A DNA stretch of 64,000 bases from an uncultured Clostridia bacterium. Its GTDB lineage: Bacteria; Bacillota; Clostridia; Oscillospirales; Ruminococcaceae. The stretch covers positions 149,511 to 213,510 of the forward strand of contig CANDVA010000002.1 of assembly GCA_947389015.1 (NCBI GenBank), written 5' to 3'. Shown in pieces: positions 1-64,000 of the stretch; within the stretch, counting starts at the first letter, position 1; every line of letters begins with the position of its first letter. The notes beneath the pieces were generated by a model, which saw only the letters and a program-made list of their open reading frames with translations, did no database searches and was not told the DNA's origin. The translations under genes and the position numbers were made by a program.

Positions 1-1026
1 TCGCTGCTCTACTACGCGGACAAAATGACAAAAGACCTCGGTGGCGCGAAGATCTACTTTAAGCGCGAGGATCTGAACCACACGGGCTCGCACAAGATCA
101 ACAACGTGCTCGGGCAGTGTCTGCTGGCGAAAAAAATGGGCAAAACGCGCATTATCGCCGAGACGGGCGCGGGTCAGCACGGCGTAGCGGCGGCGACCGC
201 GGCGGCGCTTATGGGACTGGAGTGCGAGGTTTTCATGGGCAAGGAGGACACGATACGTCAGGCGCTGAACGTATACAGAATGGAACTTCTCGGCGCTAAG
301 GTCAACCCCGTAACCACGGGAACTATGACCCTCAAGGACGCGGTAAACGAGGCTATGCGAGACTGGACTACGCGCGTTGATGATACGCTGTACGTTCTAG
401 GCTCGGTAATGGGTCCGCACCCGTTCCCGATGATCGTCCGCGACTTCCAGAGCGTTATCTCGAGAGAAGCGCGCGAGCAGATACTCGAGCTTGAGGGCAG
501 ACTGCCGACCGCCGTTATGGCGTGCGTTGGCGGCGGCTCGAACGCTATGGGAATGTTCTACAACTTCATAAACGACAAAGACGTACGGCTTATCGGTTGC
601 GAGGCGGCGGGACGCGGCGTTGACACGGGCGAGACAGCGGCGACTATCGCGACGGGATCTCTCGGAATTTTCCACGGAATGAAGTCGCTGTTCTGCCAGA
701 ACGAATACGGGCAGATAGCGCCCGTGTACTCGATATCGGCGGGCTTGGATTACCCGGGAATAGGTCCCGAGCACGCTCACCTGCACGAGATAGGACGCGC
801 CGAATACGTTCCCGTAACGGACGACGAGGCGGTAAACGCGTTTGAGTATATCGCGCGTACCGAGGGAATTATCAGCGCGATAGAGAGCGCGCACGCGGTC
901 GCGCATATGATGAAGATAGCACCCGCAATGAGCAAGGACGACATCATAATCTGCTGCCTGTCGGGGCGCGGGGACAAGGACGTTGCGGCAATCGCAAGAT
1001 ACAGGGGGATCGATCTACATGAATAA
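1..1026 (+). CDS. trpB: Tryptophan synthase beta chain, 5' end outside the window
   Basis: Condenses indole, delivered by the alpha subunit, with L-serine to make tryptophan; PLP enzyme of the cytosol. The open frame runs from base 1, before the first ATG at 25, and its first residues ([10 protein letters not shown]) align inside the conserved N-terminus of TrpB, so roughly 55 residues are missing. The PLP lysine lies in HTGSHKINN (fragment residue 32) and the phosphate-binding loop is GGGSNAMG. The 3' end overlaps trpA by 8 bases, the usual arrangement for translational coupling of the two subunits. Confidence 0.97.
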
Positions 1027-1795
1027 TTCAAGAATACAGGGCGCTTTCAAGGACAAAAAAGCGTTTATCGGCTTTCTGACGGCGGGAGACCCGACCTACG
1101 AAAGCTCGTTCGACAACATTATGGCAATGGTCAAAGCGGGCGCAGACCTTATCGAGATAGGAATTCCTTTCTCCGACCCGATAGCGGAGGGACCCGTTAT
1201 CCAGAACGCGGACGTTCGCGCACTCAGGGCGGGAATGACAACCGACAAGGCGTTCGAGCTTGCCGCGAGGGTTCGCGCAGAAACCGATATTCCGCTGGTG
1301 TTTATGACCTACCTTAACCCCGTATTCAAGTACGGGTACGACAAATTCTTCGCGAGGTGCGCAGAGATCGGCGTTGACGGGCTTATCTGCCCCGATATGC
1401 CGTTTGAGGAGAAGCGAGAAGCCGACGAGAGTGCAAAGTCTCACGGCATTTCGATCATCTCCATGATAGCCCCCACCTCCGAGGAGCGCATAAAGTCCAT
1501 CGCCGAGAACGCGGAGGGTTTTCTGTACATAGTTTCCTCGCTCGGAGTAACAGGCGTGCGCAGCGAGATCAAGACCGACCTCGCCTCAATTATGGAGAGC
1601 GTCAAGAAATACTCGCACGTTCCCGCGGCTATCGGTTTCGGTATCTCCACGCCCGAGCAGGCGGAAAAGATGTCCAAACTTGCGGACGGCGTTATCGTCG
1701 GTTCGGCGATAGTGCGGATAATCGAGAAGCACGGCGAGAATTCCGCGGACGAGATATACAATTACGTCAAGTCTATGACCGACGCGGTGCATTGA
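1019..1795 (+). CDS. trpA: Tryptophan synthase alpha chain
   Basis: Cleaves indole-3-glycerol phosphate to indole and glyceraldehyde 3-phosphate and channels indole to TrpB. The 258-residue product has the usual TrpA length. The catalytic Glu sits in [11 protein letters not shown], which also holds the conserved Asp, and the phosphate-binding glycines are in IGFGIS and [10 protein letters not shown] chose the ATG at 1019, inside the end of trpB, because AGGGGG precedes it and [10 protein letters not shown] matches family N-termini; an in-frame ATG at 983 would add residues with no family support. It is the last gene of the trp operon, followed by a hairpin. Confidence 0.97.
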
Positions 1796-1833
1796 TATAG
1801 AACTGTTATTCTTACCAAAAGTATCCAAAAGTA

Positions 1834-1858
1834 AAGCCCGTGAAAATTTCACGGGCTT
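1834..1858 (+). terminator. Terminator-like hairpin after trpA
   Basis: Perfect 12-bp inverted repeat (AAGCCCGTGAAA with its complement) around one base, 38 bases after the trpA stop. The T tract is poor on both strands, so efficiency is uncertain. It could also serve the convergent small gene at 1865-2059. Confidence 0.55.
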
Positions 1859-1864
1859 AAACAT

Positions 1865-2059
1865 TTACTTAATGCTTTCAATGCGACCAAATTTAAATAG
1901 GCTCCACAAAAAATTGCAGGTCATCAGTCCATTGTGCCGACGTTCGACGTCTTTCCGAACTTCGTCGGTACCCCATTGCCGGTTTGGAGACCGGCCGCCG
2001 TCCTCATTCTGCGCCTCGATCAGCTTTGTATGATTGTCGTCAACCTCGTTTTTGTACAT
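1865..2059 (-). CDS. Small hypothetical protein (64 aa)
   Basis: I do not recognise this protein. It is hydrophilic and charged, with a C-terminal stretch FLWSLFKFGRIESIK that could form an amphipathic helix. The case for a real gene is its own promoter: TTGACA and TATAAT with an 18-base spacer lie 30-60 bases upstream. The ribosome binding site is weak (GGAAAA). It ends against the trpA terminator hairpin. It could be a decayed fragment of a longer gene. Confidence 0.4.
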   Translation of the reverse strand: MYKNEVDDNHTKLIEAQNEDGGRSPNRQWGTDEVRKDVERRHNGLMTCNFLWSLFKFGRIESIK

Positions 2060-2088
2060 TGCGCCGTTTTTCCATTCAACTATAAAAT

Positions 2089-2118
2089 ATTATAACATAA
2101 TCCTCCGAAAAATGTCAA
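2089..2118 (-). promoter_or_regulatory. Sigma-A promoter for the 64-aa ORF
   Basis: On the minus strand, -35 TTGACA (2113-2118) and -10 TATAAT (2089-2094) with an 18-base spacer; both hexamers match consensus. Confidence 0.7.
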
Positions 2119-2125
2119 GAAAGCG

Positions 2126-2656
2126 CTATTTATGAACCCCGCGGCTCTCCAATAACGCTTTCAGCTCCTCAACCGAGCCCGCCGAATACGAATCGTTATG
2201 CACAGCGAGAAATCTTTGACGGCTATCGACGTTTAGTCTTATGTAGACCGCGTTGTTCTGTTCAAAGTATTTATCCATTATTGAATACGAGTAACGCTCC
2301 TCGGCTTCAATTCCGTTTAACAAAAGCCTGCACAGAACGCAGTCGTCCAAAAACTCATACGTTCGGGGAGCTTTTACGCTCGGCATTTTTATCGACTTAA
2401 TGACCGAGAGTTTATTGAAAAATATGCTCCAGAAGATAAACAGCACGCCCATAACGAACGCTCCCGTTACTATAACGATATTGACATCGCCGCCCGAAGA
2501 TACCGCTCTGTACAGCGTTGTACCGCCGAGGATCAAAAGAATTACACCGCATAACGCGACAAAACAGATCGAGAAAGCGATACGCGGCGCTTTTCGACTG
2601 TGTTTCGCTGAAAAATCAATATCCTTTTCGGTGATCATTGTTCGGTTTGCGATCAT
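2126..2656 (-). CDS. YcxB-like membrane protein
   Basis: A 176-residue protein with two membrane helices (about residues 26-48 and 62-82), followed by a soluble domain with the pattern of YcxB-like proteins (YEFLDDCVLCRLLLNG, then a tyrosine-rich YSYSIMDKYF segment). Function of the family is unknown. The start is fixed by AGGAGAG seven bases upstream of the ATG at 2656. It has its own promoter and no operon partner. Confidence 0.65.
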   Translation of the reverse strand: MIANRTMITEKDIDFSAKHSRKAPRIAFSICFVALCGVILLILGGTTLYRAVSSGGDVNIVIVTGAFVMGVLFIFWSIFFNKLSVIKSIKMPSVKAPRTYEFLDDCVLCRLLLNGIEAEERYSYSIMDKYFEQNNAVYIRLNVDSRQRFLAVHNDSYSAGSVEELKALLESRGVHK

Positions 2657-2692
2657 AATTTTGCTCTCCTAACGGTTTTATTCAATGATATA

Positions 2693-2721
2693 ATTTTACC
2701 ATATCACCACCCAAAAGTCAA
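2693..2721 (-). promoter_or_regulatory. Promoter of the YcxB-like gene
   Basis: Minus-strand -35 TTGACT (2716-2721), 17-base spacer, -10 TAAAAT (2693-2698), about 35 bases before the start codon. Confidence 0.7.
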
Positions 2722-2769
2722 GCGCAAAAGAAAAACCAAACTTTATGAAACTCATGTAACAGATGTTAA

Positions 2770-2785
2770 GTTAGTTAAAACTAAC
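2770..2785. repeat. Short inverted repeat upstream of hydrogenase operon
   Basis: GTTAGTT and its complement AACTAAC separated by two bases. It lies between the divergent YcxB-like and hydrogenase genes and could be an operator; no protein partner can be named. Confidence 0.35.
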
Positions 2786-2814
2786 CATTTAAAAAACCTA
2801 AAATTTGTCATTTT

Positions 2815-2854
2815 TTGTGAAAAATCCACAAAAAGCTTGTTAAAAATTCTACAA
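2815..2854. promoter_or_regulatory. Rex-like operator region
   Basis: The 18-base element at 2837-2854 reads TTGTTAAAAATTCTACAA and matches the clostridial Rex consensus TTGTTAA-N4-TTAACAA at 12 of 14 defined positions. A second TTGTG...CACAA element, one base short of canonical spacing, lies at 2815-2831. Rex is an NADH/NAD+-sensing repressor of fermentative and hydrogenase genes in clostridia, which fits the downstream operon. The rex gene itself is not in the window. Confidence 0.5.
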
Positions 2855-2884
2855 TGAAATAATTCTCAAATGAAGTCTTATTTA

Positions 2885-2913
2885 TAGACTTTTTGTTGAA
2901 TATATGGTATAAT
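2885..2913 (+). promoter_or_regulatory. Promoter of the hydrogenase operon
   Basis: -10 TATAAT at 2908-2913 with a weaker -35 TAGACT at 2885-2890 (17-base spacer). The transcript would have a leader of about 90 bases. Confidence 0.55.
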
Positions 2914-3011
2914 ACATAAGGATATATCGTGCGGCGCATAAATAAAATAACGATATATAGATTGTTTAAAGTCCGCCCGGAGGCGGTAAAATTATTCAAG
3001 GAGGCTATAAC

Positions 3012-3506
3012 ATGGCTTTTAAAAAGAGCGCTGTTCCCTTTTCGGGAACGCCCGAGCAGGAGGAAAAGCTCAAAGCGGTCATCGCCGAGCATAAGGACGA
3101 TCCGGGTGCGCTGATGCCTATTCTTCAGAAGGCTCAGGACATTTACGGCTACCTTCCCATCGAGGTGCAGACTATGATAGCGGATGCGATGGAAATTCCG
3201 TTGGAGAAGGTGTACGGAGTCGTTACCTTCTACGCGCAGTTCTCCATTAATCCGAAAGGACAGTACAAAATTTCCGTATGTCTGGGAACGGCTTGCTATG
3301 TAAAAGGTTCGGGCGACATCTTCAACAAGCTTCAGGAAAAGCTCGGTATCGGAAGCGGCGAGATCACTCCCGACGGAAAGTTCTCTCTGGACGCGTGCCG
3401 CTGTATCGGCGCGTGCGGACTTGCTCCCGTACTCACCGTCAACGAGGACGTTTACGGCAGACTTACCGTTGACGACGTTGATAAGATACTCGAAAAGTAC
3501 AATTAA
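3012..3506 (+). CDS. hydC: Hydrogenase subunit, NuoE-like [2Fe-2S] protein
   Basis: A 164-residue thioredoxin-like ferredoxin of the NuoE/HydC/HndA family. The [2Fe-2S] ligands are visible as C-x4-C in CLGTAC and C-x3-C in CRCIGACG. It passes electrons between NADH-oxidising HydB and catalytic HydA in the soluble [FeFe] hydrogenase trimer. The start follows CAAGGAGG by eight bases. It is the first gene of the operon hydC-hydB-hydA, which is preceded by the Rex-like operator. Confidence 0.95.
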   Translation: MAFKKSAVPFSGTPEQEEKLKAVIAEHKDDPGALMPILQKAQDIYGYLPIEVQTMIADAMEIPLEKVYGVVTFYAQFSINPKGQYKISVCLGTACYVKGSGDIFNKLQEKLGIGSGEITPDGKFSLDACRCIGACGLAPVLTVNEDVYGRLTVDDVDKILEKYN

Positions 3507-3565
3507 ACATAATTAAGTACTGTTAGGTACATAGAATTCCGATTTAAAGAAAGGAAATCTTTAAG

Positions 3566-5440
3566 ATGAATGTGATCAAAACAATAGACGAGCTTAACGC
3601 TATCAAAGCCGCGGCGGCGGAGGTCGTAAACGTCCGCGTTGAGGGCAAGGACAGCGGCGTTAAGGACGTCCTGGTCTGCGGCGGTACGGGCTGTACGTCG
3701 TCGGGCTCTATGAATATCATCAAAAAGCTCGAGGAAGAGATCGAGCGCAACGGTCTTAAGGACAAGGTGAATATTATCAAGACGGGCTGCTTCGGTCTGT
3801 GCGCGCTGGGTCCTATCATGATCGTATATCCCGAGGGAACGTTTTACTCCAAAATGGAGGTCGACCATATCCCCGAGATCGTTGAGAGCCACCTCAAGGA
3901 CGGCGTTCCCGTCAAAAAATATCTCTACGCGGAGACCGTTGAGGGCGACACCATCAAATCGCTTAATGATACCGCTTTCTACGCAAAGCAGCACCGCGTG
4001 GCGCTCCGCAACTGCGGACTTATCTCTCCCGAGCATATTGAGGAGTACATAGCGCGCGACGGATATCAGGCTTTGCATAAGGTTCTTACTTCAATGTCGC
4101 AGGACGACGTTATCAACTGTCTGCTGGCTTCTGGGCTCAGAGGACGCGGCGGCGCGGGTTTTCCGACGGGAAGAAAATGGCAGTTCGCAAAGGCTTCGCA
4201 GAACGAGCAGAAGTACGTCTGCTGCAACGCCGACGAGGGCGACCCCGGAGCGTTTATGGATCGTTCCGTACTCGAGGGCGATCCCCACAGCGTTATCGAG
4301 GCTATGGCTATCGCGGGCTACGCTATCGGCGCCAATCAGGGTTATATCTACGTCCGCGCGGAGTACCCGATCGCCGTTGAGCGTCTGGAGATCGCTATCA
4401 AGCAGGCGGAAGAAGCGGGAATGCTCGGCGATAATATCTTCGGCACGGGCTTCAAGTTCCACCTTGGTCTGAGACTGGGTGCCGGCGCGTTCGTATGCGG
4501 CGAGGAGACCGCTCTGATGACCTCTATCGAGGGCAACCGCGGCGAGCCGAGATGCCGTCCTCCTTTCCCCGCTGTAAAGGGTCTGTTCGGCAAACCCACC
4601 ATTCTCAACAACGTTGAGACCTACGCTAACGTAGCGCAGATAATCCTCAAGGGTCCCGAGTGGTTCGCGGCTATGGGTACCGAAAAATCCAAGGGCACCA
4701 AGGTATTCGCGCTCGGCGGCAAGATCCACAACACGGGTCTGGTAGAGGTTCCCATGGGTACGACGCTGCGTACCGTTATCGAGGAGATCGGCGGCGGTAT
4801 CCCGAACGGCAAGAAGTTCAAGGCTGCTCAGACGGGAGGACCTTCGGGCGGCTGTATTCCTCCTCAGCATCTGGATATCCCGATCGACTACGATAACCTT
4901 ATCGCTATCGGCTCTATGATGGGCTCGGGCGGACTTATCGTTATGGACGAGGACAACTGTATGGTGGACATCGCCAAGTTCTTCCTCGAATTCACCGTTG
5001 ACGAGAGCTGCGGTAAGTGTACGCCGTGCCGTATCGGTACGAAGAGAATGTACGAGATACTTACCAAGATCACCGAGGGCAAGGCTACCATGGAAGATCT
5101 TGACAAGCTCGAGAAGCTTTGCTACTACATCAAGGACAACGCGCTGTGCGGTCTCGGTCAGACGGCTCCCAACCCCGTATTGTCCACTCTGCGTTACTTT
5201 AAGGACGAGTACATCGCTCACGTTAAGGATAAGAAGTGCCCCGCGGGCGTCTGCAAGAGCCTGCTCGCGTACAAGATCGACCCCGACAAGTGCAAGGGCT
5301 GCTCGCTCTGCGCGAAGAAGTGTCCCGTGGGCGCTATCAGCGGCGAGCTGAGAAATCCGTTCACTATCGATACCAACAAGTGCATCAAGTGCGGCGTCTG
5401 CGCGTCCAACTGTAAGTTCGGCGCGATCAGCAAGTCCTAA
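3566..5440 (+). CDS. hydB: Hydrogenase subunit, NuoF-like flavoprotein
   Basis: The 624-residue NADH-binding subunit. Domains in order: N-terminal thioredoxin-like [2Fe-2S] domain (GGTGCTSSGS near residue 40, GCFGLCALGP near 75); NADH-binding GRGGAGFPTGRKW (about 195); FMN-binding CNADEGDPGAF (about 220); the [4Fe-4S] site ESCGKCTPCR with a distal Cys in NALCGLG; and a C-terminal pair of [4Fe-4S] motifs (CKGCSLCAKKCP and CIKCGVCASNC). This layout is that of HydB in trimeric hydrogenases, either electron-bifurcating or simply NADH-linked; sequence alone does not settle which. GGAAA precedes the ATG. Confidence 0.95.
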   Translation: MNVIKTIDELNAIKAAAAEVVNVRVEGKDSGVKDVLVCGGTGCTSSGSMNIIKKLEEEIERNGLKDKVNIIKTGCFGLCALGPIMIVYPEGTFYSKMEVDHIPEIVESHLKDGVPVKKYLYAETVEGDTIKSLNDTAFYAKQHRVALRNCGLISPEHIEEYIARDGYQALHKVLTSMSQDDVINCLLASGLRGRGGAGFPTGRKWQFAKASQNEQKYVCCNADEGDPGAFMDRSVLEGDPHSVIEAMAIAGYAIGANQGYIYVRAEYPIAVERLEIAIKQAEEAGMLGDNIFGTGFKFHLGLRLGAGAFVCGEETALMTSIEGNRGEPRCRPPFPAVKGLFGKPTILNNVETYANVAQIILKGPEWFAAMGTEKSKGTKVFALGGKIHNTGLVEVPMGTTLRTVIEEIGGGIPNGKKFKAAQTGGPSGGCIPPQHLDIPIDYDNLIAIGSMMGSGGLIVMDEDNCMVDIAKFFLEFTVDESCGKCTPCRIGTKRMYEILTKITEGKATMEDLDKLEKLCYYIKDNALCGLGQTAPNPVLSTLRYFKDEYIAHVKDKKCPAGVCKSLLAYKIDPDKCKGCSLCAKKCPVGAISGELRNPFTIDTNKCIKCGVCASNCKFGAISKS

Positions 5441-5461
5441 CAGGAAAGGAGTAAAAAAGTT

Positions 5462-7201
5462 ATGGTTAATATCAAAATTAACGGCGTGGATTATTCCGTT
5501 CCCGAGGGCAGCACGATCCTTGAGGCAGCGAGAACAGCAGGTATCAAGATCCCTACGCTGTGTTATCTTAAGGATATCAACGCTATCGGCGCGTGCCGTA
5601 TCTGCGTCGTCGAGGTAAAGGGCGCGAGAAGCCTTGTCGCTTCGTGCGTTTACCCCGTAAACGAGGGCATGGAGGTGTTCACAAACACTCCCAAGGTCAT
5701 CGAAAGCCGCAAGACCACTCTGGAGCTTATCCTCTCCAACCACAAGAAGGAGTGTCTGTCCTGCGTAAGAAGCGGCTCATGCGAGCTTCAGGAGCTGTGC
5801 AACGAGTACGGCGTTGAGGAGAACAGATTCGAGGGCGAAAATCCCGCCGTCGAGCTTGACGACAGCGCTATGCATATGACCCGCGATAACTCCAAGTGCA
5901 TTCTTTGCCGCCGCTGTGTGGCAGCCTGCGGAGTTACTCAGGGTATCGGCGTTATCGGCGCGAACGAGCGCGGTTTTGCTACCCAGATCGCGTCTCCGTT
6001 TGATATGGGACTTGCCGATACGGCTTGCGTTTCCTGCGGTCAGTGTATCGTGGCTTGTCCCACGGGAGCGCTCACCGAAAAGGACGATACGCAGAAGGTG
6101 CTTGACGCTATCGCCGATCCTGATAAGTTCGTCGTAGTACAGGCGGCTCCCGCGGTACGCGCGTCGCTTGGCGAGGCGTTTGATCTGCCCGTAGGCACAA
6201 ACGTCGAGGGCAAGATGATCGCGGCTATGCGCAGACTCGGTTTCGATAAGGTATTCGACACCAACTTCTCGGCTGACCTCACCATTATGGAGGAGGCTCA
6301 CGAGTTCCTTGACCGCGTTCAGAACGGCGGCACTCTGCCGATGATCACCTCCTGCTCGCCCGGTTGGATACGCTACTGTGAAAACTATTTCCCCGAGTTT
6401 ATACCCAATCTGTCGACCTGCAAGTCGCCGCAGCAGATGTTCGGCGCGGTAGTCAAGACCTATTACGCTCAGAAGCTCGGCAAGAACCCCGAGGATATCG
6501 TAAGCGTTTCCGTAATGCCTTGTACCGCTAAAAAGTACGAGATCAACCGTGACGATCAGTCCGCGGCGGGTATCCCCGATCTGGATATCACTATCACGAC
6601 CCGCGAGCTCTCGCGCCTCATCAAGAAAACGGGCATTATGTTCAACGACCTGCCCGACGAGGAATGCGATTCCCCGCTCGGCACGGGTACCGGCGCTGCC
6701 GTTATCTTCGGCGCGACGGGCGGCGTTATGGAAGCGGCTTTGCGTACCGCGGTATGGAAGCTCACGGGCGAGAAAGCCGATTCGCCTATCGAGTTTAAGG
6801 ATGTTCGCGGAGTAGAGGGCATAAAGGAAGCTACCTACAACGTCGGTGGTAAAGAAGTCAAGGTCGCTGTCGCGAGCGGTCTGGCGAACGCCAAAGCGTT
6901 GCTCAAAAAGGTTAAAGCGGGCGAAGCGGATTATCACTTTATCGAGATCATGGCTTGTCCCGGCGGCTGCGTAAACGGCGGCGGACAGATTATTCTCCCC
7001 GCATCCGTGAAAAACTTCACCGATATCAGAGCAGAACGCGCAAAGGTGCTGTACGATATTGACAGCGCGAACAAGATGCGCTGCTCGCACGAAAACCCTG
7101 ACGTTAAGGCGGTTTACGACGAGTTCTTCGGCGAGCCGAATTCTCATAAGGCTCACGAGGTACTTCACACGAGCTATAAGGCTCAGAAACTGTACAGATA
7201 A
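5462..7201 (+). CDS. hydA: [FeFe] hydrogenase catalytic subunit
   Basis: A 579-residue catalytic subunit that reduces protons to H2 and so disposes of fermentation electrons. It carries an N-terminal plant-type [2Fe-2S] domain (Cys near residues 34, 45, 48 and 61), a His-Cys [4Fe-4S] domain (HKKECLSC...C), two [4Fe-4S] clusters (CILCRRC, CVSCGQCIVACP) and the H-cluster domain with L2 MPCTAKKYE and L3 EIMACPGGCVNGGGQ. The L1 motif reads TSCSPGW, with serine where the textbook motif TSCCPGW has its second cysteine. GGAAAGGAG lies upstream of the ATG, and a strong terminator follows. Confidence 0.96.
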   Translation: MVNIKINGVDYSVPEGSTILEAARTAGIKIPTLCYLKDINAIGACRICVVEVKGARSLVASCVYPVNEGMEVFTNTPKVIESRKTTLELILSNHKKECLSCVRSGSCELQELCNEYGVEENRFEGENPAVELDDSAMHMTRDNSKCILCRRCVAACGVTQGIGVIGANERGFATQIASPFDMGLADTACVSCGQCIVACPTGALTEKDDTQKVLDAIADPDKFVVVQAAPAVRASLGEAFDLPVGTNVEGKMIAAMRRLGFDKVFDTNFSADLTIMEEAHEFLDRVQNGGTLPMITSCSPGWIRYCENYFPEFIPNLSTCKSPQQMFGAVVKTYYAQKLGKNPEDIVSVSVMPCTAKKYEINRDDQSAAGIPDLDITITTRELSRLIKKTGIMFNDLPDEECDSPLGTGTGAAVIFGATGGVMEAALRTAVWKLTGEKADSPIEFKDVRGVEGIKEATYNVGGKEVKVAVASGLANAKALLKKVKAGEADYHFIEIMACPGGCVNGGGQIILPASVKNFTDIRAERAKVLYDIDSANKMRCSHENPDVKAVYDEFFGEPNSHKAHEVLHTSYKAQKLYR

Positions 7202-7220
7202 TCGGTTTTGCATTTAAAAC

Positions 7221-7259
7221 AAATATGGTGTCGGGAAAACGCCTGACACCATATTTTTT
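7221..7259 (+). terminator. Terminator of the hydrogenase operon
   Basis: Hairpin ATATGGTGTC...GACACCATAT followed by a T-rich run, 20 bases after the hydA stop. Confidence 0.85.
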
Positions 7260-7278
7260 ATTTTAAAGCAGCAATTTT

Positions 7279-7401
7279 TTATTGCAAGCAAACCTCAAGC
7301 AATCCTATTACCCTGCCAAAGGAATAAAATAAGACGAACTGCGGAATAAATAAACACATCACCTCATTGTATATGTAAAGCAGCTTATTTGATTTTTTCA
7401 T
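7279..7401 (-). CDS. 40-aa hydrophobic peptide
   Basis: I do not recognise this peptide, but the signals around it are those of an expressed gene. It starts MKKSNKLLYIY and continues into a hydrophobic segment (VMCLFIPQFVLFYSFGRVIGLL) that could span or bind the membrane. GGGAGGGG sits nine bases before the ATG at 7401, and a near-perfect promoter lies 75-100 bases upstream. A longer in-frame reading to 7557 has no ribosome binding site and runs through that promoter. It is divergent from the XRE regulator at 7548. A small membrane peptide or a toxin of a regulator-linked pair are possibilities. Confidence 0.5.
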   Translation of the reverse strand: MKKSNKLLYIYNEVMCLFIPQFVLFYSFGRVIGLLEVCLQ

Positions 7402-7474
7402 TAAGATACCCCTCCCGATCAAACCGTATTCACCAGCCTGCTGTCGAAAAATGCCGCTTATGACCTTAAAATAT

Positions 7475-7503
7475 ATTATAGCGGATTTTACGCTAAAAGT
7501 CAA
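7475..7503 (-). promoter_or_regulatory. Promoter of the 40-aa peptide
   Basis: Minus-strand -35 TTGACT (7498-7503), 17-base spacer, -10 TATAAT (7475-7480). It lies 45 bases from the start of the divergent XRE gene, so the regulator could act here. Confidence 0.75.
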
Positions 7504-7547
7504 GCCCTTTTTTAAAAAATACGTATAATAAAAAGGGTGATAACCGA

Positions 7548-7769
7548 ATGACGACACATTACAGAAGAATACGAGACCTTCGCGAAGACAACGACCTCAA
7601 GCAGCGGGAGCTTGCCGAAATACTCGGATGCAGCCAGCGGGTGTACAGCAACTACGAACGCGGCGACCTCGACATACCTACCGAGGTACTGATAAAGCTT
7701 GCTCAGCATTACAACACAAGCGTGGATTATATCTTAGGGCTGACCGATAACAGAATGCCGTATAAATAA
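7548..7769 (+). CDS. XRE-family HTH transcriptional regulator
   Basis: A 73-residue single-domain DNA-binding protein. The helix-turn-helix spans about residues 19-45 (LKQRELAEILGCSQRVYSNYERG), typical of Cro/C1-type repressors, and the C-terminal TSVDYILGLTDN is the usual end of this domain. AAAGGG precedes the ATG and TATAAT lies at 7524-7529. It is divergent from the 40-aa peptide gene and shares the intergenic region with its promoter. Confidence 0.85.
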   Translation: MTTHYRRIRDLREDNDLKQRELAEILGCSQRVYSNYERGDLDIPTEVLIKLAQHYNTSVDYILGLTDNRMPYK

Positions 7770-7814
7770 CATAGGGCTTCTGCAAGCCCCCGTGAACTAT
7801 TTTTTTATAAAGCA

Positions 7815-7845
7815 CAAAAAGGCTGCGCGTATGCACAGCCTTTTT
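7815..7845. terminator. Bidirectional terminator
   Basis: AAAGGCTG...CAGCCTTT with A and T runs on either side, placed between the XRE gene and the convergent 47-aa gene. It can serve both. Confidence 0.8.
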
Positions 7846-7859
7846 CATCGTATACCGTT

Positions 7860-8003
7860 TTACGCAACGCCTGTGTTAGCCGCTACAAGGAACCACGGGT
7901 TCTCGTCGTCCATATCCATATTGCCCTTGTATTCTTCGGAGATCGTTACATTCTCGAAACGGTTGTCCTGCTCTTCCTCTAATATGATTTCGTTGTTTTC
8001 CAT
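7860..8003 (-). CDS. 47-aa acidic peptide
   Basis: A small, strongly acidic peptide (ENNEIILEEEQDNRFENV at the front) ending in a less charged tail, NPWFLVAANTGVA. I do not recognise it. The ATG at 8003 follows AAAGGGG by nine bases; a longer in-frame reading to 8072 has no such signal. A promoter with TTGACT and TATATT lies upstream and a terminator downstream, so this is a single-gene transcription unit. The charged front and hydrophobic end recall RiPP precursors, but no modifying enzyme or exporter is adjacent, so that remains a guess. Confidence 0.55.
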   Translation of the reverse strand: MENNEIILEEEQDNRFENVTISEEYKGNMDMDDENPWFLVAANTGVA

Positions 8004-8078
8004 AATAGTTACCCCTTTCTTATATGTCTGTTCTACACGGAGGCTTTTTATTTTTATATTGTTTCGCCTCACACCTAT

Positions 8079-8107
8079 AATATAGCATTTAAAATCAAAA
8101 TAGTCAA
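8079..8107 (-). promoter_or_regulatory. Promoter of the 47-aa peptide
   Basis: Minus-strand -35 TTGACT (8102-8107), 17-base spacer, -10 TATATT (8079-8084). Confidence 0.7.
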
Positions 8108-8335
8108 TAGTTTTAAAACAAATTCGTAGCTTTAAAAAATAATTCCCAAAAACAGGGGACAGTTTTTAGCGATAATCCACAAATAAAATGATATTTCTTT
8201 GTCAATATAGACCAAATCTTTCCCTTGATATTATTATAAAAATCTTTTATAAACAATATTTTTGAGCGCAAACCGATAAATATCGGCAAATTATTACAAA
8301 AAGGTTACAATTAAATTACAGTTTTGTAACAATCA

Positions 8336-8363
8336 TTGACATTACAAAAAAATATGATAAAAT
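8336..8363 (+). promoter_or_regulatory. Promoter of an intergenic small RNA
   Basis: -35 TTGACA (8336-8341) and -10 TAAAAT (8358-8363), 16-base spacer. No coding gene follows on this strand. Confidence 0.65.
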
Positions 8364-8369
8364 ATAGTT

Positions 8370-8547
8370 ATGGGGCAGGTTTTGAATACATTTCGATCTA
8401 CATAGCGGCAATTTCTTACACAGTCCCTACTTCCATTTACCGGGAGCGGCGCGGGTTAATATATATTCGCAATGTTAATTATCCTCTCTCCTCTTTCCGC
8501 AGCGCTCCGAATAATTTCTCCCCGAGAATATCGGGGAGTTCTTTTTT
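8370..8547 (+). ncRNA. Small RNA of about 180 nt, 6S-like candidate
   Basis: A consensus promoter and a strong intrinsic terminator bracket 180 bases with no convincing ORF, so a stable RNA is likely. Its middle (about 8440-8490) can fold into a hairpin with A/U-rich arms, and the GC-rich GGGAGCG / CGCTCC segments on either side can pair below it, giving an extended rod. Length, free-standing unit and an AGTCCCT stretch resembling part of B. subtilis 6S-1 suggest 6S RNA, which binds sigma-A RNA polymerase. The assignment is tentative; SRP RNA and tmRNA signatures are absent. Confidence 0.45.
8518..8547 (+). terminator. Terminator of the small RNA
   Basis: CTCCCCGA-GAATA-TCGGGGAG followed by TTCTTTTTT. 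Confidence 0.9.
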
Positions 8548-8549
8548 AT

Positions 8550-8577
8550 GAAAAGCCGCTTACGTTAATAAGCGGCT
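8550..8577 (-). terminator. Terminator of yebC
   Basis: AGCCGCTTA and its complement around six bases; on the minus strand the stem is followed by TTTT. It lies just past the yebC stop. Confidence 0.75.
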
Positions 8578-8583
8578 GGATTT

Positions 8584-9333
8584 TTATTCATCATCGCTCT
8601 CGGGAGCGTCCCAGTTGTGCCATACGTTTTGTACGTCGTCGTTGTCCTCCATAGCCTCAAGCAGCAAACCCATTTTCTTGAGCTGATCCTCATCGGTGAG
8701 GGCAGTATAAGTACTCGGAACCTGCTCCGCCTGCGCCGATACGACCTCGTAACCGCGCTTTGTAAGCTCCGCCGCAACGTTCCCGACCTCGTTGGGATCT
8801 GTGGTGATCTCCACGCAGCCATCCTCAAAGCTGAAATCGTCCGCGCCGCTCTCGAGAATATCCTCCATAGCTTTGTCCTCGTCGATATCGCCGTCCTCGT
8901 TGTTCAGTACGATAATTCCCTTGAGCGAGAACATAAAGCTTACACAGCCCGCCGTCCCCAAATTGCCGCCGAATTTATCGAAATAATGACGTATCTCACC
9001 CGCGGTACGGTTTCTGTTATCGGTAAGACAATCGACGATAACGGCAACTCCTCCGGGACCGTAGCCCTCGTAAACGCAGTTCTCGTAGTCGTTCTTCTCC
9101 GAGCCGCCCGCCGCCTTTTTCAGCAGACGGTCGATGTTATCGTTGGGGATATTGTTGGACTTAGCTTTCTGCACAAGCGTCGCAAGGCGCGAATTGTTTG
9201 CGGGGTCAGCCGAGCCCGTTTCCTTGATACAAACAAGTATCTCGCGGCTGATCTTGGTAAAAACCTTAGCGCGCGCGCCGTCCTTTTCACCCTTTTTGCG
9301 CTTGATAGTGCTCCATTTTGAATGTCCTGACAT
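8584..9333 (-). CDS. yebC: YebC/PmpR-family protein
   Basis: A 249-residue member of the YebC/TACO1 family. The diagnostic N-terminus MSGHSKWSTIKRKKG is intact, followed by the conserved KVFTKISREI segment and the YEGYGPGGVAVIVDCLTDN core. Members have been described as transcription regulators and more recently as helpers of ribosomes stalled on proline stretches. Length is normal. GGAGAAAG precedes the ATG. It stands alone between two terminators and the YitT-family gene. Confidence 0.95.
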   Translation of the reverse strand: MSGHSKWSTIKRKKGEKDGARAKVFTKISREILVCIKETGSADPANNSRLATLVQKAKSNNIPNDNIDRLLKKAAGGSEKNDYENCVYEGYGPGGVAVIVDCLTDNRNRTAGEIRHYFDKFGGNLGTAGCVSFMFSLKGIIVLNNEDGDIDEDKAMEDILESGADDFSFEDGCVEITTDPNEVGNVAAELTKRGYEVVSAQAEQVPSTYTALTDEDQLKKMGLLLEAMEDNDDVQNVWHNWDAPESDDE

Positions 9334-9396
9334 AATCTTTCTCCTTTACGTTAATTCGATTTATTTACCTTTAACGCTAAAAATAGCGAATATTAA

Positions 9397-10272
9397 CTAA
9401 TTCAGCTTTGTAAAGCCCTCTCCGTAGACCTCGCCCGCCGTCGTCGTGACAACAAACGCTTTCGGGTCTATCTCCTTTATGATACGCTTTACCTTTGAAT
9501 ACGCGCTTCGGTGGACTGCCGTAGCTATGACCTGCCGTTCCTCGCCGCTGTACGCGCCCTCGCCCTTTAACAGCGTAACGCCGCGCTCCTGCTCGATAAG
9601 CTTGTGCGCGATCTCCGTCGGGCAGTGCGAGAATATCAGCAAGAAACGACTCTCCTGACTGCCGTACACCAGCACATCAATGAACTTCGACTGAACAAAT
9701 ATCGCCACGACCGCGAACAGCACGACGTTGATATCCCTGTAAACCGCCAGTCCGAGCAGCACCACAATACCGTCCAGAGCCGCCTGTATGCCACCGAGCT
9801 TAAGATCGGGCAGGAATCGGTTGATTATCTTCGTGATTATATCCGTACCGCCTGACGTACCCTCGCGCTGATAGGTAAGTCCCATTCCCGCGCCCATAAG
9901 CGCACCCCCGAATATCGCCGCCATTATGCCGTTTCTGTTCTCGGCGCTGTAAATAGGTACAAACGCCTCCGCCAAGTCGGTCGCGATGGTTATTGCCGCG
10001 ACGGATATCAGCGTTTTCACCATAGTAGCCTTGTTCAACAGAAAAAAACCCGCGATGATAAGCGGAACGTTCAGCAGCATTATCAGCGTACCGACCTGCC
10101 AGTCCGTCAGTCCCGAAATGATGATTGCAACGCCCGTAGCGCCGCCCGGAGCTATATTGTTCGGGGATATAAAGCAGTGAACTCCCAGCGAGTAGACTGC
10201 CGCTCCGAGCAGTATCACCGCAATATCAAACGCCCACCGCAGAACGGTATTTTTTCTTGAATTTTTGACCAT
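9397..10272 (-). CDS. YitT-family membrane protein
   Basis: A 291-residue integral membrane protein of the YitT family. Five to six hydrophobic helices (about residues 13-200) form the membrane part, with the conserved GGATGVAIIISGL and GTSGGTDIITKIINR motifs, followed by a soluble DUF2179 domain (about 215-285, containing GEGAYSGEERQVIATAVHR). Its substrate is unknown. GGAGGACGC precedes the ATG. It is the last gene of the rplU-obg-mrnC cluster, 21 bases after mrnC. Confidence 0.9.
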   Translation of the reverse strand: MVKNSRKNTVLRWAFDIAVILLGAAVYSLGVHCFISPNNIAPGGATGVAIIISGLTDWQVGTLIMLLNVPLIIAGFFLLNKATMVKTLISVAAITIATDLAEAFVPIYSAENRNGIMAAIFGGALMGAGMGLTYQREGTSGGTDIITKIINRFLPDLKLGGIQAALDGIVVLLGLAVYRDINVVLFAVVAIFVQSKFIDVLVYGSQESRFLLIFSHCPTEIAHKLIEQERGVTLLKGEGAYSGEERQVIATAVHRSAYSKVKRIIKEIDPKAFVVTTTAGEVYGEGFTKLN

Positions 10273-10293
10273 AGCGTCCTCCGCGAAACAAAT

Positions 10294-10704
10294 TTAATCG
10301 CTGTCTATAGGAAGCGCAACGCAGATCGTATTGAACAGCTCCGCGGCGCGCTCGTCCTGCCCGCTCAGAGCAAGATATCCGAACAGCGCCTCAAGCGCCG
10401 TAGCCCGGCGATATTCGGACGGCTTAGCGCTTTTAGGCACGGAGATACCGCCCGCGTTGCGTCCGCGCCGCAGGATATCCGCCTCACGCTCGCTGAGGAG
10501 CGGTTCAATAACGCCGACCGCCTCGGACTGATAGCTCGCGCGGACGCGCTCAACAACCAGCTCGTGCAGCCTGCCCGCGTTGGTCTGATGCTGCCTGACA
10601 ACCCGCTCGCGCACCAAGACCTCGTACACGCTGTCGCCGTAAAACGCCAGAATGTTAGGGCTGAACGCCGCCGCTTCCTTTTCGGTCAGTTTCTCAAACG
10701 TCAT
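10294..10704 (-). CDS. mrnC: Mini-ribonuclease III
   Basis: A 136-residue RNase III catalytic domain without the dsRNA-binding domain, as in Firmicutes MrnC, which matures 23S rRNA. The signature LAFYGDSVYEVLVRERV carries the metal-binding Asp, and the second acidic site is in ATALEALFGYLAL. The ATG at 10704 is chosen because GGAGAAG lies directly before it; the open frame extends further upstream without support. It follows the 231-aa hypothetical gene by two bases, so the two are translated together. Confidence 0.93.
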   Translation of the reverse strand: MTFEKLTEKEAAAFSPNILAFYGDSVYEVLVRERVVRQHQTNAGRLHELVVERVRASYQSEAVGVIEPLLSEREADILRRGRNAGGISVPKSAKPSEYRRATALEALFGYLALSGQDERAAELFNTICVALPIDSD

Positions 10705-10705
10705 C

Positions 10706-11401
10706 TTACTTCTCCAGAATGTAGTAAACGTAGCTGTATTCCTCACTGTGCAAGTCAAACATATACATTTCCTTGTTGATTTCGCCTATGCCCGCCGACA
10801 TTTCGTTATCCGCCGCTCCCTCGTACTTTTTGACGAGCTCGCTCATAGGACGGTACAAACCGTTAGTCCAGTCGGTTTTCGGCGCAATGTAAAAGTCGCG
10901 TATCTTGAAGTGCTGCTCCCTTGCAAATCTCAAGACCGCATCCAGAGGCACGAGTCTGCCGAAGCGATGCTCAACATAGCTTCGCGTATCGGGTGACGGG
11001 TCGATAAGCCAGCAAAGCGTTCTGTACACGGCGACCGAGCCCTTTTTCAGGCTGCCGTACAAGCGCTCCAGCCGAAGCGGAACGCCGTCGGGCTCCGCGC
11101 CGCAGTTTAGCCACACGAATTCCCAGCCGCCCTCTTTTTCGGGCAGCTCGAACGCTCCGACAACACACGTTTCAAATCCGAGAGCCGCCGCGCTGTCGGC
11201 ACGGTGCCGCTCGTAAAACGCCGCAAGCGGCTTCACTCCCGTGTTTTCGGCAATGATACGCGGCGTAATACTCTCGTCGCCGACAAAAAGCGCATTTGCG
11301 CATTTGATCTCACCGCAAAGCTCCGTTACCTTTCGCGAGGTTTCCGCGCTGCCCGCCGTTGAGCGTTCCATTTCCCGAATTAAGTTGCCGATAAAACTCA
11401 T
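10706..11401 (-). CDS. Hypothetical protein, possible degenerate methyltransferase
   Basis: A 231-residue cytosolic protein that I cannot assign with confidence. The layout recalls class I SAM-dependent methyltransferases: a helix, then NALFVGDESITPRIIAENTG where motif I would sit, an acidic loop (YERHRADSAAALGFE), and a strand-rich second half (GSVAVYRTLCWL, IRDFYIAPKTDW). The glycine-rich SAM loop is not canonical, so activity is doubtful. GGAGGTGAC precedes the ATG at 11401. It sits between obg and mrnC, suggesting a link to rRNA or ribosome maturation. Confidence 0.55.
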   Translation of the reverse strand: MSFIGNLIREMERSTAGSAETSRKVTELCGEIKCANALFVGDESITPRIIAENTGVKPLAAFYERHRADSAAALGFETCVVGAFELPEKEGGWEFVWLNCGAEPDGVPLRLERLYGSLKKGSVAVYRTLCWLIDPSPDTRSYVEHRFGRLVPLDAVLRFAREQHFKIRDFYIAPKTDWTNGLYRPMSELVKKYEGAADNEMSAGIGEINKEMYMFDLHSEEYSYVYYILEK

Positions 11402-11445
11402 AGATGTCACCTCCGAGATCCCGCTCCGAGGAATTATTTCTTTAT

Positions 11446-12720
11446 TTAACGTACATAATTGAACTCAAAATCAAAGATGGAAACAAGGTCGTCGTCCTGT
11501 ATCCCCTGCCGCTCCAACTCGTCTATTATACCGCTTGAACGGAGAACGCGCTGAAAATACTGAAGGCTCTCGTAGTCCTCCATATTGACCGTGGACAAGA
11601 TTGGCGCGAGCCATTCCGCGTCGACGATAAACACTCCGTCCACCTTTTCAACCTTAAAGCTGTGCTTCTCCTCGTCGAGCTTCGCAAGCTCCTCCAAGGT
11701 CAGCGGAACAGCCTCATAGCGTTTCACGGGCGGCAGCGTATCAAGCTTTGACGTCACCGCGTCCATAAGCTTGTCCGTGCCCTCGGTAGTCGCCGCGGAT
11801 ATGCGGAAGAACTGCAAACCCTTATCGGTGATATACTTCTCGAACGCGGCGATCTGCTCGTCCGTCGCGAGGTCGCATTTGTTTGCAGCGACTATCTGCG
11901 GGCGCTCCGCAAGCTCCTCGGAGAAGCCGGCAAGCTCCGCGTTTATTTTCTCAAAGTCATCTGCGGGGTCGCGCCCCTCTATTCCCGAAACATCGACGAC
12001 GTGGACTATCAGGCGGCAGCGCTCGACGTGCCGCAGAAACTCGTGACCGAGACCCACACCCTCCGACGCGCCCTCAATAAGCCCGGGGATATCCGCCATT
12101 ACGAACGACTTTTCGCCGCGCTTTACAACGCCCAGTACGGGAGTAAGAGTGGTGAAGTGGTAGTTGGCGATCTTCGGCTTTGCCGCGCTCACCACGCTTA
12201 TCAAAGTGGATTTTCCGACATTCGGGAACCCTACAAGCCCAACGTCCGCCAATAGCTTCAATTCAAGCACCACATCAAACTTCTCCCCGGGAAATCCCGG
12301 CTTCGCGAAACGCGGTATCTGGCGTGTCGGCGTCGCGAAATGCACGTTGCCCTTGCCGCCCTTGCCGCCCTTTGCGACCACAATCGGCTCGTCGTCCGAA
12401 ATGTCCGCAAGTATGCGCCCCGTATGCGTGTCCTTGATTATCGTACCGCGCGGCACCTTGATAACCGTCGGCTCCATTGACCTGCCCGAGCAGCGTTTTG
12501 CGCCGCCGGGCTCGCCGTCGGGAGCAATATACTTTTTCTTGTAGCGGAAATCTATCAGCGTAGACAAACTGTCGTCCGCGACAAAAACGATATCCGAGCC
12601 CTTGCCGCCGTCTCCGCCGTCGGGACCGCCCGCGTTCACATATTTCTCGCGGTGAAACGACACCGCACCGTTGCCGCCATTGCCCGCTTTTATTGATATT
12701 TCAACCTTGTCGACAAACAT
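11446..12720 (-). CDS. obg: GTPase Obg/CgtA
   Basis: A 424-residue ribosome-assembly GTPase that acts on the 50S subunit. It has the glycine-rich Obg fold (residues 1-158, with GNGGNGAVSFHREKY), the G domain (G1 GFPNVGKST, G3 DIPGLIEGA, G4 NKCD) and a C-terminal OCT domain (about 345-424) found in Gram-positive Obg. It follows rpmA, the conserved order rplU-prp-rpmA-obg. GGAGGCGG precedes the ATG. Confidence 0.97.
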   Translation of the reverse strand: MFVDKVEISIKAGNGGNGAVSFHREKYVNAGGPDGGDGGKGSDIVFVADDSLSTLIDFRYKKKYIAPDGEPGGAKRCSGRSMEPTVIKVPRGTIIKDTHTGRILADISDDEPIVVAKGGKGGKGNVHFATPTRQIPRFAKPGFPGEKFDVVLELKLLADVGLVGFPNVGKSTLISVVSAAKPKIANYHFTTLTPVLGVVKRGEKSFVMADIPGLIEGASEGVGLGHEFLRHVERCRLIVHVVDVSGIEGRDPADDFEKINAELAGFSEELAERPQIVAANKCDLATDEQIAAFEKYITDKGLQFFRISAATTEGTDKLMDAVTSKLDTLPPVKRYEAVPLTLEELAKLDEEKHSFKVEKVDGVFIVDAEWLAPILSTVNMEDYESLQYFQRVLRSSGIIDELERQGIQDDDLVSIFDFEFNYVR

Positions 12721-12775
12721 TCCCGACCGCCTCCGTTCTATTATTCTCCCCTTGCCAACTCAAAAAATACACAAA

Positions 12776-12799
12776 TAAGCCGGACAGAGATCCGGCTTA
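12776..12799 (-). terminator. Hairpin between rpmA and obg
   Basis: TAAGCCGGA and its complement around six bases, followed on the minus strand by a loose T-rich stretch. It may attenuate readthrough from the ribosomal protein genes into obg. Confidence 0.5.
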
Positions 12800-12820
12800 G
12801 TGTGTACAAATGTACAGAGC

Positions 12821-13105
12821 TTAGTCAGCAGCGTAAACGCTGACCTGCTTTCTGTCGCGACCTACGCGCTCAAACTTAACCTTGCCGTCAACAAGAGCGA
12901 ACAGGGTATCATCGGAGCCTCTGCCAACATTGTTTCCGGGGTGAATGTGAGTGCCGCGCTGTCTTACAAGAATGTTGCCCGCAAGGACAAACTGTCCATC
13001 CGCGCGCTTAACGCCAAGTCTTTTGGACTCGGAGTCACGTCCGTTCTTGGTAGAACCCATTCCCTTTTTATGAGCGAAATACTGTAAACTGATCTTAATC
13101 ATCAT
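12821..13105 (-). CDS. rpmA: 50S ribosomal protein L27
   Basis: L27, whose N-terminal tail reaches the peptidyl-transferase centre. The body ([28 protein letters not shown]) is canonical. The product begins with the extension MIKISLQYF before AHKKG, matching the Firmicutes leader that Prp removes before L27 can function. Two adjacent ATG codons are possible; the second (13102) gives a nine-residue leader, the length known from S. aureus. AGGAGG lies just upstream. Confidence 0.97.
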
Positions 13106-13117
13106 TTTTTCCTCCTG

Positions 13118-13423
13118 TTAATCAATTTCAACCTTGACCTTGCTGTAATCCTCGGCAATTGCCGTCAAATGCTCGTAAAACGCCGCCAGCAGCTTTTCCG
13201 CCGAACTATCGCCGTTGATAAGCGTCAATGAGATAAGGTTATTCTCAACCACGACCTCGGCATTCGCGCCAAAGTTCTCCGTCACCGCATTGCACACAAG
13301 CATCGTGCACGAGCTGACAGCAGCACAGACGATATCATTCCCATCCGTGCCGTAGCCCGCGTGACCGCTTATCTCGAAGCCGCAGAACAAGCCGCTTTTC
13401 TTATGGAATACAGCTTTAAGCAT
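13118..13423 (-). CDS. prp: Ribosomal-processing cysteine protease Prp
   Basis: A 101-residue protein of the YsxB/Prp family that cleaves the leader from L27. The catalytic His is in ISGHAGYG and the catalytic Cys in DIVCAAVSSC. It lies between rplU and rpmA, the conserved position, and its ATG touches the last base of rplU. Confidence 0.95.
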   Translation of the reverse strand: MLKAVFHKKSGLFCGFEISGHAGYGTDGNDIVCAAVSSCTMLVCNAVTENFGANAEVVVENNLISLTLINGDSSAEKLLAAFYEHLTAIAEDYSKVKVEID

Positions 13424-13728
13424 TACGCGTTGATAGCCTCGATTCTTACCTGGCTGTACGGCTGTCTGTGACCCATTTTTCTCTTAACGTGCTTCTTGGG
13501 CTTGTAAGTGAAAACGGTGATCTTCTTAGCCTTGCCATTCTTCAAAAGCGTAGCCTTTACCGAAGCGCCGCTCACATAGGGAGCGCCGACAGTAACGCCG
13601 TCGTCCTTGCCGACCATGATTACCTTATCGAAGGTGATTTCGCCCTCGGCGTCGAGCTTCTCGATAAAGAGAACATCGCCCTCTTTAACCTGATACTGCT
13701 TTCCGCCTGTCTCAATTACTGCGTACAT
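13423..13728 (-). CDS. rplU: 50S ribosomal protein L21
   Basis: A 102-residue 23S rRNA-binding protein. The N-terminus [18 protein letters not shown] and the C-terminal [16 protein letters not shown] are diagnostic. The start at 13728 is preferred over an in-frame codon 15 bases upstream because of the family N-terminus and the preceding GAGGT. First gene of the operon, behind a perfect promoter. Confidence 0.97.
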
Positions 13729-13811
13729 AGTTTCATACCTCATTTTATCAGACTCGCTGTGTTAAGGTGAGCGGGCTGTTCCCTCTGCTTAACGTACCCC
13801 ACACAAGCGGC
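13729..13811 (-). promoter_or_regulatory. 5' leader of rplU, possible L21 autoregulatory leader
   Basis: About 80 bases of untranslated leader between the promoter and L21, containing short complementary segments (GGGGTAC, CAGAGGGAACAGCCC). L21 leaders that bind the protein are known in Firmicutes. I see position and size consistent with one but cannot confirm the fold. Confidence 0.35.
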
Positions 13812-13817
13812 TTTATT

Positions 13818-13846
13818 ATTATATCACAACGCAATCCCGTTGTCAA
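13818..13846 (-). promoter_or_regulatory. Consensus promoter of the rplU operon
   Basis: Minus-strand -35 TTGACA (13841-13846), 17-base spacer, -10 TATAAT (13818-13823). Perfect sigma-A promoter, as expected for ribosomal protein genes. Confidence 0.9.
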
Positions 13847-14051
13847 GGGGTTTTCCGAATTTTAAGCCAAAAAACGATAAATTTTTTTGACGCCCGCAAA
13901 AAAGATAATTCATAATATGTGAATTAAAGTTATATTACTTCGTATGAAAATAATATTAAGTAATTTACTTAATATTTATAGTTATTATGTTCAATTGCAT
14001 AAAAGTTATTTTGTATAATATGTCGAAGTTGTAAAAAATCACAAAAAGTTG

Positions 14052-14080
14052 TTGACAAATCAACCTGTTTGCTGTATAAT
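14052..14080 (+). promoter_or_regulatory. Consensus promoter of an orphan sRNA
   Basis: -35 TTGACA (14052-14057), exact 17-base spacer, -10 TATAAT (14075-14080). Confidence 0.85.
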
Positions 14081-14085
14081 ATAAT

Positions 14086-14203
14086 CAAACAAAGGAAGCG
14101 GAATAACCTCCGTGTCGTTTGTTTGTTTAGTTGTCTCCTTTCTTTTGTTCTACACATAATTTATAATTTGATTTCCGAGCCTTACATAAGGCTCATTTTT
14201 TTT
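14086..14203 (+). ncRNA. Orphan structured small RNA
   Basis: About 120 bases between a perfect promoter and a strong terminator, with no credible start codon behind a ribosome binding site. Near the 5' end CAAACAAA can pair with TTTGTTTG across a 22-base loop that holds GGAAGCGG and CCTCCG, so it may hide or expose an anti-SD-like CCTCC. It does not match an RNA family I recognise. Confidence 0.55.
14177..14203 (+). terminator. Terminator of the orphan sRNA
   Basis: GAGCCTTA-CA-TAAGGCTC followed by ATTTTTTTT. Confidence 0.9.
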
Positions 14204-14289
14204 GATGTTTTTCACAAAAAGCTATGGAAAATTTCACAGTTCTATGTTATAATAATAAGGTATTGACTTTTTGTGACTATAAAATTAGA

Positions 14290-14530
14290 ATTTAGCGCTG
14301 TTAACCCATAGCGCTCTCCGCGCGAAGCACGGAATAAAAGTTTTTCGCCAAGCCTTTTTTAAAAAAGGCTTGCGGAGTGCTGAGGCAGCATCTCTGCACA
14401 GACTTGTACACGCCTTACGTGTTGTTACAATGCGCGGCTTTTTGCGTGTTTTGCGACGCAAAACCTAATTGCCATTAGGACAATTCGAGCAAAAAACGCT
14501 GAAAACTTTGGCGAAGCAGAAGTTTAGCGC
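14290..14530. other. Non-coding stretch rich in palindromes
   Basis: No gene seen. It holds a perfect 22-bp palindrome at 14350-14371 (AAGCCTTTTTT and its complement) and a hairpin GTTTTGCG-A-CGCAAAAC at 14448-14464. It adjoins the dispersed repeat copy at 14531-14713 and may belong to the same element. Confidence 0.5.
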
Positions 14531-14713
14531 ACCGCTGCAAAGCGGCGGAACAAAAATGGCGCTAAAAGGGCTTGGGGAAAAACAAGGACACCTGTGCCAC
14601 GTTTTTCCCCAAATCGGTGATTTTACCAACAGGCAAAATCGCCCATAAATCACTTTTTTCTGGCGGTGGCAGAAAAAAACAATCAGCGACCCAAACCATG
14701 CTTTGCTAAGATT
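14531..14713 (-). repeat. Dispersed hairpin repeat, copy A
   Basis: In reverse orientation this matches 19683-19850: both start ATCTTAGCAAAG, pass through TTTGGGTCGCTGATT and a chain of three hairpins, and reach TTTTTCCCCAAGCCCTTTTA. Arms of the second hairpin differ from copy B in a compensating way. Copy A has a longer third loop. No protein is encoded. Confidence 0.8.
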
Positions 14714-14755
14714 AATTCTTAATTTATGTCATCAACATAATTGGGAGGACGTAAA

Positions 14756-14959
14756 ATGGCTAAAAAGAAATCGGGTATCCCAGGACTGTCGTTCAGCTGG
14801 AAGCGTGCGCTAGGCATTACCGCGGCTAAGCAACGTTTCGCTCGGAAAACTGGTATCCCCACCACCAAAGCAGGTCTGGAACGCAAGATCGGCAGAGCGG
14901 TAATGGATATGCTCGATCCGACAAGCGGTTCCAAGAAAACCACTAAAAAGAAAAAGTAA
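14756..14959 (+). CDS. Small basic protein (67 aa), unknown function
   Basis: Starts at the ATG at 14756 behind GGGAGGAC. It is very basic: MAKKKSG at the front, KRALGITAAKQRFARKTGIPTTKAGLERKIG in the middle and SKKTTKKKK at the end, with no acidic or hydrophobic block apart from VMDMLDP. The composition suggests nucleic-acid binding. Similar small proteins occur, as far as I recall, in phage or integrative elements of Firmicutes, and this one abuts a dispersed repeat, but I cannot name a family. Confidence 0.65.
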   Translation: MAKKKSGIPGLSFSWKRALGITAAKQRFARKTGIPTTKAGLERKIGRAVMDMLDPTSGSKKTTKKKK

Positions 14960-14968
14960 GGACTGATA

Positions 14969-16273
14969 ATTATTTTTGAACAAAAACAAATTGGCAGCGG
15001 AGTTTATCTGTATAAATATACCGACAAGCGTTACAAAACAAATGAAATACAGGTAATGCTGTATACGGACTTCGACGAGCTTTCCCGCTCGGACAGCGCC
15101 GCGGCGGCATACATTCTTACAGACTGCTGCAAAAAATTCCCCACCTATTCCGAGCTATCAAAGCATCTGGCAAATCTGTACAGCGCGTCGCTTTATTCCA
15201 ACGTCAATTTTGCGTGGAGTGGTATGAGAGTCGCGGCGGTCAAGGCTAACGTCCTTGATAACGCATACGCGCTCAACGGAGAAAATCTCGAGGCGGAGAT
15301 GTGCGAAATACTCTGCGAGTGTCTGCTCTCCCCTAACACCAAAGACGGCGCGTTCGACGAGACCGCGACCGCAAATATGCGCGCGGAGATCATCGACGAT
15401 ATTGACAGCGTCATCAACGAGAAGTCGAGCTACGCCGCGCAGCGCGGCGCTATGACCGCATACAAGGGCGAGCCTATGGAAACGCCGCCCGTCGGCACTC
15501 ACGAGCAGGCGGAACGGATAACTCCCGAGACAGCGTACCGCGCTTACAGCAAAATGCTCGAGACCGCCCGCATACACATAGTCTGCTCGGGATCGAGCGA
15601 CTTCACCGATACGGAAAGAGTGTTCACCGAGGCGTTCTCAAAGCTTGAACGCGGTAAAATATGCGAACTGAAAAAAGTGCCCTCCAAGCTCAAGTCCGAG
15701 CCTGCCGTGTTTGCCGATACCATTCCAATGGAGCAGGCTATTCTCCGTATGTACTTCAAGGCTCCCGACTTTGATGATTTCCGCGCGGCGTTAATGCTGA
15801 GCGTTATCCTCGGCGGAATGACGACCTCTCGGTTTTTCCTGAATATCCGTGAAAAGCAATCGCTGTGCTATTACTGCGCCTGCACGGGAAACAGGATACT
15901 GCGCACTCTCACCGCATACGCGGGCGTTGAGCCACAGAATATCGAGCTGACAAAACAGGCTATACTCAACGAGCTGACCGATATACGCGAAAACGGAGTG
16001 ACCGACGAGGAGCTTGAAGCTGCAAAGCTTGATCTGTACAACCGCTATTCCTCGATGAGGGATAATCCCTCGGCAATGGTCGCGTGGTATCACGGACAGA
16101 TACTTGACGACGGGATACTTTCTCCTGAGGAGGAATGCAGAGAGATCGAAAAAGTGACCTCCGAAAGGATACGGGCAGCGGCAAGAGCGTACACGCTAGA
16201 TACAGTCTACACCCTCTGCTCTCCCCATCTTGACGGTACGACGGACAACAACGGAGAGGAGGCGGCGGAATGA
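14969..16273 (+). CDS. M16-family peptidase-like protein, non-AUG start likely
   Basis: An M16 (pitrilysin) family protein of about 430 residues lacking the HxxEH zinc motif, hence the probable non-catalytic partner of the next gene (like the B. subtilis pair YmfF/YmfH). The first ATG (15056) would cut off the first strand of the fold. The frame continues upstream with FEQKQIGSGVYLYKYTDKRY, typical of an M16 N-terminus, to AAGGA at 14958-14962 followed by ATT codons at 14969 and 14972. No ATG, GTG or TTG is in frame there, so initiation at AUU or AUA is the best explanation. It overlaps the next gene by four bases (ATGA). Confidence 0.75.
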   Translation: MIFEQKQIGSGVYLYKYTDKRYKTNEIQVMLYTDFDELSRSDSAAAAYILTDCCKKFPTYSELSKHLANLYSASLYSNVNFAWSGMRVAAVKANVLDNAYALNGENLEAEMCEILCECLLSPNTKDGAFDETATANMRAEIIDDIDSVINEKSSYAAQRGAMTAYKGEPMETPPVGTHEQAERITPETAYRAYSKMLETARIHIVCSGSSDFTDTERVFTEAFSKLERGKICELKKVPSKLKSEPAVFADTIPMEQAILRMYFKAPDFDDFRAALMLSVILGGMTTSRFFLNIREKQSLCYYCACTGNRILRTLTAYAGVEPQNIELTKQAILNELTDIRENGVTDEELEAAKLDLYNRYSSMRDNPSAMVAWYHGQILDDGILSPEEECREIEKVTSERIRAAARAYTLDTVYTLCSPHLDGTTDNNGEEAAE

Positions 16274-17538
16274 TAGAAAAAATATATGACGACATTATGA
16301 GAGAAACCTGTCTGAAATATGTTCACGAAAGCGGAGTACGGGTGTATATGCTGCCTATGACCGGCTACTCCACGGCGGTCGCGCAGTTTACGGCGAAATT
16401 CGGCTCGCAGGACAACGCGTTCTCTTTAAACGGCGGCGAGTTCCACAAGGTTCCCGACGGCACGGCTCACTACCTTGAGCACAAGCTGTTTGAGAGCGAG
16501 GAAAATGATGCTTTCAGACTGTTCGCGCAGACGGGAGCTTCCTGTAACGCGGGTACGAGCTTTGACTACACGCAGTACTATTTCAGCTGTACGGACAGCT
16601 TTAAAGAAAATCTGGAAATACTTCTCGGCTTTGTGCAAGACCCCTACTTCACTCCCGAAAACGTTGAAAAGGAGCGCGGCATTATCGGACAGGAGATCAC
16701 GATGTACCGCGACAGCCCTGGGTGGAGAGTGTTCACAAATCTGCTGGAGGGCTTGTACAGCGTTAATCCCGTGCGCAACGATATCGCGGGCACAGTCGAG
16801 ACCATTGCCGAGATCACCGAGAAAACGCTTTACGACTGCTACAACGCTTATTATAACCCCGCAAATATGTATCTGTGCGTTGCGGGAAACTTCGACCCCG
16901 ACGAGGTTGTCGCCGTGTGCGAGGACAAGCTGAAAAAACGAGAGCCGCTTGACGTGCGCACCGCCGCGTTTAACGAGCCGCTTACCGTAAACAAGCGGCG
17001 TATGGAGCTTACCATGCCCGTCGCCAAGCCGATCTTCGAGATAGGCTTCAAGCGCCCCGCGCTTTCGGGACAAGCGCAGATCGACGAATATATCCACTTC
17101 AATATACTGTTCGATATGATATTCGGCAGCGTTTCGGATTTCTTCGGACGAATGCGGGACAGCGGGCTTATAAACGAACAGTTCTCAGACGGCGTTTTCA
17201 ACGGACGCGGCTTCTGCATACCGTTCCTGCGCGGAGAGAGCGTCGACCCCGACGCGGTGCTTGCCGAGATACAGCGCGAGCTGAGAGCGTTCAAGACCGT
17301 TCCGCCGTCTCGGAAGGATTTTGACCGTATAAAGCGCGCGACTTACGGCTCGTTGGTACGCGACTTTACAAGCGCGGACGCGGTCGCGAGCACGCTGTCG
17401 GAAGCGGCGCTCAGGGACAGCTCGCCGTTCGCGACGATAGATACCGCCGCAAAGGCGGAATACGAGAAAATGCTTGAGCTGCTGCTCGGGCTTGACGAGG
17501 AAAATGTGTGTATTTCAATTGTAAAAGGAGACAGTTAA
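16270..17538 (+). CDS. M16-family zinc peptidase
   Basis: A 422-residue catalytic M16 protein. The inverted zinc motif HYLEH is at residues 67-71, with the downstream glutamate ligand region ENVEKERGIIGQEITMY (around 135-150). It probably pairs with the preceding non-catalytic homologue in a two-subunit peptidase; the natural substrate is unknown. GAGGAGGCGG precedes the ATG, which overlaps the previous stop. Followed after one base by lgt. Confidence 0.9.
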   Translation: MIEKIYDDIMRETCLKYVHESGVRVYMLPMTGYSTAVAQFTAKFGSQDNAFSLNGGEFHKVPDGTAHYLEHKLFESEENDAFRLFAQTGASCNAGTSFDYTQYYFSCTDSFKENLEILLGFVQDPYFTPENVEKERGIIGQEITMYRDSPGWRVFTNLLEGLYSVNPVRNDIAGTVETIAEITEKTLYDCYNAYYNPANMYLCVAGNFDPDEVVAVCEDKLKKREPLDVRTAAFNEPLTVNKRRMELTMPVAKPIFEIGFKRPALSGQAQIDEYIHFNILFDMIFGSVSDFFGRMRDSGLINEQFSDGVFNGRGFCIPFLRGESVDPDAVLAEIQRELRAFKTVPPSRKDFDRIKRATYGSLVRDFTSADAVASTLSEAALRDSSPFATIDTAAKAEYEKMLELLLGLDEENVCISIVKGDS

Positions 17539-17539
17539 A

Positions 17540-18655
17540 ATGACATCGGTGCTTTTGACAGCGCAGCAGGCGCTGACCGAAATGGAGGTCGAATTCCCAA
17601 ATCTTTTCGGCGGTATGGCAATAAATTATTACCGAGGGTTTAAGTTATTCGGCATAAATATTTATTGGTACGGCGTGCTCATCGTAGCGGGCATCGTCCT
17701 TGCGTATCTGTACGCTATGCGCCGCGCGACAAGAGATTTCGGACTGGCAAAGGAACGAGTTTTCGACGTAGTATTCGCGGCGATAATCGGCGGATTTGTG
17801 TGCGCGAGGATTTACTTCTGCGTATTCACGGAGCTGAAAAATCCGGGTACGTACACATTTGCAAAGGTCTTTACGGGCATACGTGACGGCGGTCTGGCTA
17901 TCTACGGCGGAGTTATCGGCGCATTTATAGTGGGCTATATATTCTGTCGAATACGAAAGGTAAACTTCTTTGCAATGGCCGATCTGGCGTCGCTCGGATT
18001 TCTTATCGGACAGACATTAGGACGCTGGGGCAATTTTATCAATCAGGAGGCTTACGGCGAGGTCTGCGACCCGAATTGGATATTCGGCATGAGCGGCTCA
18101 AAGATCGCGACAGAGGTTGAGGCGGGGGCACTCGTTCACCCGTGCTTTCTGTACGAGAGCGTCTGGTGTCTTGTCGGGTTTGTGCTGCTGCATTTTTACA
18201 GCAAAAAGCTGCGCACCTTCGACGGCGAGATAACGCTTATGTATGTTGCGTGGTACGGTCTGGGACGGTTCTTTATCGAGGGTCTGCGCACCGACAGCTT
18301 GTATGCGGGAAGTCTGCGTATATCGCAGATAGTCGCGGGTGCGTCGTTTGCTGCGGGACTTGTTCTGTTTATAATTTTCAAGGTCGTCACGGCGAAAAAG
18401 GAGATACCGCTTTACGTCAATTCGGACGCGTCAAAGGAGCTTATCGAGCGTGACCGCGCCGTTGAGGAAGAAAAAAAGCGGAAAAAGCTCGCAAAAAAGG
18501 AAAAAGCCGCGCCGAGCATTCTCGGTGAGGGCGTGGAATTGGACGATGACACCGACAGCCTGCTTACGGCTGATACGGAAGATGATGACGAGGTCACGGA
18601 GGAGGCTCCCGTGATCCCCGAAGAAAACAGCGAAAGCGACAATAAGGAGGAATAA
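17540..18655 (+). CDS. lgt: Prolipoprotein diacylglyceryl transferase
   Basis: Transfers diacylglycerol from phosphatidylglycerol to the lipobox cysteine of prelipoproteins, in the cytoplasmic membrane. The Lgt signature [13 protein letters not shown] is intact, with about seven membrane helices between residues 40 and 290. At 371 residues it is longer than usual because of a cytosolic tail of about 80 residues, first basic ([16 protein letters not shown]), then strongly acidic (DDDTDSLL..., [11 protein letters not shown]). AAAGGAGAC precedes the ATG. Confidence 0.95.
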
Positions 18656-18657
18656 TT

Positions 18658-19497
18658 ATGAGCGCAAATATAATTGACGGAAAGGCGATATCAGCCGCTG
18701 TAAAAGAACAGGTTCGCGACGAGATAGCTCGCGACAAGCTTACCGTGGGTCTTGCCGTTGTAATAGTCGGCGACGACCCCGCAAGCCGCGTATACGTCAA
18801 CAACAAGAAAAAGGCTTGCGAATTCTGCGGTATTAAGAGCTACGAGTACGCGCTCCCCGCGGATACAACGCAGAACGAGCTGCTGGAGCTTATCGATACG
18901 CTCAACGCGGACAAGAACGTAAACGGCATACTCGTTCAGCTCCCGCTTCCCAAGCACCTAGACGAAAAGGCGGTTATCGAGCGTATTTCACCGAACAAAG
19001 ACGTTGACGCGTTTCACGAGAGCAATGTCGGGCGCATTATGATCGGCAATTACAGCTTTCTCCCCTGCACCCCCGCGGGCTGTATGGAGCTTATCCACAG
19101 CACGGGCGTTGAGGTCGCGGGCAAGGAGTGCGTAGTCATAGGCCGCTCGAATATCGTCGGGAAGCCAATGGCTATGCTGCTGCTCCACGAGAACGGCACG
19201 GTGACCGTATGCCACAGCAAAACACGCGATCTCGCCGAGGTATGCCGCAGAGCGGATATTCTGGTCGCGGCGGTGGGTCGTACGAATTTCGTCACGGCGG
19301 ATATGGTAAAGCCTGGCGCAGTCGTTATAGACGTGGGTATTAACCGCCTCGAAAACGGAAAGCTCTGCGGCGACGTGAAGTTCGACGAGGTGAGCGGGAT
19401 CGCAGGGTGGATAACTCCCGTCCCCGGCGGCGTGGGTCCCATGACGATCGCTATGCTTATGCGCAATACCGTCACAGCGGCGAGAATTCAAAAATGA
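18658..19497 (+). CDS. folD: Methylenetetrahydrofolate dehydrogenase/cyclohydrolase FolD
   Basis: A 279-residue bifunctional enzyme interconverting 5,10-methylene-, methenyl- and 10-formyl-THF. Diagnostic segments are [14 protein letters not shown] with the catalytic Lys, [12 protein letters not shown], and the cofactor-binding [21 protein letters not shown] precedes the ATG, two bases after lgt. The stop overlaps the start of a small membrane protein gene. Confidence 0.97.
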
Positions 19498-19667
19498 AGA
19501 ACGCCAAGGGATTTTTGAGGAGCGCAATAGTACTCACGGCAGCGCTTGCGGTGATCTGTATATTTATGCCCGAATGGGGAGTTATACAAATAGTTATTGT
19601 TCTGCTGGTCGCGCTTTTAACGGGACTGCAATGGTTTTTGTTTTTCTACATAAAGAATGTTAAGTGA
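19494..19667 (+). CDS. Small membrane protein (57 aa)
   Basis: Starts at an ATG overlapping the folD stop (ATGA) and encodes two hydrophobic helices ([15 protein letters not shown] and [22 protein letters not shown]) with a short basic N-terminus. It is probably an integral membrane hairpin translated by coupling to folD. Family unknown to me. Confidence 0.6.
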
Positions 19668-19682
19668 GATAAATTGGATTTT

Positions 19683-19850
19683 ATCTTAGCAAAGAGTTGT
19701 TTGGGTCGCTGATTAGTTTTTTCTGCCACCGGCAGAAAAAACTAATTTATCAAGGATTTTGCCTGTTGGCAAAATCCTTGATTTGGGGAAAAACTCTTGT
19801 TTTTCCCCAAGCCCTTTTAGCGCTTTTTTGTTTTTGCTGCTACGCGGCGT
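19683..19850 (+). repeat. Dispersed hairpin repeat, copy B
   Basis: Inverted relative to copy A at 14531-14713. Three near-perfect hairpins lie in series: TTTTTTCTGCC with its complement, AAGGATTTTGCC with its complement around TGTT, and TTGGGGAAAAAC with its complement. After 19850 it continues into further GC-rich repeats (GGGCTCCGCCC, AAGGGCTCTGCCCTT, AAAGGGACCGGTCCCTTT) up to about 19925. No gene seen in 19668-20005. Confidence 0.8.
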
Positions 19851-19976
19851 TTCGGGCTCCGCCCGAACCCGGCAAGGGCTCTGCCCTTGCACCCCGCCAA
19901 AGGGACCGGTCCCTTTGGAATCCCGATTTTTTGGTCATAGAGCTTATGCGCTAAATTCTGATTTACCAAAACAAAA

Positions 19977-19996
19977 AGGCAAGATCACTCTCGCCT
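19977..19996 (-). terminator. Terminator of mazF
   Basis: AGGCGAGA-GTGA-TCTTGCCT on the minus strand, followed by TTTTTGTTTT, just past the mazF stop. Confidence 0.7.
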
Positions 19997-20005
19997 CCTT
20001 GTATT

Positions 20006-20347
20006 TTAAAGCCCAAAGCTAACGGAAAGCGCGTCGTTTACCTGCTGCATGGAGCTGCTGTCAAGCTCTCCCATGCGTTCCTTCAAACGCCTTTTATCCA
20101 ATGTACGAACCTGCTCCAGAAGTACGACCGAGTCCTTAGCCAAGCCACAGGACGACGCTGCCACGGATATATGTGTCGGGAGCTGGGATTTTTCCTTTTT
20201 ACTCGTTATCGCCGCCGCGATGACTGTCGGCGAATGCTTGTTTCCTACGTCGTTCTGGACTATCAGAACGGGACGTATTCCGCCCTGTTCCGAGCCTACC
20301 ACGGGACTCAGATCGGCGTAATATATCTCACCGCGTTTAACTAACAT
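20006..20347 (-). CDS. mazF: MazF/PemK-family endoribonuclease toxin
   Basis: A 113-residue toxin of the MazF/NdoA family, a sequence-specific mRNA interferase. The typical start VKRGEIYYADLSPVVGSEQGGIRPVLIVQND and the core TVIAAAITSKKEKSQLPTH are intact; Arg and Thr active-site positions are present. The ATG at 20347 follows AAAGGA by nine bases. No antitoxin gene (MazE or ribbon-helix-helix) is adjacent, so the partner is elsewhere or it works alone. Divergent from dgt. Confidence 0.9.
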   Translation of the reverse strand: MLVKRGEIYYADLSPVVGSEQGGIRPVLIVQNDVGNKHSPTVIAAAITSKKEKSQLPTHISVAASSCGLAKDSVVLLEQVRTLDKRRLKERMGELDSSSMQQVNDALSVSFGL

Positions 20348-20502
20348 TAAAACCATTCCTTTCATTATTATCGGCAGAACTGTTTGTCTGCACTTCCCTG
20401 TCGAGAATATTATTGACGTTGATTTTTCGATTATTCAATAATTTTCCGACATTATATTTTATTCCGGGCAACATTAAATTGTTATCGGAGAACGGAGTTT
20501 TT

Positions 20503-21930
20503 ATGTTTACATGGGATAAACTGCTCTGCGCCAAGCGCGAGCGCGAGCATACCTCACAGAACCCCGGCGACGTGCGCACCGAGTTCCGCAAGGACTACCA
20601 CCGCATAATCGGCAGCGCGTCTTTTCGACGGCTTCAGGACAAGGCGCAGGTCTACCCGCTGAAGCGCGGAGACCGCGTAAGAACACGCCTTACCCACTCG
20701 CTGGAGGTAAGCTCGTTCGCGGGCTCGCTCGGCGATACAATCTTCCGCAAGCTTATTGATAAAAATACCGAGGGCGTAAACGATATCGTCCGCGAAAACT
20801 GCTGCGATATTCTGGAGTGCGCGGGACTGGTGCATGATATCGGGAACCCGCCGTTCGGACACTTCGGAGAGTTCTCCATACGCCAATGGTTCGAGGATAA
20901 CCTGATAAAGCTGACGTTCAGGGGCAAGCCCGTATCGGAGCTGCTTAATGAGCAAATGAAAGCGGACTTTCTCAACTTCGAGGGCAACGCACAGGCGCTC
21001 CGCGTACTGACGCGGCTGCACTGCCTTATGGATATGAACACGGGAATGAACCTCACCTACGCGCTGCTTAACACGATAGTCAAATATCCCGTAAGCTCGA
21101 CGGAAATCGACAAAAAAAGCGGCGATATACGGACTAAAAAAATGGGCTACTACCTTTCGGAGGAGGTGCTTTTCCGTGATATAACCTCACACACGGGCGT
21201 TGGAAACTGCCGCTATCCGCTGACGTATATTCTGGAAAGCGCGGACGATATCGCCTATAAGACCGCCGATATCGAGGACGCATCGGTCAAAGGACTTATT
21301 GACTGTCACCTAATACTTGACGAGCTGAGGAGCGAGCGTTATCGTGAAAAATGCAAATCACCCGAGGAGAATGAAATGCTGGAAAAAGCTGCCGCAGAGC
21401 TTGAAAAGTCGTTCAAATCGACAGAGAGCTTCAATATGCGCAATCCGCAGCTTAAAGCCGTTCAGCGGTGGATAGTAAAACTGCAGAATATGCTGATCTA
21501 TGCTGCGGCAGACGCGTTCTGCGACAACTACGCGGCGATAATGAACGGCAAATTTAAAAGCGAACTGCTTGAGGAAAGCCCTGCAAGAACGCTCGCCTAC
21601 GCGCTCGGCGATATCGCATATCGCTACGCGTTCCGCTCCTCGGTCATCGTTATGAGCGAGCTGTCGGAAAGCTCCATAATGACGTTTCTGCTAGACAAGA
21701 TAGTATGGGCTGCGCTCAGGTTTGAAACCGAGGAGAAACGAATTTTTGACCGCGACCTTACCGAAGTGCTGTCGGAAAACTACCTTGAAATTTGCAGGCG
21801 GGCATGCGAGGGCAAGTCGGACGCGGAGCAATGCTACCGCCGCCTGCTGTTCGCAACGGACTGCGTATGCGGAATGACGGACAGCTACGCGGAGGAATTT
21901 TACTGTATTCTGAGCGGAAATAAGGGGTGA
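20503..21930 (+). CDS. dgt: Deoxyguanosinetriphosphate triphosphohydrolase-like protein
   Basis: A 475-residue HD-domain phosphohydrolase that releases tripolyphosphate from dNTPs. The metal-binding set is visible: His in RLTHSLEVSS (about residue 66), HD in LVHDIGNPPFGHFGE (about 112), and the later Asp in ESADDIAYKTADIEDA. The ATG at 20503 follows GGAG; upstream in-frame codons lack family similarity. The next gene, a response regulator, starts four bases after its stop. Confidence 0.93.
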   Translation: MFTWDKLLCAKREREHTSQNPGDVRTEFRKDYHRIIGSASFRRLQDKAQVYPLKRGDRVRTRLTHSLEVSSFAGSLGDTIFRKLIDKNTEGVNDIVRENCCDILECAGLVHDIGNPPFGHFGEFSIRQWFEDNLIKLTFRGKPVSELLNEQMKADFLNFEGNAQALRVLTRLHCLMDMNTGMNLTYALLNTIVKYPVSSTEIDKKSGDIRTKKMGYYLSEEVLFRDITSHTGVGNCRYPLTYILESADDIAYKTADIEDASVKGLIDCHLILDELRSERYREKCKSPEENEMLEKAAAELEKSFKSTESFNMRNPQLKAVQRWIVKLQNMLIYAAADAFCDNYAAIMNGKFKSELLEESPARTLAYALGDIAYRYAFRSSVIVMSELSESSIMTFLLDKIVWAALRFETEEKRIFDRDLTEVLSENYLEICRRACEGKSDAEQCYRRLLFATDCVCGMTDSYAEEFYCILSGNKG

Positions 21931-21934
21931 CGGT

Positions 21935-22603
21935 ATGTACAAGGTATTTCTTGCCGAGGACGACGACGGCATAGCAAACGCGATAATAAAGCGGCTTTCA
22001 GAATGGGAATTCGAGGTACGGCGCGCGGACAACTACCGCGACGTTATGGGAGAATTCAAGGAATTCGAGCCGCATATCGTAATGCTTGACATTTCGCTGC
22101 CGTTCTACAACGGATTTCACTGGTGCAGCGAGATACGGCAGATCAGCAAATGTCCCGTGGTGTTCATATCGTCCGCGTCGGATAATCTGAATATCGTCAC
22201 GGCTATGAATATGGGCGGCGACGACTTCATTGCCAAGCCGTTCGATCTGAGCGTATTGGTCGCAAAGATTCAGGCTATACTGCGGCGAAGCTACGATTTT
22301 GCGGAGAATATAGGCGTTATCACGCATAAGGGCGCGGTGCTGAACACTGCCGACGCTACTTTGAAATTTAACGGCGAAAAGATCGATCTCACCAAAAACG
22401 AATACCGCATTATGGAAACGCTGCTCGAAAACAAAGGTAAGGTCGTGAGCCGCGAGCGACTTATGAACAGACTATGGGAGACCGACAGCTTCGTCGACGA
22501 AAACACCCTCTCGGTGAATATCGCGCGACTGCGGAAAAAGCTGGAGCAGGCTGGGCTGCACGATTTCATCACCACAAAGATCGGAATGGGATATATCGTT
22601 TAA
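21935..22603 (+). CDS. OmpR-family response regulator (BceR/GraR type)
   Basis: A 222-residue two-domain regulator. The receiver domain has the acidic pocket EDDD (residues 8-11), the phospho-acceptor Asp in VMLDISLPFYNG and the Lys in IAKPF. The C-terminal winged helix covers about 130-220. The pattern is closest to regulators of peptide-antibiotic sensing systems (BceR/GraR). No kinase gene is adjacent; a BceS-type kinase is encoded at 54830-55819. GGGGTGAC precedes the ATG. Confidence 0.92.
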   Translation: MYKVFLAEDDDGIANAIIKRLSEWEFEVRRADNYRDVMGEFKEFEPHIVMLDISLPFYNGFHWCSEIRQISKCPVVFISSASDNLNIVTAMNMGGDDFIAKPFDLSVLVAKIQAILRRSYDFAENIGVITHKGAVLNTADATLKFNGEKIDLTKNEYRIMETLLENKGKVVSRERLMNRLWETDSFVDENTLSVNIARLRKKLEQAGLHDFITTKIGMGYIV

Positions 22604-22614
22604 AGGAGAACGCA

Positions 22615-23235
22615 ATGAATTTGATATTGGTACACGGACTCGGGCAAAGCGCGGCGGCGTGGAACAAGACCGCAGAGCACCTCCCAAAGGGCATTTCTCC
22701 CGTCTGTCCGGAGCTTTCGGAGCTTTCCCGCGGTGATTACAATAAACTTTATTCGGCGTTTTGCGGCTACTGCAACGGTTTTGATATGCCGCTCGATCTG
22801 TGCGGACTGTCGCTCGGCGCGATGCTGGCGCTGAATTACGCCGTTGACTTTTCCGAAAAGGTTCGCTCGCTGATTTTGGTCGGGGGACAGTATAAGGTTC
22901 CGAGCTCACTTATTAAGCTGCAAGGGGTGATATTTCGTTTTATGCCGAAAAGCTCTTTTGAGGGCAAGGGATTTGACAAATCGGACTTTATTGCGCTAAA
23001 CGGCTCAATGGCGGGTCTGGACTTCACGGATAAAATGAAGAACGTGACTGCGAAAACACTTGTCGCCATCGGCGAGCGCGACAAGCCCAACGCAAAGGCG
23101 GCGAACGAGATGTCGGCGCTGCTTGGCTGCCCGTTGGAAATAATCTCGAATTCGGGTCATGAGGTCAATGTTGATAACCCCGAGGCGTTTGCGGAAATGA
23201 TAGAAGCGTTTTATAAAAGATCAGGGCTTATCTAG
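22615..23235 (+). CDS. Alpha/beta hydrolase
   Basis: A 206-residue alpha/beta-hydrolase fold protein. The oxyanion-hole HGLGQ, nucleophile elbow GLSLG (Ser near residue 69), acid in IGERDKPN and the catalytic His in NSGHEVN are all present. Substrate unknown; an esterase or lipase role is likely. AAAGGAGAAC precedes the ATG, 11 bases after the response regulator. Its end overlaps the convergent FAD gene by 15 bases. Confidence 0.88.
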   Translation: MNLILVHGLGQSAAAWNKTAEHLPKGISPVCPELSELSRGDYNKLYSAFCGYCNGFDMPLDLCGLSLGAMLALNYAVDFSEKVRSLILVGGQYKVPSSLIKLQGVIFRFMPKSSFEGKGFDKSDFIALNGSMAGLDFTDKMKNVTAKTLVAIGERDKPNAKAANEMSALLGCPLEIISNSGHEVNVDNPEAFAEMIEAFYKRSGLI

Positions 23236-24534
23236 ATCTACGTTGGCGGGGTTGTCGAGCAGTTTACCGTCACGGGCGAACCTCGAACCATGGCACGGAC
23301 AGTCCCACGAACGCTCTTCAACGTTCCATTTCAACGCGCAGCCGAGGTGCGGACAGCGCGGAACGGTCGGTGTGAGCAGATTTTTTGCGGCGCTCAGTCC
23401 GTTTATCAGGAGCTGTTTTTTCAGTATGCTGCGGCTTGGACTGAATACCTCGGCGTATGGATTATCCCTGCCTAGTATCTTATCGCGAAGTATCTCCGCG
23501 GCAGCCATGGCGCTTGTCAGCCCCCACTTGTTAAAGCCCGTCGCCGCGTACATATTCGGCGTGAGCGCGGAATAGTTGCCGATATACGGTATTCCGTCGA
23601 GCGAAATGCAGTCCTGTGCGCTCCACAGGTACTGTACCTCCGCGTCGGGATATGAGCTTTTGGCAAAATCCTGCAATGCCCGGCGTCGACAGGGCTCGCC
23701 CGTTTTGTGCGCCTCGCCGCCGATAAGCAGTAAATCTCCGCAGCTCCTGAACGAGTAGCCGAAAGTGTTCTCGTCCATATAGATACCGTGCAGCTCAGGC
23801 GCGTTTTTCAGCGCGATAACATCGGAACGGCTCTGATACAGCTTGAGAAAATAGCTGCCATGAGTGTTTATGAACGGAAAATGGGTGGTTATCACGATCT
23901 TGTCGGCAGTGACGCGCGCACGCTTTGAGAGCGCGGTCTTTCCGCTGATCTCTATTATATGGGTGCGCTCGAAAATGCGGACGTTATCGGACATCTCGCT
24001 TACAATGCCTCGCAGGAATTTCAACGGGTCAAACACCGCCTGATTTTTAAAACATACCGCCCCGACAGTCGAAAACGGCAGCTCCGTGACCTCGCAGATA
24101 TTCGCCGAAAATCCTATTTTCGCCAGCGCCCCGACCTCGGTCTCAAGTGCTTCGCGATCCGCTCGGGAATAAATATAGCTGTCGGTTTTGCGGAAACCGC
24201 AGTCGATTTTTCGGCACAGCTCGGCATAGCGCTTCAGCGCGTTTTGGTTTGCTTCAAGATACATTTTCGCTTTCTCCGCTCCGTATTCGCGGAGAATTTT
24301 TTGGTAAATCAGCCCGTGCTGGAACGTGAGCTTCGCGGTCGTTCTGCCCGTCGTTCCCGAGCATATGCGTCTGCGCTCCGCGACAATGCACGATACGCCG
24401 CTTTTTTGCAGCTCGTAAGCTGTCAGCAGCCCCGCGATACCGCCGCCGACTATCAGCACATCGGTCTTTAAATTGCCCCTTGCCGGGGGGAATTCGGGCA
24501 TATCGACCGTCTCCCATACTGATAAGTTCTCCAT
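23221..24534 (-). CDS. FAD-dependent oxidoreductase with C-terminal Rieske domain
   Basis: A 437-residue fusion. Residues 24-370 form a DAO-type FAD domain (dinucleotide-binding DVLIVGGGIAGLLTAYEL, then GRTTAKLTFQH); the C-terminus (about 390-430) is a Rieske [2Fe-2S] domain with ligands CPHLGC and CPCHG. This architecture is widespread in bacteria, of unknown substrate, probably soluble. GAGGTGA precedes the ATG. It ends convergently with the alpha/beta hydrolase. Confidence 0.92.
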   Translation of the reverse strand: MENLSVWETVDMPEFPPARGNLKTDVLIVGGGIAGLLTAYELQKSGVSCIVAERRRICSGTTGRTTAKLTFQHGLIYQKILREYGAEKAKMYLEANQNALKRYAELCRKIDCGFRKTDSYIYSRADREALETEVGALAKIGFSANICEVTELPFSTVGAVCFKNQAVFDPLKFLRGIVSEMSDNVRIFERTHIIEISGKTALSKRARVTADKIVITTHFPFINTHGSYFLKLYQSRSDVIALKNAPELHGIYMDENTFGYSFRSCGDLLLIGGEAHKTGEPCRRRALQDFAKSSYPDAEVQYLWSAQDCISLDGIPYIGNYSALTPNMYAATGFNKWGLTSAMAAAEILRDKILGRDNPYAEVFSPSRSILKKQLLINGLSAAKNLLTPTVPRCPHLGCALKWNVEERSWDCPCHGSRFARDGKLLDNPANVDLDKP

Positions 24535-24590
24535 TTGTTCACCTCGTTTTAACGTTATTTCTTACTATTATTTCCCGATAAACACAAAAA

Positions 24591-24616
24591 AACCGCGGAT
24601 AATCCGCGGTTTTTTC
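24591..24616. terminator. Hairpin between divergent genes
   Basis: Perfect AACCGCGGAT hairpin with A run before and T run after, so terminator-like on both strands. It lies upstream of both flanking genes, so it would act as an attenuator for either, or is a relic. Confidence 0.6.
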
Positions 24617-24651
24617 CGTAAAATATTTTTAAAGATTTTGAGGTGAAAAAA

Positions 24652-25059
24652 ATGTGCTTGACGGTGGTGGTCGGCAAAAGCAATGCCGACAAATTTCTCG
24701 AAAGGCGTCCCATTATCGGGACGGCAGACCACGCTTCGGTGGACTGTGAATTCGCGGCAGTTATCGTGGGAAAGGGCGCGGAGCTTGAGGTGAAGTCCGC
24801 GCTCGGAGTTATCGTGGACGGCGACAGCTTCCGCCAAAAAATACCGCGCGGGATACAGCTTATAACCTGCGGGATAAGCTCCAAAAATACCGTATCGATA
24901 ACGTCGCGCACCGCTGATAAGCTCACATTGTCGCTCAACCGCGGCATACGCACCGCATCGGGAATATGCGAGCCGCTCGAGCAGCCCGTGGACGTACCCG
25001 AGGGCACCGACGAATTTGACGTTATGGCGGCGTTCGCGGCGAAAATGCTGCTGGACTAA
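24652..25059 (+). CDS. Hypothetical protein (135 aa)
   Basis: I do not recognise it. It is a compact, strand-rich cytosolic protein (LTVVVGKSNADKFLERRP, CEFAAVIVGKGAELEVK, IQLITCGISSKNTVSITS) with no membrane segment. Alternating hydrophobic positions suggest a beta-sandwich or Rossmann-like fold. The ATG at 24652 follows GAGGTG with good spacing; the GTG at 24643 would be too close. The opposite strand also has a long open frame but of shadow composition (Arg/Tyr/His rich). Confidence 0.6.
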   Translation: MCLTVVVGKSNADKFLERRPIIGTADHASVDCEFAAVIVGKGAELEVKSALGVIVDGDSFRQKIPRGIQLITCGISSKNTVSITSRTADKLTLSLNRGIRTASGICEPLEQPVDVPEGTDEFDVMAAFAAKMLLD

Positions 25060-25201
25060 TATAATGACGGCTGCACAAAAAAAAGAAGCCAAACACTGCA
25101 ATTCCCAAAACATTTTCACTGAAAGCGGCTGCTTTTTAATATCGCTCAATATTTTACGGGCAATTCACATTTTATATCGGATACTTGAAATTCGGATTTC
25201 G

Positions 25202-25233
25202 GCAGTTGATTCATTTAGCAGTTGATTCATTTA
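25202..25233. repeat. Tandem 16-bp duplication at the end of the injection-system operon
   Basis: GCAGTTGATTCATTTA occurs twice without a gap. The second copy contains the stop codon of the last operon gene. It looks like a replication slip or a scar of an insertion end. Confidence 0.85.
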
Positions 25234-26235
25234 TCCGAAATCTTTCATAAATTTTTCTAAAACAGCTGCCGAACCCTCCATTTCGTTTTCCTTTAAACAT
25301 TGGCACACTTTGCCGACCTTAGCAGCAATACTTTTTTGCTCGATAAGTAAAGCGCCTTCTGTGTCACTCTTCTCGCGCTTTTGCTTATGCTGTTTTTTTC
25401 TTGTGGTCTGCTTACCGTGTTCACGCGTTTCACCCGTATCGAAAAATTCTACTCCTCTGACGGTTGAAATAGCAATCCTTGTCTGAGTATTGGTGTGGCC
25501 GCCCGTGTCTTTCACGACGTGAACGGAGCCGCCCGCCGCCAGTGCCGCTGCAGTCATACTGCCGGTACTGCTCCGCGTGCGTAGATAGGCGGTGATTTTT
25601 TCCACAAAATCACTTGTCATCGCAGCATAATTTTCGTCATTCGGTATCGCAAACGAATCGGCAAGGTTTTCGTTCTCATATTCATTTACCGCCTTCTGAA
25701 AATCGGCTTGCTGCGTCGACGGCAATATTGAGAATAATTCTTCAAAAACTACGTTCCATAAGTTACGTGCTTCAATAATATTACTGTGCTTTCTGGGGTT
25801 AAGCCCTTTCGTATCCAACGCTCTCTGCACAACGGCTTTGCGCGGCTCGGTAGTTTCACTTGTTTCACGCGGGAGCGTATCCGATGTTTCCGTTCTCTGC
25901 AAAGCGACCGAGCGTTTGCGTATATCCATACCCTGCTCGCAAGACAGCGAATGCATCTGTGCGGGCTTGTCGGAAGCATAATTCGCATTCGCATCACCAT
26001 GTGAAATCTTCAAAAGGGTCTCCGAGCCGTTTTTCGATTCATCGAGAATATAGGTTTTATCCGGTTTCCCAAATATTCTCTCGTGTATTTTTTCATCCAA
26101 AAAGCTCATATCTCCACTGCTTTTTGATTTGCTTGAAAAAGTCGCAAAACGCTGATTCATAATGTGTTCGGCAGCGGGCGCTGAATCCGCGTTTTGGAGC
26201 TTGCGAACTGGAAATTTGGAGACATATTCGTACAT
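25231..26235 (-). CDS. Candidate injection-system cargo with vestigial DUF4157 segment
   Basis: A 334-residue protein, last gene of the operon. Near residue 90 it reads SDKPAQMH...EQGMDI, alignable with SEKPAQLH...TQGNEV of the DUF4157 protein at 45995, but the HELGH metalloprotease motif that should follow is absent. Near residue 140 it has VVQRALD, matching VVQRAGVD of the same protein. Beyond that lies an unfamiliar C-terminal region, partly helical, with a lysine-rich stretch (TTRKKQHKQKREK). DUF4157 is a known marker of eCIS loci and of their cargo, so an effector is the natural inference; its activity cannot be told. Start chosen at the ATG behind AGGAAGTG. Confidence 0.55.
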   Translation of the reverse strand: MYEYVSKFPVRKLQNADSAPAAEHIMNQRFATFSSKSKSSGDMSFLDEKIHERIFGKPDKTYILDESKNGSETLLKISHGDANANYASDKPAQMHSLSCEQGMDIRKRSVALQRTETSDTLPRETSETTEPRKAVVQRALDTKGLNPRKHSNIIEARNLWNVVFEELFSILPSTQQADFQKAVNEYENENLADSFAIPNDENYAAMTSDFVEKITAYLRTRSSTGSMTAAALAAGGSVHVVKDTGGHTNTQTRIAISTVRGVEFFDTGETREHGKQTTRKKQHKQKREKSDTEGALLIEQKSIAAKVGKVCQCLKENEMEGSAAVLEKFMKDFG

Positions 26236-26267
26236 AAAAATCACTTCCTGTTATAAATTACATCATA

Positions 26268-26288
26268 TTGTGGGGTAATACCTCACAA
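26268..26288. repeat. Intercistronic imperfect palindrome
   Basis: TTGTGGGGTA and TACCTCACAA around one base, nine of ten positions paired, overlapping the stop codon of the cyclase-like gene. It may be a processing hairpin setting cargo gene dosage; no T run follows. Confidence 0.5.
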
Positions 26289-28841
26289 ATGCGTTGTTGA
26301 CAGCCGATTTGTCAGACTTTCTATGCCTGCTTTCTCTCCCGAATTTTTAATGTTATTTTCACATAAAAACAAGTATCTTATTGCCGCCTGATCGTTTTTA
26401 TGCCTTTCAAGATAAGACAATGCGGATTTACGGCATTTGTTCCATTGACCTTCGCAGAACTGCAGAACCATTTCTTCAAATTGTGCACAGCCGTCAAGCT
26501 TGCTTAAATACATCGTGATTTCATCACCTTCAAAGCAGTCAAAAAAGGTATATTCGCATCCGTTAAAGTCGATCTTTCCGAGAAGTCTTTGCGGGCAGGG
26601 AACGGAAAATAAAACGTCGGATGTAACAAGCAGATTTGCTCCGCATGACCAAGCAATTTGTCCGAGCTTTTCTGATAACCTGATGCCGTGCGACAACATA
26701 ATAGTACCGAGTCTTTTTTCGTGTCCAACTATACCAAGCAGCATGCCGTCCTTCACGATAACAAATGAAGCTTTAAGCCTCGGATAACGTGACCTAAGCT
26801 GCTGTATAAGATCTATCGCTGCCTTGTGAGCGAGATCCGCTTCACTGAAAATACAGATATACTCCTCCTGATCATAGCTTTCTATAACTCCGTTTTTGGC
26901 GATTATGTTCTCCATTATTTCACAACTTATATTATTTATAAGCTCAAAAACGTCGTCATTAGACAGATCCGCGGTCTGCTCGGAAAAATTGATCAGCCGG
27001 ATATGAAGAATATAACCGCTTATACTACTGTAATCACCTCTTGAAACCGACAGCACCGACGTCTTTCCGATAGCGGATATTATCCCCGACGGCAGAAATC
27101 TGAGATATGCCTCGTTTAATTTGCTTAAGTTATGCGCATGATCATATATTTGCGTTGACATCACGTTGAATGCTCCCGCAATACCCGCTATCTCATCGCG
27201 TCCTTTTACCTCTACCGAAACGCCGTATTCTCCGTTTCCGGTCGCCTCAACCGCCTTATGCAGCCTTTTAAGAGGCAGCAATGTAATACCTGCCGCCGCA
27301 AGAATAAACCCGCCGGTAATTATTTCAAAAATAACGACTGTTTGCAGTATATGTACCGAATTTTGTCTTGATGCGAACGTGTAATTGAACTTTGAAATTC
27401 CCGTTTCAATAAGCGCAATAACCTTGCCGTCCGAGTTTTTCAGTGGAGAAACGGCGACCACCCAATCAAAGCTGTCATCGGAAATTCCACATGCCGCAGA
27501 GCCGATCACCCCTTCCGCTATCCGCTTGTATTCACTTATCAAATTATCTGCCACGATTTTTTCAAAAGGTATATTTACGGGGAATTGATCGCATATGCCG
27601 GACTTTATTTCACCTCCGACGATCGGATATATCCAACAGTAATTCTTATTGCCGAAGGTTATATAAGAGCCGTCATTCGTTGTCATTATGCGGTCGCTTT
27701 CGCCGTCATACTTCATAAGCTCCGCCAGCACGGAAAAATAACCGTCCTTTTCGGGAGCGCTCCAATCTATATTCTCAAACTGCCTGACGTCGATATCCGC
27801 CTCAATGATCTTTGCCGACATACTTGCTTTTTCGAGACTTCTTTCAAGATGAAGCCTCTCCATTATGGAATTTATAATCGTATACAAGGAAACCCCTCCT
27901 ATGCCGAGGCACAGGATAAGGATCGCCGCGATTTTGAGCAGAACGGGAAAGCGCTTCAGCGACATAAGCATAAAAATGACTATCCCCGCGGCGGCTCCCA
28001 CGGCGCAGTACGCAAAAAACATTCTGTCAACGTCATCACGGTATGCGAATATTTCAATGGGTGCCGTGGGCGGCTTCGCCGATTTAAAAGCTATTTCCCC
28101 CGAAAAGACGCAGTCGGTGCTTATAAGATATTCGTCCGTATCTGTATCATAGATTTGGCATAATCCGTCATCGCTTACGGACAAGCCGTAAAAGCTTCCT
28201 GCCGTATCGGCTTCATAGATACGCTGAGAATTTCCTTTCTCATCGGTTACGTATATTCTGTTAAGAATATCCGAATAAACGATTATTCCGTTGGGAAGCG
28301 CCGCAGCGTAATTCACGACAACATCCGTCATGGGTGTGATCATATATTCTGTTCGGTCGTATACGTCGGTAACCATAATTCCCTCAATCAAGGACGAAAC
28401 AGTAAACATTCTTTTATCGGAAACAGTCAGCGTCGTACTGTACGCGTTCTGAATATTTCCGTATTCCTTTTGATATATGACCTCGGCGGAACCTCTTTCA
28501 AAATCAATCTTAAGCCAGCTTCTGCGGCATATCATAAAATCCTTTGAGTTTATTTCGGTAAGTATGCAGTAAAATTCATCTCTGAAAGTTTTCATCGCTT
28601 CGGCGCTTATGTAATTATATCCATTAGTACGATCGGTTTTCCATTTACCGAGTGTTCTCCCGACGCTGTCGGATTTTATAAACATTATATCTTCATGATT
28701 GCAAAGCAGTGTATAGTTATATCCGCGTTCGTCCGCGATACTGTCGGAGCGCGTGAATATATCGTTCCGTCCGATAAAAATCAGATAAAAAAACGGAAAA
28801 ACCACCGCCGCCGCTATGCTTGCCGCAATTCGCTTCAACAT
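26283..28841 (-). CDS. Membrane sensor with HAMP and degenerate cyclase-like domain
   Basis: An 852-residue protein. Order: N-terminal membrane helix (about 8-25), sensory region, two helices near 270-325, a second extracellular region, another helix near 500, a HAMP domain (about 520-575, LPLKRLHKAVEATGNGEYG) and a class III nucleotide cyclase-like domain (about 590-760). Metal-binding acidic residues look lost: where active cyclases have an Asp in the first strand it reads HIRLINFSEQ, and the G-D-G region reads YDQEEYICIF. It is probably a pseudo-cyclase that senses or scaffolds rather than makes cAMP. It ends with a short helical region. Such a sensor inside an injection-system operon is unusual. 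Confidence 0.75.
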   Translation of the reverse strand: MLKRIAASIAAAVVFPFFYLIFIGRNDIFTRSDSIADERGYNYTLLCNHEDIMFIKSDSVGRTLGKWKTDRTNGYNYISAEAMKTFRDEFYCILTEINSKDFMICRRSWLKIDFERGSAEVIYQKEYGNIQNAYSTTLTVSDKRMFTVSSLIEGIMVTDVYDRTEYMITPMTDVVVNYAAALPNGIIVYSDILNRIYVTDEKGNSQRIYEADTAGSFYGLSVSDDGLCQIYDTDTDEYLISTDCVFSGEIAFKSAKPPTAPIEIFAYRDDVDRMFFAYCAVGAAAGIVIFMLMSLKRFPVLLKIAAILILCLGIGGVSLYTIINSIMERLHLERSLEKASMSAKIIEADIDVRQFENIDWSAPEKDGYFSVLAELMKYDGESDRIMTTNDGSYITFGNKNYCWIYPIVGGEIKSGICDQFPVNIPFEKIVADNLISEYKRIAEGVIGSAACGISDDSFDWVVAVSPLKNSDGKVIALIETGISKFNYTFASRQNSVHILQTVVIFEIITGGFILAAAGITLLPLKRLHKAVEATGNGEYGVSVEVKGRDEIAGIAGAFNVMSTQIYDHAHNLSKLNEAYLRFLPSGIISAIGKTSVLSVSRGDYSSISGYILHIRLINFSEQTADLSNDDVFELINNISCEIMENIIAKNGVIESYDQEEYICIFSEADLAHKAAIDLIQQLRSRYPRLKASFVIVKDGMLLGIVGHEKRLGTIMLSHGIRLSEKLGQIAWSCGANLLVTSDVLFSVPCPQRLLGKIDFNGCEYTFFDCFEGDEITMYLSKLDGCAQFEEMVLQFCEGQWNKCRKSALSYLERHKNDQAAIRYLFLCENNIKNSGEKAGIESLTNRLSTTHL

Positions 28842-28853
28842 AATAAATCTCCT

Positions 28854-29240
28854 TTAAGGAACCGAAATCTGAAACTGTCCCGCCGCCTTTATCTGAATAC
28901 AGCCCCCGAATGAGCATATAAGCTGTGACGAGTTGTTAAGCGCGGGCTGCCCGCCGATCAGAACGGTTGGACTTCCGGGCGCCCAAGGCGCGGTGGTTGC
29001 GGGCGTACACGGCATAGGAGTAAGCGCTCCGAGCGCGGCTGCCGTCGCTGCCGCAACCGCGGGGTTTGCCATTGAACTGCACATGGCAAACGGAAGAATA
29101 TTCACAAAAGGAACATTGTCCATAATATTCGCGACGGGCATAACGTTTGTTACCCGCGATTTTGGCAGCACCGTCATCGGCATTGGAGCCATACCGAAAC
29201 TGCACTGCAAAACCGCGCCTCCGCATACCAGTAGTCCCAT
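28854..29240 (-). CDS. PAAR-like protein (DUF4280), spike tip
   Basis: A 128-residue protein of the DUF4280/PAAR-like type. VCGGAVLQCSFGMAP at the front, a central alanine-rich stretch, and GSPTVLIGGQPALNNSSQLICSFGG near the end are the family's hallmarks. It should cap the gpV spike and be the first part to meet the target membrane, possibly carrying cargo. Equivalent in role to Afp10/Pvc10. Confidence 0.85.
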   Translation of the reverse strand: MGLLVCGGAVLQCSFGMAPMPMTVLPKSRVTNVMPVANIMDNVPFVNILPFAMCSSMANPAVAAATAAALGALTPMPCTPATTAPWAPGSPTVLIGGQPALNNSSQLICSFGGCIQIKAAGQFQISVP

Positions 29241-29243
29241 TTT

Positions 29244-30461
29244 TCACTTGCCCTCCTTTTTTACATCCTGCTCTTTATCGGGTATCGGCATATCGGGAAG
29301 TTCCTCGGTTTTTTCGGACTCGGAAGCTGCGGGAACAGACGGCTTTTTAGCCTCTTCCTCCAGCGCTTTTCCGTCACGGAAATTTCCCGAAAAAATCTGC
29401 ACTCCTGTTTTTCTGTCGTAAAGAGTTCCCGTTCCGTCGTAAAGTCCGTTCAAAAAACCGCCCTCGTAGATCAGGTGACCCTCAAAGTCATATTCCTTGC
29501 CTTGTCCCGTTCGTTTGCCGTTTTGAAATTCGCCTTTATAGAACAAGCTGCCGAGTACATACAACGAACCTTCGCCGTTGTATATGCCGTTTTCAAAGCT
29601 TCCCGAGTATCTCACATCGCCATTTTCGGTGTACTCGATGCCTTCTCCCGTTCTTGCGCCCAGAACAAAGCTGCCCCTATAAAATAGATCGCCCTCAGAA
29701 TACGCCTCGCCCTCGCCGTTATATAAGCCGCGCAAAAAACAGCCGCGGTAGATAAGCTTTTCGTTATCGTACAATTCGCCGTCTCCGCTGTATTGACCGT
29801 TTTCAAAATTTCCTCGGAATACAGTTTCGCCGTTATCACCGTACAGCACCCCCGATCCGTGAAAAAGGCTATCGTGAAATCCGCCCTTGTAAAGAAGGAT
29901 TTCGCCGCTGCACAGCGTTCCTTCGCCGTTCAGAAGTCCCTCGTCGAATTGTCCCGCGTAAACTATTCCCGCGGAATTCAGCTCGCCGTATCCGCTGTAC
30001 TTTCCGTCCGCGAAGCCGCCCTTGTACTCTGCTTCTCCCGAAACGTTATATCGCGTTCCCTGCCCATGAAACAGATTGTCCTTGAACTCGCCGCTGTAAA
30101 TAAGCGCACCGTTCTCGGAATAGAGCTTTCCCTGTCCGCAGTACATATCATTTGAAAAGCAGCCCTCGTAGACAAGAGCGCCGTTTTTTTCATAGAGCGA
30201 CCCAAATCCTTCTGCGTGACCGTTCAGCATATCTCCCTTATAAAGCACGCTGTCGGAAGCGCTGTAGGTGAGTATCGCTTTGCCGTTTAACCGAGCCATA
30301 TCGGGCGAATTCACAGCGGCCTTTACGGGTTGGTTCTCCGTTATTTTCGGAAGAACAAAAAAGTAAAACGCCGCCGATGCCGCCGCGATAAGCGCAAGAA
30401 TAAAAAGCAACCTTTTCTTGTTTATATAAACGATAAGCGCGTCAAAAAAATTTTCGGACAT
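29244..30461 (-). CDS. Membrane-anchored MORN-repeat protein
   Basis: A 405-residue protein with an N-terminal membrane anchor (about 16-38) followed by 12 to 13 MORN repeats (YxGxFxxGxxxGxGxLY, each about 23 residues, from about 75 to 370) and a charged tail rich in Glu, Lys and Pro. MORN repeats form elongated beta rods that bind lipids or proteins. The ATG at 30461 follows GGAGGGTC. Its place before the PAAR gene suggests a membrane-attached scaffold or receptor for the apparatus. Confidence 0.85.
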   Translation of the reverse strand: MSENFFDALIVYINKKRLLFILALIAAASAAFYFFVLPKITENQPVKAAVNSPDMARLNGKAILTYSASDSVLYKGDMLNGHAEGFGSLYEKNGALVYEGCFSNDMYCGQGKLYSENGALIYSGEFKDNLFHGQGTRYNVSGEAEYKGGFADGKYSGYGELNSAGIVYAGQFDEGLLNGEGTLCSGEILLYKGGFHDSLFHGSGVLYGDNGETVFRGNFENGQYSGDGELYDNEKLIYRGCFLRGLYNGEGEAYSEGDLFYRGSFVLGARTGEGIEYTENGDVRYSGSFENGIYNGEGSLYVLGSLFYKGEFQNGKRTGQGKEYDFEGHLIYEGGFLNGLYDGTGTLYDRKTGVQIFSGNFRDGKALEEEAKKPSVPAASESEKTEELPDMPIPDKEQDVKKEGK

Positions 30462-30475
30462 GATTCGACCCTCCA

Positions 30476-31216
30476 CTACTGTTTTGTTAAATCAATTGTG
30501 CCGAGAGAATCTATGCGGCTGTGATCGGTCTCCTCGCCGCCGCTTTTATCAAATGCAATGACCGCAGTTATTATCGCGGCGATGGCGACGGCAGCAACGG
30601 CGATCTTCGGTAAAACAGCCTTGATTTTTTCAAAACGCCCCCTCTTTGGAAGATCCGTTTCCTCCGCCGCATCGGGCATACATCTGTAAGCGGTCAGCAG
30701 ATCCTCGAACCTTCCGCCGCGAAGATCGGCAAGCCACTTATCGGTATTACGGTCTGTTTCCGTTTCCAAAAACGAGTTTACAAAGTCGGTCAGTTTCACA
30801 AAGAAATACTCCCGTGTAATTTTTATGTTGGTCTCGGGCAGATCGTATGCAAATTCGAGTTCGTTTCCGCACATGAAAATATGATCACACGAAAGGATAT
30901 TTGCCGCTATCTCAAGCGGAGGATTTTGAAGCGCAAGCGCCCTTACGACTTTTCGCGCCGTAAGTATCCCATCTGATTTTTTAAGGGGAACACCGTCGGG
31001 AGCACGAAAAACAACATAATATTTTTCGTTCAAGCAAAAATCCTCGTAAAATTCCCTCGGTTTAAACGTAACAAAATATTTTATATATTTTCCGATCAGT
31101 GTCCTGTCCGCTGTTTCAATAACACGGTAAAGCCTACTTTCCGGCGGTCTTCGGCATATATACACCGTATTTTTCTCCCGCTCGACATATAAAACCTCAT
31201 ATTCTCTTAACATCAT
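30476..31216 (-). CDS. Tail-anchored protein, possibly kinase-like fold
   Basis: A 246-residue protein with one membrane helix near its end (about 203-222, IAVAAVAIAAIITAVIAF). The soluble part has an N-lobe-like strand pattern (LYRVIETADRTLIGK, KYYVVFRAPDGVPLKK) that recalls pseudokinases such as EssB/YukC of type VII secretion, without catalytic motifs. That similarity is weak and unverified. Its start overlaps the previous stop by one base, so it is translated with the structural genes. Confidence 0.5.
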   Translation of the reverse strand: MMLREYEVLYVEREKNTVYICRRPPESRLYRVIETADRTLIGKYIKYFVTFKPREFYEDFCLNEKYYVVFRAPDGVPLKKSDGILTARKVVRALALQNPPLEIAANILSCDHIFMCGNELEFAYDLPETNIKITREYFFVKLTDFVNSFLETETDRNTDKWLADLRGGRFEDLLTAYRCMPDAAEETDLPKRGRFEKIKAVLPKIAVAAVAIAAIITAVIAFDKSGGEETDHSRIDSLGTIDLTKQ

Positions 31217-32877
31217 TATTTCACTACCAGAAATGCCGAAGCGGTCAGATCGGGCTCTGCCGAACATCTCACGCTTATCTCATAAAAGCCCGTCTTATCA
31301 AAAGCCGTGAATACCCCCGATTGAGTAATAATACCGCCATCGTCGGGTGTGACGCTCCATTCCAGCTCTCCGTTCCGCCATATCCCTCCGTCGGGGTGGC
31401 TGACGGTAAACTGCACCGTTTCGTAGCGTCCCGAATAATGTACGCTCGGATATATCTCCAGCTTTTTGTATACGGTCTTTTCGGGGAGCTTTGAAGCAAG
31501 CCAGCAAAAATTGAGCGTGGTTTTTTCTTGATCGCGGTTTAATTTTACCGATACTGAAAACACCCCAGTGTCCTTGTTTACGCTCACTCCGTAGCTGAAA
31601 TCCACGTTCACAACGCAAGAGCTTTCAAAGACGATGCTGCTGCCGTCCGAAATTCCCGCGTTGATATAAACATCTCCTATGCCTAAACCGTGCGGTATCT
31701 CATCGCTGCGGAATATCTGCCCCTTTTTTGCCTTTTCTGGTATCTCAACGCTGATATATCCCGAATTTACAAGCTGCTGAAACGATGGCTGTACGGAATT
31801 CTCGACGCTGTTTGAATAGCGATTTTGAGTAAATTCCAACCGAAGCTGAAAAGCGCGCAGATCGGAAATGGAGGGTACGATCTGTGAAAATGGCAGACTT
31901 TCTGCCGACTCCAATATAAAATACTGCGGCGAAACATAAAGCTCAAGCTTTGCGAGGTACAGCCCGAAACGGCGTTCCTCATTGCGGCTATCAATGCTGT
32001 TTATAACGGCAAAGCCGCTGTCGCCGACAATATCCGCCGCGGCGTAAACGGGTGCAGCCGAAAGCTGAGCTTTATTGCAGAGGGCTTTTATGTTTTCGAT
32101 TTTTATAATTCCCTTATCGGCAAACGACAAGCTTGATCTCAGCGTTGTACGAACCATCTCTTTTTCGAGATCGGCAGTCCGGCTTTTATACGTTATATGC
32201 GCTGCATCGGAGCCGTCTTCCGCAGTCAGAGCTTCGAGCTTTATATCAAATTCAAGCTCAATCTCATTATCGGCGTTTCCCTTAACGATATTTGTTTCCA
32301 ATATGAATTCCTCTCCCGCACGTACGATCCTTGGAAAAACAACGGAAACATCTATCACGTCGGATATTACGGTTTTGCGAACAAGCGCCCGTTCTTCGGC
32401 GACACAGGGATTTCCCTCGGGAGCTTCGGCGGTTATATATAGTGAAAACCCCTCGGCAATTCTGTTGTACTCGGGACCGTTGTTTTCATCTTCAAGGGCG
32501 CCCGCGGCTATCGAATGGATCGGCTGAGTACGTGTTTCGTTATACTCGATGCACAAATACGCGCGGGTATAATCGGTGTTTTCGCGTATAAATTCATCAT
32601 AGCCGTCAAGCTCGTTTATTTTTACGATCATGGGCTCGGGAACTATTATTTCCCGTCCCGCGTTATCGAGAGCTACCCCACGGTCTATCGCCACGCTTCG
32701 TTCGTCGGTCTTTATCACGTTTAAGCCCGCGATCACTCCGCTGCCGAAAAGCAGGCTGTTCAGCAGTCTCAGCTTTGTGTTGAAGTAATTCTGCTCGGCA
32801 ATAAAATCCTCTGCCGTAAGCAATTTCCCGTAAAAAAATCTGTTGCGTTCAAGTGCGTTTAACTTATCGGATATCAT
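31216..32877 (-). CDS. eCIS baseplate-associated protein with C-terminal Ig-like domain
   Basis: A 553-residue protein. The N-terminus (LERNRFFYGKLLTAEDF, then QNYFNTKLRLLNSLLFGSG) is a recurrent signature of a conserved but uncharacterised protein next to tail genes in eCIS loci. The middle is strand-rich; the last 80 residues (EWSVTPDDGGIITQSGVFTA) look like a bacterial Ig-like (Big) domain. It may take the place of the tail fibre or baseplate periphery. The start overlaps the previous gene by four bases. Confidence 0.65.
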   Translation of the reverse strand: MISDKLNALERNRFFYGKLLTAEDFIAEQNYFNTKLRLLNSLLFGSGVIAGLNVIKTDERSVAIDRGVALDNAGREIIVPEPMIVKINELDGYDEFIRENTDYTRAYLCIEYNETRTQPIHSIAAGALEDENNGPEYNRIAEGFSLYITAEAPEGNPCVAEERALVRKTVISDVIDVSVVFPRIVRAGEEFILETNIVKGNADNEIELEFDIKLEALTAEDGSDAAHITYKSRTADLEKEMVRTTLRSSLSFADKGIIKIENIKALCNKAQLSAAPVYAAADIVGDSGFAVINSIDSRNEERRFGLYLAKLELYVSPQYFILESAESLPFSQIVPSISDLRAFQLRLEFTQNRYSNSVENSVQPSFQQLVNSGYISVEIPEKAKKGQIFRSDEIPHGLGIGDVYINAGISDGSSIVFESSCVVNVDFSYGVSVNKDTGVFSVSVKLNRDQEKTTLNFCWLASKLPEKTVYKKLEIYPSVHYSGRYETVQFTVSHPDGGIWRNGELEWSVTPDDGGIITQSGVFTAFDKTGFYEISVRCSAEPDLTASAFLVVK

Positions 32878-33512
32878 TTTTCGCCGCCCCCTAAATGAAC
32901 ATAATTCAAAGCGCATTTCCCGTCCAACGCTCCGCGGCGCGTGCCCGCAAGTACGGAATTTACGCCCAGATAGCAGTAATTATTAAGCTCCGTTATATTC
33001 GCCAGAAGTTTTATTTTTGCGGTAATATTGGCGGGCAATTGCGTTTCGATGATTTTCTCCAACACATCGGTCCTGCTTTTTGTAGGAGAACACAGTATCC
33101 ACACTGTAAACCGTCCTCCCGAATATAAGCGCGCAAGATCCTTAAAAGAGGAAAAGTAACGCTTTGCGTGACAGCACTCAACAACAAATACTTTCGAGTC
33201 ACAGTAAAGCTCCAGTAGCTCCGTCAATCCGCGGATCGTGCCCCGATACATACTCAAACGCGGTATTGCCAGCAAATACTCTCTTTTTTTATCGTTCGGA
33301 AAAAGATGCATATTTTCGGCGGAGATCCATTCCCCAAGCCATTCGACAAACTCCTCGGGACATTTTTCGGGATCGTATAGTACGGCGCTTTTGTCGATTT
33401 TATTTTCAAGCTCACAATAAATATCCGTGAATATCGAAAGAAATCTTTCGGTAAAACTGCCTGCCTTCAAATAAAGCTCGGGCAGATATTCAAGCGGATC
33501 GATCTTCTCCAT
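32874..33512 (-). CDS. Phage tail protein, gpI-like (TIGR02242 type)
   Basis: A 212-residue protein resembling the P2 gpI / TIGR02242 tail domain. Diagnostic segments: SFTERFLSIFTDIYCELENKID, then CPEEFVEWLGEWI and KKREYLLAIPRLSMYRGTIRGLTELLELY. It joins the baseplate and could attach peripheral fibres. It lies downstream of the two baseplate-J genes as in contractile phages. Confidence 0.85.
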   Translation of the reverse strand: MEKIDPLEYLPELYLKAGSFTERFLSIFTDIYCELENKIDKSAVLYDPEKCPEEFVEWLGEWISAENMHLFPNDKKREYLLAIPRLSMYRGTIRGLTELLELYCDSKVFVVECCHAKRYFSSFKDLARLYSGGRFTVWILCSPTKSRTDVLEKIIETQLPANITAKIKLLANITELNNYCYLGVNSVLAGTRRGALDGKCALNYVHLGGGEK

Positions 33513-33530
33513 ATTTATACCTCGTTAATT

Positions 33531-34934
33531 TTATTGGATTATTATTTCATCGAGTGAAAGCATTCCGTCCTCCGAAAGCTTCATCGTATCATTTTCGCTT
33601 AGCTCAATGCCTTTTCCCAAATGTAAACGCATACCTTTTATTTCCGAGACGCTCGGAGACGAACCTATCCGCTTTAAAAGCTCCGGCATATCAATTAGCG
33701 CGCCCATGCTTTTTTCAAGCGGCTCAAAAACGTTGCCGATATGCTCGGTGAGCCTCCTGCCGCCCGCCCAACCGTCTGTTTTCGCGCTGATAACAAGCCT
33801 TGCGGAAAAAATAATCGGTGTCAGTATTTCTATTTCCGTGCCAACGGGCTTCGCCTCAAATAATACTTTTCTCAGATTTTTAATTTCATTTTCGCGAAGT
33901 CTTCCGGAGGCGGTTTTTACACACACCGAGACTTTTCCCGTTTCCTTGGAGAATACGTTGACAATCTCAGCGCGAAGTCCGGGGGTCTCCAACGCGAGCC
34001 GCTCGTAGTCTTCCCTTTTAACGGCTCTGGGAGAATGCCGCTGCTCCGATTTAAATCGCGTAAAAGCATCCTGCGGAGTTTCCGCTTTTTTTCCGATACC
34101 GATCTCCTTGTAAACCGATGCGCTTACCTTTTGTCCTCCTACGTCCGCCGAAAAAGAAACATTTTCCTTTACTCTGCCGTCCGCGCCCAGTGTGTTTCCC
34201 TCTTTATCCATCTGAATAAGCTCTCGTATATCGGAATGAAAGCAGTTTGCAGAAGGCGGTTCAAAATAACTGTCCGAAATAATATCCAATCTCAGAAATG
34301 CCGAGTTTTCATCAAACTCTTCTGGCAGGCTTATATTGATGAAGCCGCTCTGATATAATCCGTAAGTACCATCATTTATATGACACTCGATATCTCCGTT
34401 TTGCGTGACCAAGCATACTTTAATTCTCGCACGTGAATAAAAGCCCTCCCTCATGGGATTTGTACCGTTTTCATCTTCGAGTGAAAAATAAAGCGGAAAA
34501 ATTTTGCCCTTAAAAGGAGCGAAATTTTGTTTTAGAAGATAACCGCCGTCTTCGCAGATGATTATTTCGGGCTTATCGGAAACTATTATCATATCGCCGA
34601 CAGACCGATACGGAATGTCTCCGATATAAAAAACAGTTTCTCTTTTTACCGAAACGGTCTCCTCCGAAATAAAGCGAGCTGAGACGACCGCAGGTTCAGC
34701 TGCTCTCACCGTAGTTCCGATAAGCCGCAAATAGCTTTCCAGATGGCTTTCGGTGATCTGAGAAAGATAGTAACGCTGCATTTCTGTCAGCCACATAAGC
34801 ATTTCCAGAAAAGTAATTCCCGGGTCGTGAGCATTAAAGTCCGTCCACTCGGGACATAATTGCGGAATTTCCGAAACGGATCTTTTCATAAGCTCGGAGA
34901 AGCTTACATCATCTAAATTTTCAAGCTTCGGCAT
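33531..34934 (-). CDS. Baseplate J-like protein 1 (Afp11-like)
   Basis: A 467-residue baseplate wedge protein. CPEWTDFNAHDPGITFLEMLMWLTEMQRYYL is the typical opening of this family (Asn-Ala-His-Asp-Pro-Gly), and VKREDYERLALETPGLRAEIVNVFSKE marks the J-like domain near residue 310. It should form the wedge ring around the hub together with the next larger paralogue. The ATG at 34934 is preferred; a GTG at 34943 overlapping the previous stop is possible. Confidence 0.9.
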   Translation of the reverse strand: MPKLENLDDVSFSELMKRSVSEIPQLCPEWTDFNAHDPGITFLEMLMWLTEMQRYYLSQITESHLESYLRLIGTTVRAAEPAVVSARFISEETVSVKRETVFYIGDIPYRSVGDMIIVSDKPEIIICEDGGYLLKQNFAPFKGKIFPLYFSLEDENGTNPMREGFYSRARIKVCLVTQNGDIECHINDGTYGLYQSGFINISLPEEFDENSAFLRLDIISDSYFEPPSANCFHSDIRELIQMDKEGNTLGADGRVKENVSFSADVGGQKVSASVYKEIGIGKKAETPQDAFTRFKSEQRHSPRAVKREDYERLALETPGLRAEIVNVFSKETGKVSVCVKTASGRLRENEIKNLRKVLFEAKPVGTEIEILTPIIFSARLVISAKTDGWAGGRRLTEHIGNVFEPLEKSMGALIDMPELLKRIGSSPSVSEIKGMRLHLGKGIELSENDTMKLSEDGMLSLDEIIIQ

Positions 34935-34939
34935 AGCGA

Positions 34940-37309
34940 TCACCTGTTTTCATAAATAACCCTGATTTGCGGAGCGCCCGATCCAACGGGCAACATATCC
35001 GACAATTTGTAAAAAATTCTATTTTGAATATCTTCGGCACTTATCCCGCTCGCCGCTGTGACCTCAATATTCAGCGCTCCGCCGCAATCGGCAGATATCC
35101 GCGCCGATATAATATCTCCGCCGACCAACAGCTCCTCAAAATCCCTTTTTGTTATAGGGTGGTTTCGGTGCCGAAGTTCCCCCGCAAGCCGTGATTCCGT
35201 GTGAGAAGCGTCCTCGATGTCACAGCCGCCGATCATCGGAAAAGGATTTGACGCGCCGCAGACCGATCCGTCCGTGAGCGAGGGAACAAACTCCTGTCCC
35301 GCGGGAAGATTTCCCGCCGTCCCGCCGCCATAACGATATTTCAACCTAACTGTGCGGCTGTTCGGAGTTAAAGTCAGCGCGGGAAAAAAGCGGACGAGTC
35401 CCGCCGCCTTGTCAAGCGTCCAGCCGCTTTGCAGCGGCGCCCAATTTTCCTCTTGGTTTTTCTTGGCGGTATTTATGTAGATCTGCATTTCGAGTATGTT
35501 TTTTCGGTTAAGATCTATATTCTCTATGACACTGTCGGAGCAGAAGCTTTCTATCTCCTCCCGCTGCATAACGGGAACGCAGTTTAAAAGCAGATCGTCC
35601 AACGCGATATTTTCATTCCGAAAAAACTCGGCTTTGAGCCAATACGCCGTGCTTCCGAACAACGTGCTTTGTATTGGTGCAGTCAGCAGATTAAAACCGA
35701 AAAAACCCGTAAGCTCCTCTTTTGTCTGCGGTTTTACGCGCTCCCAGCCGCTGCCGGTAAACACGCTCCATTCGGCGCAATCAAGCTGACTTGACGGAAT
35801 GTCTCGGCACGCCAAAAGCGTAAAATTATGTACGGGACTATCGAGACCTATGTAAAGAGCGGATTCCGGAAGCCTCACAAACGGATAAGCGCGGGGAACC
35901 GAGCTTTTTTCGCAGTTATTTACGATCTCGATATCGGAAACCGAGATCGGTCTGTCAAATTTATAAGAGACGAGAATATTGTCAAGGCGTGGAAGATAAA
36001 TTTCCGCCGGAAGCGCATACGCGTTTTTTATTCTTTTGATCCTTACTCTTACGCACAAACGCTGAGACGCGCCTGTCAGCACGGGCGAGATATCCGACGG
36101 ACATACGAATTTTAATTCGTAATGTGATTTTTGGACAGCGGAGCCGTCTTTTCCAATTCCCGAAAAGATATCTTTGTATCCCTCAAGCTCACGGATCGCC
36201 GCAAAGCCCGTTCCGTTCCAGTATTCCCAAACCACCTCGTCAACGGTGACCTTTTTTCTCTCGGGTTCGCGAACATCGCTTTTTTTGACGAAGAGCTTAT
36301 TGGATATAACGGGCTCGGGCAGATCACCCAAAATAACCGTATCAAAATCAATATTAAGCGCAAGTGTGATTACCGCTCCCGATTTTGAAAATGCTGCGGT
36401 GCATTCAATATAAACCGAATCATATACGGCAGGTGCTTCCCCGAAAGCCAAAAAAACGTCGTCGGTCTCAAGCTCGCCGTTTACGAAAACATTGTCGGGC
36501 TTTATATTCCGCCCCTCGACAGCTATGTTTATTCCGCCGAAAAAAATACCTTCAAATTCGCCGATACTTTTTATCTCCGCTTTTATTTCATCACAGCTCG
36601 AAGCGGCTATTCTCAGCCTGCCTTTTTCATTAAAGCAACCGATCTCCGTTTCCCGACTGTCCGAAATTTGAACGAACCTCGCAAGCGAAGAATCGCTCAG
36701 CCTTTCCGCCCATCGCTCTCCGTCGATCCCGGAGATCGTCATATAAAGGCGACAATTCTCCGTCAGACCTCCGAGCAGTTTGTGCCTAAAGCTTAGATAT
36801 CTTTCATTTGAATTACCGCGAACAGACGGTTCAAAGATTTTTTCTTTTTCGTCCCAAAAACAAAGAAGATCACGATCGGGATCGGCGTATACCGTTTCTT
36901 TAACGCGCACCGAAGCTATCCAAGCGTTCTGCGTCGTTTCAAAAACAAGCCGAGTGCCTTGCTCATCAATAACAGGAGAAAAAAGCCCGAATCCCTCTTT
37001 CACAGGAACGCATTCTTTATTTATGCCGCTGAGCCTGAACTGCACATAACCCGACGCTGGTATCGCCGGAAGCGCCTCGGCACCGAGCATATTATAAAAT
37101 TCACGCCGATGATTAAGCGGCGTCCTATTGAATTTTTCTATGGTCTCTGCAGTTCGACGTGCAAAAACGCAGGCAAGCGCCGTTCCCGCGTCGGGATCAT
37201 CTGGCGAAAATTTCCACTCCGAAGTGTGCTTTTTTGCCAGTTGAACGATTTCCTCAATAATATCTCCGCAGCAGCGGTCGTCAATTTTCGGAACTTTATT
37301 ATAAGCCAC
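34940..37309 (-). CDS. Baseplate J-like protein 2 (Afp12-like)
   Basis: A 789-residue baseplate protein, the long member of the pair. It opens with CGDIIEEIVQLAKKHTSEWKFSPDDPDAGTALACVFA, the counterpart of the Asp-Pro-Gly opening in the shorter paralogue, and near its end has the J-like segment HRNHPITKRDFEELLVGGDIISARI. The start is a GTG at 37309 behind GAGGAGG; it overlaps the gp25 gene by 11 bases. Confidence 0.87.
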   Translation of the reverse strand: MAYNKVPKIDDRCCGDIIEEIVQLAKKHTSEWKFSPDDPDAGTALACVFARRTAETIEKFNRTPLNHRREFYNMLGAEALPAIPASGYVQFRLSGINKECVPVKEGFGLFSPVIDEQGTRLVFETTQNAWIASVRVKETVYADPDRDLLCFWDEKEKIFEPSVRGNSNERYLSFRHKLLGGLTENCRLYMTISGIDGERWAERLSDSSLARFVQISDSRETEIGCFNEKGRLRIAASSCDEIKAEIKSIGEFEGIFFGGINIAVEGRNIKPDNVFVNGELETDDVFLAFGEAPAVYDSVYIECTAAFSKSGAVITLALNIDFDTVILGDLPEPVISNKLFVKKSDVREPERKKVTVDEVVWEYWNGTGFAAIRELEGYKDIFSGIGKDGSAVQKSHYELKFVCPSDISPVLTGASQRLCVRVRIKRIKNAYALPAEIYLPRLDNILVSYKFDRPISVSDIEIVNNCEKSSVPRAYPFVRLPESALYIGLDSPVHNFTLLACRDIPSSQLDCAEWSVFTGSGWERVKPQTKEELTGFFGFNLLTAPIQSTLFGSTAYWLKAEFFRNENIALDDLLLNCVPVMQREEIESFCSDSVIENIDLNRKNILEMQIYINTAKKNQEENWAPLQSGWTLDKAAGLVRFFPALTLTPNSRTVRLKYRYGGGTAGNLPAGQEFVPSLTDGSVCGASNPFPMIGGCDIEDASHTESRLAGELRHRNHPITKRDFEELLVGGDIISARISADCGGALNIEVTAASGISAEDIQNRIFYKLSDMLPVGSGAPQIRVIYENR

Positions 37310-37706
37310 TGCCGCCCTCCTCAATATAAAACGGAAATACCAAATTATAAGGATTGTTTGTAGCCCTTACGACATAGCTTATATCAAGAACAATATGTCC
37401 TTCACGGGCAATATCGTCAATCGTAACCTCTATGTCGCTTATTCTCGGTTCGTGCAAAGTAAGCGCGTTCTTTATCTCCTCGATCATCTCGGAGCGAACG
37501 GATTGCGAAAAGGATTCAAAAGCGAAATCACACAGCCGACAGCCGAAATCGGGGCGCATGACGCGTTCGCCAAGCCTTGTGTTTAATATCAGCCGCACCG
37601 CCTGAGCAATGTCCTTTTCTCCGCCGCACATACGAATTCTTCCGGTAACGGGATCGGGCATGACCTCGAAGCTCCAGCCGTTCCCCAAAAAAGAATGATC
37701 GTCCAA
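37299..37706 (-). CDS. Baseplate wedge protein gp25/GPW family
   Basis: A 135-residue wedge protein. The gp25 signature is clear: DIAQAVRLILNTRLGERVMRPDFGC, then ALTLHEPRISDIEV. It links sheath initiation to the baseplate (Afp9/Pvc9 role). No ATG is available; a TTG at 37706 behind GGTGA fits family N-termini. Confidence 0.9.
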   Translation of the reverse strand: MDDHSFLGNGWSFEVMPDPVTGRIRMCGGEKDIAQAVRLILNTRLGERVMRPDFGCRLCDFAFESFSQSVRSEMIEEIKNALTLHEPRISDIEVTIDDIAREGHIVLDISYVVRATNNPYNLVFPFYIEEGGSGL

Positions 37707-37717
37707 AATATCACCGC

Positions 37718-38467
37718 CTAATTAAGTTTAAGAATACTGCCCTTGACATTTGTTGCTCCCGTGCTGCTCAGATCAAGCTGCGCGTTTGCGGATACGGAAA
37801 TTATCTGTCCGTTTAAATTCATCTGCATTCCCTTCAACGTAAGACCCTGCATTGCCTCTACCGACACACTGAGTCCTTTTACCGTAACGCTTTGGGAAGC
37901 TCCATCCAGACTTATCTCACAGGAACCGGATTTTATTTTGATCCCGGCCAGTCCCTTAAGTGTTAGAATACCGTTTTTTATTTCCGCGCTTGTTTGTCCC
38001 GTCGGATCGCTCAATTTTGCTGACAGACCCGTATCGCTGAGCTCCAGCTTCTGACCCGAGACAGATTTTATTTCTATGCCTTTCAGGTCATCGGCTTTTA
38101 TTTCATTCCCGAGCTTTGTCTTGATCTCCTTTATGTTATTTAAAGGTGTCATGGTCTCGGCAGGCGGCCGAGCCGTTCCGTTATACAGCGAGCCGATAAC
38201 TACGGGAGAATCGATCTCGCCGTCCAGAAACGCCACGACAACATGATCGCCGATATCCGGTAGGCTGTAAATTCCGCTTCCGCCTGAGGCTGCCGGCATA
38301 GCAACCTTTGCCCATGCGGTAACTCCCATACCGACAGGCTTTCCGCTCAACGAAACCTGAACGCAGGCGGGCTTCAACGGATTATAATTCGCGATAACGG
38401 TTCCCAGCATAATATATGGCTGTTTCGGATCATCATCCGTAAGCATATTAGCGATATCGTCTAGCAT
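37718..38467 (-). CDS. Baseplate assembly/spike protein gpV
   Basis: A 249-residue central spike. The N-terminal OB domain (VIANYNPLKPACVQVSL, WAKVAMPAASGGSGIYSLPDIGDHVVVAFLDGE) is of the gp5/gpV type, and the C-terminus is a run of short beta-helix turns (GIEIKSVSGQKLELSD, GLAGIKIKSGSCEIS). With the hub gene it corresponds to Afp8 split in two. Confidence 0.9.
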   Translation of the reverse strand: MLDDIANMLTDDDPKQPYIMLGTVIANYNPLKPACVQVSLSGKPVGMGVTAWAKVAMPAASGGSGIYSLPDIGDHVVVAFLDGEIDSPVVIGSLYNGTARPPAETMTPLNNIKEIKTKLGNEIKADDLKGIEIKSVSGQKLELSDTGLSAKLSDPTGQTSAEIKNGILTLKGLAGIKIKSGSCEISLDGASQSVTVKGLSVSVEAMQGLTLKGMQMNLNGQIISVSANAQLDLSSTGATNVKGSILKLN

Positions 38468-38509
38468 TTCGTCCCTCTTTTCGGTTTACGGTTCTGAGCC
38501 GCGGCAAGG

Positions 38510-39592
38510 TCATTTCGTTGAGCCTATCTCAAACGATGTGATGTATCCGCCCGAAGAAAGATTGTGAGTTACTTCCTCAATGTAATAATCTCCGTCAAAA
38601 AAATTTTTGTCAAGTCCCGTAAGACGTATATACCGTCCCGGGATCATCTCGGGAATACCCACGCACCTTACCGTACCCGACGCCATATTGTCGCCCAGAT
38701 TATGCATACTTGCCGCCATGATGTTGATAAGATCAAGAGTGTTTTTTGCCGCGGAGGTGTCGACCTGAACCTTCGGGACTTGCGGCGTCGCCATCTTGTG
38801 AGGATACCCTTGCGGAGTCAGGATATTATCAGAAAAAAACGGCAAAAAGCTTAAAAGACCGCTCAGCGCTCCGCTTAATTTATTTGAGGAATAGCTTGTG
38901 GCGCGGTTAAAGCTTATTATGCTCTCACCCCATTTCAGGTGCATAAGCAACGCTGTATTCTGCCATTTTTTCCTGAAATAGCAATGTTCACCCAAAACAA
39001 AAAATTCGTAGCCTCTTTTCAGTCCGTAGTCATACAGATAATTAAAATCGCTGGTGTTCTGCCGAAAATCCTCAAGAATATTCCAGACGTCATAGTAAAC
39101 GATCTTCATATTCAGAATGGAGGTGTACATAAGCATGATCAGCGGTATCATAAGCGGAAAGCTTGCCACAGGAGGCATCGCGTTCAGCTTTCCCTGCATC
39201 ATCAACGAGCGTATGTCGCTGCAGGTGATCCGCGCGCCGGGGGGACTTCCGCTCTCGAATGTAAAGCTGATATCCGTCACAAAGCCCTTGAACATATAAA
39301 CAGGCGTTATATACCCCATTCCCGCTTCAACGGTTTGTCCCAGAGGAAAATTGTCGGCGATCTCGTCCTTGAAGCTGCCTGAAGCGATGTCGTAGCCGTT
39401 GTTTATCACAAACGTGCACGTTCCCGCCTTATTTTTTATGGTCTGGCGTATTTCCATTTCGGAAACGAAAAGTCCCAGTGTTTGGATGTCTGTGCCGCCC
39501 GCTTTAACAGCGCAGCACGGATTTCGGAAACCGCCGTATTTAGCCTTCAGTTCGGAGTAGCTGAAGGTATCGGAATTCATCAATTCTTTCAT
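38510..39592 (-). CDS. Baseplate hub protein, gpD/VgrG N-terminal type
   Basis: A 360-residue hub resembling phage late-control protein D. Segments such as YMFKGFVTDISFTFESGSPPGARITCSDIRSLMMQ, and the C-terminal GTVRCVGIPEMIPGRYIRLTGLDKNFFDGDYYIEEVTHNL, are typical. It should form the trimeric base of the spike. It overlaps the LysM gene by four bases (ATGA). Confidence 0.87.
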   Translation of the reverse strand: MKELMNSDTFSYSELKAKYGGFRNPCCAVKAGGTDIQTLGLFVSEMEIRQTIKNKAGTCTFVINNGYDIASGSFKDEIADNFPLGQTVEAGMGYITPVYMFKGFVTDISFTFESGSPPGARITCSDIRSLMMQGKLNAMPPVASFPLMIPLIMLMYTSILNMKIVYYDVWNILEDFRQNTSDFNYLYDYGLKRGYEFFVLGEHCYFRKKWQNTALLMHLKWGESIISFNRATSYSSNKLSGALSGLLSFLPFFSDNILTPQGYPHKMATPQVPKVQVDTSAAKNTLDLINIMAASMHNLGDNMASGTVRCVGIPEMIPGRYIRLTGLDKNFFDGDYYIEEVTHNLSSGGYITSFEIGSTK

Positions 39593-40233
39593 GGTTCTTT
39601 AAACGGCGGGAGCTGCAAAAGCTTTCCCACGGGCAGCTTTCTGGGATTGTATAATTTATTGAAGTCCGCGATAACTCTCCAATATTTCGGTTGTCCGTAT
39701 TCCGCGTCGGCTATTCGCCAAAGCTGTGCGCCTTTTTCCATACGGCGGGCTTTGGTACGGTTTGGGGATTCAAACGGTGAGCTTTTCCTTGCGCTGATCG
39801 TATCTTCATTGCTTTTAAAGGTAAGCTCCAGCCGCGCTCTGACGGGAATGCCGCTTGGCAAAAACATTGTGAAGCTCTGCTTCGCGTCGGTTATAATGCC
39901 CTTAAAAAAACAGCCGCCCCAACTGAACGCCGCCTTTGGAGGCGCGTGAAGCTTTCCGTCGATCCATAAAGCGCTCATGATAGGCTGAATGTAAACCCTC
40001 ACGTCGTCGGATGTTTTGCGGATATAATCGTTCTGCGTGTCGAAATGCAGCGTCAGATCAAGAGAGGTCTCGCCGCCGTTTATAAACTGCATTATCGGAC
40101 TGTCGGTGCCGGGAATATCCAGCTTCGCGTAATTTACGCTGCGGGAAATATTGTATTCGGCAGGATTAAACAGCACGGGTATCGTATTCATAACGCCGTT
40201 TTCACCGTAAATAATGATCTTTGCCTTTTCCAT
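39589..40233 (-). CDS. LysM-domain tube adaptor (Afp7-like)
   Basis: A 214-residue protein. The N-terminal part (VLFNPAEYNISRSVNYAKL, GGETSLDLTLHFDT) is the usual CIS tube-adaptor domain, and the C-terminus is a LysM fold (GAQLWRIADAEYGQPKYWRVIADFNKLYNPRKLPVGKLLQLP). In Afp/PVC the equivalent sits between tube and hub. Its ATG overlaps the previous stop by one base. Confidence 0.9.
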   Translation of the reverse strand: MEKAKIIIYGENGVMNTIPVLFNPAEYNISRSVNYAKLDIPGTDSPIMQFINGGETSLDLTLHFDTQNDYIRKTSDDVRVYIQPIMSALWIDGKLHAPPKAAFSWGGCFFKGIITDAKQSFTMFLPSGIPVRARLELTFKSNEDTISARKSSPFESPNRTKARRMEKGAQLWRIADAEYGQPKYWRVIADFNKLYNPRKLPVGKLLQLPPFKEP

Positions 40234-41558
40234 TAAAATATCCCCCTTTGCAGTTTTTCCAGGCTCCAGTCAAGCTGCTGTTTTCGGTTTACCCTATCCA
40301 GAACGTCTCTTACAATATCCTTGGTGCCGATTGCGCGCGGCGGCGTGGTTGACGCTGTTTCAATCCGGTTCAGTTTTGTTTTTATTTCGCGCTCAAAACG
40401 GCTGTAATCGTCCGCCTGTTCGGGGCTGCTTAATCGTGCGGTTCTCCTGTGATCGAGCCGTATGTGACCGTATTCGGGAACTATTTCCCTGTGGAGCAGG
40501 ATAATGCCTGCGGCAGACCTAAGGTCGTAATGCTTGTTTACGGCAATGCTTTTGCGGTTTCCCGCTTTATGGATATCGCTGAACAGACTTATCATACTGC
40601 TTCTGAGCTCAAGGTTACTTCCCGAAAAAGCTTTTCTTAACGCGCTTACAAGATTTTTCAGCGAACGGTTGTCGGAAAACATATTGCTTTCCGCGTTTCT
40701 TAACTCAACGCTTTTGTTCTCTTGATGAATGCGTGTTATAAGTTTTGAAAAGCTTCGGGAAAGCTCCATATTCTGACCGAGATAAACTTTCCACAGGGAA
40801 TTTGTCAGCCGCTGAAGCGTTTTCGCGTTACGATAGCTGTCGGCGCTGTAAAGATAAACTCCCGTTTCTATTCCCTCGTATATGCGCATAAGCAAAGGGG
40901 TCATTGAATTAAAATTCTCGGTAAATCGGGAAAATACGGAAGTGTTTTTTCCATAACTGTGGCTGACGGCGTTAGTGTGCCGATAGATCTCCCGTCTTCC
41001 TGTATTCACGACCGAAGTATTGCCATATCTTGAAAATAATTGCCCAAACAGAGAATGATCAATGCTGTTCAGAACGCCTATCATCTTTTTCTGTATCTGA
41101 ACGATATTTGACAGTCCCTCGAAATAAACGTCAAGCTCTGTTCCGTTTTTTTCGTTGATCGCTCTAATCAGTGTAAGAAGGCTGTGACTTAGCTGAAGAT
41201 TATTGCTTTTGTAAATGCTCCACAGCGCTTTTGTAAGCCGATTTAAGCCGTTGTACGACCTGAACAGGTTGTCCGACAAATAATCGAGTTTTCGTATTTT
41301 GCTTTTAGCATTATAAGAGCTGAAATCTCTGAAATATGCCGCAAGCCGATAGATCGACTCCGATCTGCAAAGCGTAATATTCACGCTGCTTTTTCCCATT
41401 CCCGACATATCGGTTTTCACCGCGTTACCGAGATAAATCATTTGCGGAAACGACAGGACGGGCACAATTTCATATCTGCCGACGCGGTTTTTACGGGTAT
41501 TTTTTCTCAAAGCCGCAGCGCTTATTTTTAACGGCTTTATAATACCGATTGGTCTCAT
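40233..41558 (-). CDS. Unrecognised protein with three internal repeats
   Basis: A 441-residue, basic, mostly helical protein in a structural position between the second tube gene and the LysM adaptor. Three copies of a motif of about 40 residues are visible at roughly 100-137, 245-282 and 297-333, sharing L-x-x-L-x-x-(A/S)-L-(W/R)-x-x-(Y/F)-x3-N-x-x-L-x-x-S-x3-L-(I/F)-x-x-I. Degenerate versions may occupy the stretches between. I know of no family for it. No long tape-measure gene exists in the operon, so a ruler or tube-filling role is possible. The start overlaps the tube gene stop (ATGA). Confidence 0.6.
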   Translation of the reverse strand: MRPIGIIKPLKISAAALRKNTRKNRVGRYEIVPVLSFPQMIYLGNAVKTDMSGMGKSSVNITLCRSESIYRLAAYFRDFSSYNAKSKIRKLDYLSDNLFRSYNGLNRLTKALWSIYKSNNLQLSHSLLTLIRAINEKNGTELDVYFEGLSNIVQIQKKMIGVLNSIDHSLFGQLFSRYGNTSVVNTGRREIYRHTNAVSHSYGKNTSVFSRFTENFNSMTPLLMRIYEGIETGVYLYSADSYRNAKTLQRLTNSLWKVYLGQNMELSRSFSKLITRIHQENKSVELRNAESNMFSDNRSLKNLVSALRKAFSGSNLELRSSMISLFSDIHKAGNRKSIAVNKHYDLRSAAGIILLHREIVPEYGHIRLDHRRTARLSSPEQADDYSRFEREIKTKLNRIETASTTPPRAIGTKDIVRDVLDRVNRKQQLDWSLEKLQRGIF

Positions 41559-41968
41559 AACTCGTATATCCCGTTGTGTTCTATAACGGCTTTGTCGATC
41601 ATAACTCCTCCGTTTTGAGCGTCCAGCTCGGATATCTCCCACGAAACGATAAGTCCCGAATCAAAAGCAAAAATCCTCAACGGTTCATTGCCCTTTTCCT
41701 TTATAATGATACTGCACGGCTGAGATATCCTTGTGCCTGCTCTGAAACCGTCGCTTCCGATAAAGGGATTAAAATAACCGTGCCCCTTTTCAAAGGTAAT
41801 TCTGCCCGCTTTGTTTTTTGAACCTATTACGGGGTACGGATATAGCTGTCCGCCCTCGTAAATATATTCGGGCTCAACACTTCCGCCTATTCCCGAAATT
41901 TTCTGAAAGCCCGCGTTAAGCGGACCTATCGTTACAAAAAAGGAGTAAACGTTCAAAAGCTTATGCAC
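41555..41968 (-). CDS. Tube-like protein 2 (Afp5-like)
   Basis: A 137-residue member of the gp19/Afp5 tube family. It opens NVYSFFVTIGPLNAGFQKISGIGG, continues with EYIYEGGQLYPYPVIG and ends NGGVMIDKAVIEHNGIYEL, the pattern of the short tube or tube-initiator protein. A GTG at 41968 behind AAGGTG is favoured; a GTG at 41977 would add three residues. Confidence 0.85.
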   Translation of the reverse strand: MHKLLNVYSFFVTIGPLNAGFQKISGIGGSVEPEYIYEGGQLYPYPVIGSKNKAGRITFEKGHGYFNPFIGSDGFRAGTRISQPCSIIIKEKGNEPLRIFAFDSGLIVSWEISELDAQNGGVMIDKAVIEHNGIYEL

Positions 41969-41973
41969 TGCGA

Positions 41974-42159
41974 TCACCTTATTTCAAAAATATTCTCTTT
42001 CCCGTCGGATGAAAGCTCTGCGTGGATATCGGAAATGCAGCCGCACCATTGACGCCTTACACAGTGCGGCATAAGAAGTATCTCATCCTGCTGCCAATGG
42101 AAATAATATGCGATAAACGCGGCTTCCTTGTAAAGCTGTTCGACCGGCGTTCGGGTCAT
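41974..42159 (-). CDS. DUF6760-like small eCIS protein
   Basis: 61 residues: MTRTPVEQLYKEAAFIAYYF, then HWQQDEILLMPHCVRRQWCG. This matches the small conserved protein (DUF6760 as I recall) placed between tube genes in eCIS loci, probably an assembly factor comparable to the second half of a phage tail chaperone. Its ATG overlaps the preceding stop. Confidence 0.8.
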   Translation of the reverse strand: MTRTPVEQLYKEAAFIAYYFHWQQDEILLMPHCVRRQWCGCISDIHAELSSDGKENIFEIR

Positions 42160-42527
42160 TCGTCCCTCAGAAAAAAATTTACGGGAAACTCCGCTTCTTC
42201 GCCGCACTTGGGGCAGACCGCCTTATAAACGGGAGTCTCGCTTTGGTTTATTCTCTGATACAGATCCTGCAAATAGGCCAGATCGGCGGTAAACAACTTT
42301 TCAATGATTTTCGTATTTACCTGCGGAAGCGTGCCCAGCTTCGTTATCACTCTAGAAAGAATGATAACCGTAAGATAAGCGGGATTTTGCTGCACCTTTA
42401 TATCGCTCATAGGCAGAATCTCATCTGCCGCGCAGGCAAGCCGCATTATACCTCGCTTGTGAAGAGTTCCGCCCTCGTCCGCGTAGCCGTAAGGCAGCTC
42501 AAATTCATATTCCGTTTGTATTAGCAT
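42156..42527 (-). CDS. Tail assembly protein (chaperone-like)
   Basis: A 123-residue protein: LPYGYADEGGTLHKRGIMRL, MSDIKVQQNPAYLTVIILSRVITKLG and FTADLAYLQDLYQRINQ are typical of the conserved eCIS gene before DUF6760. The C-terminus has a single CPKCGEE zinc-knuckle half, so a metal site would need dimerisation. Together with the next gene it may play the tail-chaperone part. Confidence 0.78.
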   Translation of the reverse strand: MLIQTEYEFELPYGYADEGGTLHKRGIMRLACAADEILPMSDIKVQQNPAYLTVIILSRVITKLGTLPQVNTKIIEKLFTADLAYLQDLYQRINQSETPVYKAVCPKCGEEAEFPVNFFLRDE

Positions 42528-42555
42528 TTTATTTTCCTTTCAACGGCGGAACCGC

Positions 42556-42987
42556 TTACATTGTTCTTGTCATACCCTCGTGCGCAAGCTCAAGGGTCTC
42601 GATAGCGACCTCTGAGGAAGTCGCATTGAAATCGGGAACGGTATATTTGCATGGCCACGCGTTTATGATCTGCCATGAGGCACAGTCGGCAGCCGATTCG
42701 TCAATTGCCGTAATGGTCACGGTTTTGCGGCTTACGGGACCGTTTACACCCTCCATAAGCCAATCGTAAAGAACAGTAGACGAGGTCAGCCCCCATTTAA
42801 GCGTCACATTTCCGTATTTTCTGAGACCCTGCACCTTCATGGGCGTCGGAACCATATCGCCCTCGCGGTATTCGACAACGTCGATAGAAGCGTCAAATCC
42901 CGTTACCTCGCTGAAGCCACCCGCGTCAAGCCCGTCGATTTCAAGACGATACCGAAATTTGGTGTACGGATATACAATATCAGCCAT
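42556..42987 (-). CDS. Inner tube protein (gp19/Hcp type)
   Basis: A 143-residue major tube protein. FRYRLEIDGLDAGGFSEVTGFDASIDVVEYREGD, RKYGNVTLKWGLTSS and WQIINAWPCKYTVPDFNATSSEVAIETLELAHEG are the standard features of eCIS tube subunits (Afp1). Hexamer rings of it form the channel that carries cargo. Confidence 0.94.
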   Translation of the reverse strand: MADIVYPYTKFRYRLEIDGLDAGGFSEVTGFDASIDVVEYREGDMVPTPMKVQGLRKYGNVTLKWGLTSSTVLYDWLMEGVNGPVSRKTVTITAIDESAADCASWQIINAWPCKYTVPDFNATSSEVAIETLELAHEGMTRTM

Positions 42988-43003
42988 ATTCTCCTCCTAT
43001 AAA

Positions 43004-44728
43004 TCATTCTTCCGAAGAAGTTCTTTGAGTGATACGGAATATCACAAATTCCGCCGGCTTTACGGGAGCAACTCCGATGACGCATATAAGCCGTCCGTTG
43101 TTTATATCGTCCTGCGTCATGGTCTCTCTGCCAACGTTTACGAAAAAAGCCTCGGCGGGAGAACCGCCCGCGAGAGCGCCGCTTCTCCATACCGTATTAA
43201 GGAAAACGTCTATCGTCCTTTTTACTCGAACCCATAACAGCTCGTCGTTAGGCTCGAAAACGACCCAGTTCGTATTTGCCTTAATTGATTCCTCCAGATA
43301 AATAAACAGGCGTCTTACGTTGACATATTTCCATGAGGAATTGGAGCTTACCGTTCTTGCGCCCCATACCCTTATTCCCTGTCCCGGGAAAAATCTTATT
43401 AGATTTACGCCCTTGGGGTTGAGAATGTCCTGCTCGCCTTTATTGTACATACAATCAAGTCCTACGCAGGCGCGTATCGTTTCATTCGCGGGAGCCTTAT
43501 GTACGCCTCTTGAATTATCGCTTCTGGCAAAGATACCCGCCACCGAGCCGGACGGCGGAATGGCTGTGTTCTTCTTTGCAAGCGGGTCGAAGATTTCTAT
43601 CCACGGGTGATATAAAGCAGCGTAGCTTGAATCGAAAATATTTCTGTGAGCGACAACGTCGTCGATTTTCTGACTTCCGCGCGGCAGATCCAGCACCGCA
43701 AAACGGCTTGCCAAGCTCTCGCAATGAGCGACCAGACTTAGCTGAACGTTCGGATCCGTAACGCCGGGAACGGCAATTATACTTACAACGTCGTTATCGA
43801 TAAAGCTCTGGATCCCCGTACGCTTTCCGGGACCGTTGTCCGCCCCGATAAAGTCCGCCGCGCTTAATGCGTCCTTTGTGCCGTCAGAGCCGCCGTCCAT
43901 GCCTATAACAAGTATGTCCTTATCCTTTCCCGCGACGATCTCAAAAGTCGAACACAACGTTTCGGATTCGGGTATTTCAACGCTCACGTCCAAGAGATCC
44001 GACTTTGCCATTTTATTTTTTATGTAGCTTGACGAGCGGAGATTAAGGCTTACGTTCTCATACAGTTCTACCGCGTCCTCATATTTGACCTCAACATTGA
44101 ATTCGCAAGTATATATCACTTTCGAGGGCAAAATATCCGTATCGGTGACATCACCGTTAAAAGCACTCGTAAAACTCAGCAGATTATCCTGCACCGAGGA
44201 GATTTTATTGTACTGTATCTCATTTCCGTCGAAGAATGCAGCGATATCTCCCGTTTGAAAGCCAACGGCGTTTTTGACCTTATATACCGTCCCCTGAACG
44301 AGTTCCTCGGCACTTAATATCTGCGTTTTTGCCTTTGATGACGGAGTAATGATAATTCTGATAAAATTTCCCCATTTCCCGGGGTCTTTCGCGGTGAATT
44401 TAAGAATATTCTGCTCAGAAACGCTCTGAGCGCATTTTGCGTCCGGCGGCGTAACCCTCATAATAAAAGCTCTTGTTCCGCCATTGATAAAAAAATGCTC
44501 CACAGCATACGACAGAAAACGATAATCCTCAAATTCCGCCTGCGACAGATAGCCGCCGTACTTCCGCTTGAAATCAGCAAAATTGGTTACAAGCTGCGGA
44601 GTACCTTTGTCCGATCCCTTTACGCTGAGTCCGATAAATCCTGCCGTGCTTGTTCCCACACCCTCCATGGGCTTGGAACCCGATTCAAATTCTTCAACGT
44701 ATACTCCGGGTGATAAATATTCCGGCAT
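43004..44728 (-). CDS. Contractile tail sheath protein
   Basis: A 574-residue sheath. It opens MPEYLSPGVYVEEFESG, has the central VYLSLVAHCESLASRFAVLDLP-like core at VQLSLVAHCESLASRFAVLD, and ends with the strongly conserved sheath domain (RIWGARTVSS, FVFEPNDELLW family block as WVVFEPNDELLWVRVKRTID, FFVNVGRETMTQDDINNGRL). Only one sheath gene is present, unlike the three of Afp. It supplies the contraction stroke. Confidence 0.95.
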   Translation of the reverse strand: MPEYLSPGVYVEEFESGSKPMEGVGTSTAGFIGLSVKGSDKGTPQLVTNFADFKRKYGGYLSQAEFEDYRFLSYAVEHFFINGGTRAFIMRVTPPDAKCAQSVSEQNILKFTAKDPGKWGNFIRIIITPSSKAKTQILSAEELVQGTVYKVKNAVGFQTGDIAAFFDGNEIQYNKISSVQDNLLSFTSAFNGDVTDTDILPSKVIYTCEFNVEVKYEDAVELYENVSLNLRSSSYIKNKMAKSDLLDVSVEIPESETLCSTFEIVAGKDKDILVIGMDGGSDGTKDALSAADFIGADNGPGKRTGIQSFIDNDVVSIIAVPGVTDPNVQLSLVAHCESLASRFAVLDLPRGSQKIDDVVAHRNIFDSSYAALYHPWIEIFDPLAKKNTAIPPSGSVAGIFARSDNSRGVHKAPANETIRACVGLDCMYNKGEQDILNPKGVNLIRFFPGQGIRVWGARTVSSNSSWKYVNVRRLFIYLEESIKANTNWVVFEPNDELLWVRVKRTIDVFLNTVWRSGALAGGSPAEAFFVNVGRETMTQDDINNGRLICVIGVAPVKPAEFVIFRITQRTSSEE

Positions 44729-44753
44729 TTGTTTTCCTCCTTCGTTTTTAAAT

Positions 44754-45419
44754 TTATTTCAACACGTCGTCGGCCCGAACTCTGACGGCATTTATACCGC
44801 TTTCATCGTAAAGTCTGACTGCCGCCGTGCCGACAAAAGGCTTTTCTATGGGTACACTCGCTTTAATGTACAGATCGAATGCGGGCAGCATTACGGAGTG
44901 TTCCGCGCTGTAATCATTTGCAATCTTTTTTACAAAATAATCGGTCATAAGAGCGTTTTCCGCTTTTTCAAGAACGACAAATTCCTCCGCGCCCGAACTT
45001 GTGTCCAGAAGAAGAAAACCTCTTCCCTCAAGACAAAACCGATATGGATTTTCGGCAATGATATGCTTATCTCCCGCTTTGACCGACTTGCTGAGATAAA
45101 AATATCCGTATTCAAGCGCCGCCCTGCCATATGACTGAATATTGAGCCAAACAGCCGTCTTTCTCGGAGGCGGAACCCTGCGTATAAGATTTACGCGAAT
45201 AACTTCTTTTTCGGGACTTGCGCGGTACTCGCAGTCATAATAAATATCCGATCTTATTGAAAGCGTAAATTCGTTCGGCAGCTCCTTTGCGGCTATGTAA
45301 AATCCGCCGCTCTTGCATACGGGATAAAAACGCTTTTCGTCGGCATAGAAACGCAGCTTGTCCTCCGCGGGAACAAACCCAAACGTATCTATACACTGAA
45401 TTTTCAGCGATACCTTCAT
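44754..45419 (-). CDS. eCIS-associated hypothetical, carboxypeptidase-regulatory-like
   Basis: A 221-residue protein without an assignable family. The first 80 residues (IQCIDTFGFVPAEDKLRFY, KSGGFYIAAKELPNEFTL) follow the pattern of carboxypeptidase-regulatory-like beta domains that form the second half of Afp16/Pvc16. Since the preceding gene supplies only the DUF4255 half, the two may together equal one cap protein. AGGGAGAG precedes the ATG, which overlaps the previous stop. Confidence 0.5.
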   Translation of the reverse strand: MKVSLKIQCIDTFGFVPAEDKLRFYADEKRFYPVCKSGGFYIAAKELPNEFTLSIRSDIYYDCEYRASPEKEVIRVNLIRRVPPPRKTAVWLNIQSYGRAALEYGYFYLSKSVKAGDKHIIAENPYRFCLEGRGFLLLDTSSGAEEFVVLEKAENALMTDYFVKKIANDYSAEHSVMLPAFDLYIKASVPIEKPFVGTAAVRLYDESGINAVRVRADDVLK

Positions 45420-45985
45420 AACTCTCTCCCTTGAGGCTTTTGCGTGGTCTGAATATCCGCTGCCGACGTTCCCGAAACAGCTTCTCCTACAAGCGCCGAC
45501 ACCTCGATAGGGGTTACGCAAAAGCCCACGGATAGCCTATACGGAGTGTTGCCGACGCTTCGGATATTTGACATTTCCTCCGGCGTCAGATCAAGCATCT
45601 GAAGCTGAAGCTTGTCGATATATGTTCCGGGTCTGAAGCCAAGCTCGCTCTCCGTCAATACGGGAGTGTTCAGCAGCGTTTCAGCGGCGCGGAACAGAAT
45701 ATTATGCTCCTCCTGTGTTTTGCGCGCGTCCTCCGCCTTGCTGTACGCGGTCATAAGATAATAAAGTGTCAGGAAGTGCGGAGCCTGCTCGCGAAAGCCG
45801 CTGCCCTTTTGTATAAGCGGCTGAGGAGTGATGTCATAGCATGGACGTATACCGTAAAGGTACAGCCCGAGCATAAGATCGCGCGGTTCGTCGGGTGTGC
45901 ATATCCCGACGCGCCCCGTGCCCGGGAACAGCTCAAAGAGCGAACGGGAGAAATGATTTATCAAGGCAATTTCGAGATTATGCAT
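45416..45985 (-). CDS. DUF4255 tail terminator/cap protein (Afp16-like)
   Basis: A 189-residue protein with the DUF4255 pattern: LYLYGIRPCYDITPQPLIQKG, HFLTLYYLMTAYSKAEDARKTQEEHNILFRAAETLLNTPVL, and PYRLSVGFCVTPIEV near the end. The family caps tube and sheath and sets particle length in Afp. The C-terminal 25 residues are a flexible Thr/Gln-rich tail. Confidence 0.87.
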   Translation of the reverse strand: MHNLEIALINHFSRSLFELFPGTGRVGICTPDEPRDLMLGLYLYGIRPCYDITPQPLIQKGSGFREQAPHFLTLYYLMTAYSKAEDARKTQEEHNILFRAAETLLNTPVLTESELGFRPGTYIDKLQLQMLDLTPEEMSNIRSVGNTPYRLSVGFCVTPIEVSALVGEAVSGTSAADIQTTQKPQGREL

Positions 45986-45994
45986 TGTGTTTCC

Positions 45995-46930
45995 TTAATC
46001 GTCCACCTCCTCAACGCGAGGTCCGCGATCTCCGCCTTCATCCGCATCGTTATAACCAATTCCTTGACGACCCGCGTTCTCGAAGCCCCTTTCGCTTTCC
46101 GTATAAGCTTTATTTGCTCTGGAAAGGGCATTCCTGACATTTTTGTCCTTTATAGCTTCAACATTGATATTATCCAAGCTTACTTCCTCCAGTTCCCCCA
46201 TAGCAACCGCTTTATCTTTAGCTGCCGTAAAGTTTCTCTTAATTTTAGACTTCTGCTTTACCGCATCTGCAAAAGCGGTTCTTTGGTCATCATACGAGCC
46301 GCCGGCAGAAGCATTAATCATCGCGGCGATCTGATCTTCCCGCGCCTCGCAAGTCGCGTCGGCATATTTTTCGATCTCCTCAATATATCTGTGCTTGCGG
46401 TCATTGTGCTTTGTATACAAGAAGCTCCCTATACCGCCCGCTATGCCCAGCATACCCACAAACGACGAACCGAATCCCGCCCATGCGTTATAGGATTCTT
46501 GGGTATCGACGCCTGCCCTCTGCACGACCCCGCCGTCTGAAAACTTAGCCTGAACGGGAGAAGTGCCAAGCTGCGTATCCGTTTGAGCCGCCGCGGCGAT
46601 CATATCCGCACCGTCTTCCATAGCCTCGTCGTCGTTTAGCGGCAGCCCGCCCATTTTGCCGGTCGGTCTCACTATATCGCTTTTCTGTTGAACGACGTGA
46701 CCAAGCTCGTGCGGGAGGTGCTTCTCCTGCCCGGGAGCGACATATACCTCGTTCCCCTGTGTATAGGCGTGAGCGTGGAGCTGCGCGGGCTTTTCCGAAT
46801 TGTAATGAACTCTTACGTCGTCGAACGAAAAACCGCTCGAATTCTCAAAGCTCACTTTCATTCTGCGCGGAATACCCGTTTTATCCTTTTTGCAAGCTGT
46901 TCTTTCGGTTCTTTCCGCATACGTATTCAA
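45995..46930 (-). CDS. DUF4157 protein with metalloprotease-like motif
   Basis: A 311-residue protein. Residues 25-110 are a DUF4157 domain (FDDVRVHYNSEKPAQLHAHAYTQG, then APGQEKHLPHELGHVVQQK) with HELGH as zinc site. After VVQRAGVD (about 155) comes a different module: a hydrophobic helix (about 172-190, GMLGIAGGIGSFLYT) and a charged helical domain. DUF4157 proteins accompany eCIS loci as cargo or cargo handlers, so the C-terminus may be the payload. Start is TTG at 46930, overlapping the ATPase stop, behind AGGTGG. Confidence 0.85.
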   Translation of the reverse strand: MNTYAERTERTACKKDKTGIPRRMKVSFENSSGFSFDDVRVHYNSEKPAQLHAHAYTQGNEVYVAPGQEKHLPHELGHVVQQKSDIVRPTGKMGGLPLNDDEAMEDGADMIAAAAQTDTQLGTSPVQAKFSDGGVVQRAGVDTQESYNAWAGFGSSFVGMLGIAGGIGSFLYTKHNDRKHRYIEEIEKYADATCEAREDQIAAMINASAGGSYDDQRTAFADAVKQKSKIKRNFTAAKDKAVAMGELEEVSLDNINVEAIKDKNVRNALSRANKAYTESERGFENAGRQGIGYNDADEGGDRGPRVEEVDD

Positions 46931-48807
46931 ATCGGATCACCACCTAAATTTATTTTCTTATAATCGATATCAGGAAACGCGAGACCGAATTTCTCATATT
47001 CATATTTCAACGCTGATATGATATGCCGCATTGAAAGCGCAGAGCCCTCCGCGAGAACGGCAGCGAAAAGCGCCGTCCATTTTATCTCGGCAGGCGACAT
47101 ATCAAAAGCACCCGCCAGAAAATCGAAATCAATATCCTCACACAGCAGAGCTTCGGGAATAAATTTGCGCCACAACGCCGCACGTGCCGCCGCATCGGGC
47201 TTCAGAAATTCTAAAGTAAAATGCAGCCGCCTTTTGAACGCGGGATCAATATTCCCCTCAAGATTGGTCGCAAGCACTACTATACCGCCGTATTCCTCCA
47301 TTTTTTGAAGCAGATGAGCAGTCTGCGCGTTGGCGTGACGGTCATGGGAATCCGAGACGTCCGTGCGCTTCGCAAACAAGGAATCCGCCTCGTCAAAAAA
47401 CAGCAAACAATTATTCTCCTCCGCTTTTTGAAACACCTCGGAAATTCGTTTCTCCGTTTCGCCTATATATTTATCCTCGATACGGCTCAGGTCTACCCGC
47501 ATAACGTCCAGACCCAGCTCCGCAGCCAGAATATAAGCGGACATGGTTTTGCCGGTTCCCGAAGCGCCGTAAAATAATACGCCCAGACCTCTGCCATATG
47601 GAAACAACTTTTCAAAGCCGTATCGTTCAATAAGGCTGGGAAGGCTTTCGGCGGTTCTGATAATACGCTTCAGCGTTTCGGTTATATAGTCCTGCGCAAC
47701 CAGATCCTCAAGACGGAACATGGGGTGTATCAGTTTGCAAATGGGACTTTCACTGTTCAGAGACAGTATCGTTTCCATAAGCTTTTTGATATCCGCAGGT
47801 CTCGAAGAATTTCTTTTGCAGACCTCCGCGATCTCTCCGACCGTCAAACGGTAGCGCTCCGCAAGTAACCGAGTGTCAATATCCGCACCGTCAAGATAAT
47901 ATTTCCATGCTTTCAAACGCGTGGCTTTATCCGGAGGTGATACTTTCAAAAGAAAACAGCTTCTATCCCATAATCTTATCTGATCCTCTTCCGAATTTAC
48001 GCAAATAAAAACGATAGGCAGCATAACCGAAAGCATATTCACAAGACTTACGGCTTTTTTAACATCTTCATCGGCCAACACTACGGGAACACTGTCCGTT
48101 AATATACATGCCCCCGTCAGTTCTCCGACAAACTCGTCTATATTTTTTGTATTATCAACGAAGACCTCGGCGATATTCTTTCCGAAAGAGCCGCAAATCT
48201 GCGAAGCAAGGGTTCGTCTTCCGCTTCCTATCCTGCCGTTTATGACAACACAGGATAATGCGTTCGGCGATATATGGTCAACGCCGTATCCATACAGATC
48301 ACTGTACAACAAAGGGAGCTTATCCGAAAAAAATTTAAAGGATATATTCGGAATTGAAATGTCGTTTCCGATAATAAAATTGAATAAAAAGTTTTTCAGC
48401 TTGAAACGCCGTGCCGTTTCACATCCTTCCTCCATATCAAAAAGATATTGGATCGGCTTTTCGGCGAGCATGGACAAATATACGTTCTCGCTTTCAATAA
48501 ACGGATAATGTGAGACCGCCGCCAAAAATGTCGGAGCTTGTCCGTTACCCTCGAGCGCCGAGGAAATACCGAGCATTACGCAGAAATATACAAATCCCGA
48601 AAGCGCAAATTTCTTGCGCACAACAACCATTGGCAAAACCGCTTCTGGCGTCATGTCCTCGCATACTCTCAAACGGTCAAGCTCGTTCATCAAATTATCG
48701 GTATTCACGGTCTCAAAACACAAGCGAATGATCCGACATATATCCGATATATGCTCAAATGAATTGCAATAGGGTTTTGACCTCGTCCAATTATTATTTG
48801 TATCCAT
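46927..48807 (-). CDS. AAA+ ATPase of the injection system (Afp15-like)
   Basis: A 626-residue ATPase, first gene of the operon. Two AAA modules are visible. The first (about 190-330) is degenerate: the P-loop reads GRIGSGRRT, lacking the lysine. The second (about 390-560) is intact: Walker A GASGTGKT, Walker B LLFFDEADS, sensor 1 VVLATNLEGN and arginine finger AFKRRLHF. In Afp/PVC the homologue is needed for assembly or cargo loading. GAGGCG precedes the ATG. It lies 23 bases from the invertible promoter segment. Confidence 0.93.
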   Translation of the reverse strand: MDTNNNWTRSKPYCNSFEHISDICRIIRLCFETVNTDNLMNELDRLRVCEDMTPEAVLPMVVVRKKFALSGFVYFCVMLGISSALEGNGQAPTFLAAVSHYPFIESENVYLSMLAEKPIQYLFDMEEGCETARRFKLKNFLFNFIIGNDISIPNISFKFFSDKLPLLYSDLYGYGVDHISPNALSCVVINGRIGSGRRTLASQICGSFGKNIAEVFVDNTKNIDEFVGELTGACILTDSVPVVLADEDVKKAVSLVNMLSVMLPIVFICVNSEEDQIRLWDRSCFLLKVSPPDKATRLKAWKYYLDGADIDTRLLAERYRLTVGEIAEVCKRNSSRPADIKKLMETILSLNSESPICKLIHPMFRLEDLVAQDYITETLKRIIRTAESLPSLIERYGFEKLFPYGRGLGVLFYGASGTGKTMSAYILAAELGLDVMRVDLSRIEDKYIGETEKRISEVFQKAEENNCLLFFDEADSLFAKRTDVSDSHDRHANAQTAHLLQKMEEYGGIVVLATNLEGNIDPAFKRRLHFTLEFLKPDAAARAALWRKFIPEALLCEDIDFDFLAGAFDMSPAEIKWTALFAAVLAEGSALSMRHIISALKYEYEKFGLAFPDIDYKKINLGGDPI

Positions 48808-48830
48808 AAACGCCTCGGTATATTTTATAA

Positions 48831-48858
48831 ATACAACATAATGTCGATTATGTTGTAT
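48831..48858. repeat. Left recombination site of the inverton
   Basis: 28 bp: arm ATACAACATAAT, core GTCG, and the perfect reverse complement of the arm. The reverse complement of this whole site equals the right site at 27 of 28 positions; only the asymmetric core (GTCG against CGAC) shows the orientation. This is the structure of a tyrosine recombinase crossover site. Confidence 0.92.
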
Positions 48859-48942
48859 TGCATCTTTAAAGCAGAGCAGGAAAATGTAAAAAAACACAAA
48901 ATCCAATCGTTTTTTTTGTTAAATCAGACAGAAAAATAACTC

Positions 48943-48971
48943 TTGACATAAGGCGCTTTTTATGATATAAT
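48943..48971 (+). promoter_or_regulatory. Consensus promoter inside the inverton
   Basis: -35 TTGACA (48943-48948), exact 17-base spacer, -10 TATAAT (48966-48971). Perfect match to sigma-A consensus, oriented away from the operon in this sequence. Confidence 0.9.
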
Positions 48972-49001
48972 ATATGTAATAAAAAGTATGCTTGTGCATA
49001 A

Positions 49002-49029
49002 ATACAACATAATCGACATTATGTTGTAA
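49002..49029. repeat. Right recombination site of the inverton
   Basis: Arm ATACAACATAAT, core CGAC, arm ATTATGTTGTAA; one mismatch to the left site in reverse orientation (last base). Its outer arm encodes the final codons and stop (49019-49021) of the recombinase, and since the arm is the same after inversion the protein would not change. Confidence 0.92.
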
Positions 49030-49858
49030 CTATGAGGTTAAGTCGTTCGATCTGACGGGCATGTGTCTGCCCACTTTCAACCGTGTAGATGCGTGTCGTA
49101 TTTACATTGGAATGACCGAGAATATCGGCAAGACGCGACAAATCTTTTTCTAGTGAGTAGTAGGTTCTCGCAAACAAGTGCCTTAAATTATGAGGGAAAA
49201 CTTTTTCGGGGGAAACTACTGTTAAGACGGATAGCTTTTTCATATCTCGCCATATGTTAGAACGGTCTAAATTTTTCCCGTTCCTTGTAATAAACACCGC
49301 TCCGGCGGTGATTTTTTGTTTTTGAATAAATTTTTTCAACAGTTTGCAAAGCTGTTGCGGAAGAAAAACGGTACGGAGTTTGCCCTTGCACTTAATTTCC
49401 GCGCGTCCCGTTTCAACCGATTCGACCGTAATAAACTTTAGCTCGGAGACCCGTATTCCGGTGGCGCAGATCGTTTCCACTATCAGCATCAATCTTTCGT
49501 TTTTCTGCTGCTTTGCAGCTTTGATCAGACGCAGATACTCATTACGGCAAAGCTCCTTTTCTTCGGGAACGAACAGTGCGCGCTGTATTTTAAAAGGCTT
49601 GACCCTAAGATCGGCGCAGCCGATAAACTTAAGAAATCCGTTGACGGCAGCGAGCATGGAATTGGCGCTTGAGGCAGCATAACGTTCACCCAAAAGCAGC
49701 TTGAAGTCAATGACAAGTTGCTTATTGATCGCTCGTTTGTCTACAAATTCAATAAAAAACCTTGTGTCATGAATATATTTTGAAATCGTATATGAGCTTC
49801 GCTCCTGCTCGATCAGATGTTTTTTGTAATCGGATATTTTTTTTTCAAGTACTGACAT
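49019..49858 (-). CDS. Tyrosine recombinase, probable inverton switch enzyme
   Basis: A 279-residue XerC/D-type recombinase. N-terminal SAM-like core-binding domain (about 1-90, YTISKYIHDTRFFIEFV) and catalytic domain with Arg in ATGIRVSE, Lys in CKGKLR, His-x-x-Arg in HNLRHLFA, His in LGHSN and the nucleophilic Tyr in TRIYTVE. The ATG at 49858 follows GGAGGAAAT; an earlier ATG at 49873 has no such site. Its stop lies inside the right recombination site, tying enzyme and switch together. Its own promoter lies at 49889-49918. Confidence 0.93.
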   Translation of the reverse strand: MSVLEKKISDYKKHLIEQERSSYTISKYIHDTRFFIEFVDKRAINKQLVIDFKLLLGERYAASSANSMLAAVNGFLKFIGCADLRVKPFKIQRALFVPEEKELCRNEYLRLIKAAKQQKNERLMLIVETICATGIRVSELKFITVESVETGRAEIKCKGKLRTVFLPQQLCKLLKKFIQKQKITAGAVFITRNGKNLDRSNIWRDMKKLSVLTVVSPEKVFPHNLRHLFARTYYSLEKDLSRLADILGHSNVNTTRIYTVESGQTHARQIERLNLIVTT

Positions 49859-49888
49859 AGTAATTTCCTCCATAACTGTTTATTATCA

Positions 49889-49918
49889 ATTTTAACATAT
49901 TTTAAGAAAATATGACAA
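49889..49918 (-). promoter_or_regulatory. Promoter of the recombinase gene
   Basis: Minus-strand -35 TTGTCA (49913-49918), 18-base spacer, -10 TAAAAT (49889-49894). It lies outside the inverton, so the recombinase stays expressed in both states. Confidence 0.6.
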
Positions 49919-49966
49919 CTTTATTCATTATTCTCTGTTTTGATGTAGTATAATAAAACTTGACGC

Positions 49967-50068
49967 GATTATCACAAAAAAGTAAAAACGACGTATGAAA
50001 TCGCCGATCTGTCCGCTCCCGACAAACCCGCCTACGTTCTCTACACGTCGGGAACGACGGGCATACCT
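49967..50068 (+). pseudogene. Fragment of an NRPS adenylation domain
   Basis: The frame reads YEIADLSAPDKPAYVLYTSG and TTGIP, which is the A3 core motif region of nonribosomal peptide synthetase adenylation domains. Only about 30 residues remain; there is no start codon and the frame passes directly into a GNAT fragment. Confidence 0.75.
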
Positions 50069-50272
50069 ATTTTCACCGCTCCGAATTACCGAAAAAACGG
50101 TGTTGAAAAAGTGGTCGTGGAGTGGCTGATAAAGCAAACAAAGTTACACGGTATCACAAAAATTTATCTGGAGACCTCGAGCGCGGGTAGAACGCTTTAC
50201 CAAAATCTTGGATTTGAGGATATGCGGAATATGATGAAGCTGAAACATTGGAAGAATTATGCCGATCATTAA
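50069..50272 (+). pseudogene. Fragment of a GNAT acetyltransferase
   Basis: In the same frame as the NRPS fragment, PNYRKNGVEKVVVEWLI corresponds to acetyl-CoA-binding motif A and GRTLYQNLGFED to the C-terminal GNAT motif. The N-terminal half is missing. Ends at a stop codon just after the start of the next fragment. Confidence 0.75.
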
Positions 50273-50375
50273 AGAAATTGAAGTAAAAAATATTATTACA
50301 AAGTCTAATTTGCCCGTCTGCGAATACTCCGTAAATCCGTATGTCGGCTGCACACACGCTTGCAAGTATTGCTAA
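50259..50375 (+). pseudogene. Truncated radical SAM protein
   Basis: 38 residues from an ATG behind GGAAG: MPIIKEIEVKNIITKSNLP and then NPYVGCTHACKYC, the start of a radical SAM protein with its Cys-x3-Cys-x2-Cys cluster motif, followed at once by a stop. The rest of the enzyme is absent. Confidence 0.8.
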
Positions 50376-50398
50376 CAAAACCGTTTTCCTGATAGACA

Positions 50399-50436
50399 AG
50401 CCGCCGATTTTATCATTTTCGGCGGCTAATTTTTTG
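50399..50436 (+). terminator. Terminator after the gene fragments
   Basis: AGCCGCCGA and its complement around 11 bases, followed by TAATTTTTT. Confidence 0.8.
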
Positions 50437-50446
50437 TTTTTGCTTA

Positions 50447-50569
50447 TCAATTTTTTAAAGTTAAGGATGCTCCTTTTAATGTGAATATTTCTCCGCGGCG
50501 CATTCCAGTTGCAAGCTCATACGGAAATAATTCATAGTAATCTTCCCCTTTTTCTCGGTTGGGAAAGCG
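50447..50569 (-). pseudogene. Fragment of an integrase
   Basis: The minus strand reads FPYELATGMRRGEIFTLKG, which matches the catalytic Arg region (ATGMRRGEI) of phage/ICE integrases, followed by SLTLKN and a stop. It is distinct from the complete recombinase at 49019. The stretch 50570-50746 beyond it shows nothing I can support. Confidence 0.65.
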
Positions 50570-50746
50570 TATAACCTTGCTCTGTGTAAAAAGACTGTGT
50601 AGGGTTACTGCGCAACCTTTTCAAAAAACTGTAATACTTCTTTGCCGCTGCTATGCTGTGCAAGAAGTTTTTTATTGTGTGCAAATGTGCTCGTTTAAGC
50701 CATTTTTCGATTTGACGAGCGCTCTCTGTACGCGTGGTTTTTTCGT

Positions 50747-52561
50747 TTAAATGTAATATTGGGCCTGTGCGCGGAACATTTCCGAGTATATACCGCCGTC
50801 GCGGTTCACAAGCTCGTCATGAGTGCCAAGCTCCTTGATAGTGCCCTCACTGAATACGGCTATCCTGTCGCAGAATTTGCAGCTTGAAAGCCTGTGGGAG
50901 ATATAAACCGCAGTCTTGCCGCCGACCAAATCGTTGAATTTGCAGTATATCTCGTACTCTGCCACAGGGTCGAGCGCCGCGGTCGGCTCGTCGAGAATGA
51001 CCACGGGAGCGTCCTTGTACAGTGCCCGTGCTATCGCCAGCTTTTGCTGCTCGCCGCCCGAGAGCTGAACGCCGTCGCGGTCGAATTCGCGGAACATCAT
51101 GGTTTCGCGCCCTTTAGGCAGTGAATTGATCTTGTCGAGTAATCCGACCTTTTCAAACATAGCGTCGACAGCCTCGTCGCCGTCCTCCGCGCCAAGAAGA
51201 ATATTGTCCTTAGCCGAAAACGACAGCAGCCTGAAGTCCTGAAACACCACCGAGAACAGCTTCATATATTCGTCGTAGTCGTACTCGCGGATATTCACGC
51301 CGTCGATAAGTATCTCGCCCTCGTCGGTATCGTAGAGCCTGCACAGTAGCTTTATAAACGTGGTCTTTCCCGCGCCGTTCAGCCCGACGACCGACAGCCG
51401 TTCTCCCGCCTTTATGGTTATGGAAACGTTTTTCAGCACCTGTACTCCCGTATTCGGATAAGAGAAGCTGACATTGCGGAACTCTATCGTGTGCGGAGTT
51501 TTTAAGTTCTCCACGCGGCGGTCGCCCTTTTGCAGCATGGGCGGATATTCCATAAGCTTTACGACCTCGTATGCGTAATTGCAGCGCTTTACGATATCCT
51601 GATATCCGAATATAGCGCCCTGCACCGAAGCGTTGAGCGTTCCGCCCGCCGTAACGAGCTGCGAAAACGTTCCTATGGTTATCTTGCCGAAAATGGCAAG
51701 CGCTCCGAGATAAAGGTATGTGCCGAAATCCCGTATCGCCGTAACAGCGGTATCGAGGATACCAAGCGGATATATACGGTTTGCTCTGTCCTCGTTGAAC
51801 TCCATTATTCGGTCTGTCTGCTCGGTGGATTTTGCGAGCAGCGTGTCCGCCGCTCCGTATATGCGGATATCCTTTCCGAAGCGGAAATTCTCCAGTTCCC
51901 ACAGAACATATGCCCATATGCGTTCCACCTTTGAAAGTCCTGCAAAAAATTCTATCTCAATCTTGTTCTTGCGGCTGTTGATAACTGCCGACACCGCTAG
52001 CAGCACCGCGATTATCAGCAGCATCCACGGAGCGTTGATTGCCAAAACAGTCGCCACTCCAAAAATTTTTAATATATTCGTAAGAATATTAAAGAAAGCG
52101 ACGGATATTCCGTGTACCCCGTTGGAATAGTCCAGACCCTCCCTGCCGCGGTTTATCTGGTCGAGCGCGTCCTTGTTTTCGGTAAGCGCGAAGTCCATTT
52201 CCATACAGCGCTGCGATATCTCCTCGGCAACGAAGTTATAGAACTTGTCCGAGTATTTTTCCAGATGCACTGCAAGCACCGAGTTTGCCAGTCCGAATAT
52301 CGAACCGAGACCTATCAGCAGCGCCGCATATACGATTATACGCTGCAAGTCGCGCTCCGGACTTATCAGCGAATCCAGCAGCAGCGGAATAAAGATCATA
52401 TCGGGAAACGGCACCGCCGCTCCGAGAATTACGTTCACCGCCGAAAGTATAAAGTAAGCCTTGTCGAATTTCCACGCGACGGGGAAGAAGTATTTCAGCG
52501 TTTTTCTTACCGTAGGTACGCGCTCCGCGACCTTTTTCGGCGAATTATCCGAATTACTCAT
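50747..52561 (-). CDS. ABC transporter, fused permease/ATPase (subunit 2)
   Basis: A 604-residue exporter half. Six membrane helices (about 30-330) precede the nucleotide-binding domain with Walker A GLNGAGKTTF, signature LSGGEQQKLAIARAL and Walker B VVILDEPTAALD, and the switch His in YISHRLSS. It probably forms a heterodimer with the preceding gene, overlapping by eight bases. Substrate not predictable. GGAGGCG precedes the ATG; the longer open frame is the shadow of the partner's 3' end. Confidence 0.92.
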   Translation of the reverse strand: MSNSDNSPKKVAERVPTVRKTLKYFFPVAWKFDKAYFILSAVNVILGAAVPFPDMIFIPLLLDSLISPERDLQRIIVYAALLIGLGSIFGLANSVLAVHLEKYSDKFYNFVAEEISQRCMEMDFALTENKDALDQINRGREGLDYSNGVHGISVAFFNILTNILKIFGVATVLAINAPWMLLIIAVLLAVSAVINSRKNKIEIEFFAGLSKVERIWAYVLWELENFRFGKDIRIYGAADTLLAKSTEQTDRIMEFNEDRANRIYPLGILDTAVTAIRDFGTYLYLGALAIFGKITIGTFSQLVTAGGTLNASVQGAIFGYQDIVKRCNYAYEVVKLMEYPPMLQKGDRRVENLKTPHTIEFRNVSFSYPNTGVQVLKNVSITIKAGERLSVVGLNGAGKTTFIKLLCRLYDTDEGEILIDGVNIREYDYDEYMKLFSVVFQDFRLLSFSAKDNILLGAEDGDEAVDAMFEKVGLLDKINSLPKGRETMMFREFDRDGVQLSGGEQQKLAIARALYKDAPVVILDEPTAALDPVAEYEIYCKFNDLVGGKTAVYISHRLSSCKFCDRIAVFSEGTIKELGTHDELVNRDGGIYSEMFRAQAQYYI

Positions 52562-54446
52562 ACACGACGCCTCCTTCCTCTGCCTCGGCGGGCGTTTTAT
52601 CCTCGACGTAGTACTGCGCCTGAACGCGGAACATTTCCGCATACGCGCCGTTCTTTTCGAGAAGCTCCTCGTGCGTGCCGTACTCCACCATTTCACCCGC
52701 GACGAACATCGCTATATTGTCGCAGAAGCGCGTTGAGGAAAGTCTGTGCGATATGTACACCGCCGTCCTGCCGCCTATCATTCCGTCGAAGCTCTGATAC
52801 AGACGGTATTCCGCGAGTGCGTCCAGCGCCGCCGTCGGCTCGTCCAGCACTACTATCGGCGCGCTTTTGTACAGCGCCCTCGCAAGTGCCAGCTTCTGCT
52901 TTTCGCCGCCCGAGAGATCCACGCCGTCGTCGTACAGCACCTTTAAAAGCTCGGTATCCATACCTTTCGGCAGATCGTCCAGCTTTTCACCCATACCCGC
53001 GTCGCGCAGATATTGCTCCGCAAGAGCCTTGTCGGTCTCGTCGGCGGTGCGCATGGAAACGTTTTCGGAGAGCTTGAACGCGAACACCTCCACCTCCTGA
53101 AACGCGGGCGCGAACAGCGTATAGTATTTCGCTCTGTCAAACTCGCGGATATCCGTGCCGTTGCAGAGGATACGTCCCTCCGTCACGTCATACAGCCGCA
53201 GCAGCAATTTTATAAAGGTAGTCTTTCCCGCGCCGTTAAGCCCGACCACCGCGAGCCGCTGACCGGCCTCAAGCGTTAAGTTGAGGTTTTTCAGCGCGTA
53301 TTTGTCCTGACCCTTGTACTTGAACGAAACGTTCTCGAATTTGAAAACGTACTTGTCCGCCTTAGGGACGGGGACGGTCTTTTTGCCCTCGTCGGGGTTC
53401 GGGATATCCATAAAGCTTCGGAAGTCGTCCACGCGCGAGGAACGTTCTCTCATACCGCCGAGCGCCTGCAAAAACTGCAGTATGTTGTTTGAAAAGGTCA
53501 TGGCGCTGCCGCTGTACAAAAGGAAATCACCCACGGACAGACCGTTCGCGAGCATATCGTGAATCAGCCAGCCGAAGATGACGATCGTCTGTATCAGCAT
53601 GATCCCCGACGAAAAGAACGTGTTGTATATCCAGTATTGTCTCGACTGCTTCCAGCGGCGAAGCTCGTCGGCGTTGACCTCCTTTTGCTTTCCTCCGAGC
53701 CATTTCCTCATTCCGTAAAGCCTTATGTCCTTGGCGTATGAAAAGTCGGTGGACACCGTCGACATATACTCCAACTTGCGCCAGTTGCCCGCCATGGCGT
53801 CCCACATCACAGCCTTGTCCTTTAAGCGCCAGTAGTCGAATATCTCGAACTGTATGACCGACAAGATCAGAATAACGGCGACGATCCACGGACTGAGCGT
53901 AGAGATAATGCTCACCGCCGTTATAATGCAGGTAAACTGTACTATCATAGTATGCATATCCTGCATAAGACCGTGCACGCCGACGTTGTTTCCCGCCGTA
54001 GCGCGCTTTGCCTTTTGAAGCCTGTCCAGCATATCGGGCGTCTCGAGAGACTCGTACTCCATTCCGAGAACCTTTGCTATGCGTTCCCCGACTATGCGCA
54101 GCCTTATGTAATAACGTCCTATATCCAGCTTTTTGTTAGCGTAGGCGTTGAGTATCATCATTATAAGCTCTACCGCCGTCGTTCCTATAACAAGGTACAC
54201 CAGCGGCATGATATCCTTGTTTTCCATAACCGCCTGCCGTTCGATGATGTCCACGACAAGCTTTCCGATAAACGTCCATATGTAGGACATCGACGCGCCC
54301 GCAATTCCTCCCATAAGCAACAGCCATATCATTGACTTTCTGTATTTCAGGAATGCGCGCAGAATATACCCGCAGTTGCTGAACACACCGTATTCGCGGT
54401 GAAGCTCGTCCTCCTGCTCCTTCTTTTTTTCCTTAAAAATAAACAT
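52554..54446 (-). CDS. ABC transporter, fused permease/ATPase (subunit 1)
   Basis: A 630-residue partner. Six membrane helices within about 40-340, then Walker A GLNGAGKTTFIKL, signature LSGGEKQKLALARAL, Walker B VVLDEPTAALD and YISHRLSS. The N-terminus (FKEKKKEQEDELHREYGVFSNCGYI) is typical of lipid- or drug-type exporters in Clostridia. Both ATP sites seem intact. A promoter lies 210 bases upstream. Confidence 0.92.
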   Translation of the reverse strand: MFIFKEKKKEQEDELHREYGVFSNCGYILRAFLKYRKSMIWLLLMGGIAGASMSYIWTFIGKLVVDIIERQAVMENKDIMPLVYLVIGTTAVELIMMILNAYANKKLDIGRYYIRLRIVGERIAKVLGMEYESLETPDMLDRLQKAKRATAGNNVGVHGLMQDMHTMIVQFTCIITAVSIISTLSPWIVAVILILSVIQFEIFDYWRLKDKAVMWDAMAGNWRKLEYMSTVSTDFSYAKDIRLYGMRKWLGGKQKEVNADELRRWKQSRQYWIYNTFFSSGIMLIQTIVIFGWLIHDMLANGLSVGDFLLYSGSAMTFSNNILQFLQALGGMRERSSRVDDFRSFMDIPNPDEGKKTVPVPKADKYVFKFENVSFKYKGQDKYALKNLNLTLEAGQRLAVVGLNGAGKTTFIKLLLRLYDVTEGRILCNGTDIREFDRAKYYTLFAPAFQEVEVFAFKLSENVSMRTADETDKALAEQYLRDAGMGEKLDDLPKGMDTELLKVLYDDGVDLSGGEKQKLALARALYKSAPIVVLDEPTAALDALAEYRLYQSFDGMIGGRTAVYISHRLSSTRFCDNIAMFVAGEMVEYGTHEELLEKNGAYAEMFRVQAQYYVEDKTPAEAEEGGVVYE

Positions 54447-54591
54447 TCTATCCGTCCTCCATTACAGGTGATAGACTGCGAAAGCGAAATCTCCTTTCGG
54501 TCTACCATATACCAAAACCGTACAGAGCGTTCCGATAGGGCGCGCTCTGCTGCCGTGCCCCACATTGTCGGAAACGCGGCGTGTATGCTGT

Positions 54592-54636
54592 ACGGCGGTA
54601 ACGGCGCCATATCCGCTATACGGCGGTAACGGCGCC
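54592..54636. repeat. Repeated element in the ABC exporter leader
   Basis: TACGGCGGTAACGGCGCC occurs at 54592-54609 and again at 54619-54636. Each copy holds the GGCGCC palindrome and the pair could form alternative hairpins in the 200-base leader. No gene seen in 54447-54829. Confidence 0.6.
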
Positions 54637-54657
54637 GTATAACAAAAGCATATAAAT

Positions 54658-54686
54658 ATTTTAGCATATTTTTGCTTTCAAGTCAA
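54658..54686 (-). promoter_or_regulatory. Promoter of the ABC exporter operon
   Basis: Minus-strand -35 TTGACT (54681-54686), 17-base spacer, -10 TAAAAT (54658-54663). Confidence 0.7.
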
Positions 54687-54750
54687 GTTTTTTATGCCAT
54701 GACCGCAAATATTGATTTATACGATCATTTCATACAGTAAATCCGTACAC

Positions 54751-54792
54751 AAAAAACCACGGTGATACGTTAGTATCGCTACGGTTGGTTTT
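54751..54792 (-). terminator. Terminator after the histidine kinase gene
   Basis: Minus-strand hairpin with inner GATAC-TAAC-GTATC and outer AACCA...TGGTT, followed by TTTTTTG, separating cca-kinase from the ABC operon. Confidence 0.7.
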
Positions 54793-54829
54793 ATCCGGAC
54801 AAATGGTATGAATACCGGAAGAGAAGTAA

Positions 54830-55819
54830 TCATTCGCGCGTGTCTATTTCGTTCGCTTTAAGGTCGATAAGCACATCGGTTCCGTTTTTGTCGGAGCGTA
54901 TTTCGATCTCGTGACCGAGCGCCCTGCATATACGTCTGCAAAGGTACAGCCCTATGCCGGTAGCTTTTTTGTCAGCACGCCCGTTGTTTCCCGTAAAGCC
55001 ACGCTCGAACACTCTAGGCAGATCCTCGGGAGCTATGCCGATGCCCGTATCGTGTATCGACAAGATCTTTTCGGGCTTGATCGTTATCTCCACGCTGCCG
55101 TTTTTCGTGTACTTCAGCGCGTTAGAAATAAGCTGTTCGATCACGAACAACAGCCATTTTTCGTCGGTCAGCACCTCGGTTTCCGTCGGCTCGTATATCA
55201 GCTTTATCTTTCTGCGGATAAACTGCTGCGAAAACCTGCGGACTGCCTGCTTGATGATACCGTCAAGAGGATAATGACGTATTACGAAGTCGCTTGTGTC
55301 GCTGTCTAACCGTATATAGCAAAGCGCCATTTCGACGTATTGCTCGATCTTTTGAAGATATTCCGACAGCTCGCGGCTCTCCTCGGTGTCAAGCTCCCGA
55401 AGCGCGAGACTCATCGCTGTGATAGGCGTTTTTATCTGGTGCGTCCACATCGTGAAGTATGTCACCGCATCGTCATAGCGCTTGTCGGCGGCGGAGATAA
55501 GCGAGGTCTTTTCGGCGTGAAGCGTTTCGAGAAGCTGCTGATATCGCTGCTCGACCTCGTTGTCGCTTTCGGGCAAATGCTCAAGGGTGAGTAATATCTC
55601 ATATTGCAGCTCACACAGCAGCTTGTACTTGCGGTAATAGCGCAGGAAGTCGCCCGCTGCCGCACCAGCGGTGATAACTCCGCAGATCGCTCCCGCGTAA
55701 ATATACGCCATAACGGGTACTCCGTACAACGCCATAAACAGTACGAAAACCGCCGCGACCAGTAAGATCACGGCGATCACTCTTCGTCTGTAATATAAGA
55801 AGTTAAGTAAAAATCTCAT
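54830..55819 (-). CDS. Intramembrane-sensing histidine kinase (BceS/GraS type)
   Basis: A 329-residue kinase with two membrane helices (about 13-32 and 36-55) joined by a very short loop, so no extracellular sensor domain. The phospho-acceptor His is in WTHQIKTPITAMSLAL; the N box ELISNALKY, G1 IHDTGIGIAPEDLPRVFERG and G2 TGIGLYLCRRI follow. Such kinases usually respond to antimicrobial peptides through a partner ABC transporter. Its ATG overlaps the cca stop (ATGA). No regulator gene is adjacent; a matching one is at 21935. Confidence 0.92.
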   Translation of the reverse strand: MRFLLNFLYYRRRVIAVILLVAAVFVLFMALYGVPVMAYIYAGAICGVITAGAAAGDFLRYYRKYKLLCELQYEILLTLEHLPESDNEVEQRYQQLLETLHAEKTSLISAADKRYDDAVTYFTMWTHQIKTPITAMSLALRELDTEESRELSEYLQKIEQYVEMALCYIRLDSDTSDFVIRHYPLDGIIKQAVRRFSQQFIRRKIKLIYEPTETEVLTDEKWLLFVIEQLISNALKYTKNGSVEITIKPEKILSIHDTGIGIAPEDLPRVFERGFTGNNGRADKKATGIGLYLCRRICRALGHEIEIRSDKNGTDVLIDLKANEIDTRE

Positions 55820-57309
55820 TTTTTCCTTTTAAATACGGGTTCGGCACGCCTGCCCTTTTCGCGCTTCGCGCGCTCCTGCTCCGCTTTTTCCTGCGCCGCG
55901 CGCAGACGCTCCGCTTCGATCTGCTCAAGCTTGGACTTGCTTCTTTCCGCGATATCCAACAGCATAAGACGGTTGTTGAACGACGGCTTGTCGAGAACGA
56001 TATCGAAAAGCGCGTTCAGAAGCTGCTCCGCTTCCGCGTCGCTGCTGACAAGGCGCTTGTCCAGCAGCTCGCGTTTGGTAATGGCAAGCTGACTGATATC
56101 GTAGCATTCATTCGTTTCTATTATTTCGTTGAGCGCGGCAAGGCTCGCACGGAGCTTTACAGTCATCTCGGGCTCGCTTTCGAACTGTCGTGCGCGGCTG
56201 TCGGCGATCTCGCATTGGAGCAGGTCGCGCAGATCGGTCGGACCAAGCTCGCGAATAAGTCCTTTAAGCTCTTTCCTATCCTCGGGGATACGCACGTCGT
56301 GATGATATATCAGCCAGCTTATCTCGTCCATCATATTCTTCGGGAACTCCAGCCGCCGCATGATTCCCTCCGCGAGCAGTCTGCCGCGCTCGGCGTGACC
56401 CTTGAAATGGCCGTGTCCGTCGCCGTCGATAAACATACAATCGGGTTTTCCGAGATCGTGGAACAGCATTGTAAAGCGTATCTCGGGTTCGGGAAGCGCG
56501 TATCCCACCGCTTTGCAGATATGCGTCCACACGTCGAAATCGTGATGCTTAGTAAGCTGTACAAGCCCTATGCACGGTTCAATCTCGGGGAGCACATACT
56601 TCAGTATGTCAGCGTTCTTTTCCAGTGCGCGCGCGGCGTATTTCCCCATGACTATCCTCGTCAGCTCCTCGCGTATAGAGGCGGCGTCGGCGTAGTCGAA
56701 GCACGCGACGTTCGCTCGCATACAGCTGCGGGTCTGCTCCTCGATCTCGTATTCGTCCTCAGAGCAGTAGCGTATTGCCTTTAAAAGCCGCGAGGGCTTT
56801 ATCGTGAAGCTCTTTGACATATCGTATATCGTCTCGGCGGTCGGCTTGCCGCCTACCTTGACGTTTACTGTAACATTCTCGCCGATAGCCACGATCTGCT
56901 TTATCTCGCCCGTCAGCGCGCCTCTGCCGTCATACGGGTCAATAAGTCCCGCCTTCGGAGAGTACGCCATGGCGTTCATCGTGAACCCGCGCCGCGCGAG
57001 ATCCGTTTCCAGATCCTCCGCATACATAACCCTGTTCCCGACCACTTCGCGGCGGTACGGCGACACCTGGATCACCATTCCCACTACCGTCACCAATATC
57101 TCTCCGCGCGGCATTCCCTCGTCGGATATTCGGTATTCACGGAACGCGAACATTATATCGTTTATCTCGGCGTTCGTGACTATATCATAATCCTGCGGCG
57201 AGTTGCCCAGAATAAGCTCGCGCACGCAAGCTCCGACAACATAAGCCTCAAATCCCGCGCTCTCAAGGCGTTCCAGAGCCTCGATAACGGGGGGCGGTAA
57301 AATAATCAT
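55816..57309 (-). CDS. cca: CCA-adding tRNA nucleotidyltransferase
   Basis: A 497-residue class II nucleotidyltransferase that builds or repairs tRNA 3' CCA ends. The head domain has YVVGACVRELILGNSPQDYDIVTNA with the catalytic Asp pair, and the HD domain has LFHDLGKP and HAERG. A basic, coiled tail (EAERLRAAQEKAEQERAKREKGRR) closes the protein. The ATG at 57309 follows AAGGAGG. Confidence 0.95.
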   Translation of the reverse strand: MIILPPPVIEALERLESAGFEAYVVGACVRELILGNSPQDYDIVTNAEINDIMFAFREYRISDEGMPRGEILVTVVGMVIQVSPYRREVVGNRVMYAEDLETDLARRGFTMNAMAYSPKAGLIDPYDGRGALTGEIKQIVAIGENVTVNVKVGGKPTAETIYDMSKSFTIKPSRLLKAIRYCSEDEYEIEEQTRSCMRANVACFDYADAASIREELTRIVMGKYAARALEKNADILKYVLPEIEPCIGLVQLTKHHDFDVWTHICKAVGYALPEPEIRFTMLFHDLGKPDCMFIDGDGHGHFKGHAERGRLLAEGIMRRLEFPKNMMDEISWLIYHHDVRIPEDRKELKGLIRELGPTDLRDLLQCEIADSRARQFESEPEMTVKLRASLAALNEIIETNECYDISQLAITKRELLDKRLVSSDAEAEQLLNALFDIVLDKPSFNNRLMLLDIAERSKSKLEQIEAERLRAAQEKAEQERAKREKGRRAEPVFKRKK

Positions 57310-57331
57310 ATCCGTTCCTCCTTCATATAAA

Positions 57332-57434
57332 AGCAAGTTTCGCACCGGACGTACACCGCTGCGCTTCGTCCGCCCTACCACGGCGGCAATTCATCCGATG
57401 CACTACACTCCGTCGCTGCCTATTGCGAAACTTG
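57332..57434 (-). repeat. Structured leader upstream of cca
   Basis: GCAAGTTTCGCA at 57332-57343 and its exact complement at 57423-57434 can close a 79-base loop in the cca leader; the outer ATGCGCCG-TGGT-CGGCGCAT hairpin lies at 57436-57455. A small ORF in this region (57323-57514) is judged unreal. Possibly a regulatory leader or a small mobile palindromic element. Otherwise nothing coding in 57310-57695. Confidence 0.55.
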
Positions 57435-57586
57435 CCATGCGCCGACCACGGCGCATCTAACATTTCTACACAATATCTCATAATAATTATACACCATTTC
57501 TCTTCGCAATTCAAGAGAATTTTACGACATAATTTTGTATAAAATGACTAATTGGTGAAAATTGCAAAAAATTTTTATAAAAGCAC

Positions 57587-57615
57587 TTGCATTTTTGTGA
57601 ATTATGTTATATAAT
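57587..57615 (+). promoter_or_regulatory. Promoter of the EF-G-like gene
   Basis: -35 TTGCAT (57587-57592), 17-base spacer, -10 TATAAT (57610-57615). Confidence 0.7.
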
Positions 57616-57695
57616 ATTAGTTAATGAGTATGCAGAATTCATACAAATTGTATTATTGCTGCACTTCAAAATCAAAAACCGGAGGTACTTTTCAA

Positions 57696-59714
57696 ATGAA
57701 AACATTCAAAGCCGACAACATACGCAACGTTGTCTTAGCGGGTCACGGCGGCAGCGGCAAGACCGCCCTCGCGGAAGCCATGCTCTTCAAATGCGGATTA
57801 ACCGACAGAATGGGAAACACCGCCGAAGGCAATACGGTATGCGATTTCGACGCGGAGGAGATCAAGCGTAAAATTTCGATAAACGCGTCCATTGCCAATA
57901 TGACTTGGAACGATACCAAGATCAACGTTATCGACGCTCCCGGTCAGTTTGATTTTGTCGGAGGTCTGCACGAGGGTATCCGCGCGGCGGAGAGCGTTAT
58001 CGTCACCGTAAACGGCAAGGACGGCGTGTGCCCCGGCACAATAAAATCCTATCAGCTCGCGGTCAAGAACAACAAGGCGTGTATGATGGCGGTCACTTGT
58101 ATGGAGGTCGAGAACAGCGACTTTTACCGCGTATTTACGCAGATGAAGACCGTTTTTGGTCCGTCCGTCTGCCCTATCGTCGTTCCCTACGACAAGAACG
58201 GTCCCGTTGAGGCTTACATAAACCTCCTGACCATGAAAGCGTACAAGTACGATAAGAAGGGCGTTCCCACCGAGGTGGAGATGCCCGCGTCCGAGAACCG
58301 TATCGCGGGACTTCGCGCGGCAATGGCCGAGGCGGTCGCGGAGACCAACGAGGAATTTATGGACAAATTCTTCATGGAGGAGGAGTTCACGCAGGAGGAG
58401 CTTGTAAAGGGTATTCACGATGGCGTCGCGAGCGGAACGATCACCCCCGTGGTATGCTGCGCGAACGACATGCTCTCGGGCGTTGATATGCTGCTCGACG
58501 CGGTAACGAAAATGCTCCCTTCTCCAAACGAGAGAAAGCTCGAGATTATCGACGGCGAGCCCGCGGAATACGACGAAAACAAACCTTTCAAGGGTGTGGT
58601 ATTCAAGACCGTTGCAGACCCGTTCGTAGGCAAGATAAGCTATGTAAAGGTAGTACAGGGCAAGCTTACCGCAAAGGCGGTTCCCGTTTCGACTTCGGGC
58701 ACGGAGCTGCGTTTCGGCAAGCTCGTCACCGTCTGCGGCAAGAAACAGGACGAGGCTGCCGAGGTGTGGGCGGGCGATCTGTGCGCGGTGACGAAAATGG
58801 AAGCGAACACCGGCGACACGATCTGCGATCCTGCGGATACAAAGGCGCTTGCGGGTATGGAGTTCCCGAGGGCGTGTTATTTCAGAACGCTCAAGCTTAT
58901 CCGCGGCGGCGACGAGGGCAAGCTCTCCACCGCGATAAAGCGTCTGCTGGAAGAGGACAGAACGCTCGAATACGTTCACAATCACGAGACGCACGAACGT
59001 CTGCTCGGCGGTCTGGGCGAGCAGCATCTGGACGTTACGGCGGCTAAGCTCAAGGCTAAATTCGGTCTCGATGTGGAAATGGTCGCGCCTAAGGTTGCGT
59101 ACCGCGAGGCTATCAGGAAAAAGGTCACGATCGAGAGCAAGTACAAGAAGCAATCGGGCGGTCATGGTCAGTACGGTCACGTAAAGATCGAGTTCGAGCC
59201 GTACGAGGGCGACGATCTTGTATTCGAGGAGAAGATATTCGGCGGCTCCGTGCCCAAGAACTTCTTCCCCGCAATTGAAAAGGGCTTGCAGGAGGCAGCG
59301 GAGAAGGGCTCTATCGGCGGCTATCCCGTAGTACGCTTGAAAGCGACGCTGCTCGACGGAAGCTATCATCCCGTCGACAGCTCGGAAATGGCATTCAAGA
59401 CCGCCGCGTCCATGGCGTTCAAGGATTGTATGAAGATTGCCGAGCCGTATCTGCTTGAGCCGATACAGAGCCTTAAGGTGCTTGTTCCGGACGATAAGCA
59501 GGGCGATGTTATGAGCGTACTCTCCAAGCGCCGCGGTTCCGTTCTCGGAATGAACAGTATGGGCGACGGAATGACTGAGCTTATCGCCGAGGCTCCCGAG
59601 GCGGAAATGCTGGACTTCGCGCTTGTGCTTCGTCAGATCACGCAGGGTCTCGGAGAATTCTCCGCTGAGTTCGCGAGATATGAAATGCTCGCGGCGGGTG
59701 CCGCTGTCAAGTGA
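57696..59714 (+). CDS. Elongation factor G-like GTPase (paralogue)
   Basis: A 672-residue translation-factor GTPase with all EF-G domains; the domain IV block SGGHGQYGHVKIEFEP is intact. G1 is GHGGSGKT. G3 reads DAPGQFDF, with Gln in place of the catalytic His of DTPGH, and where NKxD (G4) is expected the sequence is VTCMEVENSDF. It is therefore an EF-G paralogue (FusA2-like) with altered nucleotide binding rather than the main EF-G. The ATG at 57696 follows CGGAGGTAC. Confidence 0.9.
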   Translation: MKTFKADNIRNVVLAGHGGSGKTALAEAMLFKCGLTDRMGNTAEGNTVCDFDAEEIKRKISINASIANMTWNDTKINVIDAPGQFDFVGGLHEGIRAAESVIVTVNGKDGVCPGTIKSYQLAVKNNKACMMAVTCMEVENSDFYRVFTQMKTVFGPSVCPIVVPYDKNGPVEAYINLLTMKAYKYDKKGVPTEVEMPASENRIAGLRAAMAEAVAETNEEFMDKFFMEEEFTQEELVKGIHDGVASGTITPVVCCANDMLSGVDMLLDAVTKMLPSPNERKLEIIDGEPAEYDENKPFKGVVFKTVADPFVGKISYVKVVQGKLTAKAVPVSTSGTELRFGKLVTVCGKKQDEAAEVWAGDLCAVTKMEANTGDTICDPADTKALAGMEFPRACYFRTLKLIRGGDEGKLSTAIKRLLEEDRTLEYVHNHETHERLLGGLGEQHLDVTAAKLKAKFGLDVEMVAPKVAYREAIRKKVTIESKYKKQSGGHGQYGHVKIEFEPYEGDDLVFEEKIFGGSVPKNFFPAIEKGLQEAAEKGSIGGYPVVRLKATLLDGSYHPVDSSEMAFKTAASMAFKDCMKIAEPYLLEPIQSLKVLVPDDKQGDVMSVLSKRRGSVLGMNSMGDGMTELIAEAPEAEMLDFALVLRQITQGLGEFSAEFARYEMLAAGAAVK

Positions 59715-59743
59715 CAGACAACATTTTGTGAATTAAAACCGCT

Positions 59744-59780
59744 TTCAAGATCGGCGTTGAAATCCAACGTCGGTCTTGAA
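59744..59780 (+). terminator. Terminator after the EF-G-like gene
   Basis: TTCAAGATCGGCGTTG pairs with CAACGTCGGTCTTGAA (two wobble or mismatch positions), followed by TGTTTTG. Confidence 0.65.
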
Positions 59781-59810
59781 TGTTTTGCACAGAAAATTTT
59801 CCGAAAATTA

Positions 59811-59839
59811 TTGACATTTTCCGTAAAATATGTTATCCT
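59811..59839 (+). promoter_or_regulatory. Promoter of the chemoreceptor gene
   Basis: -35 TTGACA (59811-59816), 17-base spacer, -10 TATCCT (59834-59839). Confidence 0.65.
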
Positions 59840-59921
59840 ATATATAGCGGTGTCGCATTGGCATTTTGTTGAGATGCGGTGGAGTTCCGCTGATTTTAAT
59901 TTGTGAAAGAGGTTGACCAAG

Positions 59922-62243
59922 GTGGGTAAAGCAAAGAGTTCTATAAAAGGAAAAATTCTTATTGTCAGCCTGCTGCTTATGCTGGGGCTGGTAATCAACG
60001 TTACTGTCGGTATAATAGTTCAGTATGTTCAGACCGAAAAGAACGTCGGATCAATGCTCGGCGAAAGTTTGGACAGCAGTGTTACTCTTGTTGAAAGCGG
60101 GCTTAATAATATTACCATTCTGGTAATGGATCACGCGAACGATTACGAGTTCTGGAACGGTACCGCGGAGGAAAAAGCTGCTCACGCGCAGATGATCGCG
60201 TCGTATGACGATAATGTAAACAACTTGATTTTTATGGACAGCGACGGTACATTCCACAACGGCGAGATACCGCAGAGCATTATCTCGGCGTTGAACACCT
60301 CGCAGGTCGCTATGACTACTCCCGCGGACGCGAATTCCATGTTCTATCTCGGCGTTAAGAGGTCGGATGGCGGTATCCTCTGCTCGGAGATGAAGGCGAG
60401 CAAGCTCGGAACCATTCTCAGCGGAAGCGCGTGCGATACGTTCATTCTGAAAGGCGACGGTACGGTAATTGCTTCCGAGGTAAAGAACAATACACCCGTG
60501 ACGAATTATTCGCAATACGTGCAGAAGTCCGGCGAACGCGCGGTCTACGTTACTCCGCAGGGCGAGTGGGGAAGTCTCCATTGCTTTGCTTCGTCGGCTA
60601 TTGACGGCACGGACGGCTGGACGGTACTTATAAGCGCGAAGTCGGGCGATTACTATAACAGCATAGTTACCGCATTTTCCGTAAATATGGTTGTTATCAT
60701 TATAATGATACTCCTGATTGTCTTGGTGAACGTCTTTATCGGAAGAAGCGTTATAAAGCCGCTGGAGACGGTTCGCGCGAAGATAGCGGAAATGTCTGAA
60801 GGTCATCTTTCGGGCAGCAGTATCCATATCCGCTCTAACGACGAGCTGGGCGAGCTTGCGGCAGCTGTCAACGAAATGGCGGAATACAATAACAATATTA
60901 TCAGTGATATCCACTACTACGCTGAGGAGATTGCCAAAGAAAATCTTTGCGTAAAGCCCCGGGCGCAGTATGTGGGAGATTATATCCCCGTGAAAAAATC
61001 TCTCGAGAGTATTGTGGAATCCATGCGCGGGGTCGTTGAGAACGTTGAGAGCGCAGGCAGAGAGGTAAGCACCAGTTCCGCGCAGATGTCGGCTAACTCC
61101 GCGGTGCTGTCTCAGGCGGCTGCCGAAGAGGCGGATACCGTCTCGCAATTAAACGAGAGCCTGCACAGCGTTCACGATCAGATCAACAACAGCGCAGAAA
61201 AGGCGGCTCAGGCGCGCAGTATGACCGAGGAGACCGTTGCCTCCATGAACGAGGGCAGCGAGAAGATGTCGAGAATGCTTGACGCAATGCGCGAGATCAA
61301 CACCACCTCCTCTCAGATAGCGAATATTATAAAGACCATTCAGGATATTTCGTTCCAGACGAATATTCTTTCTCTCAACGCGTCTATTGAGGCGGCGAGA
61401 GCGGGCGCGGCAGGCAAGGGTTTCGCGGTAGTCGCGGGTGAGGTAGGAAATCTCGCGAACAAGACCGCACAGGCTGCAAAATCCACCACAGGACTTATCG
61501 AGACCTCGCTGAAAGCAGTTGAGCACGGTACAGTCATCGCGAACGAGACCGCTGAAATGCTCGGTTTGATCGTCAGCAAGGCGGGCGAATCCGCAACGGT
61601 TGTTGAGGAGATCGCCGACGCGTCCACCAAACAGGCGGAATCTGTTAAGCAGGTGCTCGAGGGTATGAACAGCATCTCCTCGGCGGTTAACCAGATAAGC
61701 GTTTCCGCAAGAGAATGCGCGGACTCCTCCGAATTGCTTGCTACGCAGTCCGCTATGCTGCATGAAACCGTTGACAAGTTTGTTCTCGACAACAAATCCT
61801 CGTCCAAGGCTCCCGCGCCCGTTAAAACAATAAGTGCGCCCAAGCCCGCAAGCGTTCCCGCCTCGACTCCCAAGCCCGTTCAAAGCGTTTCCAAGCCTGC
61901 AACGAGCGCACCTAAGTCTACTGCAAAAAAGACTATCAGCTTGCCCGACGACGAGCCCGTAAAGGCAACGGCTCCCGCACCCAAGCCCGCGGCGAGCAAA
62001 TCTAAGACCGTTGCGCCCAAAAAGACAATTAGTCTGCCCGATGACAAGCCCGCGGCTTCTAAGCCGGCACCCAAGGCAGCCACGAAGCCTGTTTCCGCTC
62101 CTGCGGCAAGACCCGCGTCGAAGCCTGTTATCAAGCTTGATGACGATGAGGGCGCGGCATACGCGCCGACAGGAAACGTAATCAACAAGGCGACTATGCA
62201 GCCCGTAAAGCGCACTATCCGTATGGATAACGATAAATATTAA
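59922..62243 (+). CDS. Methyl-accepting chemotaxis protein with repetitive C-terminal tail
   Basis: A 773-residue receptor. Helix 1 (about 12-38), an extracellular CHASE4-like sensory domain (about 45-245, with [10 protein letters not shown]), helix 2 (about 250-275), HAMP (about 278-330) and a signalling domain with the hairpin tip [20 protein letters not shown]. After about residue 620 comes a Pro/Ala/Lys/Ser-rich tail with short repeats KKTISLPDD (twice), KPVIKLDDD and KRTIRMDND. The start is a GTG at 59922 spaced well from AGAGG; a TTG at 59913 is too close. Confidence 0.92.
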
Positions 62244-62249
62244 AATATT

Positions 62250-62279
62250 CCCGCTGTCGGCGACGGCAGCGGGATTTTT
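62250..62279 (+). terminator. Terminator of the chemoreceptor gene
   Basis: CCCGCTGTCG...CGGCAGCGGG followed by ATTTTTG. Confidence 0.85.
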
Positions 62280-62308
62280 GCAAATAATAATATTTCAGGA
62301 GGAAAACT

Positions 62309-63343
62309 ATGAGCGTTGAATGTAAAGAATTCGGTTATTGGCAAGGCTACCGCTGCCATTTGATAACCTTGAAAAACAAGAACGGCTTTAGCGCGTCGTT
62401 TACCGATTTCGGTGCGGCTATACAGTCGCTGTACGTCCCCGACAGGGACGGCAAAGCCGCGGACGTGGTTCTGGGCTATGATACGCTGGAGGAATACGTC
62501 AAGGGCGGTTCTACTCACGGCGCGACGGTCGGACGTTACGCAAACAGGATTGGCGGCGCGAAATTCACACTGAACGGCACGGAATACAAGCTTACCGTGA
62601 ATGATAACGGAAACTCCCTGCACGGCGGCAAGTTCGGCTACAACAAGCGACTGTGGACTATCGACAGCACAAACGACGGCGACGAGCCCTCGGTGACGTT
62701 TGGGCTGACAAGTCCCGACGGCGAGGAGCATTTCCCGGGCACCGTAAAGATCAAGGTTTGCTTCACGCTGCTGAAAAACGGATTGAGCATTTGCTACAGC
62801 GCGGTCTCCGACAAGGACACGATATTCAACCTTACCAATCACTCGTATTTCAACCTTAAGGGCGAGGGAAGCGGCGATATCAAGGATCATATCGTACAGA
62901 TAAACGCGCCTAAATACACTCCCGTTGACAATGTGCTTATACCCACGGGCGTTATGGCGTATGTTACGGGTACGACGTTCGACTTCCAAAGCCCCAAGCG
63001 CATAGGCGAGGATATGGATAACGGCCGTCTCCCCGACGGATACGATCACAATTTCGTGCTCGGTGATGACAAGAAGATGCGCACCGCCGCAGTAGTAAGC
63101 GAGCCGTCCACCGGTCGTGTGATGACCGTCTGCACCGACAAGCCCGCTATCCAGTTTTATATTGGAATAGGTTTGAACGGTGAAAGCGGCAAGAGCGGTC
63201 ACAAGTACGACAAGTATGCGGGACTGTGTCTTGAAAGTCAGTTCTGCCCCGATTCGCCGAATAAGCCGCAGTTCGGAAACTGCGTGCTCAAGGCGGGCGA
63301 GGAATACCGATACACCACATCCTATACATTCTCTGCCGAATAA
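62309..63343 (+). CDS. galM: Aldose 1-epimerase
   Basis: A 344-residue mutarotase that interconverts alpha and beta anomers of galactose/glucose. Catalytic His residues in GNSLHGG and NLTNHSYFNL and the Glu in LCLESQFCPDSPN are present. AGGAGG precedes the ATG, and terminators flank the gene, so it is transcribed alone. Confidence 0.95.
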   Translation: MSVECKEFGYWQGYRCHLITLKNKNGFSASFTDFGAAIQSLYVPDRDGKAADVVLGYDTLEEYVKGGSTHGATVGRYANRIGGAKFTLNGTEYKLTVNDNGNSLHGGKFGYNKRLWTIDSTNDGDEPSVTFGLTSPDGEEHFPGTVKIKVCFTLLKNGLSICYSAVSDKDTIFNLTNHSYFNLKGEGSGDIKDHIVQINAPKYTPVDNVLIPTGVMAYVTGTTFDFQSPKRIGEDMDNGRLPDGYDHNFVLGDDKKMRTAAVVSEPSTGRVMTVCTDKPAIQFYIGIGLNGESGKSGHKYDKYAGLCLESQFCPDSPNKPQFGNCVLKAGEEYRYTTSYTFSAE

Positions 63344-63351
63344 ACAGTATT

Positions 63352-63379
63352 GCGCTCCTTTAATTGGGGCGCTTTTTTT
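63352..63379 (+). terminator. Terminator of galM
   Basis: GCGCTCC and GGGGCGC around seven bases, followed by TTTTTTT. Confidence 0.85.
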
Positions 63380-63389
63380 CGGTTTTCCC

Positions 63390-63418
63390 TTGACAAATCA
63401 TCGCGGTTATATTATACT
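63390..63418 (+). promoter_or_regulatory. Promoter of the beta-mannosidase gene
   Basis: -35 TTGACA (63390-63395), 17-base spacer, -10 TATACT (63413-63418). Confidence 0.75.
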
Positions 63419-63447
63419 ATAAGAAATTTATTATTTCGGAGGATATT

Positions 63448-63945
63448 ATGAAACAGTCATTAAACGGAAAATGGCGTCTTTTCAATTCAAAATATGACAT
63501 TACAGCGTCTGTTCCCGGGTCGCTGTGTGATTTGCTGCTGGAGCAGGGACTTATTGACGATCCGTATTACCGCAATAACGAATACAAAACGCTCCCGCTG
63601 TTCGACGAGGGCTGCACATACGAATGCACTTTCGACCTTGACGGAGAACTGAGCGGCGCGGACAAGGTGCTGCTGCGGTTTTACGGTATCGACACGCTGT
63701 CCGAGGTCACGCTCAACGGCTCGCCGATACTTACGACCGACAATATGCACCGCGAGTACACCTGCGATATCACGGAGCTTATGCGCGCGGAGGGCAATAC
63801 GCTCACCGTGAAGATCGCTTCGCCGACCGTGTACATAACCGATAAGAATGCGGAAACCCCTATCTGGGGCGTAGCGTCAACGATGGCGGGCTATCCGCAT
63901 ATCCGTAAGGCGCATTATATGTATGGCTGGGATTGGGGAATTTAA
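63448..63945 (+). pseudogene. Beta-mannosidase (GH2), broken after 165 residues
   Basis: The N-terminal sugar-binding domain of a GH2 beta-mannosidase: MKQSLNGKWRLFNSKYDI, LRFYGIDTLSEVTLNG, and KAHYMYGWDWGI. Intact family members run to 800 or more residues and continue after GWDWG with QLPD-like sequence, but here a stop comes immediately and the last 55 bases bear no resemblance. The gene was interrupted by an insertion or rearrangement, or the break is an assembly end. GGAGGATATT precedes the ATG and the promoter is intact. Confidence 0.8.
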
Positions 63946-64000
63946 CATATTTAAGGATACCAAGATGAACTCGCATTATAACAGCATTGCTTAATAACAA

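Follow-up and report, generated by a model that had tools for sequence, protein, structure and literature searches.

We hold with good confidence that a short DNA segment between a tyrosine recombinase gene and a contractile injection (eCIS) operon is a dedicated switch flipped by the recombinase, and that its promoter reads either the eCIS operon (ON) or, in antisense, the 3' end of the recombinase gene (OFF). The segment lies in a stretch of 64,000 nucleotides of clostridial DNA, called the window here. The element is conserved and switch-like, and it is very likely a phase-variation switch for the eCIS. The switch and its surroundings comprise the following features; G004, G013 and G029 are other genomes of the same genus.

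48832..48857, no strand: left inversion site, TACAACATAAT-GTCG-ATTATGTTGTA, on the operon side; identical in G004, G013 and G029
48881..48931, no strand: two conserved blocks forming an imperfect dyad, AACACAAAAT ... TTTTTGTT, upstream of the -35, from the four-genome alignment
48943..48971, plus strand: extended sigma-70-type promoter, TTGACA-17-TATAAT with TG before the -10, 12/12, directed away from the operon (OFF)
49003..49028, no strand: right inversion site, the left-site sequence reversed; the recombinase gene ends in it, final codons and stop included
49019..49858, minus strand: tyrosine recombinase, 279 aa, XerC/D-like (Pfam PF00589 and PF02899)
49889..49918, minus strand: predicted recombinase promoter, TTGTCA-18-TAAAAT, 10/12, with TG before the -10
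24586..24616, minus strand: intrinsic terminator, a 14-bp stem followed by a T-run; likely the operon end

The initial annotation described two 28-bp sites in inverse orientation, alike at 27 positions, with 143 bp between them, and direct sequence comparison agrees: 48831-48858 and 49002-49029 form an inverted repeat that matches at 27 of 28 positions across that distance. The longest perfect inverted arm is 28 nt, compared to a maximum of 15 nt in 300 first-order Markov simulations of 48300-49700, and the match is far above chance expectation. Taken as 26-bp sites, the repeats lie 171 bp apart, start to start, and enclose 145 bp. Each site (TACAACATAAT-GTCG-ATTATGTTGTA) is nearly palindromic, and as a result its direction is given only by the 4-nt core GTCG. 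A tyrosine recombinase site is expected to consist of two binding arms and a short crossover region, and a near-palindrome with an asymmetric core fits this. The genome of the window holds one such pair only, with up to two mismatches allowed. The inverted repeats surround a promoter, as in an inverton, the promoter being called by consensus.

This promoter, on the plus strand at 48943-48971, is indeed the perfect TTGACA-17-TATAAT pointing off the operon that had been claimed, and in the assembled orientation it runs antisense to the recombinase 3' end. Perfect 12/12 promoters number four in the 64-kb window with the segment promoter included; two more of them diverge from each other, at 13846 (minus strand) and 14052 (plus strand). 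The segment promoter scores 11/12 (TTGACA-17-TACAAT) in each of G004, G013 and G029. That no other convincing promoter faces the operon, a further claim, was upheld for 48807-49858, the interval it could be granted for, in which the minus-strand matches are weak (9/12). One of these (48998-48969, minus strand, 9/12) would face the operon in the OFF state and was set aside; it falls below 9/12 in G029 and G004, and the segment of G013 has a different weak 9/12 match on the minus strand. The dyad at 48881-48931 is a possible regulator site, judged from its conserved blocks. It is A/T-rich and was rejected as a terminator, its RNA fold being no better than that of shuffles on either strand.

The recombinase gene starts at 49858, as judged by its ribosome-binding site and by relatives. 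It was said to abut the right site; it does neighbour the site, with its stop codon (49019-49021) actually lying inside, and the last codons of the recombinase therefore belong to the switch. We take R136, K160, H223, R226, H249 and Y258 to be the catalytic set of the enzyme. All six residues are present and occupy the same columns in a paralogue from G029 (45% identity), so that a site-specific recombinase with a presumably intact active site stands next to the repeats. The ratio dN/dS is 0.07-0.12 (six pairs, four genomes); by this measure the gene, which is unbroken, is under purifying selection. A second close relative of the recombinase was not found in the window's own genome. Just upstream of the gene, at 49990-50400, the translations contain broken fragments that by eye resemble an adenylation domain, an acetyltransferase and a radical-SAM protein.

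The genes downstream of the left site are listed below in the order in which they would be transcribed.

46927..48807, minus strand: AAA ATPase, first operon gene (PF00004, 7.6e-29)
45995..46930, minus strand: eCIS_core domain protein (PF13699, 2.3e-12)
45416..45985, minus strand: Pvc16_N protein (PF14065, 1.3e-15)
44754..45413, minus strand: conserved 219-aa protein, no family match; start set from relatives
43004..44728, minus strand: contractile sheath (PF04984 and PF17482)
42556..42987, minus strand: inner tube protein (PF06841, 7.6e-43)
42156..42527, minus strand: tail assembly chaperone-like (phrog_508, 1.3e-07)
41555..41977, minus strand: second tube protein (PF06841, 2.6e-07)
40233..41642, minus strand: conserved protein, up to 469 aa, no family match
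39589..40233, minus strand: CIS_tube protein (PF19266, 3.8e-30)
38510..39592, minus strand: tail protein (phrog_52, 2.2e-11)
37718..38467, minus strand: spike, Phage_base_V (PF04717, 1.7e-14)
37299..37706, minus strand: gp25 baseplate wedge (PF04965, 4.2e-22)
34940..37324, minus strand: putative baseplate assembly protein (TIGR02243, 5.1e-12, under its cut-off)
33531..34943, minus strand: Baseplate_J (PF04865, 7.3e-10)
32874..33512, minus strand: Tail_P2_I (PF09684, 2.5e-06)
31216..32916, minus strand: CIS13-family-like protein (NF053767, 4.6e-25, under its cut-off)
30476..31267, minus strand: conserved protein, 263 aa, no family match
29244..30476, minus strand: MORN-repeat protein (PF02493, 4e-25)
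28854..29240, minus strand: DUF4280 protein (PF14107, 1.1e-33), presumably PAAR-like
26283..28841, minus strand: 852-aa protein with HAMP match (PF00672, 9.5e-10); kept in G004 and G011
25231..26244, minus strand: possible last operon gene, 337 aa, no family match

The first gene begins with an ATG at 48807, 23 bases past the left site, the gap that had been claimed. Genes for sheath, tube, baseplate, spike, cap and AAA ATPase are gathered in one minus-strand cluster; the Pfam matches bear out the eCIS identity of the operon, which is known here from its genes. Phage head, packaging and T6SS membrane genes were not found among the 23 operon ORFs in family searches (Pfam throughout, with NCBIfam for nine and PHROGs for ten). 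The initial annotation counted 23 genes and called the system complete. The count is better given as about 22-24: 23 ORFs were scanned, the last of them is doubtful, and a small ORF at 41974-42207 lies outside the scan. The ORF at 24568-25149 (193 aa) overlaps the terminator at 24616-24586 and hence is probably no gene. As to completeness, the core parts are present, and a tail fibre and a tape measure are without confident assignment; the search for these two yielded the CIS13-like match under its cut-off and the 852-aa HAMP-matching protein.

A related sheath is found in 19 of 43 genomes of the genus, six of them at least 95% identical and 13 more distant; the distant ones, whole or in large pieces, are mostly 61-72% identical. 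The six closer genomes share the eCIS operon, of which the contigs of G012 and G013 hold just the first five genes. In four of the 43 genomes (the window's, G004, G013 and G029) the order recombinase-switch-eCIS is kept. Across these four the 26-bp site is the same in each of its eight copies, and the intervening DNA is 73-81% alike. The four eCIS-linked recombinases form one tree group with full support, which makes a single capture the simplest history; the tree contains one unreliable row, L154, apparently frameshifted. The eCIS switch is OFF in all four assemblies, and neither an ON copy nor inversion was seen in them.

The other two genomes with the closer sheath, G011 and G012, no longer have the promoter segment, and of the recombinase they retain fragments; the eCIS operon is kept as far as the contigs reach. 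The single leftover site carries four substitutions in G011 and two in G012. Farther upstream, beyond the recombinase remnant, both have the promoter-like TTCAAA-17-TATAAT. Decay of the site together with a kept operon is what would be expected if the recombinase maintains the site and a fixed promoter can drive the operon.

The same two genomes bear on an improbable alternative, according to which the segment does invert, read-through from the recombinase promoter mainly drives the operon, and the inner promoter is an antisense brake, so that inversion tunes the level of expression. Read-through is possible because no convincing terminator was found between the recombinase and the operon; the two are co-directional, a 10/12 promoter precedes the recombinase, and in G011 and G012 the operon persists with the shared promoter-like sequence upstream of the recombinase remnant. 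However, the segment promoter is nearer to consensus, at 11/12 even in the three relatives, and the operon starts just past the left site, which favours the inner promoter as the one that reads the operon.

Two further observations were made in the genus. G029 has a second, paralogous switch with a recombinase 45% identical and 25-bp sites (L037 5669-5757 and L038 1-97), where two contig ends carry one promoter-and-site stretch with one mismatch. A population with both orientations might explain the pair, as might a duplication; because of the single-base difference between the copies, and because a gene's 3' end forms one of the flanks, the pair was not counted as evidence for both orientations. 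In three genus genomes (G032:C39, G033:C129 and G039:C25) the assembly is interrupted close to where another sheath gene starts, and short pieces that overlap lie on different contigs; a repeat or a variable end of the sheath might explain this.

The recombinase is a member of a large clostridial family (L078-L154) with inverted-repeat pairs at the 3' end, and many of the members sampled precede GGDEF, response-regulator or EAL genes. In a protein search, 60 of the 120 clusters shown were at least 78% identical, the window's own included, and thus the clade recurs in public sequence sets. The family was sampled by searching named genome contigs with the recombinase and taking the best 80 of 133 confirmed relatives; three of these loci, L075-L077 (G004, G029 and G013), are eCIS loci. 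An inverted-repeat pair lies at the recombinase 3' end in 71 of the 80 loci, compared to 2 of 186 random places in the same loci (0 of 186 at a score of 18 or more); among the nine loci without a pair, five end within ~80 bases of the recombinase and one is N-masked. The near repeat reads ACATAA-N(4-8)-TTATGT, with at most two substitutions, in 66 of the 71 loci; the other five repeat calls are without this family form, and some may be wrong pairs. In 33 of 71 it starts no later than the final base of the stop codon.

Promoter-like sites are present in 47 of 68 family segments and in 263 of 1360 shuffled ones (19%), three of the 71 loci being left out for inner segments >320 bp. The better promoter points toward the recombinase in 35 segments and downstream in 11, with one tie and 21 without a call. 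The 46 one-way calls hence comprise 11 ON and 35 OFF, and the OFF set includes three of the four eCIS loci. In four pairs of related loci the two members hold the segment in opposite orientations. L101 and L102 have identical flanks (400 and 200 nt) and an inverted segment that is 99.6% identical. The flanks are 90% and 99% alike for L135/L139 and about 90% alike for L087/L089, whose segment is 74% alike; for L134/L138 the left flank alone is alike. These flipped pairs show that inversion of segments next to this recombinase family occurs in nature. L101 and L102 are titled Fournierella and Gastranaerophilales, yet their flanks are identical, so one of the contigs is likely mis-binned.

It is quite unlikely, more so than the read-through account, that the sites are a relic locked OFF in a lineage where inversion has ceased. 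The eCIS loci are OFF in four of four cases, against 11 ON and 35 OFF among 46 family loci, but four successive OFF calls are not rare at an ON rate of 24%. Moreover, the recombinase is intact and under purifying selection, and the site, invariant in its eight copies, has acquired substitutions in the genomes that lost the recombinase. A further reading, hardly credible, is that recombinase and sites were left behind by an integrating element whose attachment sites flank the operon start by chance. The enzyme is in the integrase superfamily, and broken gene fragments, recognized by eye, lie just upstream of it. Against this, the sites are inverted rather than direct, with a start-to-start distance of 171 bp; the same arrangement is found elsewhere beside unrelated downstream genes and with flipped segments; and viral contigs searched by site, recombinase and sheath gave no relative.

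The recombinase-flipped switch thus stays our reading. The original proposal, an invertible promoter switching the eCIS, gained from the conservation of the element, from site decay without the recombinase and from the flipped family relatives; its part on inversion at this very locus did not gain in the same way, four of four copies being OFF. Against the switch model stand the OFF state of all four eCIS loci, the possible read-through from the recombinase promoter, the two sister genomes without the switch, and the nature of the promoter calls, which are consensus matches: 19% of shuffled family segments reach the family-wide threshold, and 21 of 68 real ones have no call.

Switches of this family seem to serve various genes. 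The first downstream genes at 57 loci include 14 GGDEF, 10 response-regulator domain and three EAL genes, the tally omitting L075 and L077 (eCIS) and loci without an ORF of at least 120 aa within 900 nt. Signalling genes are the commonest cargo among the sampled downstream genes and eCIS an unusual one; eCIS genes like those of the window follow L075, L076 and L077 only (up to four downstream ORFs, 71 loci). Searches for other eCIS switches and for ON copies gave the following. A site-pattern search of 396 genomes of the taxonomic family matched 20, the window's included, and in 16 of the 19 others a member of the recombinase family, whole or fragmentary, lies within 1.5 kb of the examined site. 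No eCIS genes were found near the family-type sites in one 1.5-3 kb locus from each of these 19 genomes, and eCIS genes farther away are possible. G265 carries a site pair on one contig and a sheath on another, and the 12-13 kb taken from each showed no link between them. In the same genome, two family-type sites (L236, 506-531 and 806-831) are in direct, not inverted, orientation, adjoined by a recombinase fragment at a contig start. Upstream of other sheath genes, no recombinase of the window's type was found in 33 stretches (from 12 genus genomes out of the 13 that have a distant sheath, and from 21 of the other genomes of the taxonomic family with a sheath match), of which at least seven are cut short by contig ends. 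The 281-base switch region met OFF copies only, and no ON copy, in the 43 genus genomes, nor was an ON copy of the eCIS switch present on named genome contigs among the best 80 of 133 recombinase relatives.

The molecular mechanism may be pictured as follows. The adjacent tyrosine recombinase would swap strands at the 4-nt site cores and so flip the strong predicted promoter between the operon (ON) and the antisense strand of the recombinase 3' end (OFF). If inversion is reversible at the eCIS locus with the dominant cells OFF, and if the promoter is active and a single transcript extends to the terminator at 24.6 kb, the population would be mixed, with few cells ON. In the ON state transcription would begin some 75-80 nt ahead of the AAA ATPase gene, giving a leader that bears the site hairpin, the fold of which has a z-score of -2.2 (4 of 200 shuffles are equally good). 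In the OFF state the antisense RNA could damp recombinase expression and thereby hold that state, and a regulator may act additionally in the ON state through the conserved blocks upstream of the -35. With less assurance, we lean toward the view that eCIS production is a heritable coin toss in which most cells are OFF, that two sister species escaped it via deletion and a fixed promoter, and that this is the first such eCIS.

A report of an eCIS under an invertible promoter was not found among the literature matches listed, in part the best 15-20 of 38-962; subscription papers lie outside that search and absence is thus unproven. In the excerpts of PMC8987985, the one match that recurred, the terms occur in separate places, with injection systems in the reference list alone, and the excerpts of an eCIS review (PMC10598620) mention DNA inversion for tail fibres only. 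PMC11892184 and PMC5903667 gave no relevant match for injection, secretion or phage-tail terms. If true, the present case would be the first in which an invertible promoter governs an eCIS. It would bear on the open question of how cells decide to build costly, sometimes suicidal injection machines: since the predicted decision is written in DNA, reads from any metagenome with the species would suffice to count the ON fraction. The two sister genomes without the switch are natural objects of comparison. The recombinase family at large would provide a set of clostridial switches in which inversion is testable, and Anaerotruncus colihominis DSM 17241, Eisenbergiella tayi DSM 26961 and Hungatella hathewayi WAL-18680 are among the named, cultured strains that have family members.

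With the Afp/PVC gene sets, which serve here for comparison of eCIS, the operon shares sheath, tubes, eCIS_core, Pvc16_N, gp25, Baseplate_J and AAA ATPase. In contrast to Afp/PVC, it is clostridial and headed by the AAA ATPase and the switch, with fibre and tape measure lacking an assignment. The closest clostridial parallel for the switch itself involves RecV, a tyrosine recombinase that serves several distant sites. According to excerpts of PMC7446863, PMC5386303 and PMC9286219, RecV inverts the flagellar switch before flgB in C. difficile, where several sequences invert. Compared by these descriptions only, RecV inverts, and the recombinase here would invert, an element ahead of a large operon in a clostridial host, whereas the one here adjoins the sole site pair detected in its genome and its cargo is an eCIS. 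The known cargo of invertible promoters in gut bacteria is mostly capsule, fimbria and resistance genes. Such promoters are reportedly the subject of Jiang et al. 2019. As in the gut-bacterial examples excerpted from PMC8748976, the promoter here would be flipped between inverted repeats near a recombinase; unlike them it has an eCIS as cargo, for which the literature searched held no precedent. The Fim switch of E. coli is similar in design, with a tyrosine integrase that inverts a short stretch ahead of a multi-gene operon for a surface structure, but fimS, in the excerpt of PMC9993118, is 314 bp and controls fimbriae, while the segment here is about 145 bp and its cargo is an injection machine. 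DNA inversion also acts on a contractile injection system in the R-tailocins of Pectobacterium and Xenorhabdus, where, in the excerpts of PMC10598620, inversion and module exchange alter the specificity of the fibres; inversion here would instead alter whether the machine is made.
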